NCBI GenBank assembly: GCA_016199865.1
Contig: JACQFV010000078.1
Coordinates: forward strand, 1 to 32,351
Direction: 5' to 3'
DNA: 32,351 nucleotides
Source: Candidatus Zixiibacteriota bacterium
Lineage (GTDB): Bacteria > Zixibacteria > MSB-5A5 > WJJR01
Below are positions 1 through 32,351 of this stretch, piece by piece. The position numbers and the translations under genes are program-made. Numbering within the stretch: position 1 is the first letter of the stretch; each line of letters begins with the position of its first letter. The notes beneath the pieces were generated by a model. It did not search any database. It was not told where the DNA came from and saw only the letters and a list, made by a program, of their open reading frames with translations.

Positions 1-110
1 TCGTGCCTACCAAACGTGGCAAGAAATGGTGGTCCAGCTTTCGTGATACGCTCACGGTGGCTTCCAGTCTGGCCACGCTGTACCTTGTCGTCAACCAGGC
101 CACACGATGA
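1..110 (+). CDS. C-terminal end of an unknown, probably polysaccharide-export, protein (partial)
   Basis: A frame open from the left edge ends in TGA at 108-110 and overlaps the next start as ATGA. About 35 residues are visible, ending KKWWSSFRDTLTVASSLATLYLVVNQATR. A short basic/aromatic stretch followed by one hydrophobic helix at the extreme C-terminus is a pattern I associate with outer-membrane SLBB/Wza-like polysaccharide export proteins of the FCB group. The following gene is a Wzz-like partner, which fits. No export-domain residues lie inside the window, so the family is inferred from the tail and the context only. The open frame and the ATGA overlap are seen directly. Confidence 0.45.
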   Translation, partial: VPTKRGKKWWSSFRDTLTVASSLATLYLVVNQATR

Positions 111-1345
111 ATCCACCGTCTGACTTGCCGACCATGCGGTCCGGGAGTGCGATGCCCGGCCGGGGAGGGGCCATCGAGCTTCTGGCAGTTCTGGCGGAAC
201 ACCGACACTGGTTGTGGCGCTACCCGCTTTTCGTCACCCTTGTCCTGACGGCATTGTCATTTCTCTTTCCCAACACCTATCGCTCGCAGGTGACGGTGTT
301 GCCACCCGAGCGCGATTTCCAGAGCGTGAGTCAACCGCTGGGGGAATTGAAGGGCTTGTTCGCCGGCGGCATGGCGTTGCCGGTCATGGCCACGCCGTCG
401 GACATTCTCGCGGCGGTCCTCACCTCGCGTACGGTGCGAGATTCCGTCGTTGCCCGGATGAATTTGACCGGGCGCTGGCACGATCCAGCCGGAGAAGCCA
501 GCGAGCGTCTCCTGCGATGCACGGGAGTCCGCGTTTCGCCGGCCGGAATCCTGGAATTCTGGGCGGAGGATCGCAACCCGTGGTTCGCCGACACGCTGGC
601 CAATACGATGGTAACGGTAGCCGACCGGATCAACCAATCGATCGTTAACACCAAGGCCTCACGCACGCGACAATTCGTGGAACAGCGGTTGACCGAAACC
701 CAGGCCGCCCTGGACAGCGCTTCGCACGCCTTGGAGCGATTCCAGAATGAGCACCGCACCGTCGCCCTGGACGTCGAAGTCAAAGCGATGATCGAAGGAG
801 CCGCCACTCTCAAGGCGCAGCAGACGGCGGATGAAATCGACCTGTCGGTTCTCGAGGAATCGCTCGCGCCCGACCACCCGCGAATCCGCGCTCTCCGGAC
901 CCGCATTCAGGAGACGGGTAACAAGCTGCGTGACTTGGATTCCCCCCAGTCGGACGACACGGCCCGCGGGTTCCTCGGCATGGGAGTGGCGGAATTGCCG
1001 CGGCTGTCACAGGAGCTGGCCAAACTGCTGCGCGATGTCAAAGTTGCCGGCACGCTCTACGAGTTATTGAACGAACAGTACGAGAATGCCCGTATTCAGG
1101 AGCGCCGCGACACACCGACTTTTTCCGTTCTAGACTGGGCCGTCGGCGGCGGTCCCAAGGTCAGGCCGAAACGTGCCTGGATAGCGCTCGGGACCTTGAT
1201 CGCGGCCTTCGGGCTGATCACCATTCTAATCCTGGTCCGGGCCTACCTTGAGAAACTGGCCCTTACTGATCCGGCGAAACATCAATCTCTTGTGGCCCTC
1301 TGGCAATCCGTGGCGCCCTCCCGGCGCCATGCCGAGGGGAAGTGA
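107..1345 (+). CDS. Wzz/GumC-type polysaccharide chain-length determinant protein
   Basis: This 412-residue inner-membrane protein has the layout of polysaccharide co-polymerases. A first membrane helix lies at about residues 38-55 (YPLFVTLVLTALSFLFP), followed by a periplasmic part with an N-terminal Wzz segment (YRSQVTVLPPE). A long charged, helical coiled-coil-like region covers about 180-300 (for example RQFVEQRLTETQAALDSASHALERFQ). A second helix is at about 356-381, preceded by the proline-rich KVRPKR typical of the family. No C-terminal tyrosine-kinase domain is present, so this is the membrane part only. Such proteins set the modal length of exported or lipid-linked polysaccharide. 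The start overlaps the stop of the preceding gene (ATGA), and the next gene begins 4 bases after its stop, indicating a polysaccharide operon. Function within the family is secure; the particular polymer is unknown. Confidence 0.85.
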   Translation: MNPPSDLPTMRSGSAMPGRGGAIELLAVLAEHRHWLWRYPLFVTLVLTALSFLFPNTYRSQVTVLPPERDFQSVSQPLGELKGLFAGGMALPVMATPSDILAAVLTSRTVRDSVVARMNLTGRWHDPAGEASERLLRCTGVRVSPAGILEFWAEDRNPWFADTLANTMVTVADRINQSIVNTKASRTRQFVEQRLTETQAALDSASHALERFQNEHRTVALDVEVKAMIEGAATLKAQQTADEIDLSVLEESLAPDHPRIRALRTRIQETGNKLRDLDSPQSDDTARGFLGMGVAELPRLSQELAKLLRDVKVAGTLYELLNEQYENARIQERRDTPTFSVLDWAVGGGPKVRPKRAWIALGTLIAAFGLITILILVRAYLEKLALTDPAKHQSLVALWQSVAPSRRHAEGK

Positions 1346-1349
1346 CGCG

Positions 1350-2411
1350 ATGAATCGAGCTGGACCACAAACCGTGCGCGTGGGGTGCATTGGTCTGGGC
1401 GCATGGGGGAAGAACCTGCTGCGTGAGTTCTCCCGCACGCCCGGAGCCGTTGTGGCGATGGCCTGCGACCCCGCCGCCGCCGCGCGCGATCGCGCCCAGG
1501 CCCAACATCCCGGGATACCCTTGACCAACTCCGCATCGGAGCTGCTCCGAAGCGATCTCGACGCGGTCGTCGTGGCCACGCCCCCCGGCTCCCACTACGA
1601 ACTGGCCTCGGCCGCCATCGCCGGCGGCAAAGATGTCTTCGTCGAAAAGCCCTTGGTCTTGGATGTTCCCTCCGGTGAGCGCCTCGTCTCCCAAGCGGAT
1701 GCCCAAGGCAGCATCCTGATGGTCGGACACATTATGGAGTATCATCCCGCCGTGAACTGGCTGAAGGGGTACATCGCCGACGGAGGACTCGGGAATGTCT
1801 ACTACGTTTACTCCACGCGCGTCAACTTGGGACAGTTGCGGGACAACGAAAACGCGATGTGGTCCCTCGCGCCCCACGACATCTCCATGATCGGGTATCT
1901 GTTGGATGAGCGCCCCCGGCGGGTATCGGCCGTCGGGCACTCCTACCTGCGTAGCGGGATCGAGGACGTGGTTTTCATGACCATGGAATTCCCCGGCAAC
2001 CGGCTGGCGCACGTCCATGCCAGTTGGCTGGATCCCCACAAAGTTCGTTCGCTGACTTTGGTGGGACAGAAGCGGATGGCGGTCTTCTCCGACACGGAAC
2101 CGACGCAGAAGATCACCATCTTCGACAAGGGGGTGGACGTCTCCCTCAACTATGAGACCTACGCCGAGTATCTGACGTTGCGGACCGGCGAGGTCCACAT
2201 TCCGCTGGTGGACAACACCCAGCCCCTCGCCATCGAGTGCCGTCACTTCATCGACTGCGTCCGCGAACGGCGGCGTCCGCGCTCGGACGGGCAGGACGGG
2301 CTGTGGGTCTTGCAGGTTCTGGCCTGTGCCCAACAATCGCTGGACTCAGGCGGTATTCCCGTCGACATTCCCCTCCAGCCGGCCCCGCCGGTTGCCGCGA
2401 GTCAACGATGA
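1350..2411 (+). CDS. wbpB: Gfo/Idh/MocA-family oxidoreductase, probable WbpB/WlbA-type UDP-sugar 3-dehydrogenase
   Basis: The ORF track begins at 1248, but ATG 1350 is preferred. It has GAGGGGAAG just upstream, lies 4 bases after the previous stop, and puts the NAD-binding fold at the N-terminus (VRVGCIGLGAWGKN, residues 9-22). The 353-residue product has the GxGxxG Rossmann motif, the signature EKP at 99-101 (DVFVEKPLVLD), and a C-terminal substrate domain with WSLAPHDISMIGYLL. In the WbpB/WlbA reaction, C3 of UDP-GlcNAcA is oxidised to the 3-keto sugar before transamination. The assignment to this reaction comes mainly from the next three genes, which match the acetyltransferase, aminotransferase and epimerase of the same pathway. 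Other Gfo/Idh/MocA sugar dehydrogenases, such as a GnnA-like enzyme, remain possible. Confidence 0.78.
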   Translation: MNRAGPQTVRVGCIGLGAWGKNLLREFSRTPGAVVAMACDPAAAARDRAQAQHPGIPLTNSASELLRSDLDAVVVATPPGSHYELASAAIAGGKDVFVEKPLVLDVPSGERLVSQADAQGSILMVGHIMEYHPAVNWLKGYIADGGLGNVYYVYSTRVNLGQLRDNENAMWSLAPHDISMIGYLLDERPRRVSAVGHSYLRSGIEDVVFMTMEFPGNRLAHVHASWLDPHKVRSLTLVGQKRMAVFSDTEPTQKITIFDKGVDVSLNYETYAEYLTLRTGEVHIPLVDNTQPLAIECRHFIDCVRERRRPRSDGQDGLWVLQVLACAQQSLDSGGIPVDIPLQPAPPVAASQR

Positions 2412-3178
2412 GCATCATCATCGATCCCTCCGCCCATCTGTCCACCAGCATCCGCTGGGGGGAATTTTGCGTGGTCGGCGCCGACGTGGAAATCGGCCCC
2501 GATTGCGAGATCGGCCATCATGTCGTCATAGCCGCCGGAACGAAGATCGGCGCCGGGGTCCGCATCGATGACGGTGCGATCCTGGGCAAGCTACCGATGC
2601 GCGCCGCCAACACCGCCGTGACCAAAGACCAGCCGCTGCCCCCGGCCCAGGTCGGCGACGGCGCCATCATCGGCGCGCACGTCGTCATCTATCGCGGCGC
2701 GACACTGGGGCAGAGGGTCTTGATCGCCGATCTGTCGACCGTGCGCGAGAACGTCACGATCGGCGACTTCACGATCGTCGGTCGCGGCGTGGCCATCGAG
2801 AACGCCTGCACGATCGGCCGTTATTGCAAGCTGGAGACCAACGTGTACATCACCGCCTACTCCACGCTCGGCGACCGGGTGTTCGTCGCGCCGGGCGCCC
2901 TCACCTCGAATGACAACTTTGTCGGGCGGACGGAGGAACGGTTCAAGCATTTTAAGGGCGTGACCGTCGGGCGTGGGGCACGCATCGGCGTCGGCGCCGT
3001 GATTCTGCCGGGCAAGACCGTGGGTGACGATGCCCTGATTGCCGCGGGCGCGGTGCTCACGTCCGATGCCCCGGCCCGTCAGATCATGGCTGGCGTGCCG
3101 GCCCGAGCGTTCCGTGCCGTTCCTTCGGAGCAACTGCTCGATGCCCAGAACTGGCCGGACGTGAAACGAACTTCATGA
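2408..3178 (+). CDS. wbpD: Left-handed beta-helix acetyltransferase, WbpD/WlbB-like
   Basis: The real start is ATG 2408, overlapping the previous stop as ATGA; the ORF-track start at 2237 runs back inside the upstream gene. The 256-residue product is built almost entirely of hexapeptide repeats (for example IGPDCEIGHHVVIAAGTKIG and VTIGDFTIVGRGVAIENACTIG). It ends with the typical cap VGRGARIGVGAVILPGKTVGDDALIAAGAVLTSD...MAGVPARAF. In the WbpD/WlbB step, acetyl-CoA acetylates the 3-amino group of UDP-GlcNAc3NA. The protein is longer than the approximately 200-residue enzymes I know of, because extra helical coils precede the catalytic part. The fold is certain; the substrate is inferred from the neighbours. 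Confidence 0.75.
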   Translation: MSIIIDPSAHLSTSIRWGEFCVVGADVEIGPDCEIGHHVVIAAGTKIGAGVRIDDGAILGKLPMRAANTAVTKDQPLPPAQVGDGAIIGAHVVIYRGATLGQRVLIADLSTVRENVTIGDFTIVGRGVAIENACTIGRYCKLETNVYITAYSTLGDRVFVAPGALTSNDNFVGRTEERFKHFKGVTVGRGARIGVGAVILPGKTVGDDALIAAGAVLTSDAPARQIMAGVPARAFRAVPSEQLLDAQNWPDVKRTS

Positions 3179-3272
3179 TCGGACGCGTTGTTCAATCGGG
3201 GGCCGTGGACGTCGCGCTGGGGTCTGTTGTCGACGGCGCAAACGGTCTCATCATCGCAAGGATGCGCATTAC

Positions 3273-4382
3273 ATGCCGGTTCCGTTGATCGATCTCACGC
3301 GTCAATACCAAGCCATCAAACCGGAAATTGATGCCGCTATCGCCCGGGTCTTCGGCCACGGCGGCTTCATCCTGGGCGGCGAGGTGAAGAACTTTGAGGC
3401 GGCCATCGCGGAACGGTGCGGTGTGGCCGAGGCCGTCGGGGTGGCCTCCGGCTCGGATGCCCTGCTCTTGACGATGCGGGCCCTGGGGATCGGCCCCGGC
3501 GACGAAGTGATCATGCCAACCTTCACCTTCTTCGCCACGGCCAGCGCCGTGACCCGTTTGGGCGCAACACCAGTTTTCTGCGACATCAATGCCGCCGACT
3601 ACAATCTTGACTCGCAATCCGTGGCCGCGGCGATCAGCCGGAACACCAAAGCGATCATCGCCGTGGAACTATACGGCCAGATGCCGGACATGGTCGCCCT
3701 GCGCGCCTTGACGTTCGAGCATGGGCTGTACCTTGTTGAGGATGCGGCGCAGGCCCTGGGCGGCTCGTACGAGCGCCGACCGGCGGGTACCTGCGGCGAC
3801 GCCGGCTGTTTCTCGTTTTTTCCCACCAAGAACTTGGGTGCTGCCGGGGATGGCGGCATGGTTGTGACCGATGACCCGCAGCTGGCCGAAACGGTTCGTC
3901 TGCTCCGCGCTCATGGCGCCAAACCGAAATACTATCATCAAGTCGTCGGGTACAATTCGCGCTTGGACGCCCTCCAGGCCGCTATCCTCTTGGCCAAACT
4001 CCCTCACTTGGACGAGTGGTCCAAAGGGCGGAGGCAACACGCCGCGGCCTACGACCGCGCTCTGGCCGGTGTCGGTGATCTGATCCTCCCGTCGCAATCC
4101 GCGGGCGCGCGCCACATCTATCATCAGTACACGGTGGCCACCCGACAGCGCGACGCGCTGCGGCAGTATCTGACTGCCGCCAAGATTGGTTCGGAGATTT
4201 ACTATCCCCGACCGCTGCATCTGCAGGAGTGCTTCGCCGCATTCGGGGGACGGGTCGGTGACTGCCCGGTCGCGGAAGAGGCCGCCGCAACCGTGCTGTC
4301 CTTGCCCATCTTTCCGGAGATGACCCAAGGCGAGCAGGCCGAAGTCATCGACTGCATCAAACGATTCTACCAAGAGAACTGA
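3273..4382 (+). CDS. wbpE: DegT/DnrJ/EryC1 PLP-dependent sugar aminotransferase, WbpE/WlbC-like
   Basis: This 369-residue protein opens with the family's usual MPVPLIDLTRQYQAIKPEID. The cofactor-binding signatures are present: ASGSDAL near 59-64, EDAAQALGG at 156-164, and SFFPTKNLGAAGDGGM, whose K186 should form the internal aldimine with PLP. RAHGAKPKYYHQVVGYNSRLDALQAA matches the later conserved block. In this pathway it would use glutamate to aminate the 3-keto sugar made by the Gfo/Idh/MocA enzyme, just before acetylation. ATG 3273 is preceded by AAGGA about ten bases upstream. The 94-base gap before it contains no ORF I can support. The enzyme class is secure; the exact sugar is inferred from the gene set. 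Confidence 0.85.
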   Translation: MPVPLIDLTRQYQAIKPEIDAAIARVFGHGGFILGGEVKNFEAAIAERCGVAEAVGVASGSDALLLTMRALGIGPGDEVIMPTFTFFATASAVTRLGATPVFCDINAADYNLDSQSVAAAISRNTKAIIAVELYGQMPDMVALRALTFEHGLYLVEDAAQALGGSYERRPAGTCGDAGCFSFFPTKNLGAAGDGGMVVTDDPQLAETVRLLRAHGAKPKYYHQVVGYNSRLDALQAAILLAKLPHLDEWSKGRRQHAAAYDRALAGVGDLILPSQSAGARHIYHQYTVATRQRDALRQYLTAAKIGSEIYYPRPLHLQECFAAFGGRVGDCPVAEEAAATVLSLPIFPEMTQGEQAEVIDCIKRFYQEN

Positions 4383-4407
4383 TCCTGCCCGACGGAGCCG
4401 AACGCGG

Positions 4408-5520
4408 GTGGGAAGACAAACGACCGTGACACCCAGGCAGGCGGGCAGAGCCCGTCCGGTCGTCGTGACCGTCTTCGGTACCCGTCCCCAGTTCATCAAG
4501 CTGTCGGTTCTCTGGCGACCGTTGGAGCGGCACTTCCGCTCCATTCTGATTGACTCCGGCCAGCACTACGACTTCGCGTTGGCGGCTTCGTTTCACGAGG
4601 AGATCGGCCTGCGGCGCCCGGATTACCACCTGGGTGTCGGCTCGGCTCCGGCAGCGGCGCAGATCGGACGGCTCGCTGATGCATTGGATGGGCGGCTCGG
4701 ACGACTCAGGCCGCAGGGCGTGATCGTCGTCGGCGACACGAGCACGACCGCCGGAGCGGCGATCGCCGCCGCCTACCGTGGTATCCCTTTAGCCCACGTG
4801 GAGGCCGGTTTGCGTTCGTTCGATCGCAGCGCGCCGGAAGAGAAAAACCGCGTCTTGGCTGACCATCTGGCGACCTGGCGTTTCTGCCCCAACCGTGCGG
4901 CAATGACTCACCTGCACAACGAGGGGATTACCGACGGCGTGATCGGATCCGGCGACGTCCTCTATGAAAACTGGCTGCGTTGGACTCCCACGGATCGGCG
5001 CCCGCTGGGAATCGCCAGACGTGAATACTACTTCGTCACCTGCCACCGTGCCGAGAACGTGGATGATCCGGACTGTTTGCGGCGGTTGGTCGATATCCTC
5101 TGCGCCCTGAATCGAATCACCGTCTTTGCCGTTCACCCGCGCGCCGAAAAAAATCTGCGGCGGCTGCATCTTTGGTCACCGCTGGAGCAGACAAGACATC
5201 TTCGGCTGACGGCGCCTCTGCCGCACCGCCCCTCGCTCGTGCTGATCGCCAATGCCCGATCCGTCCTCACCGACTCCGGGGGTGTCCAGCGTGAGGCCTA
5301 CTGGTCGCGCACTCCCTGCGTGGTGCTGCGCGAGGCGACGGAATGGCGTGAGTTGATCGATTGCGGCGCCGGTGTGCTCACGGGCCTCAACGGTGATCGT
5401 GTTCGGCGCGCGTTGGCCGGCCGCGGCGGCGGCAGGCGAGCCGACGATCGGGTTTTCGGCATCCGGAAACCGGCCAAGCGGGTCGCGAGCCGCCTCGCGC
5501 GGGAGCTGATCCACCTGTAA
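4408..5520 (+). CDS. wbpI: UDP-GlcNAc 2-epimerase family protein (WbpI/WecB type)
   Basis: The 370-residue product carries the non-hydrolysing UDP-GlcNAc 2-epimerase motifs in order: VTVFGTRPQFIKLS near the N-terminus, GDTSTTAGAAIAA, HVEAGLRSFDRSAPEEKNR, TCHRAENVDD, and SDSGGVQREAYW-type residues (TDSGGVQREAYW). Next to the three preceding genes, the likely role is inversion at C2 of UDP-GlcNAc(3NAc)A to the manno form, as in WbpI. Ordinary WecB activity on UDP-GlcNAc is the main alternative and cannot be separated by eye. GTG 4408 is the tracked start, with GGAG about ten bases upstream. GTG 4426, behind GGGAAG, is also possible; both precede the conserved fold. Confidence 0.82.
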   Translation: MGRQTTVTPRQAGRARPVVVTVFGTRPQFIKLSVLWRPLERHFRSILIDSGQHYDFALAASFHEEIGLRRPDYHLGVGSAPAAAQIGRLADALDGRLGRLRPQGVIVVGDTSTTAGAAIAAAYRGIPLAHVEAGLRSFDRSAPEEKNRVLADHLATWRFCPNRAAMTHLHNEGITDGVIGSGDVLYENWLRWTPTDRRPLGIARREYYFVTCHRAENVDDPDCLRRLVDILCALNRITVFAVHPRAEKNLRRLHLWSPLEQTRHLRLTAPLPHRPSLVLIANARSVLTDSGGVQREAYWSRTPCVVLREATEWRELIDCGAGVLTGLNGDRVRRALAGRGGGRRADDRVFGIRKPAKRVASRLARELIHL

Positions 5521-5565
5521 GGGCGTCGATAAACTACTCCCGTCGAAGTTCACGACCACAACGCC

Positions 5566-6961
5566 ATGCCCTCTCCTTCCCTGCGACGCGCCGGAGCCAC
5601 GGTAATCGGCGTCGCGCTGTTGGGCAAGGGATTCGGTTTTATGCGCGAAGCGGTCGTCGCCGCTGTGTTCGGCACCACTCACGCCGTTGATCTCTATCTG
5701 GCAGCGCTGGTGGTCCCGATGGTGGTTGCGACCGCGATCACGTACACAGTCCCCAACGCTTTTGTCCCACTCTTCACTCCGGCGAGCGCCGACAAAATCC
5801 GCGCGCGGGCCGTTGCTTGGGGGCTCTTGGGCGCGATGACCGTGCTCTCGCTGGTGATCTGCCTCTTCGGGCGCCCCATGGCGGCTCTCGTAGCATCCGG
5901 ATTTTCGGAATCAGCCCGGGCCGAGGTCGGCTCGCTCGTTTGTCTGGCGGCGTGGGTGATTCCCCTGTCGACCGTGGAGGCCCTCGGGCGCAGCCATCTC
6001 TTGGCGCGTAAACGATTCCTGGGTCCGGGGCTGGCCTATCTGTGGCAGAGTGCCGCGATCATTGCCGCCGCCATTGTGTGGTCCGAACACGGTGCCCATG
6101 CGCTCATGTGGGGGCTCGTCGTCGGGACGGCGCTGGCCGCAGGATGGAATCTCGTTCTCATTCTCGCGGGGCGCGCCGAGGCCGCTGTAGATGCCCCAGG
6201 TGAACCGGTTCAGAATCAATCATCCGGGATCGGACGCTGGGTCGTTGCCGTTTTGCTGGTGGATGCGATGGGGCAGTTGTTCACCGTGATGGATCGGCAC
6301 TTCGGTTCGTATCTCCCGTCCGGCTCGATCGCGGCCCTGCAATACGCCAATCTCGTCGCCTTCCTGCCCTATTCGATCGTAGGCGTGGGCCTGTCCACCG
6401 CGATCTTCCCCTACCTGAGTGATTCGGTGGCCTCCGGCAATGACGCGGACGTCGAGGCGATCCTCGACCGCGCCGTGCGCTGGTCTCTGTTCGGCGTTAT
6501 CCCCATCGTTGTCTGGCTGATGGTCTTCCGTGAACAAACTGTCCGCATACTCTTCGAGCGCGGTGCCTTCGACGCCCGTTCGCGCGAGCTCACGGCGACG
6601 GTCCTGGCGGCCTTCAGCATAGGTCTCGTCCCCAATGTTCTGGCGGCGGTCGGGTCGCGAGTCTTCTATGTGACACGTCGGTGGACCCCCCTTTTTCTGG
6701 GTGCGATGGCTGGAGTGACAACCAAAGCGCTTTGCGGCTGGTGGTGGACCCGTTCCGCCGGCATCGTCGGGCTCGTACGGGCTGCCGGTCTTGGCGCCTG
6801 CAATGGATCGCCTGTCTTTCGGATTTTCCGCCCTGACCCTGGCACTGGGAATTGTCAGCGGGGCCTGTGCCCTCCTACTCCTGGGTCGACGGCTGCGAAT
6901 TCGCGAGGTCGACGTGGCGCTCAGCGAATTACTCCGCGTCACTTTGGGGTGGAGGAACTGA
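5566..6961 (+). CDS. MurJ/MviN-family lipid-linked oligosaccharide flippase, frame interrupted near 6770
   Basis: The N-terminal 400 residues are a clear MviN/MurJ-type polytopic membrane protein (GFGFMREAVVAAVFGTTHAVDLYLAALVVP, then TVMDRHFGSYLPSGSIAALQYANLVAFLPYSIVGVGLSTAIFPYLSD). In a polysaccharide locus such proteins usually act as the Wzx-type flippase for undecaprenyl-linked repeat units. After about 6770 the tracked frame turns into proline/arginine-rich nonsense that runs to 7242 and overlaps the next gene by about 245 bases. The adjacent frame instead continues as a membrane protein (LSFGFSALTLALGIVSGACALLLLGRRLR) and stops at TGA 6959-6961. I therefore end the gene there; joined, it is about 464 residues. 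The break may be a real frameshift or a sequencing or assembly error. Confidence 0.8.
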
Positions 6962-6997
6962 GGGAGTTGAAGCGCATGCCCGTTGGCGCTTTCGCGT

Positions 6998-8182
6998 ATG
7001 AACCAGCCGATCGATACCGTGCTGATCGTCCATGCGTCACGCGAATGGCGGACATTTCACCGCCGCCAGATGCTGCTGGCGCTGGCCGAAGTCCTGCCGT
7101 CGCATGTTGCCTTGCTGTGCGTCAATCGCCCGATCACGCTCGATGTGACCATTTGGAAACACCCGCGAAAATTCTGGGGACGAGCGGCGACATATCAGGA
7201 TGGTCGATTGCACGTTCTGACACCGCGGCTCCTCTTGCATGACATCGTGGCCGCCAAGATACCCGGTGCCCCCGCGGCCAATGCCCGTCTGCTCCGGCGA
7301 ATCTTGCAGGGGCACTTACGTCGGCACTATCCACACATACGGCGGACTATCCAGTGGATCTATCATCCAATCCAACGATGGGTCTTCGATGCACTTCCCG
7401 ACGCGGGTCGTATTTACGAATGTTATGACGAGTACTCCCGCGCTCCGGATGGACGGCTCGTTGCGTCGCGCCAGCGAAAGGAGCGATCTCTACTACGAAT
7501 GGCAGATCTGACGATTGTTACAGCCGGGGCACTCGTGCAGCCCAGGCAGCAGGCCGCCAGGCAATTGGCGTTGATCACCAACGGGGTGCCCGACTTTTTC
7601 TTCGATGCGGCGAACAACGAGTCGGGTACGCTCGGGGTCATACCTCACCCCCGCATCGGCTATCTGGGCAACGCCCGCCCGCCATTCGACATCGATCTAC
7701 TGGCAGCGGTTTTCCGTCGACGACGCGACTGGCACCTGGTGCTGGCCGGTCCCATTGACAAATCACTTCAGATCCGCGCACTGCGGGCATTGCCGAATGT
7801 TCATTTCTTGCCGTCACGTCCTCTGGAAGAGGTACCCGCGCTCTTGCGCCAATGGGACGTGGGATTGATCCCGTTTAAGTTGAATGATTTCTCCCGGGCG
7901 CTCAACCCGCTCAAACTGGGGGAATATCTGGCGTGCGGCCTCCCGGTTGTGGCGACCGATCTGCCGGAACTGCGCGCCCACGGTGATCTTGTCTGGCGGA
8001 CTCCCAACGAGTCCGCCGGTTTCGAAGAAGCGATTGCCCTTGCCCTGGCCGTCGACCGCAAGTCCCATGCCCGTCGCGCCGTGGCCGCGGCGCGTGAGAT
8101 CACGTGGACGGCCATCGCACGGCGTTACATTTTGCCGCAGTTGGAGGCGGTCTTCTTCCTGGATCGCAACCGTTCGGTCTGA
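6998..8182 (+). CDS. GT-B glycosyltransferase, TuaH/GT4-like
   Basis: The tracked ORF begins at TTG 6983; ATG 6998 (MNQPIDTVLIVHASREW) fits the family's N-terminal first strand better and gives 394 residues. The C-terminal nucleotide-sugar-binding half is clear: RIGYLGNARPPFDIDLLAAVF, WHLVLAGPIDK, VHFLPSRPLEEVPALLRQWDVGLIPFK, and NPLKLGEYLACGLPVVATDLPEL. This last block matches the K-x-x-E-Y-L-A-x-G-x-P-V-V signature of TuaH-like GT4 enzymes. It should add one sugar to the lipid-linked repeat unit at the cytoplasmic membrane face. No convincing Shine-Dalgarno is visible, and there are 36 bases between the corrected flippase stop and this start. Codon use looks less GC-rich at third positions than in neighbouring housekeeping genes. 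Confidence 0.8.
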   Translation: MNQPIDTVLIVHASREWRTFHRRQMLLALAEVLPSHVALLCVNRPITLDVTIWKHPRKFWGRAATYQDGRLHVLTPRLLLHDIVAAKIPGAPAANARLLRRILQGHLRRHYPHIRRTIQWIYHPIQRWVFDALPDAGRIYECYDEYSRAPDGRLVASRQRKERSLLRMADLTIVTAGALVQPRQQAARQLALITNGVPDFFFDAANNESGTLGVIPHPRIGYLGNARPPFDIDLLAAVFRRRRDWHLVLAGPIDKSLQIRALRALPNVHFLPSRPLEEVPALLRQWDVGLIPFKLNDFSRALNPLKLGEYLACGLPVVATDLPELRAHGDLVWRTPNESAGFEEAIALALAVDRKSHARRAVAAAREITWTAIARRYILPQLEAVFFLDRNRSV

Positions 8183-8193
8183 AGGCGCAAACG

Positions 8194-8298
8194 ATGGGTC
8201 AAATGGAAACATCGAGGTCCGCCCAGACTGCCGACGCCCACGGTGCACACCGACCGAGAATTCTCATCGTCTGCCCCCGTATCGTAAGCATCTATATT
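8194..8298 (+). pseudogene. Detached N-terminal fragment of the following glycosyltransferase
   Basis: In the frame of ATG 8194 (or 8203) the peptide includes RPRILIVCPRIVSIY, a typical first beta-strand and loop of a GT-B glycosyltransferase. After about 8298 this frame loses all resemblance and runs on to 8454 over the next gene. The rest of a glycosyltransferase continues in the neighbouring frame from about 8300. Joining the two pieces still leaves the usual segment of roughly 30 or more residues between the first strand and the GMGS motif missing. This suggests a deletion with a frame change. The strand motif is seen directly; the missing length is judged from memory of family members. 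Confidence 0.5.
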
Positions 8299-8299
8299 T

Positions 8300-9202
8300 G
8301 TGTACCTGGGAATGGGCTCCATCCGGGGTCTCCAGAGGGCATGCCGCGAGTCCGACGGGCTCGTAATTTGGTTCGCGGGTCGGCATGCCGCCCCCGCGAT
8401 GGTGTCTGCACGTTGGCATCGTCGGCCAGTCGCCGTCGTCGTCGGCGGTTATGAAGTCGCGTGGGTGCCGGAGATCGAATATGGAATTCCGCCGCGTTCG
8501 CTCCGGGAACGAACCGTGCGAGCCATCCTATCAACGGCTGATCTGCTTCTTCCGGTTTCCGAACATACTCTGTATGAGATGAGAACACGTTTCCCGCAGG
8601 TGAACCAGAGAACGCAGCGAATCTACAACGGGGTCGACACGGCCTCTTTTCAAACCGATCCGTCTGCGGTGAGAGGGGGAGTTCTCTGTGTGGGTACCAT
8701 CAATCGCGAGACCGTGAACAAGAAGGGCTGGCAGCTGTTCTGGAATACAGCGGCTCTCTTACCCCACGTACCATTCATCGCGGTAGGTCGTGCGCCCGAC
8801 GCTGTCGGTGGCGGGATGATCGCACGGCGGCCACCTAATCTGACGTGGCTAGGTGAATTGACCGGAGAGTCGCTACGCCGCCAATTCCAGACGGCAAGAG
8901 TTTATTTTCAGGGATCGGCGCACGAGAGTTTCGGTGTTGCCTTAGCCGAGGCGATGGCCTGCGGATGCATACCCGTCGTGTCCCGTCGCGGGGCCTTGCC
9001 GGAGGTGGCTGGAGAGGCCGCTTTCTACATAGACGCCCTCACGGCGGAGTCGGCGCAGGCGGCCGTGCGGGAAGCGCTACTGGCACCGGAGAGCCGTCGC
9101 TTGGCAGCGCGGCAACGCATTGTCGAGAATTTCGACATCGGGCGGAGACGCACTGAGCTGACGGATGCCTTGCACGAAATGCTCCAATCGGCGAGAAGGT
9201 GA
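8300..9202 (+). CDS. GT4-type glycosyltransferase, N-terminally truncated
   Basis: The 300-residue frame begins at a GTG inside what should be the middle of the N-terminal domain (VYLGMGSIRGLQRACRESDGLVIWFAGRHAAPAM). It then shows a near-complete GT-B enzyme: VVVGGYEVAWVPEIEYG, LLLPVSEHTLYEMR, IYNGVDTASF, GVLCVGTINRETVNKKGWQLF, and the donor-site block YFQGSAHESFGVALAEAMACGCIPVVSRRGALPEVAGEAAF. The last block carries the E-x7-E-type motif of GT4 enzymes. The catalytic half is intact but the first strand of the fold lies in another frame upstream, so the gene is probably inactive or misassembled. The start at 8300 is only the first possible codon, not a supported one; a TAA closes this frame at 8285. 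Confidence 0.7.
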   Translation: MYLGMGSIRGLQRACRESDGLVIWFAGRHAAPAMVSARWHRRPVAVVVGGYEVAWVPEIEYGIPPRSLRERTVRAILSTADLLLPVSEHTLYEMRTRFPQVNQRTQRIYNGVDTASFQTDPSAVRGGVLCVGTINRETVNKKGWQLFWNTAALLPHVPFIAVGRAPDAVGGGMIARRPPNLTWLGELTGESLRRQFQTARVYFQGSAHESFGVALAEAMACGCIPVVSRRGALPEVAGEAAFYIDALTAESAQAAVREALLAPESRRLAARQRIVENFDIGRRRTELTDALHEMLQSARR

Positions 9203-9448
9203 CCCCGCCGCCAGGCCACCTGTCCATCCAGAGCCGTCTTCAAGTACTTTGATGAGGGAGAGAGGACTCCGCCTCTCGTTTTTCACCCGCGCCGGGGAGC
9301 CCCGGGCCGTATCATTGTTGCCTCGTTTGATCCCCTCACCCAATTGCCGTTGGTCACCGCACACGAGCTGACACCCGGTGCAATTGCGCTGGCTGCCGGC
9401 GTGGCATTGGGCTATCATGGGCAGGGGGTGTTGTGGTGCGTCGACTGA
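9203..9448 (+). pseudogene. Unassigned open frame without start codon, possible gene remnant
   Basis: Directly after the TGA of the glycosyltransferase and in the same frame, about 81 codons remain open to a TGA at 9446-9448. The peptide looks protein-like: PGRIIVASFDPLTQLPLVTAHELTPGAIALAAGVALGYHGQ. There is no ATG or GTG in its first half, so it cannot stand alone as a normal gene. Its stop overlaps ATG 9448 of the next gene as TGATG, an arrangement expected for the end of a translated gene. I do not recognise the family. It may be the 3' end of a deleted gene, or a chance open frame in GC-rich DNA. No other gene fits this 230-base gap. Confidence 0.3.
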
Positions 9449-11778
9449 TGAACTCCGTAACGCATTGGCTGGGGCGATGGCGTTGGGCCGTCTGGGATTT
9501 GGCGGCCCTGCAAGGCGCGTTCGCCGTGGCTTTATGGTCTCACTTCCACGGCGCTCAGCCCAGTTCGGGGTGGCCCATGGCGCCTGGGGACTATGTTGGG
9601 CCCGCGGGCTGGATGGCGATTGGGTGGCTCTTCCTGTTCGCGGCCTTTGGACTTTACCGCAAGGAGGGATTTGCGTCACGCACGGCGGAGCTGAGTCGGG
9701 TATTCCATGCCGTGACATTTGGCGTGTTGCTCCTGGCCGTGGTTACATTCGACCCGGCCAAGCCCTTCACCGACTCACGAACCACCTTGGTGGGTTATTG
9801 GGCGGCGCTGCTTCTGCTTCTGGGAGGCGGTAGGCTGCTTCCCGCCCTTCAGGCCGATGCCGGAGGCCGCCGCGACGGCGGAGTCATCAACCCGCGCCGG
9901 CTCGCCATCCTTGCGGCGGACGGGATCGCCGTCCTCGCCTCGTACTACATGGCCTTCTGGCTGCGGTTCGATGGGCACATCCCCGCCGATGCCTGGGCCG
10001 CCTTCTGGAACATGCTGCCTTTGGTATTCCTGATCCGTGTGGCCTCGTTCACCTATTTCCGACTGTATTCCGGTGTGTGGCGCTACGCGTCAGTGAATGA
10101 TCTGCTGTCGATTCTCAAAGCCGCCTCTGTTGGCACGACGCTGTTGGTTCTGCCCGTGTTCTTCTTCGGTGTCCCCGGGTATCCCCGTTCGGTTTTCATC
10201 ATCGACTGGTTCCTGATCGTGACCTTCTTGGGTGGATTGAGGTTTGCCTTGAGGGTGCTGCGCGAGTCGACGCCGCGATTTCTGCGTCGGGGGCGACGGA
10301 TCCTGATCGTGGGAGCGGGAGACGCCGGGGAAATGCTGGTGCGTGAACTGGGGAAGGATCCGAGCGGGCCTCTCGTGCCGGTGGCGTTTGTCGACTCCGA
10401 TCCGCAAAAGCACGGCGCCCGTCTCCACGGAATTCCCGTGGTGGGCGGCCTGGACTCCGTGGGAGCAGCGGTGAAACGCCACCGCGTCGCGGAGATTCTG
10501 ATCGCCATCCCCTCGGCCACAGGCGAACAGATGCGAACGATCGTGGCCGCCTGCTGCCGGGCCGGCGTGCCTTTCAAGACCGCGCCGTCGTTGCGCGAGA
10601 TCATCGACGGACAATTGAGCGTACGGCAGGCGCGCGATGTCAAAGTCGAGGACATCCTGCGCCGTCCGCCGGTCGACGCCCATCCCGAAGCGGTCGCCCG
10701 CTGGCTCGCCGGACGGCGGGTGATGGTCACCGGAGGCGCGGGATCGATCGGCGCCGAGCTCGTGCGTCGGATCGTTCGTTTTGAGCCCTCCGTTGTCTAT
10801 CTGGTCGACCGGGCGGAAAATCCGTTGCACGACTTATTGGACGAACTCTCGCGCACGCCGACGGGCGCGCCCGTCGAGGGAGTGCTGGTCGATATCTGCG
10901 ATCGTAACCGATTTCATGCGCTGTTCGCGCAACGGGTCCCGGATGTCATCTTCCATGCGGCCGCCTACAAGCAGGTGCCGCTGTCGGAGGAATACCCCGA
11001 TGCCGCCGTGATCAACAACGTCGGCGGCTCGCGCTATCTCATGGATTGGTCGCTGGAACGGGGCGTCGAGACGTTCATCAATATCTCCACCGACAAGGCC
11101 GTGCGGCCCTGCAGCGTCATGGGGGCCACCAAACGGATCACCGAGATTCTGGCAATGCGCCGCGCCGCTGAGTTTCAGACGAAATTCGTCAGCGTGCGGT
11201 TCGGCAACGTCCTGGGGACCGATGGTTCGGTGGTCCCGTTGTTCGAGCGGCAGATCCGTGCCGGTGGTCCCGTCACCGTCACCCACCGTGACATGACACG
11301 GTACTTCATGACCGCCGGCGAGGCGGCCATCCTGGTGCTGCATGCGGCCGCCATCGGCGACAATGGACAACTGCTGGTCCTCGACATGGGCGAGCCGATC
11401 CGCGTCTACGATCTGGCGCGCGACCTGATTCTGCTGTCGGGTCTTCGTCCCGACGTTGATATCCCCATCGAATTCATCGGGCTGCGTCCGGGTGAGCGCC
11501 TCACCGAGGATTTCTTCGAGCCGGACGTCATCCCCCGGCGATCCGGGCATGAACGGATCTGGATCGTCGATGCCGTCGACGACGCCGACGGCGACTTTGA
11601 ATCGCGCGTCACCGAGCTTCTATCCGTCGCCCGCACCGGCGATCAACCGGGAACGCTAGAGATGCTGCAGAAGATTGTGCCACGCTACAAGGCGTCGGCC
11701 ATCGCGCCGAAAAACGGCCGCGCGACCGGGCGCACCGAATCAAAGACGCCCAAGCAAGATCTGATTCCCAAGGCATGA
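9433..11778 (+). CDS. WbpM/CapD-type membrane nucleotide-sugar 4,6-dehydratase with doubled membrane module
   Basis: The 781-residue protein ends in a classical large FlaA1/CapD enzyme. A Rossmann domain starts at about 290 (RRILIVGAGDAGEMLVREL). It is followed by an extended SDR domain with VTGGAGSIG at about 432-440, HAAAYKQVPLSEEYP, NISTDKAVRP, and VMGATKR. S552, M563 and K567 form the Ser-Met-Lys triad described for WbpM in place of Ser-Tyr-Lys. This class dehydrates UDP-HexNAc to the 4-keto-6-deoxy sugar at the membrane. Two consecutive multi-helix modules precede it, each closing with a LYR or LYSGVWRY-like motif. The usual protein has one, explaining the extra length over approximately 620-660 residues. 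GTG 9433 lies behind AGGGGG; ATG 9448 is an equally possible start. Confidence 0.88.
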   Translation: MVRRLMNSVTHWLGRWRWAVWDLAALQGAFAVALWSHFHGAQPSSGWPMAPGDYVGPAGWMAIGWLFLFAAFGLYRKEGFASRTAELSRVFHAVTFGVLLLAVVTFDPAKPFTDSRTTLVGYWAALLLLLGGGRLLPALQADAGGRRDGGVINPRRLAILAADGIAVLASYYMAFWLRFDGHIPADAWAAFWNMLPLVFLIRVASFTYFRLYSGVWRYASVNDLLSILKAASVGTTLLVLPVFFFGVPGYPRSVFIIDWFLIVTFLGGLRFALRVLRESTPRFLRRGRRILIVGAGDAGEMLVRELGKDPSGPLVPVAFVDSDPQKHGARLHGIPVVGGLDSVGAAVKRHRVAEILIAIPSATGEQMRTIVAACCRAGVPFKTAPSLREIIDGQLSVRQARDVKVEDILRRPPVDAHPEAVARWLAGRRVMVTGGAGSIGAELVRRIVRFEPSVVYLVDRAENPLHDLLDELSRTPTGAPVEGVLVDICDRNRFHALFAQRVPDVIFHAAAYKQVPLSEEYPDAAVINNVGGSRYLMDWSLERGVETFINISTDKAVRPCSVMGATKRITEILAMRRAAEFQTKFVSVRFGNVLGTDGSVVPLFERQIRAGGPVTVTHRDMTRYFMTAGEAAILVLHAAAIGDNGQLLVLDMGEPIRVYDLARDLILLSGLRPDVDIPIEFIGLRPGERLTEDFFEPDVIPRRSGHERIWIVDAVDDADGDFESRVTELLSVARTGDQPGTLEMLQKIVPRYKASAIAPKNGRATGRTESKTPKQDLIPKA

Positions 11779-11844
11779 TTCCCATTCCTGCTGAGATGAG
11801 TCCGTGTCCCCGCCCGGCGATCCAGGCCCGTGTGTTGTGCGACC

Positions 11845-13110
11845 ATGCTTGATCTGAAGTTCATCCGCGAGAATCCCGATCTGGTCCGGCGCGCCATCCG
11901 TGACAAGAAGGCGCCGGACCATCTGGATGAACTCTTGGGCCTCGACTCACGCCGCCGCGCCGTGATTGGGGAAGCCGAAGCGCTCAAGCACGAACGCAAC
12001 GTGGTTTCTCAGCAGATCGCCGACGCCAAGAAGGCCGGTCGGGAGGCGGCCGATGCGATCGTCGCCATGCGGGCTGTCTCCGAACGTGCCCAGTCTCTCG
12101 ATATTCAACTGCGCGAGATCGAAGAGCAGATTCTCCATTGGCAGCTGCGCATTCCCAACGTGCCCCATCCCGACTGTCCGGTCGGCGACGAATCACAGAA
12201 CCGTGAAGTGCGGTCATGGGGGAGAAAACCCGCGCTGGCATTCACTCCGGCGCCCCATTGGGAATTGGGCCAGAAACTCGGCATCTATGATGGCGTCGCC
12301 GGAACCACTGTTGCCGGGTCCGGATTTTTTGTGCTCCGTGGCGCCGGCGCTCGCATGCAGCGGGCCCTGATCAATTTCATGATCGAGCGCCACGTGGCCA
12401 ACGAGTACGTTGAGCACCGTCTCCCGTATCTGGTCACCGCCAAGACCATGCAGGGAACCGGGCAGCTGCCCAAGTTGGCCGAGGACATGTACCACATCGA
12501 ATCGGATGATCTGTGGTTGATTCCCACCGCCGAAGTTCCCCTGACGAATTTGCGCGCCGGGTCGGTCCTGCCGGCCGGGTCGCTGCCTTTGCGGTCCGTT
12601 GCCTACACGCCCTGCTTCCGCCGCGAGGCCGGCGCCGCGGGCAAGGACACGCGCGGTATGATGCGGGTGCACCAATTCGACAAGGTGGAACTGGTCAAAA
12701 TCGTCGAACCGGAAACCGCCGAATCGGAACTGGAGACCCTGACCGCCGATGCGGAGGCGATCCTCCAGGCGCTGGAGCTTCCCTATCGGGTCCGCCTCCT
12801 GGCCACCGGTGATCTGTCATTCGCCGGCGCCAAATGCTACGATCTCGAAGTCTACGCCACCGGGGTCGACGCATGGCTGGAGGTTTCCTCCTGCTCGATG
12901 TTCACCGATTTTCAGTCGCGGCGCATGGACCTGCGTGTCCGGCCCAAAGACGGCGGCAAGCCCTATCACCCGCACACGCTCAATGGCTCCGCCCTGGCGT
13001 TGCCCCGCACCATGATCGCCATCTGGGAGAATTATCAGACGGACAAGGGATCGATCCGCGTTCCGGAAGTCCTCATCCCATACATGGGCGGGCTTGAGGA
13101 GATCGCCTGA
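11845..13110 (+). CDS. serS: Seryl-tRNA synthetase
   Basis: Class II synthetase charging tRNA-Ser (and tRNA-Sec where present) in the cytoplasm. ATG 11845 gives the standard N-terminus MLDLKFIRENPDLVRRAI and 421 residues, the usual length; the tracked start at 11830 only adds five residues. Residues about 30-105 form the two-helix antiparallel coiled-coil arm that grips the tRNA long variable arm. The catalytic part has LIPTAEVPLTNLRAG, motif 2 in TPCFRREAGAAGKDTRGMMRVHQFDKVELV, and motif 3 in LNGSALALPRTMIAIWENYQ. It lies 66 bases after the polysaccharide locus and marks the switch to housekeeping genes. Confidence 0.98.
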   Translation: MLDLKFIRENPDLVRRAIRDKKAPDHLDELLGLDSRRRAVIGEAEALKHERNVVSQQIADAKKAGREAADAIVAMRAVSERAQSLDIQLREIEEQILHWQLRIPNVPHPDCPVGDESQNREVRSWGRKPALAFTPAPHWELGQKLGIYDGVAGTTVAGSGFFVLRGAGARMQRALINFMIERHVANEYVEHRLPYLVTAKTMQGTGQLPKLAEDMYHIESDDLWLIPTAEVPLTNLRAGSVLPAGSLPLRSVAYTPCFRREAGAAGKDTRGMMRVHQFDKVELVKIVEPETAESELETLTADAEAILQALELPYRVRLLATGDLSFAGAKCYDLEVYATGVDAWLEVSSCSMFTDFQSRRMDLRVRPKDGGKPYHPHTLNGSALALPRTMIAIWENYQTDKGSIRVPEVLIPYMGGLEEIA

Positions 13111-13185
13111 TCCCGTTCATGGAATGATCTCTTCGGGGCCCGGGTTGTGTGACCGCGCCGCTTGGATCTCCGATAATCGGGTATC

Positions 13186-14466
13186 ATGAAACGTCGCCTG
13201 CGGCGCATCCTCCATGACCGGGCCGGATACACCGGCCTGCCTTTGGCATTCAAAGGGGTGCTGATCCTCGGCATGGCAACGATTGCCGGGGTTCTAATTT
13301 ATTCCACGCATGCGCTCGTCAGTGAACTGAAGAAATCGGAGGGGCGGCTGGCCAAGGCGTACGCTGGACACTGGAAACGGGCCGCCGAATCCACCGACCC
13401 CAGCGAGATCGGCTACCTGTTCGATCAGATCATTCTCCGCAGCGACTTTCCCATCGTTGTGGCCGACCCGCAGGGTCAGCCCCTGTATTGGCGCGGCCTG
13501 CCCGACATTGATGACCACGACACCACCGCCACAACCCGTCATCGCATCCTCCAAATGATGGACCGGATGGGGAAGGACTATCCGCCGGAGGAAATCACCT
13601 ACAACGGCCAGACGCTCTACCGGCTGCACTACGGGAATTTCCAGCTGGTCAATGCCCTGCGCCGCCTGCCATACATCGGCGTCGCCGTCATGGTGCTGTT
13701 TCTATTCATCGCCTATGTCGGATTCCGCAACATCAAGCGCGCCGAGCAACGTTACATCTGGGTGGGGATGGCCAAGGAAACCGCGCATCAACTCGGCACA
13801 CCGCTCATGTCGCTCTTGGGCTGGTTGGAGCGTCTGGAGAGCATCTCTGCGCCCGATGGGAAGGGTCTTGCGCCGACCTCTGGCTCCGAACTGGGGCAAA
13901 TTGCTGTGGCCATGCGCGCCGACGTTGTCCGGCTCAATCGGGTGGCGCAGCGCTTCAGTCAGATTGGATCGGAACCGGACCGCAAGGTCCAGCCCCTTGA
14001 GCCGGTGGTGCGCGAGGTGGCCGCCTATTTCCGCGCCCGTCTGCCGCATCAGGGTAAAGGCGTGGCCATCATCGAAGAATACGCGCCGACCGAATCGGTT
14101 CCCATCAACGCCGAATTGATCGCTTGGGTGCTGGAAAATCTCATCAAGAATGCCTTGGAGGCGGTTGATCCCAAGTCTGGCCGAATCGAGATTGCCCTCA
14201 CGCCCAGTTCGGAAGGTGGCGTCCAGATCAGCGTCTCCGACAACGGACGGGGGATGACGATCCGGGAACAGCGCAAGATTTTCCATGCCGGCTTCACCAC
14301 GAAAAAACGTGGCTGGGGGCTGGGATTGACTCTGGCGCGGCGGATCGTTATGGAGTATCACGGCGGCGATCTGTATCTGGACTCGTCCATTCCCCACGAG
14401 GCCACACGATTTATTCTCCTGTTGCCGGGCAATTCCGGTAAAATGCCGGCGACGCCGCGACCATAA
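13186..14466 (+). CDS. Membrane sensor histidine kinase, PorY-like
   Basis: The 426-residue kinase has two membrane helices, about 23-41 (KGVLILGMATIAGVLIYS) and 162-180 (PYIGVAVMVLFLFIAYVGF), bracketing a periplasmic sensor region of about 120 residues. The dimerisation and phosphoacceptor helix reads WVGMAKETAHQLGTPLMSLLGWLERLE with His201. The ATP-binding domain has the N box LENLIKNALEAV, the G1 box SDNGRGM, and the G2 box RGWGLGLTLARRIVMEYHGG. The AHQLGTP form of the H box is one I associate with Bacteroidetes kinases. The REC-PglZ regulator starts 12 bases downstream, making it the obvious phosphotransfer partner. The stimulus is unknown. It is close to PorY in layout, but orthology is not proven by eye. 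Confidence 0.9.
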   Translation: MKRRLRRILHDRAGYTGLPLAFKGVLILGMATIAGVLIYSTHALVSELKKSEGRLAKAYAGHWKRAAESTDPSEIGYLFDQIILRSDFPIVVADPQGQPLYWRGLPDIDDHDTTATTRHRILQMMDRMGKDYPPEEITYNGQTLYRLHYGNFQLVNALRRLPYIGVAVMVLFLFIAYVGFRNIKRAEQRYIWVGMAKETAHQLGTPLMSLLGWLERLESISAPDGKGLAPTSGSELGQIAVAMRADVVRLNRVAQRFSQIGSEPDRKVQPLEPVVREVAAYFRARLPHQGKGVAIIEEYAPTESVPINAELIAWVLENLIKNALEAVDPKSGRIEIALTPSSEGGVQISVSDNGRGMTIREQRKIFHAGFTTKKRGWGLGLTLARRIVMEYHGGDLYLDSSIPHEATRFILLLPGNSGKMPATPRP

Positions 14467-14478
14467 AGAGGGGAGTCC

Positions 14479-16050
14479 ATGGCTGCCACGGTCAAACACG
14501 TTCTCTGGGTCGACGACGAGATCGACATGCTGGCCTCGCATTTCCTGCTGTTGCGGGAACGCGGCTACGAGGTGACCGGCGCCCACTCGGGCGATGATGC
14601 CTTGGAATACATCCAGAAGCGGCGATTCGATTTGGTCCTCCTGGATGAGCATATGCCGGGCCGTGACGGCCTCTCGACTCTGGTGGAGATCAAGAAGCTC
14701 GATCCCAATCTGCCCGTGGTGATGGTGACCAAGAGTGAGGAAGAACACCTCATGGACGAGGCCTTGGGCAAGAAGATCGACGACTACCTGACCAAGCCGG
14801 TCAATCCCTCTCAGGTCATTTCCGTGGTCAAGAAGCACTTGGAGCGCCGGAAGATTCAGTCGGAACATCTGGCCCGGCAGTATGTCGAGGATTTCCGCCG
14901 CCTTCAGGAGACAACCACCGCCGAGCGGGATTGGCGCCATTGGCTTCAGGTTCATCAGACGATGTCGCGATGGGACGTGGAATTGGATCGCTTTACCAAT
15001 CTCGGCCTGGACGATACCCATCGCGAGCACAAACGGGAATTGAATGCCGAATTCGGACGCTGGGTCGAGCGGCAGTACCCGACCTGGCTGGTGGACCTGT
15101 CGGCGTCGGACCGTCCACCTTTGTCCATCGACATCGTGCCGCGCCACGTCGCGCCGCACTTGAAAGAAGGGCGGAAGCTGTATTTCTTCGTCATTGACTG
15201 CATGCGGCTGGATCACTGGTTGGGGATCGAACCGGAATTGGCGGAGTATTTTCAGATCGAGCGCGAGTATTACTATTCCATTCTTCCCTCCGCGACCCCG
15301 TTTTCGCGCAATGCCATTTTCTCCGGTCTGTTCGCCGATGAAATTCAACGACTCTATCCCGAACTGTGGCAGATCGGCGACAAGGACGAGTTTTCACGCA
15401 ATCGGCTGGAACGTCAACTCTTGGACCAGCAACTGGCCCGCCTCGGCGTGCGTCTTCCCGGCGAGGCCAAGTATGTCAAGGTTCTGGACATGAATGAGGG
15501 AGAGAATCTCGCCCGAAAGTTTTCATCCTACAAGAGCGCGCCGCTTCTGTCGGTCGTGTACAATTTCATCGATCATCTGTCGCACGGCCGCTCGGAGGAT
15601 GAAATCCTCCATGAACTGGCCGCCGACGAGGCCGCCTTCCGCGGATTGATGAAGACCTGGTTTGTCAACTCATCCTGGCTGAAAGTGCTGCGCAAGATCG
15701 CACGCGATCCCGCCGCCGTGGTGGTTGTGACCACCGACCATGGCAGCATCATGGGGACACGCGGCACCGTTGCGCATGGCCGCCGGGACACCTCCTCGAA
15801 TCTCCGGTACAAGTACGGGGACAACCTCAATGCCGATCCCAAAGAGGCCGTTCTCGTCACCGATCCCAAACTCTGGCGCCTGCCGCGCTTTACCCCGAGC
15901 ACAACTTATCTATTGGCGAAGGAGGACTTCTTCTTCGTCTATCCGACGAATTTCAATGAGTATCAGCGCAAGTTCGCCAACACCTTTCAGCATGGCGGCA
16001 TCTCGCTGCCTGAAATGGTCCTGCCCGTGGCAACGCTGACGCCGAAGTAG
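14479..16050 (+). CDS. porX: REC-PglZ response regulator, PorX-like
   Basis: The 523-residue protein starts with a receiver domain: VLWVDDEIDML with acidic D12/D13, phosphoacceptor D56 in LVLLDEHMPG, T84 in VMVTKS, and K107 in YLTKPVN. A helical linker (about 120-220) leads to a PglZ domain of the alkaline phosphatase superfamily. Candidate metal ligands are D240 (FFVIDCMRLDH), T273 (LPSATPFSRNAIFSG), D365/H366 (NFIDHLSH), D420/H421 (VVTTDHG) and H433 (VAHGRRD). This order matches PorX, the Porphyromonas regulator of type IX secretion, whose PglZ domain is reported to be a zinc-dependent phosphodiesterase on oligonucleotides. All key residues appear intact. It lacks a DNA-binding domain, so output would be enzymatic or by protein contact. 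An AAAGAGGGGAG ribosome site precedes the start. Confidence 0.9.
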   Translation: MAATVKHVLWVDDEIDMLASHFLLLRERGYEVTGAHSGDDALEYIQKRRFDLVLLDEHMPGRDGLSTLVEIKKLDPNLPVVMVTKSEEEHLMDEALGKKIDDYLTKPVNPSQVISVVKKHLERRKIQSEHLARQYVEDFRRLQETTTAERDWRHWLQVHQTMSRWDVELDRFTNLGLDDTHREHKRELNAEFGRWVERQYPTWLVDLSASDRPPLSIDIVPRHVAPHLKEGRKLYFFVIDCMRLDHWLGIEPELAEYFQIEREYYYSILPSATPFSRNAIFSGLFADEIQRLYPELWQIGDKDEFSRNRLERQLLDQQLARLGVRLPGEAKYVKVLDMNEGENLARKFSSYKSAPLLSVVYNFIDHLSHGRSEDEILHELAADEAAFRGLMKTWFVNSSWLKVLRKIARDPAAVVVVTTDHGSIMGTRGTVAHGRRDTSSNLRYKYGDNLNADPKEAVLVTDPKLWRLPRFTPSTTYLLAKEDFFFVYPTNFNEYQRKFANTFQHGGISLPEMVLPVATLTPK

Positions 16051-16069
16051 GATTGGCGGCGTCGCGATA

Positions 16070-16516
16070 ATGATCACATCCCTCTGCCATTCCGTCGCCG
16101 AAACCGAGGCGCTCGCCGTCGAATTCTCCCGAACTCTACAGTCGGGCGCCTGGGTTGGTCTGATCGGCCCGTTGGGCGCCGGAAAATCCGTGTTTGCACG
16201 TGCCGTGGGCCGGGCAGTGGGGGTCCGAGGCGAAATGCCCTCACCGACGTACACCTTGATGACCGTGCACACGGGACGTTGCCCGGTGTATCATATGGAT
16301 ATGTACCGGATTAGCTCGGACGCCGAGCTGGAATTCGCGGGCATCTTGCCGTATTTTTCCGGGCCGGGAATCTGCCTGGTCGAATGGGCCGAGCGGGTGC
16401 GATCGGCTTGGCCCCCGGCGGGATGGATCGTCACGATTGCGATCACGCGCGACAGCGATCGCAGCATCGAGATTGCACGGTTCGGTCCAGCAACCAATAG
16501 GCAGGACGGAACGTGA
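16070..16516 (+). CDS. tsaE: TsaE, ATPase of the tRNA t6A37 threonylcarbamoyl complex
   Basis: Small P-loop ATPase of 148 residues, normal for the family. The Walker A motif is GPLGAGKS at 33-40, followed by MPSPTYTLM and YHMDMYRI, both TsaE hallmarks, and CLVEWAERV near the C-terminus. It works with TsaB and TsaD to load threonylcarbamoyl onto A37 of ANN-decoding tRNAs. It begins 19 bases after the PorX-like gene and its stop overlaps the GTG of tsaB. No tsaD is visible in the window. Confidence 0.96.
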   Translation: MITSLCHSVAETEALAVEFSRTLQSGAWVGLIGPLGAGKSVFARAVGRAVGVRGEMPSPTYTLMTVHTGRCPVYHMDMYRISSDAELEFAGILPYFSGPGICLVEWAERVRSAWPPAGWIVTIAITRDSDRSIEIARFGPATNRQDGT

Positions 16517-17217
16517 GGACATTGGCATTTGATTGCACCGGGCCGATCGTCACCGTGGGATTGGCAGAGCAGCAGAAGCCATTGGGACGCTGGGACAGGC
16601 CATCCGAGAAGGGCCGCGGCAACACGTTGGATATGCTGATCGTCAAATCATTGGCCGACGTCGGCTGGCGACGTGGCGACGTCGCCGGTCTTGCCTTGGT
16701 TACCGGCCCCGGATCGCTGACCGCCATGCGGATCGGATGGGCTACCGCCTCTGGATGGGCGCAGGCCGCAGGCATTCCGGTGACCGGGTGGCCGACTCCG
16801 GTCGTGCAACATCGTCAATGGGCTCAGGGGATGCAGTCTCAGTCCGGGGGACCGGCATCACCGGCAGAAATAACTTTTTGCCTGATCCATCATCGGGGTG
16901 ACCAGTTTTGCTGCTACACATTGGAGGACTCAGCCCCAAGTTCTCGGCCCGATGCCGTCACCTTGGGACAATGGCGGCCCAACGGCCAATATCCTGTTCG
17001 ACTTGTCGGACCGGGGATTTTGGGTTATCGTGAACGCTGGCGTTCGGCTTTGGGAGAGCGAGCGCGACTCGTAGAGGACCAGGACGCCATCGTCGGCGGT
17101 GACACGCTGGCGCTCTGGGGTGAAATGGAATTGGAACGGGGCAACATATTGCGGCCGGATCAATCCCCTTTAGACTATGGCCTCCCGCCTGAGTTCAAGA
17201 AGAAGAGTGAGCGTTGA
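16513..17217 (+). CDS. tsaB: TsaB, partner subunit of the tRNA t6A37 complex
   Basis: ASKHA-fold protein of 234 residues. The N-terminus RTLAFDCTGPIVTVGLAE and the block VAGLALVTGPGSLTAMRIGWATASGWAQAAGIPVTGW correspond to the conserved TsaB/YeaZ segments (GPGSFTGLRIG in most members). The C-terminal half is weakly conserved, as usual. It starts with GTG 16513, overlapping the tsaE stop as GTGA, and its TGA overlaps the ATG of the next gene by one base. It forms the platform with TsaD for t6A synthesis. Codon third positions are less GC-biased here than in serS. Confidence 0.9.
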   Translation: MRTLAFDCTGPIVTVGLAEQQKPLGRWDRPSEKGRGNTLDMLIVKSLADVGWRRGDVAGLALVTGPGSLTAMRIGWATASGWAQAAGIPVTGWPTPVVQHRQWAQGMQSQSGGPASPAEITFCLIHHRGDQFCCYTLEDSAPSSRPDAVTLGQWRPNGQYPVRLVGPGILGYRERWRSALGERARLVEDQDAIVGGDTLALWGEMELERGNILRPDQSPLDYGLPPEFKKKSER

Positions 17218-17720
17218 TGGCCCCTGACTGGACAATCCGGGCGATGCGCTCTGAGGACGTTGTTGCCGTCAGTGCGATCGAGCGGGACTCGTTCTCCGAT
17301 CCCTGGCCCGATTCGGCCTTTCAGGAACTCCTGACCGTCGCCAATCGCGTCACTCTGGTGGCAATCGATCCAGAGGATCGGCTCGCGGGATATCTGTGCG
17401 CGCAGAGCGTGGCGGATGAGATCCAAATTCAGAATCTGGCCGTGGCCACAGGTTTACGCCGACGGGGATGCGCCGACCGGCTCCTCGGGTCCATTGAGGC
17501 CGAGGGGATGAAGTGCGGCGCCGCATACGCCATCCTCGACGTGCGCGAAACCAACGTCGCTGCCCTGACGTTGTATCTTGGCATGGGGTATCGGGTCATC
17601 GGCCGTCGACGTGGCTATTACCGCAAACCGCCGGGCGATGCTCTGGTCCTCTCAAAGTCCCTGACCCGATCCGGGGTGGACCAAGCACGGATGGAGATGA
17701 GCAATGGAATGGTTTCGTAA
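17217..17720 (+). CDS. rimI: RimI-type GNAT N-acetyltransferase
   Basis: The 167-residue GNAT protein has TIRAMRSEDVVAVSAIERDSFSDPWPDSAFQELL at its start. This is followed by the acetyl-CoA motif QNLAVATGLRRRGCADRLLGSIE, then AILDVRETNVAALTLYLGMGYRVIGRRRGYYRKPPGDALVLSK, which is characteristic of RimI. The known role of RimI is N-terminal acetylation of ribosomal protein S18. It commonly neighbours tsaB, as here. ATG 17217 overlaps the tsaB stop as TGATG; the tracked start at 17214 is one codon earlier. Its 3' end overlaps accD by 17 bases. Confidence 0.92.
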   Translation: MAPDWTIRAMRSEDVVAVSAIERDSFSDPWPDSAFQELLTVANRVTLVAIDPEDRLAGYLCAQSVADEIQIQNLAVATGLRRRGCADRLLGSIEAEGMKCGAAYAILDVRETNVAALTLYLGMGYRVIGRRRGYYRKPPGDALVLSKSLTRSGVDQARMEMSNGMVS

Positions 17721-18615
17721 GGCCAAGGCCGGGCTCTCCGGCGAGAGCAAACGGGACATCCCCGATGGCCTCTGGACCAAGTGCGGCGGCTGCGGCGAGA
17801 TTATCTATGCCCTGGAGTTGGAACGGCTCTTCTGGGTCTGCCCGACGTGCGACTATCACTTTCGCATTCGCCACTCCGACTACATCCGCCTGTTGCTCGA
17901 TGAGGGCGTCATCGAGGAGTACGATCGCGGCCTGGTCGCGCAGGATCCGCTCAAGTTCCGCGACAAGAAGAAGTACCCGGAACGGATCGCCGATTCGCAG
18001 AAGAAAACCGGCCTGGCCGATGCGATTGTCTGCGGCGTCGGCAAGATTGGCGGCCGCGGTGTTTCGTTCGGCGTGATGGAATTCGCTTTCATCGGCGGCA
18101 GCATGGGCTCCGTGGTGGGGGAGAAGGTCGCCCGCGCCATCGAGCGCGCCATGACCCGGCAGATTCCCCTGGTGATTGTCAGTTGTTCCGGCGGAGCGCG
18201 GATGCAGGAAGGAATTCTGTCGCTCTTTCAGATGGCCAAGACCAGCTTGCTCCTCGCCGAACTGGCCGAAGCCAAGATCCCCTTCATTTCGGTGCTCACC
18301 AACCCGACCACCGCCGGCGTGATGGCCTCCTATGCGTCCCTCGGCGATGTCATCATCGCCGAACCGAAGGCGCAATTGGGTTTCGCCGGCCCCCGCGTCA
18401 TCAAAGACACGATCCACCAGGAACTGCCGGAGGGATTCCAGAGTTCTGAGTTTTTCCTCGAGCATGGATTCCTGGATCGCATCGTCCGGCGCAAGGATCT
18501 GAAATCCACCATCATCTCGCTCTTGAGTTTCCTCTGTGGGCCGAAGGCGGGTGTGGTCGAGAAGAGCGGACACACCCTCCCCAATACCGTTCTTGAGTCG
18601 GCCGAAACCCTGTAA
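17704..18615 (+). CDS. accD: Acetyl-CoA carboxylase carboxyltransferase subunit beta
   Basis: This 303-residue subunit carries the N-terminal four-cysteine zinc ribbon (C27, C30, C46, C49 in WTKCGGCGEIIYALELERLFWVCPTCDYHF). It also has the crotonase-fold carboxyltransferase core, including ISCSGGARMQEGILSLFQMAKT-type sequence (SCSGGARMQEG) and the acyl-CoA loop FAGPRVIKDTIHQELPEGFQ. With AccA it transfers carboxyl from biotin to acetyl-CoA, the first step of fatty-acid synthesis. GGAG precedes ATG 17704 by seven bases. The start lies inside the 3' end of rimI, so expression is probably coupled. folC follows directly, a common bacterial pairing. accA is not in the window. Confidence 0.98.
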   Translation: MEWFRKAKAGLSGESKRDIPDGLWTKCGGCGEIIYALELERLFWVCPTCDYHFRIRHSDYIRLLLDEGVIEEYDRGLVAQDPLKFRDKKKYPERIADSQKKTGLADAIVCGVGKIGGRGVSFGVMEFAFIGGSMGSVVGEKVARAIERAMTRQIPLVIVSCSGGARMQEGILSLFQMAKTSLLLAELAEAKIPFISVLTNPTTAGVMASYASLGDVIIAEPKAQLGFAGPRVIKDTIHQELPEGFQSSEFFLEHGFLDRIVRRKDLKSTIISLLSFLCGPKAGVVEKSGHTLPNTVLESAETL

Positions 18616-18639
18616 GGCGTATTCGCCCTGCCGCTGTCC

Positions 18640-19965
18640 GTGACTCACCGAGAGGCGACAGCCCGGTTGTATTCCCTCGAAATGTGGGGGATCAAACTGG
18701 GTCTGGAAAACATCAGCGACTTTTGTCGTCATCTCGGCGACCCACAGTCTCAATTTCTATCCATTCACGTCGCCGGCACGAACGGCAAAGGTTCGACCTG
18801 CGCCTTCCTCGATGCGATCTTGCGCGCCGCGGGGCATCGGGTCGGGCGCTACACCTCACCGCATCTGCGGGATTTTCGCGAACGCATCCAAGTCGGCGGT
18901 CGCCCAATTGCGCGCGACACCGTTGCCGATTTCGTCGGTCGCCACTGGTCGCGGATCAAACAAGAGCGCTACACGTTCTTCGAAACGACGACGGCCCTGG
19001 CGTTCGACGCCTTTGCGCGGGCCCGAGTCGAGATCGGGGTCGTGGAAGTCGGACTGGGCGGCCGGTTCGACGCCACCAACGTCATCGCGCCGCAATTGTC
19101 CATTATCACCCGCATCGCGCGCGATCACGAACAGATTCTCGGGCGGACCCCCGAACGGATTGCCTTCGAGAAGGCCGGGATTATCAAGTCCGGTGTGCCC
19201 GTTTTGACCGGCAACTTGCTCCCTGCGGCGGATCGTGTCATCCGCCGTGTCGCCGATCAGCGTGGGGCGCCGCTCTGGTCGGCGTCCGAGATTCTCGACT
19301 CCGTTGACGCCGCGCCCTTCCTGCCCGGTCCATCGGAACGTTGGCCCCTGCCTCTGCCGGGCGAGCATCAGATTGCCAATTTGGCCATCGCGCTGGCGGC
19401 TCTGGCGATCCTGGATTCACAGGGTATCCGTGTTGGCCGGAGCGCGAACCGTCGGGGAATCGCCGGCACGATCTGGCCCGGTCGTTTCCAAATCGTGGCG
19501 GGACATCCCACCGTTGTCTATGATGCCGCCCACAACCCCGACGGTGTCGGCGCGCTGGCGAACACTTGGCGGACGGTCTTCGGCCGTCGCCGCCCGGTGT
19601 GTGTGTGGACCGCACGCCTTGACAAAGATTACCGTGCCATGGCCGGCGTTTTGTCAGGATTCACTTCGCATTGGATCGGCTCCCCGCTGCCTGGCGGCGC
19701 CGGGATCGGACCACAGGAGCAGAAGGATGCGGCCTTGGATGCCGGCTGCGATTTCACGTGGGCCGGCTCGCCCCGGGCAGCCTTGTCGATCGCTCGACGA
19801 ATGGCCGGACCATCCGGTGCGGTGCTGGTGACGGGGTCGCACCATCTCCTCGGAGCCCTGATGCCACAGGCGCTGCTGGGCCAGGCAGGAAGGACGCCGC
19901 CGCGCGCGCATGTCAGCCGCCGGGACATTCTGTTGGCCGCGGCTCAGCGTGGCGTCAAATTTTGA
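18640..19965 (+). CDS. folC: Folylpolyglutamate synthase / dihydrofolate synthase
   Basis: Mur-ligase-family enzyme of 441 residues, of normal length. The ATP-binding loop is HVAGTNGKGSTCAFL (45-52), followed by YTSPHLRDFRERI, the omega-loop region EVGLGGRFDATNVI, and SIITRIARDHEQILG. The C-terminal domain contains TIWPGRFQIV and VYDAAHNPDGVGAL. It adds glutamate to dihydropteroate and extends folate polyglutamate tails. The start is GTG 18640, 24 bases after accD; no strong ribosome site is visible, so coupling to accD is plausible. Whether it is mono- or bifunctional cannot be decided from sequence by eye. Confidence 0.97.
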   Translation: MTHREATARLYSLEMWGIKLGLENISDFCRHLGDPQSQFLSIHVAGTNGKGSTCAFLDAILRAAGHRVGRYTSPHLRDFRERIQVGGRPIARDTVADFVGRHWSRIKQERYTFFETTTALAFDAFARARVEIGVVEVGLGGRFDATNVIAPQLSIITRIARDHEQILGRTPERIAFEKAGIIKSGVPVLTGNLLPAADRVIRRVADQRGAPLWSASEILDSVDAAPFLPGPSERWPLPLPGEHQIANLAIALAALAILDSQGIRVGRSANRRGIAGTIWPGRFQIVAGHPTVVYDAAHNPDGVGALANTWRTVFGRRRPVCVWTARLDKDYRAMAGVLSGFTSHWIGSPLPGGAGIGPQEQKDAALDAGCDFTWAGSPRAALSIARRMAGPSGAVLVTGSHHLLGALMPQALLGQAGRTPPRAHVSRRDILLAAAQRGVKF

Positions 19966-20050
19966 CAGAGTTCGTTCCGGTGCGTCCGGTTCCGGGAACA
20001 GTTCGTTCGTCGCCGTGTTTGAATCATGATACCGCCTGAGGAAAGAGTGA

Positions 20051-20077
20051 TTGACTCAAGCGGCGGTAACGTATACT
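20051..20077 (+). promoter_or_regulatory. Candidate sigma70-like promoter for trxA
   Basis: TTGACT (20051-20056) and TATACT (20072-20077) are separated by 15 bases, shorter than the optimal 17. They sit in the 174-base gap between folC and trxA, about 60 bases before the trxA start. The match to both hexamers is good for GC-rich DNA, but spacing and the unknown sigma factors of this organism leave doubt. Confidence 0.4.
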
Positions 20078-20128
20078 GTCGCAGCGGAACGTCGCCGGAC
20101 GGACGCAACGGGACGTGACTGAAGATGT

Positions 20129-20136
20129 GGGAGGAA
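20129..20136 (+). promoter_or_regulatory. Ribosome binding site that fixes the trxA start
   Basis: GGGAGGAA lies a few bases before ATG 20140 and after ATG 20125. It therefore selects 20140 rather than the tracked start as the thioredoxin initiation codon. Confidence 0.75.
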
Positions 20137-20139
20137 CAG

Positions 20140-20466
20140 ATGACAAAACCGATTGATGTGACGGATGCCAGTTTCAAGACTGACGTTCTGGATTCCAGCG
20201 TACCGGTCATGGTCGATTTCTGGGCGGAATGGTGCGGCCCGTGCAAGATGATCGGCCCGATGGTGGCGGAACTGGCCCAGGAGTACGAAGGACGGTTGAA
20301 AGTAGTCAAGATGGACGTGGACAAGAACAATGCCACGGCCGGTCAGTACCGCATCATGAGCATTCCCAGTTTGTTGTTCTTCAAGGCCGGTCAGAAAGTC
20401 GACCAGGTGGTCGGCACGGTCCCGAAGCAAAATCTGGTCAAGAAAATCGACTCGATCGTCCATTAA
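20140..20466 (+). CDS. trxA: Thioredoxin
   Basis: Cytoplasmic thiol-disulfide oxidoreductase of 108 residues, the canonical size. The active site is VDFWAEWCGPCKMIGP with C32 and C35. The cis-proline loop (MSIPSLLFFKAGQKV) and the ending VGTVPKQNLVKKIDSIV are standard. A strong GGGAGGAA site before ATG 20140 decides the start. It has its own upstream gap with a plausible promoter, so it is probably transcribed independently of folC. No thioredoxin reductase is visible nearby. Confidence 0.97.
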   Translation: MTKPIDVTDASFKTDVLDSSVPVMVDFWAEWCGPCKMIGPMVAELAQEYEGRLKVVKMDVDKNNATAGQYRIMSIPSLLFFKAGQKVDQVVGTVPKQNLVKKIDSIVH

Positions 20467-20610
20467 TCCCCGTACGCAGCGGACGCGAAGTTTGATACGG
20501 TATGGGCAGGGAGCGCTTTGCCCCCTGTTGGCTAAACACGGCTGGCCGATCGGCTTCCCGATTCTGGCCGCAACTCTGAACACCATCCGGGTCCTCTGCG
20601 TATCACGGTT

Positions 20611-20638
20611 GGCCGATCCGCTGCATGAAGGATCGGTC
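20611..20638 (+). other. Inverted repeat in the trxA-rhomboid gap
   Basis: GGCCGATCC and GGATCGGTC can pair over nine positions (one G-U) around a 10-base loop. No T-run follows, so it is not a standard intrinsic terminator. A separate perfect palindrome GCCGATCGGC lies at 20545-20554. The rest of this 237-base gap (20467-20703) shows no gene I can support. Confidence 0.3.
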
Positions 20639-20703
20639 CGGTACAATCGAGTGCGGAGATGGTCGATAAGACTGGTAGAGATACTTCCAGTTCGGATGGA
20701 TAG

Positions 20704-21546
20704 ATGCCGGCATTAAGAGACGATTGGCAGCCAACTCGTTCCCCGAACCCCTGGGGGAGAGGCCTCCTGCCGCCGGCGGTGCGCGCCTTGATCACCGCCA
20801 ATGTGGCCGTCTTCGTCGTGCAGCTGTTCCTCGATGCGCCGATGGTCCGTTTTGGCGGCCTCTCGCCGGTGCTTGTGGTCCATGGCGCGATCTGGCAATT
20901 GTTCACCTACATGTTTCTGCATGGCGGCCTCCTGCACCTGGCCTTCAACATGCTCGGGCTATGGATGTTCGGCCGCGACCTCGAACACGACTGGGGCAGC
21001 CGGGCCTTCCTGAAGTATTACCTGGTCTGCGGCCTCGGCGCCGGCGTCGTCACTCTGGCGGCATTGTGGGGCCAGACGGCCCCGACGATCGGCGCCTCTG
21101 GCGCCATCTACGGCGTCCTCTTGGCGTTCGGCATGACCTACCCCGACCGCTACATCTATCTGTGGTTTTTCCTGCCCATCAAGGCCAAGTACATGGTCAT
21201 GCTCTTCGGCGCGATGGAGTTGATCTCGTCCTTGCAGTACAGCCCGGATGGCATCGGACATTTCACCCATCTGGGCGGTCTGGCCGTGGGGTTCTTGTAC
21301 TTGAAGTTTGGCGTCGGCGATCGGCCGGTCCGTTTTCCGCGTCCGTTGGCTTGGATGGGGCAGTGGCGCGCCCGCCACAGGGCCCATTTGCTCCGCCGCC
21401 GCTGGGACGAGCACCGCGAGTTGATGGACGCCGTCGACCGCGTGCTCGACCGGATCAATCAGGTCGGCTACGACAATCTCACGGACGAAGAAAAGGCGAC
21501 TCTGGAACGTGCCTCGCGCCGCCTGACCTCCGAATCCCAAAAGTAA
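20704..21546 (+). CDS. Rhomboid-family intramembrane serine protease
   Basis: The 280-residue membrane protein has the rhomboid hallmarks. The first helix is followed by WQLFTYMFLHGGLLHLAFNMLGLWMFGRDLE (L1 loop and second helix). The catalytic serine lies in TIGASGAIYG (S132), and the histidine in HFTHLGGLAVG (H189 in the HxxGxxxG pattern). The dyad is complete, so activity is expected: cleavage of single-pass membrane proteins within the bilayer. A soluble C-terminal tail of about 70 residues (RELMDAVDRVLDRINQVGYDNLTDEEKATLERAS) is a helical extension seen in many bacterial rhomboids. Substrates are unknown. The gene stands alone between gaps of 237 and about 330 bases. Confidence 0.94.
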   Translation: MPALRDDWQPTRSPNPWGRGLLPPAVRALITANVAVFVVQLFLDAPMVRFGGLSPVLVVHGAIWQLFTYMFLHGGLLHLAFNMLGLWMFGRDLEHDWGSRAFLKYYLVCGLGAGVVTLAALWGQTAPTIGASGAIYGVLLAFGMTYPDRYIYLWFFLPIKAKYMVMLFGAMELISSLQYSPDGIGHFTHLGGLAVGFLYLKFGVGDRPVRFPRPLAWMGQWRARHRAHLLRRRWDEHRELMDAVDRVLDRINQVGYDNLTDEEKATLERASRRLTSESQK

Positions 21547-21878
21547 TCGGATTCCCGTGCCCGAGACCACTGGCCTGGTGGAAGAGTACCGACTGATGAT
21601 ATGCTCCAGATCGGGAGGGCGAGCCGCGGTGAATCGGTACGAAAGCAGACGGCTCGGCAGGAGCCTCGCCCTCCCAATGAATGGTTCGCGGGTTGGCGCA
21701 TCGAGTCGGAACTCAGAGTATTCCACACTCCTCTATGCGAGGGCACATTCTCCAGACGGGCTGTTATGAGATCCGTCCCGTCCCGCTCTCCACTTGGCAG
21801 AATGACGCCGCACCCACATATTGGGAACCGAACATGGCGCCCAATGGTATGCCAGCAAGGATTGCACCCACCGCGAGG
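21547..21878. other. 332-base gap before dsbD containing a REP-like palindrome
   Basis: The tracked DsbD frame extends back to 21681, but the sequence before 21879 encodes no conserved or signal-like peptide. I treat it as non-coding upstream DNA. It contains the nested palindrome listed separately at 21613-21675. I see no clear promoter or terminator in the remainder. Confidence 0.5.
21613..21675. repeat. REP-like extragenic palindromic element
   Basis: GGGAGGGCGAG (21613-21623) is the exact reverse complement of CTCGCCCTCCC (21665-21675). Inside the right arm a small hairpin GGCTC-ggcag-GAGCC (21651-21665) is nested. The core GGCTCGGCAGGAGCCTCGCCCTCCC resembles a dispersed intergenic repeat I recall from planctomycete and related genomes, where its translation gives peptides such as GGRGSCRAV; that peptide appears in the antisense ORF here. 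Such elements are often mobilised by REP-associated tyrosine transposases (RAYT), none of which is in the window. Only one copy was noticed. Confidence 0.6.
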
Positions 21879-23786
21879 ATGATTTTGCGACTGCTCAAGA
21901 TACCTGTTGTCGTCTTCTTGTTGGTCACGGCTGTCGGTCCTGGCTTGGGGACAAGGGCTTCCGCAGTCCGGCCCCTGGGCGGGTCCGAAATGGACGCGGG
22001 GCCGATCGTCTCGACGTCGGTGTATGTGTCTAATGATTCGGCCACCGTGGGCGACACCGTCTGGCTGGCGGTCAAACTCGATCTCGCGCCCCGGTGGCAT
22101 GTCAACTCCGCCAAGCCGCGCCAGGACTATCTCATTCCCACCCGGCTGGAAACGGCCTTTCCCCCGGCCGTCCGGGCCGGGGAATTTCTCTACCCGCCTG
22201 GGCATCTGATTTCCCTTCTGGGCGATTCCATGTCCGTCTACGAATCGGGCACGACGATTCTCCTGCCCGCGGTCGTTACGTCAGACGCCGTTCCGGGCAT
22301 GATCAAACTCACGGGGACTTTGCACTACCAGGGGTGTGATGACAAATCCTGCGTCGCGCCCGATGACGCCGAATTGGCGTGGACCATTACCATCGCTGAC
22401 CGTCGCAGTGTGCCGCAGCACGCGGAGATCTTCGCATCGGTCCAGTCGGGAGTCGCCGCTACGACATGGGCTCCGGTCAACCTCACGCAAGGCGCGACGC
22501 CCCCCTCCGATCTGGCCCGGCTGGTGCAGGAGCACGGACGTTGGGGGTATGTGCTGGCGTATCTATTCGCCTTCGGCACTGGTTTGCTTCTATCCTTTTC
22601 CCCCTGCACCTACCCCATGATTCCGATTACGGTCTCGATATTCGCCGGTCAGGCGCGGGGCGCGGGGCGCGGTTTCGTTTTGTCGCTCTTTTATGTCCTG
22701 ACGATGGCGATTCTCTATGGGAGCATGGGAACAGTCGTGGCCACGGTCGGGGGCGTCTTTGGCGCCTGGCTGGCGCACCCGGCGGTCGTCGGCACCATCG
22801 CCGCGATCTTCGTGATCTTTGCCCTATCGATGTTCGGACTTTATGAATTGCAGGTGCCGGAGGGGATGCGTACCCGCATGGCGGGGAAGGGGGGCGAAGG
22901 CATAGGCGGCGCGATCGTGCTGGGAGCCGTCGCCGCCCTGGTCGTGTCGCCCTGCGTCGGGCCATTTGTCGCCGGGATCATGCTGTACATCGCGACCACC
23001 GGCTCCGCCCTTCTGGGGTTCACGATTCTGTTCACCTTCGCACTGGGCCTGGGGACATTCTTCCTCCTGATCGGGACATTTTCTTCGGCGATTCAGGCAT
23101 TGCCCCGTGCCGGCGAATGGATGGAATCGGTCAAGAAATTCTTCGGCTTCGTTCTGCTCCTCATGGCCTTGTACTTTCTGCGCACTCTCATCTCGACTGA
23201 ACTTCTGGCGCTTCTGACCGGGCTGTTGTTGTTATCCGCCGGTGTCTTCGGCGGTGGCTTTGGCCATCTGGCGTCGGATGCAGGGTTCTTCCCACGATTG
23301 AAAAAAGTGTTCGGTGTTCTCTGCACGTTGATTGGAATCTATCTTTTGGCCGGATACCTGTTGGCCTCCGGTCTGATCTGGCCGCCTGTTGATCGCGCCT
23401 CGCTGGGTGGCGGCGCAACCTCGACGGCCGGTGAGACAATCCCCTGGAAGACTGACTTGGACGCGGCACTGAACGCCGCCCGGCAGGAGAGACGACCCGT
23501 CGTCATCGACACTTGGGCCACCTGGTGCGCCAACTGTCATAAACTGGATGCGAAAACCTGGTCGGATGATCGGGTTGCCGCCGAAGTGGCCCGATTCGTG
23601 CCGGTGAAATTGCAACTGGAAACCAACGATGCGCCCCAAACCCGGCGCTTTCTCGAATTGTTCTCGATCAAGCAGTATTCACTCCCGACGATTATCCTGA
23701 TCGATTCGACGGGCGCCGTCAAAGATGTCATCTTCGGTTTTGTCGACGCCGATGTGATGCTGCAGCGGCTGCGCGCCGTGAGTTGA
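21879..23786 (+). CDS. dsbD: DsbD-type thiol:disulfide interchange protein
   Basis: ATG 21879 gives a good signal peptide (MILRLLKIPVVVFLLVTAVGPGLGTRASA) and 635 residues; the longer tracked start adds unlikely sequence. There are three parts. The periplasmic alpha domain carries a cysteine pair in YQGCDDKSCVAP. The CcdA-like polytopic domain has its membrane cysteines in LSFSPCTYPMIP and VVSPCVGPF. The C-terminal thioredoxin domain has the active site WATWCANCHK (C550, C553). All three redox pairs are present. It should carry electrons from cytoplasmic thioredoxin across the inner membrane to periplasmic disulfide isomerases or cytochrome c maturation. This fits the trxA gene about 1.4 kb upstream. 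Confidence 0.95.
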   Translation: MILRLLKIPVVVFLLVTAVGPGLGTRASAVRPLGGSEMDAGPIVSTSVYVSNDSATVGDTVWLAVKLDLAPRWHVNSAKPRQDYLIPTRLETAFPPAVRAGEFLYPPGHLISLLGDSMSVYESGTTILLPAVVTSDAVPGMIKLTGTLHYQGCDDKSCVAPDDAELAWTITIADRRSVPQHAEIFASVQSGVAATTWAPVNLTQGATPPSDLARLVQEHGRWGYVLAYLFAFGTGLLLSFSPCTYPMIPITVSIFAGQARGAGRGFVLSLFYVLTMAILYGSMGTVVATVGGVFGAWLAHPAVVGTIAAIFVIFALSMFGLYELQVPEGMRTRMAGKGGEGIGGAIVLGAVAALVVSPCVGPFVAGIMLYIATTGSALLGFTILFTFALGLGTFFLLIGTFSSAIQALPRAGEWMESVKKFFGFVLLLMALYFLRTLISTELLALLTGLLLLSAGVFGGGFGHLASDAGFFPRLKKVFGVLCTLIGIYLLAGYLLASGLIWPPVDRASLGGGATSTAGETIPWKTDLDAALNAARQERRPVVIDTWATWCANCHKLDAKTWSDDRVAAEVARFVPVKLQLETNDAPQTRRFLELFSIKQYSLPTIILIDSTGAVKDVIFGFVDADVMLQRLRAVS

Positions 23787-23831
23787 TCCGAATCAGCCAG
23801 GGCGTCTTCTTCAAACAACCCCCTCAAGTTG

Positions 23832-26591
23832 ATGGCTGCCGCCGCACGACCGCGCATCTTCCTGATTGACGGCACGGCGCTGGCCTACCGCGCCCATTTT
23901 GCCTTCATTCGCAATCCTCTGCGCAATGCCAAGGGGCAGATTACTTCGGCGGTGTATGGCGTCGCCAATTCCCTGCTCAAGATCCGCCGCGAGGAGAAAC
24001 CGGATTATTGGATCTTCGCCTTCGACCGGCCCGAGCCGACCTTCCGCGATGAGATGTACGCCGAATACAAGGCCACGCGTCAGCCGACCCCGGAAGACTT
24101 GGTTGAACAACTGCCTCTCGTAAAGGAAGTGGCCGGAGCGCTTGGGTGCCCGTTGATCGAAATGGCTGGAAAGGAGGCCGATGATCTGATCGCGACTCTC
24201 GCTTCGCGTGCGGTGCAGGCCGACCTTGATGTGGTGATTGTCTCCGGCGACAAAGACCTTTTGCAACTGGTCAACGATCGGGTGACGATCTATAACCCGC
24301 ACAAAGGTGGCGCCGAAATCGAACGGCTCGATCCGGCGGGAGTCAAAGAGAAGTTCGGGGTCCCTCCGGAGCGGGTGCGCGACGTTCTGGCGTTGATGGG
24401 CGATACATCGGACAACGTCCCCGGCGTCCCGGGGATCGGCCCCAAGACCGCCGTCGAACTGGTCAACGAGTACGGCGACTTGGAGTCCGTCCTGTCGTCT
24501 ATCCCGGCGATCAAACGTCCGGCGTTGAGAGAGAAACTTTCGACTCATGCCGGCCAAGCCCGCTTATCGATGCGCCTGGTGACCCTCGATACGGACTGCC
24601 CGATCGAGTGGACTCCGGCTCAATGGCAGGCCACGTCCCTGGATGAGCGCGCGGCGGCGCGGATGTTCATGGAACTGGGTTTCAAGTCGCTCGTGAAGTG
24701 GCTTGGCCCCGATCTCTCCGCGCCCCAGCCGGAGGGAGCAGCCAGTAGCCCCGGGGCGATTGTTGCTGCATCGCCGGGCGACACAAAGGGCTCTTACCAC
24801 CAAATCCATTCGATAGCGGAATTGGAGCAACTTGTCGGGATCATGCGAAAGGCCGAATGGCTGGCGGTTGACACTGAAACAACGTCATTGTCTCCGGTCG
24901 GCGCCGATCTGGTCGGCATCTCATTGTCGTTTGCACACGGCGAGGCCTACTACATTCCCGTCGGACATGATGAAGCGGCGGCGAATTTGCCCATGCCGGA
25001 GACACTCAAATGCCTCCGTCCGGTTCTCACGGGAGAGGGCCCGCGTCTGATCGCGCAGAATGTCAAGTACGATGCCCAGGTCTTTGCTCGCCAGGGGATC
25101 GATTTGCACCCGATCGGCTTCGACCCGATGTTGGCCTCGTACTGCCTGGACCCCGGCGGAAGAGCCCACGGGCTTGACGCTTTGGCATTGCAGTATTGCC
25201 ACCACACGATGCAGCCGATCACCGAACTGATCGGCAGCGGCTCCCACCAGAAAAACTTCCGCGAGGTCCCGGCCGAGCAGGCGACCTACTATTCGGCTGA
25301 AGACTCAGACTACACCTTCCGGCTCTTCCACGTCCTGTCACCGCAACTGGCCCCGGCCGGGGTCGACCGGCTGTTCGCCGAGATTGAACTGCCATTGGCG
25401 CCGGTCTTGGGTCGCATGGAGCAGGCCGGAGTTCGAATTGATCGTCCCTATTTGCAGGAATTGTCGAAGACGATGAAGCGTCAGATCGACGGTCTCGAAC
25501 GGCGCATCTACGACGCTGCCGGGGAGGAATTTAATCTCAATTCCCCCGTCCAATTGGGCCACATTCTCTTTGATGTGCTGAAATTGTCCCCCGGCCGCAA
25601 GACCGCCAAGACCGCGCAGCGGGCGACCGACGTTGCCGTGCTGGAGAAACTGGCGGCCGAGCACGACGTGCCCCGCCTGATGTTGGAGTACCGCCAACTG
25701 GCGAAGTTGAAATCGACTTACGTCGACGCTTTGGTGGCGCTGGTCCACCCGGCCACCGGTCGCGTGCACACGTCGTTCCATCAAGCCGTTGCCGCTACCG
25801 GGCGGCTCTCGTCCGCCGATCCCAATCTGCAAAACATCCCCATCCGCACCGAGGAGGGACAGAAGATCCGCCGCGCCTTCGTTCCCCGCGACGATGACCA
25901 CGTCTTGCTCGTGGCCGATTATTCCCAGATCGAATTGAGACTGATGGCGCACTTCTCGCAGGATCAGGCGCTGCTGACGGCATTCCGCGACGCAGCCGAC
26001 GTTCACGCCCGCACCGCGGCGGAGATTTTTGGGATTCCCGAGGCCGAAGTGACACCCGCCCAAAGGCGCCTGGCCAAGACCGCCAACTTCGGCATCATTT
26101 ATGGGGTATCAGCGTATGGCCTGTCGCAGCAGTCGGATATGAGCATGGGCGAGGCCAAGATTTTCATCGAGATGTACTTTAAGCGCTATCCCGGAGTGAA
26201 GCGTTTCATCGAAGCCACCATTCAACAGGCGCGACAGGATGGTCTGGTGCGGACTCTGTTCGGACGGCGTCGGTTCCTCCCGGACTTATCCTCGTCAAAC
26301 CGCCAGCGTCGGGAGTTTGCCGAGCGCACGGCGGTGAACACGCCGCTTCAAGGCACGGCTGCCGATATCATCAAGAAGGCGATGATCGAAATCGACCGTC
26401 GCCTGCGGGACGGGGGTAAAAGGTCGGTGATGACCTTGCAGGTTCATGATGAATTGGTATTTGACGCCCACCGGACTGAGATCGATCGGCTCTCGGGGAT
26501 GGTGAAGGAGTCGATGGAAAATGCCGTCACCCTCGATGTCCCGCTGGTTGTCGATGTCGGCGTCGGACCCAATTGGCTGGAGGCGAAATGA
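23832..26591 (+). CDS. polA: DNA polymerase I
   Basis: Full-length 919-residue enzyme with three domains. The 5'-3' exonuclease comprises roughly the first 290 residues (FLIDGTALAYRAHFAF, GKEADDLIATLA, VSGDKDLLQLV, GVPGIGPKTA). The 3'-5' proofreading domain has intact motifs: D347 and E349 in AVDTETTSL, NVKYDAQVF, and YSAEDSDYTF. The polymerase has motif A VADYSQIELR (D696), motif B RRLAKTANFGIIYGVSAYG, and motif C QVHDELVFD (D873, E874). Many bacterial PolA proteins have lost proofreading; this one should keep it. It repairs gaps and processes Okazaki fragments. The tracked start is a TTG one codon before ATG 23832. The start lies 45 bases after dsbD. Confidence 0.98.
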   Translation: MAAAARPRIFLIDGTALAYRAHFAFIRNPLRNAKGQITSAVYGVANSLLKIRREEKPDYWIFAFDRPEPTFRDEMYAEYKATRQPTPEDLVEQLPLVKEVAGALGCPLIEMAGKEADDLIATLASRAVQADLDVVIVSGDKDLLQLVNDRVTIYNPHKGGAEIERLDPAGVKEKFGVPPERVRDVLALMGDTSDNVPGVPGIGPKTAVELVNEYGDLESVLSSIPAIKRPALREKLSTHAGQARLSMRLVTLDTDCPIEWTPAQWQATSLDERAAARMFMELGFKSLVKWLGPDLSAPQPEGAASSPGAIVAASPGDTKGSYHQIHSIAELEQLVGIMRKAEWLAVDTETTSLSPVGADLVGISLSFAHGEAYYIPVGHDEAAANLPMPETLKCLRPVLTGEGPRLIAQNVKYDAQVFARQGIDLHPIGFDPMLASYCLDPGGRAHGLDALALQYCHHTMQPITELIGSGSHQKNFREVPAEQATYYSAEDSDYTFRLFHVLSPQLAPAGVDRLFAEIELPLAPVLGRMEQAGVRIDRPYLQELSKTMKRQIDGLERRIYDAAGEEFNLNSPVQLGHILFDVLKLSPGRKTAKTAQRATDVAVLEKLAAEHDVPRLMLEYRQLAKLKSTYVDALVALVHPATGRVHTSFHQAVAATGRLSSADPNLQNIPIRTEEGQKIRRAFVPRDDDHVLLVADYSQIELRLMAHFSQDQALLTAFRDAADVHARTAAEIFGIPEAEVTPAQRRLAKTANFGIIYGVSAYGLSQQSDMSMGEAKIFIEMYFKRYPGVKRFIEATIQQARQDGLVRTLFGRRRFLPDLSSSNRQRREFAERTAVNTPLQGTAADIIKKAMIEIDRRLRDGGKRSVMTLQVHDELVFDAHRTEIDRLSGMVKESMENAVTLDVPLVVDVGVGPNWLEAK

Positions 26592-26613
26592 CCCAAGCAG
26601 AGGTGGACCGGCA

Positions 26614-28329
26614 ATGAGATCGTGGCAAGGGCATTCCCATCAGGAGAACAAGAGGGCGCGAACACTGAAGCGGTCTCTTGCAGCGGCTGCTTTCATATGC
26701 GCCGGGGTGTCGGGTTCGGCGTCTCCTGCCGGCGCAGTGACTGCGGATTCCCTGCACTGGGCGGCCTGGGATTCCTCGTTGGCCTGGGGCGACACAATCC
26801 CCGCCGTTCGATTCGCCTATTATGCCTCCAGGACTCTGGTGGTCCCCCAACCGGAAGTGTATCTGTGCGCCGACACTCTGTTCTCGACCGTGGTCGAGAA
26901 TCTACCCGGCAGCGCCGCCGCTTACGGGGCGAAGAATGCCCGCGATCTGAAGATGTTTCAACGATTGGCCCACCGCGAGCCGAAGAAAACATCGTTCACC
27001 TGGCGTCAGTGGACAATCGTCCCCGATAGCGTTTTTGATTCGGACAATTCCGTCGGCTCGGTCGGACAGTCATGGCGGGATCGCCGGCTCCCGTCCGCGT
27101 CGGTGCTCTTGCAGACGTATTCCCCGCGTCTCTCTACCCTGGAAGCATCCGTCCTGCGCTATCTGCAGATGCGGCGTCTCGGACGTCGGGCGGAGGGGAT
27201 GTATGTCGTCATCGGCGGCCGGGGTGAGGGATATCTGGTCGACGATACCGTATGTCTCTCCGCCGGGCTCAAGCAAATCCCGCAGTCCGACCTCTCCTTG
27301 GTCGCCCCGATTCTGGTTTTCAATGAGAAATCGGTCTTCTATCCGCTGTTTGGGCGTGATGACCGGGGGGGCGACGCGGCTTTAGCCCGCCTGGTTGGAC
27401 GGTTGCAGGCTCGGGCTCCGTTGAATCTGTCCCCATCAGATTCGACGCGGATCACCCGCCTGCGACAGGCCGCCGATCTCACCGATGCACCCAGCCGGCA
27501 ACTGGCTGTTCTCATCGCGAGCGGCCTGGTGGATGTCGACAATCCTCAGATTCGTGCCGCTTGGATGGGGTATCTCGGCAGCGAAGATTCGATCACTGTG
27601 GCGTGTGCGGCCATAACCGCGTCCGACGCACTGTTCTGGGCCGATCGTCTCAGTCCCCTGACTGCCGAATTAGCCGTGACGGCGGGAACTGGACCGCTGG
27701 ATGTGGCTCTCCCTGCCGTCCAGAAAGAATATCTGTCGACTTGCGGTCGCCCTGCCGTCGCGGCCGACACAACCGCGCCGACCGAAGCATGGGGTATCCT
27801 GTGGTCCTATGGGTTGCTTGAAACGGCCTTCGACGATTTGGCGCGGACGCGGGCCGGTTCCGCTCTGTCCCAAGCCGCTGCCATGTCGGCCATCCTGCAT
27901 TTGGCGGGAATCCCCCACTGCGGCCTCGCCGTTCATCTGGGCGGGGAGTTCATGCCCGACCAGGATTGCCTGATCGCCGGGGATGGAGAATTTCTGTACG
28001 AACTCGGTGTCTGGAACCGGATTCCCGACACGATCTCCACTCTTTTGCGCCGCGACATGGCCATCACAGGGTACATGTTCCCGGGGAGATCGGTGCGGTT
28101 TGTGCCCACTGGGGTATGTTCAGAAGTCGACAACCTGACCGTGCTTGCCGACCTGACGCGCATTTTTCGCTGGATGCCCCATGCCAATCTGGCCATCATG
28201 CTCGGACCAAAAAAAGTCATCCCTTACGCGCAGTTCATGCAGGATCTGAGCGACGACCAATACCGGCAGCATCCCGTCCGCTGGCCCCTCGAGCCGCCCC
28301 CGGACAACCCACCGGACGCGCCCAAGTAG
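26614..28329 (+). CDS. Unrecognised exported protein
   Basis: ATG 26614, with GAGGTGG nine bases upstream, is preferred over the tracked 26521, which lies inside polA. The 571-residue product has a basic N-region and a signal peptide (TLKRSLAAAAFICAGVSGSASPAGA), so it is probably periplasmic or secreted. I do not recognise a family. The middle shows a helical stretch rich in small residues. Residues about 414-440 (GSALSQAAAMSAILHLAGIPHCGLAVHLG) resemble the helix preceding the conserved GIP of transglutaminase-like proteins. Where those have a catalytic cysteine, this has ALSQ. The C-terminus is proline-rich (WPLEPPPDNPPDAPK). Its position between polA and coaE gives no functional hint. Confidence 0.75.
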   Translation: MRSWQGHSHQENKRARTLKRSLAAAAFICAGVSGSASPAGAVTADSLHWAAWDSSLAWGDTIPAVRFAYYASRTLVVPQPEVYLCADTLFSTVVENLPGSAAAYGAKNARDLKMFQRLAHREPKKTSFTWRQWTIVPDSVFDSDNSVGSVGQSWRDRRLPSASVLLQTYSPRLSTLEASVLRYLQMRRLGRRAEGMYVVIGGRGEGYLVDDTVCLSAGLKQIPQSDLSLVAPILVFNEKSVFYPLFGRDDRGGDAALARLVGRLQARAPLNLSPSDSTRITRLRQAADLTDAPSRQLAVLIASGLVDVDNPQIRAAWMGYLGSEDSITVACAAITASDALFWADRLSPLTAELAVTAGTGPLDVALPAVQKEYLSTCGRPAVAADTTAPTEAWGILWSYGLLETAFDDLARTRAGSALSQAAAMSAILHLAGIPHCGLAVHLGGEFMPDQDCLIAGDGEFLYELGVWNRIPDTISTLLRRDMAITGYMFPGRSVRFVPTGVCSEVDNLTVLADLTRIFRWMPHANLAIMLGPKKVIPYAQFMQDLSDDQYRQHPVRWPLEPPPDNPPDAPK

Positions 28330-28359
28330 TTTTTTTCCTCTGTCGTCGATTGTCGCGTG

Positions 28360-29001
28360 ATGTTTCTTGGCCCCGTGGGCCCAGCGCGCGCAAGGAATAA
28401 GGTCCCGATCATCGGCGTCACCGGTCCGATCGGGGCCGGCAAGTCGGTCGTGTCCGCCCTCTTTGCGCGCTGGGGCGCCGTTGTTGTCTCAGGCGACAAT
28501 ATAGGCCGGGCTGTGGTCGATGCCTCGCCCCGACTGAGGTGGCAACTCGCGCGTGCTTTCGGCGCAGACATTCTTCGCCGTGGTCATCTTGATCGCGCCC
28601 TTCTGGCCGAGCGGGCGTTTGCCGGGCGTGACGGCATCCTGCGGCTTAATTCAATCGTGCATCCGCCATTGGTGCGCGAGATGCAAAGGCAGATCAGACG
28701 AGCGCGGCGCCGCCCGGAGGTCAGGGCGGTGGTGGTCGATGCGGCCCTTCTGGTCGAATGGGGGCAGGGGCAGATTGGCTGGGATTGGCTGGTCGGGGTG
28801 TGGGCCCCTTGGCAAATCCGTCGGGCCCGACTCCACCGCAAGGGCTGGACCGACCGGCAGATTCGTGACCGCGCCGGCGGCCAGGCCACATGGGCGGCGC
28901 GTCGGCGAATCTGCAATTTGGTTGTCAAAAATGACGCTTCGACGGCAATTCTGCAACGACGGGCGAGACTTTGCTGGGAGAAAATGGTATCGTTGGACTG
29001 A
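28360..29001 (+). CDS. coaE: Dephospho-CoA kinase
   Basis: P-loop kinase of 213 residues catalysing the last step of coenzyme A synthesis, phosphorylation of the 3'-OH of dephospho-CoA. The Walker A motif is GVTGPIGAGKSVVSALFARWG. Then come VVSGDNIGRAVVD (most members have DAD or DAI here), LNSIVHPPLVREM, and VVDAALLVEWG (family DIPLLFE). The lid and base-binding region is QIRRARLHRKGWTDRQIRDRAGGQ, matching R-x-x-x-R...D...R. Several motif positions deviate from the consensus, but the pattern is complete. ATG 28360 is directly preceded by an in-frame GTG, so the start is uncertain by one codon. A T-run follows the upstream stop without a convincing stem. Confidence 0.9.
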   Translation: MFLGPVGPARARNKVPIIGVTGPIGAGKSVVSALFARWGAVVVSGDNIGRAVVDASPRLRWQLARAFGADILRRGHLDRALLAERAFAGRDGILRLNSIVHPPLVREMQRQIRRARRRPEVRAVVVDAALLVEWGQGQIGWDWLVGVWAPWQIRRARLHRKGWTDRQIRDRAGGQATWAARRRICNLVVKNDASTAILQRRARLCWEKMVSLD

Positions 29002-29002
29002 C

Positions 29003-29017
29003 GGGGGTAGTGCCCCC
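29003..29017 (+). other. G5/C5 hairpin between coaE and the transketolase genes
   Basis: GGGGG-tagtg-CCCCC begins one base after the coaE stop and lies about 20 bases before the next start. There is no following T-run, so it is not a typical terminator. It could shape the 5' end of the transketolase message or be chance. Confidence 0.3.
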
Positions 29018-29036
29018 ACGACGGGAGAACAACACC

Positions 29037-29918
29037 ATGGAACAGTCCGATCGCGGCAATCCGTATCGCTACGACATGGCCGGGCTGCAACACAAGGCCC
29101 TCGAAATCCGGCGGGATATCATCACCATGTTGGTCGAGGCCAAGTCCGGACATACCGGCGGGCCGATGGGCTTTGCCGACGTTGCCACCTGCCTCTTCTT
29201 TCACGAATTGGCCTATAAACCCGCCGAGCCGAAATGGCCCGACCGCGACATGTGGTTTTTTTCGATGGGGCACGTCACGCCGATTCATTATTCCTGCCTG
29301 GGCGAGGCCGGTTTCTATCCCTTGCGTGACCTGATGAAGTTCCGCAAGTTCGACGGCCAACTTCAGGGACATCCTTCCTGCCTGGACACGCCCGGTGTCG
29401 AGGTTTCCTCCGGTTCGCTGGGGCAGGGTCTGTCGATCGCGTTCGGTACGGCGTACGGTTCCCGGATGGACGGCCATCCTCGCCGGGTTTATGCTTTATG
29501 TTCCGACGGCGAGCATCAGGAGGGCTCGACCTGGGAGGCGATCATGGCCGCCGGGCATTACAAACTCGACAACCTGTGCACGATCGTCGACTACAACAAC
29601 ATCCAGATCGATGGGTACGTAGAGGACACGATGGGGATCGCCCCCTTCGCGGAAAAATACCGTTCTTTTCGCTGGAATGCCATCGAGGTCGACGGTCACG
29701 ATCTGCCCGCCATTCTCGATGCCCTAAGGCAGGCGCGCGCCTGCAAGGGGAAGCCCACGGTGATTCTGGCGCGCACGATCATGGGGTACCCGATCTCCTT
29801 CATGCGCAACCTATATGAATGGCACGGCAAGCCGCCGACACCGGAGCAGGGCGAAAAGGCATTGGCGGAATTGGGCACCACGTACGCGGAGTGGTCTTCC
29901 CGGCTGCTGAGCAATTAA
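29037..29918 (+). CDS. Transketolase, N-terminal (TPP-binding) subunit
   Basis: ATG 29037 follows GGGAGAA, so the tracked upstream start is not needed; the product has 293 residues. It corresponds to the first half of a transketolase: LVEAKSGHTGGPMGFADV (usually SGHPGG), DMWFFSMGHVTPIHYS, HPSCLDTPGVEVSSGSLGQGLSIAFGTAYG, and the TPP/Mg motif CSDGEHQEGSTWEAIMAAGHYKLDNLCTIVDYNN. The motif begins SDGE where GDGE is usual. Split transketolases of this size are widespread in bacteria and archaea and pair with a separate C-terminal subunit, which is the next gene. The enzyme moves two-carbon units in the non-oxidative pentose phosphate pathway. Specificity for other acceptors cannot be excluded. Confidence 0.93.
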   Translation: MEQSDRGNPYRYDMAGLQHKALEIRRDIITMLVEAKSGHTGGPMGFADVATCLFFHELAYKPAEPKWPDRDMWFFSMGHVTPIHYSCLGEAGFYPLRDLMKFRKFDGQLQGHPSCLDTPGVEVSSGSLGQGLSIAFGTAYGSRMDGHPRRVYALCSDGEHQEGSTWEAIMAAGHYKLDNLCTIVDYNNIQIDGYVEDTMGIAPFAEKYRSFRWNAIEVDGHDLPAILDALRQARACKGKPTVILARTIMGYPISFMRNLYEWHGKPPTPEQGEKALAELGTTYAEWSSRLLSN

Positions 29919-29999
29919 ACCAGCAAGTTGTGAGATCGACACCGCGCCCGGTGAGGGAACATTCGACTTGGAGATTGCCGCCACAACGGAGATAACGCG

Positions 30000-30953
30000 A
30001 TGCCGGAGATGAAGAAGACACGGGAGGGGTTCGGTCGGGCACTGGCCGAGTTGGGCCGTACCAACCCCGACGTCGTGGTTCTGGTCGGCGATTTGACCGA
30101 TTCGACGATGGTCAGTTTCTTTGCGAAGGAATTCCCCGACCGGTTCATCCAGATGGGCGTCGCCGAGCAAAACATGATGACCGCGGCGGCCGGATTGTCG
30201 CTAATCGGGAAGATTCCCTTTCTCTCTACCTATGGCGCCTTTGCCGCCTGCCGATGCCTTGACCAGATCCGCGTGACCGTGTGCTACTCCAATCTCAATG
30301 TCAAGATCGGCGGCGCGCACGGCGGGATTTCGGTCGGGCCGGATGGCGCCACCCATCAGGCGATGGAAGAGTTCTCCATCATGCGCTCTTTGCCGAATAT
30401 GAAGCTGATTGTCCCGTGCGATTTCCACGAGGCACGCAAGGCCACGCTCGCCGCCGCCGACGTCTGGGGTCCTGTTTACATCCGTTTCGGACGGGAAAAC
30501 GTTCCGGTCGTGACTGACCCCGACACGCCCTTCGAGTTCGGCAAAGGGCTGGTCCTGCGCGAAGGGGGCGATATCGCGCTCGTGGCCTGCGGCGTAATGG
30601 TCTATGAGGCCCTCCAAGCCGCCGAGACCCTGGCCGGGCGCGGCATCGACGCCCGCGTCATCAATCTGCACACCCTCAAACCCATCGACAAAGTTCTTTT
30701 GACCCGTGCCGCCGAAGAGTGCGGTGCCATCGTCACGGCAGAAGAGCACCAGATTTACGGCGGCCTGGGAGGCGCGGTTGCGGAAGTGGTCGTTCGTCAC
30801 TGTCCCGTGCCGATGGAGTTTGTTGCCGTCGATGACCGCTTCGGCCAGTCCGGTACTCCCGATGAGTTGATGACGGCCTTCGGGCTGAGAGCAAAGGACA
30901 TCGTCGCGGCCGCCGACAAGGTCTTGAAGCGCAAGCCGGAGCGGGTATTTTAG
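30000..30953 (+). CDS. Transketolase, C-terminal subunit
   Basis: The 317-residue partner of the preceding gene contains the pyrimidine-binding domain (KTREGFGRALAELGRTNPDVVVLVGDLTDSTMVSFFAKEFPDRFIQMGVAEQNMMTAAAGLS). The conserved glutamate in GVAEQNM is the one that activates TPP in this family. It continues with KIGGAHGGISVGPDGATHQAMEEFSIMRSLPNM and a transketolase C-terminal domain (INLHTLKPIDKVLL, EEHQIYGGLGGAVAEVV). Together the two genes make one complete enzyme. An 81-base gap with no visible signal separates them; GGAG precedes ATG 30000. Confidence 0.94.
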   Translation: MPEMKKTREGFGRALAELGRTNPDVVVLVGDLTDSTMVSFFAKEFPDRFIQMGVAEQNMMTAAAGLSLIGKIPFLSTYGAFAACRCLDQIRVTVCYSNLNVKIGGAHGGISVGPDGATHQAMEEFSIMRSLPNMKLIVPCDFHEARKATLAAADVWGPVYIRFGRENVPVVTDPDTPFEFGKGLVLREGGDIALVACGVMVYEALQAAETLAGRGIDARVINLHTLKPIDKVLLTRAAEECGAIVTAEEHQIYGGLGGAVAEVVVRHCPVPMEFVAVDDRFGQSGTPDELMTAFGLRAKDIVAAADKVLKRKPERVF

Positions 30954-31012
30954 GAACATCGGCGGCGTCATTGTTCACAGATTGCCCCCAATCCCGTCTG
31001 TACAAATGAGAC

Positions 31013-32206
31013 ATGCTGGTCGCTGAGAAGACAGCATCTGTGCCGTTCGCGGCACGCATGGCGGACCTCGGGACCGAAACGGCCTTCGAGGTGCTGGCGC
31101 GGGCGCGCGAACTCGAAGCCACCGGGCGCCAGATTGTCCACCTCGAGATCGGCGAACCCGACTTTCCCACCCCGGTCCATATCGTCGAAGCCGGTATACA
31201 GGCGCTGCGCGACGGGTATACGCACTATGGCCCTTCGGCGGGGTTGCCCGAAACTCGCGCCGCGATCTCCCGCTACGTGCAGCAAACCCGCGGGATCCCG
31301 GTGACCCCCGATTGGGTGGTCGTAACGCCCGGGGCCAAGCCGATCATGTTCTTCGCCGTACTGGCCCTGGTTGACTCTGGCGACGAGGTCATCTACCCCG
31401 ATCCCGGATTCCCCATCTACGAGTCCGTGATCCGCCTGGCCGGCGGTCGGCCGGTTCCTATCCGGCTCCGCGAGGATAACCACTTCCGCATGGATGCCGA
31501 TGAATTGGCCAACGCCGTCTCCCGACGAACCAAGATGATCATCATCAACTCGCCACACAATCCCACCGGGTCGATCCTCACCCGAGGCGATCTGGAGATG
31601 CTCGGCCGACTGGCGGTGGATCACGGCGTCTATATTCTGGCTGATGAGATTTATTCGCGAATTCTATACGACGGAAAATCCGAGAGTGTTCTTAAAGTGG
31701 TGCCCGAGGCCGCGGACCATGTCATCCTGTTGGATGGTCTCTCGAAGACGTACGCCATGACCGGGTGGCGTTTGGGATGGGGTGTGATGGCGCCACCCAT
31801 CGCCGCGGCCGTGGCCCGCCTGCAGACCAACAGCAACTCCTGCACGGCCTCCTTCTCGCAACGGGTGGTCGAAACGGCGCTGTTTGGTTCCCAAGACGCC
31901 GTCCAGAACATGCGCGGCGAATTTCGCCGTCGCCGCGATGCCATTGTCGACGGTCTCAACGCGATCAAGGGCGTTCGGTGTCTGGTCCCAGATGGGGCCT
32001 TCTATGTTTTCCCCAACATCAGCGATTTCGGGATGCCCGCGCGCGAGATCGCGCGACGTCTCCTCGAAGAAGCGGGCGTCGCGGTCCTGGCCGGCACTTC
32101 GTTTGGCCCCGGGGGCGAGGGACATCTGCGCTTCTCGTATGCCAACTCGATCGACAATATCCGCGAGGGTGTGGCGCGATTTGCCGATTGGGTATCGCGT
32201 CTCTGA
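31013..32206 (+). CDS. Class I PLP-dependent aminotransferase, aspartate aminotransferase-like
   Basis: Fold-type I aminotransferase of 397 residues. Landmarks are IVHLEIGEPDFPTP and GYTHYGPSAGLPETRAAI at the N-terminal arm, SPHNPTG with N183, ADEIYSRI with D211 and Y214, and the PLP lysine K245 in LSKTYAMTGWRLGW. A substrate-carboxylate arginine is expected in LRFSYANS near the C-terminus. The sequence type is that of bacterial subgroup Ib AspC-like enzymes, which use aspartate and sometimes other amino acids with 2-oxoglutarate. The exact substrate is not readable from sequence. It lies 59 bases after the transketolase genes; no clear promoter is visible in between. Confidence 0.92.
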   Translation: MLVAEKTASVPFAARMADLGTETAFEVLARARELEATGRQIVHLEIGEPDFPTPVHIVEAGIQALRDGYTHYGPSAGLPETRAAISRYVQQTRGIPVTPDWVVVTPGAKPIMFFAVLALVDSGDEVIYPDPGFPIYESVIRLAGGRPVPIRLREDNHFRMDADELANAVSRRTKMIIINSPHNPTGSILTRGDLEMLGRLAVDHGVYILADEIYSRILYDGKSESVLKVVPEAADHVILLDGLSKTYAMTGWRLGWGVMAPPIAAAVARLQTNSNSCTASFSQRVVETALFGSQDAVQNMRGEFRRRRDAIVDGLNAIKGVRCLVPDGAFYVFPNISDFGMPAREIARRLLEEAGVAVLAGTSFGPGGEGHLRFSYANSIDNIREGVARFADWVSRL

Positions 32207-32351
32207 TCTCCTGATTCTGCCCCGCTTCCGGACTTTCCCACTTCAGATTCTGCTCAGATTGATGACGACGGCTTCTGGCGGCTGTCTCCTCGCGCCATCG
32301 GGAACACCGTCAGGGGCAGTTGTGTTGATCAAGTAGACAAAGAGGATATGC
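32207..32351. other. Terminal gap without a supported gene
   Basis: The last 145 bases hold no ORF I can support. TTGATC (32325-32330) followed after 16 bases by TATGC at the window edge could be the start of a promoter for the next gene. Alternatively AGAGG with ATG 32348 could be a gene start. Both are cut off, so neither is called. Confidence 0.3.

Follow-up and report, generated by a model that had tools for sequence, protein, structure and literature searches.

A PorY/PorX two-component pair of Candidatus Zixibacteria, and its probable role in type IX secretion in a genome with no detectable GldL/GldM motor

The window analysed here, the whole 32,351-nucleotide stretch of Candidatus Zixiibacteriota DNA, contains a sensor kinase gene followed by a gene for a receiver-PglZ protein, and the locus raises the question of which process this pair controls. 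The preliminary description had assigned the two proteins to the PorY and PorX families, had seen no type IX gene, and had suggested that the pair may have a target outside type IX secretion, possibly reached through a nucleotide signal. In Bacteroidota, PorX is phosphorylated by PorY (PMC5005315) and is a zinc-dependent phosphodiesterase (PMC11320123, PMC10951265). Its mode of action is disputed, with gene regulation, oligonucleotide cleavage and CheY-like binding to PorL all put forward (PMC5005315, PMC8050853, PMC10951265, PMC11320123). The type IX secretion system (T9SS) is called exclusive to Bacteroidetes in recent work (PMC10951265), and another source names a few other FCB phyla as carrying it, Zixibacteria not among them (PMC11285876). 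A literature search on Zixibacteria and type IX secretion returned no report in the literature covered.

The regulator gene, porX, lies at positions 14479-16050 of the forward strand and encodes 523 residues, arranged as a receiver (REC) domain (approximately 7-118), a helical bundle (approximately 123-205) and a PglZ domain of the alkaline-phosphatase fold (approximately 216-523). Against NF052313, the NCBI curated PorX equivalog model, the protein scored 623 bits (cut-off 300) over residues 7-523 of 523, with an E-value of 4e-187 that is far beyond chance, and the Pfam REC and PglZ domains were both above cut-off (92 and 51 bits). The solved PorX proteins of P. gingivalis and F. johnsoniae (PGN_1019/PG0928 and Fjoh_2906; PDB 7pv7, 7pvk, 8ted, 8p6f) share the same domain order and were matched end to end with 419-422 bits (422 for 7pv7/8ted) at approximately 40% identity. 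In an AlphaFold2 model (pLDDT 87.8) the agreement extended to structure: the top 17 Foldseek matches were all PorX chains, the best being 7pvk, PorX with pGpG (TM 0.88/0.90). The closest named relatives, 75-77% identical, came from Candidatus Zixiibacteriota MAGs. A PorX phylogeny, a check of the kind that the preliminary description had proposed, grouped the protein with other Zixibacteria PorX; Bacteroidia, Ignavibacteria and KSB1 formed separate groups. Since the tree broadly agrees with taxonomy, PorX appears to have descended mostly vertically. Judged from sequence, the protein is an ortholog of PorX and not a distant REC-PglZ paralog.

PglZ domains also occur in BREX phage defence, and the regulator might be a relative of those proteins instead of PorX. 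The fold is shared (TM 0.49 to 9zn5), and a weak match to BREX-3 PglZ was obtained (81 bits against a cut-off of 250; 66 bits in PADLOC). However, BREX PglZ has no REC domain, no BREX genes were found among the neighbours in the window, and the low BREX score stands against a PorX match of 623 bits over the full length. We thus rejected BREX PglZ membership, and consider the chance that the protein belongs there to be negligible.

Is the switch intact? In an alignment of 101 homologs, the seven zinc-site and catalytic residues were invariant: D240 (codon 15196-15198; D237 in F. johnsoniae), T273, the catalytic nucleophile and a metal ligand (15295-15297; T271), D365 and H369 of a D-x3-H motif at the Zn1 site (15571-15585; D360/H364), the adjoining ligands D420 and H421 (15736-15741; D414/H415), and H505, the third Zn1 ligand (15991-15993; H499), all on the forward strand. 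In F. johnsoniae PorX, T271, D237, D414 and H415 form one zinc site and D360, H364 and H499 the other (PMC11320123); the ligands given here were placed by aligning the two proteins. The receiver is equally well preserved, with the phosphoacceptor D56 (14644-14646, forward strand), T84 and K106 invariant in all 101 homologs and the further partners D12 and D13 present in 100. The preliminary description had argued for an intact PglZ site and had warned that a failure of the proposed ligands to superpose on PorX would speak against the family; the superposition favoured PorX, and the site is indeed intact, although three of the named residues were misassigned. D56, T84, D240, T273, D365, D420 and H421 were correctly placed. 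Residue 107, given as the conserved lysine, is a proline and the lysine is K106, while H366 and H433, given as metal ligands, are unconserved (position 366 is mostly M or I among the homologs), the Zn1 ligands being D365, H369 and H505.

That the catalytic residues are invariant across all 101 homologs speaks for selection on catalysis. In P. gingivalis, a mutant in the catalytic threonine retains significant gingipain secretion, in contrast to the zinc-site mutant D361A/H365A, which loses most of it (PMC11320123). Zinc binding may therefore matter more than catalysis and, as the catalytic mutant still secretes, PorX may act chiefly by something other than its phosphodiesterase.

The kinase gene, of the porY type, occupies positions 13186-14466 of the forward strand and encodes 426 residues. 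Two hydrophobic helices (approximately 20-45 and 157-184), enclosing an extracytoplasmic sensor region (approximately 46-155), indicate a membrane sensor histidine kinase. The phosphoacceptor H201 lies in the H box ETAHQLGTP, and the N box (N318-N322), G1 (D352) and G2 (GWGLGL, 376-381) are likewise intact and conserved in the alignment. Pfam HATPase_c was above cut-off and HisKA below it; Foldseek matched the kinase model mainly to generic kinase cores and gave no identity for the sensor domain. With a profile built from kinases linked to porX, each of 17 genomes yielded exactly one full-length ortholog (317-555 bits), far above the runner-up kinase, which reached at most 122 bits. This set includes Bacteroidia, where the ortholog does not adjoin porX; every PorX-bearing Bacteroidia genome tested had exactly one. 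Nearly all aligned orthologs share the H box ETAHQ(L/I)GTP, which, together with the two-helix sensor kinase layout, is also common to PorY (P. gingivalis PGN_2001/PG0052). Distances among kinases and among regulators were correlated (r = 0.82; 0 of 2000 permutations as high), a mirror-tree result that reports co-inheritance, could be produced by shared species history alone and is no proof of interaction. By comparison with Bacteroidia orthologs other than P. gingivalis PorY itself, the kinase is assigned as the PorY ortholog. Upstream of porY, a match resembling a promoter (13149-13177) was discarded, as a promoter and terminator scan of 12900-16300 gave matches near chance level.

Both genes are complete, and 12 bases separate the kinase stop codon (14466) from the porX start (14479); the adjacency, coordinates, strand and H box first reported all hold. 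The arrangement differs from that in P. gingivalis, where the pair is far apart (PMC8050853, PMC5005315). Among relatives, porY lay directly 5' of porX in all 20 loci examined and in 39 further loci, drawn from Zixibacteria, Latescibacterota, Gemmatimonadota, Krumholzibacteria, Eisenbacteria, Fermentibacteria and Aminicenantes. The exceptions in that set were two loci truncated by the end of their contig (L083, L112) and one from the Gemmatimonadetes MAG J002 (L087), which, unlike its relatives, has no porY, serS or tsaE near porX. No adjoining porY was found in the KSB1, Ignavibacteria, Balneolaceae, Rhodothermales or Bacteroidia loci, and the linkage state switches once on either tree, that of the kinase or that of the regulator. 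Three records may be mislabelled: a MAG recorded as 'Gemmatimonas phototrophica' with a Latescibacterota-like locus (L070), and two MAGs recorded as 'Bacteroidetes' with a PorX that falls among those of Ignavibacteria (L098, L101).

The flanking genes are conserved as well. Upstream, serS (11845-13110, forward strand) is kept in the clade with linked porY-porX; downstream, and outside the switch itself, tsaE (16070-16516, forward strand) is the gene after porX in Zixibacteria, as it is in most loci of Flavobacterium, Algoriphagus, Ignavibacteria and KSB1. The order serS-porY-porX-tsaE-tsaB-rimI-accD-folC recurs across much of the linked clade. This conserved synteny, extending to porX-tsaE in Flavobacteria, is support, separate from the sequence score, for positional orthology with the PorX of Bacteroidota. 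Taken together, model score, structure, phylogeny and synteny bear out the PorY and PorX family assignment, and the product of 14479-16050 is a full-length PorX ortholog.

Other parts of the window were noted in passing. Positions 107-11778, ending next to serS-porYX, form an exopolysaccharide or surface-sugar locus with genes for a Wzz/GNVR chain-length protein, a Gfo/Idh dehydrogenase, a NeuD/LpxD-like hexapeptide transferase, a PseC-like aminotransferase, a WecB-like epimerase, a MurJ-like flippase, glycosyltransferases and a 781-residue sugar transferase-dehydratase. A rhomboid protease at 20704-21546 has a DUF6576-like tail and matched the rhombosortase model weakly (37.6 bits, cut-off 84). 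Between polA and coaE lies a 602-residue open reading frame (26521-28329) that matched neither NCBIfam, searched up to E = 1e-6, nor Pfam, searched up to E = 1e-3.

No other por gene was found near porYX within the 32 kb window, in agreement with the original observation, so that any link to secretion is one of genomic co-occurrence and not of an operon. That observation did not extend to the genome, a MAG of 2.24 Mb (207 contigs, 94% complete, 0.14% contaminated). It encodes a SprA of 2008 residues (596 bits, cut-off 200) and a PorU sortase with a peptidase C25 domain (576 bits, cut-off 420), followed directly by a PorV-family protein and then by an M6-like protein that carries a sorting tail; additional PorV-family proteins are present. 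The type A sorting domain gave 31 matches, approximately 28 of them above cut-off, and the best tails, typically QNYPNPFNAGT...KKMVLLK, run to the stop codon. The genome thus resembles Bacteroidota with a T9SS in having SprA/Sov, PorU, the PorV family, type A sorting domains and PorX. It differs from them in its SprA, which is shorter and scores lower, the two Flavobacteriia exceeding 2800 bits. SprA of many non-Bacteroidota is approximately 2000 residues long and matches the model mainly at positions 40-1950 of 2319, compared with approximately 2400 residues in Flavobacteriia. In the PorU region (L185, on contig C177 of the window's own genome, G000), the M6-like metalloprotease with the type A tail (3983-7318) matched the NCBIfam 'T9SS-dependent M6-like inactivated metalloprotease' below cut-off. 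A 909-residue open frame in the same region (1267-3993) has its PorV-family match split into N- and C-terminal pieces, which stand approximately 500 residues apart and flank a propeller-like repeat that is possibly an insertion in PorV.

These findings bear directly on the suggestion that the target of the pair lies outside type IX secretion and is reached through a nucleotide second messenger. The absence of type IX genes from the window, housekeeping neighbours (serS, tsaE, accD, folC) that give no hint of secretion, and an intact PglZ site in a family solved with pGpG all agree with it. However, SprA, PorU-PorV and about 28 proteins with sorting domains are encoded in the same genome, and PorX occurs together with SprA across phyla. 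Another target for the pair is thus unsupported, and we regard this explanation as improbable. A nucleotide-signal role as such is possible, because the modelled active site matches that of PorX solved with pGpG. Regulation of type IX secretion is the most economical reading, as SprA, PorU-PorV and the sorting-domain proteins stand in the same genome; that the pair is the orthologous PorY/PorX of Candidatus Zixibacteria and controls the organism's own type IX secretion has, in our estimate, a probability of roughly 0.8.

The co-occurrence extends well beyond this genome. PorX was above cut-off in all 38 genomes formed by the window's own genome and class-level relatives, and SprA in 37 of them, the sole miss being a genome 74% complete. 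SprA was also above cut-off in 27 of 28 further PorX genomes, covering Zixibacteria, Latescibacterota, Gemmatimonadota, Krumholzibacteria, Eisenbacteria, Fermentibacteria, KSB1, Ignavibacteria, Balneolaceae, Rhodothermales and Bacteroidia; neither protein was above cut-off in any of 14 control genomes. Since nearly every sampled genome has both proteins and the sample has no lineages that lost SprA, this pattern indicates strong coexistence and is no test of dependence.

A genome search for further type IX components, also proposed in the preliminary description, recovered SprA and the type A sorting domains, and drew a blank on the motor. No match to the profiles of the GldL/GldM motor and the ring protein GldN (TIGR03513, TIGR03517, PF12081, PF19841) was obtained in the window's own genome, a difference from the Bacteroidota T9SS. 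TIGR03513, PF12081 and PF19841 matched in Bacteroidia as positive controls; GldM, first run with TIGR03517 without such a control, was repeated with PF12081, together with GldL, on genomes including Bacteroidia. The GldL and GldM profiles matched in the same six of 36 PorX-bearing genomes (60-236 bits), every one of them from Bacteroidia. The other 30, including two class relatives assembled as single contigs (G023, G024), gave no match to either profile. GldN was found only in the two Flavobacteriia among 31 genomes, a set that took in these two of the six Bacteroidia.

PorX of Bacteroidia binds the cytoplasmic domain of PorL/GldL, an interaction likened to that of CheY with the flagellar switch (PMC5005315, PMC10951265), and in F. 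johnsoniae PorX binds GldL only if D54 can be phosphorylated or mimics phosphorylation (PMC5005315, PMC10951265). The Zixibacteria pair might work in the same way, phosphorylated PorX binding a PorL/GldL that is too diverged for detection or missing from the assembly. The two-hybrid binding of PorX to PorL and GldL in two Bacteroidia agrees with this (PMC5005315, PMC10951265), as does a MAG that is 94% complete and fragmented. Against it, the profiles were empty in 30 of 36 PorX genomes, single-contig relatives among them, and the organisms concerned gave easily detected SprA, PorU, PorV and PorX. The motor profiles, built mainly from Bacteroidia sequences, could miss a diverged protein. On balance, a Bacteroidia-like motor partner seems rather unlikely. 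Because SprA, PorU, PorV and PorX were readily detected in the same genome, we favour, with fair confidence, a true absence of the motor from the Zixibacteria genome over its divergence or replacement. For the PorX lineages as a whole, the motor is either an addition of the Bacteroidia, or replaced elsewhere, or too diverged for the profiles.

Orthology, intact residues, SprA, PorU, PorV and sorting-domain proteins in the genome, one PorY per genome and empty motor profiles were computed here; control of secretion by the Zixibacteria pair is proposed by analogy with experiments in Bacteroidota. PorY would cross the inner membrane twice, sense an extracytoplasmic signal, autophosphorylate on H201 and phosphorylate PorX at D56 by phosphotransfer, as Bacteroidota experiments suggest. 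Phosphorylation and zinc would, by the same analogy, favour a PorX dimer, and the PglZ domain would bind two zinc ions and cleave small phosphodiesters, for example short linear oligonucleotides. The output would be transcription of type IX genes, directly or via a sigma factor, and/or control of an oligonucleotide signal, the most likely form being type IX gene regulation tuned by the phosphodiesterase. CheY-like binding to a PorL/GldL motor subunit is unlikely in Zixibacteria, as neither GldL nor GldM is detectable. PorX of this lineage, which differs from its Bacteroidota counterparts in its host, in the closely adjoining porY and in having no detectable GldL/PorL partner, probably works without PorL, via gene regulation and/or its phosphodiesterase.

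Neither the linked porYX arrangement nor its combination with an undetectable motor was found in the literature covered, and earlier reports of motor-less lineages may exist. Because other T9SS parts are present and the motor bound by PorX is not recognisable, the PorY/PorX switch looks older than the motor. On a broader proposal, to which we give even odds, PorY/PorX, SprA, PorU, PorV and sorting domains would form an ancient T9SS core across the FCB superphylum, with the GldL/GldM(/GldN) motor a later addition in Bacteroidia (or replaced elsewhere); the original job of PorX would then not have been CheY-like motor control, and the Zixibacteria T9SS would be PorX-regulated without a motor. 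Lineages that combine PorX and its intact PglZ site with a T9SS translocon, and that have no detectable motor, represent a natural experiment that separates the roles of PorX.
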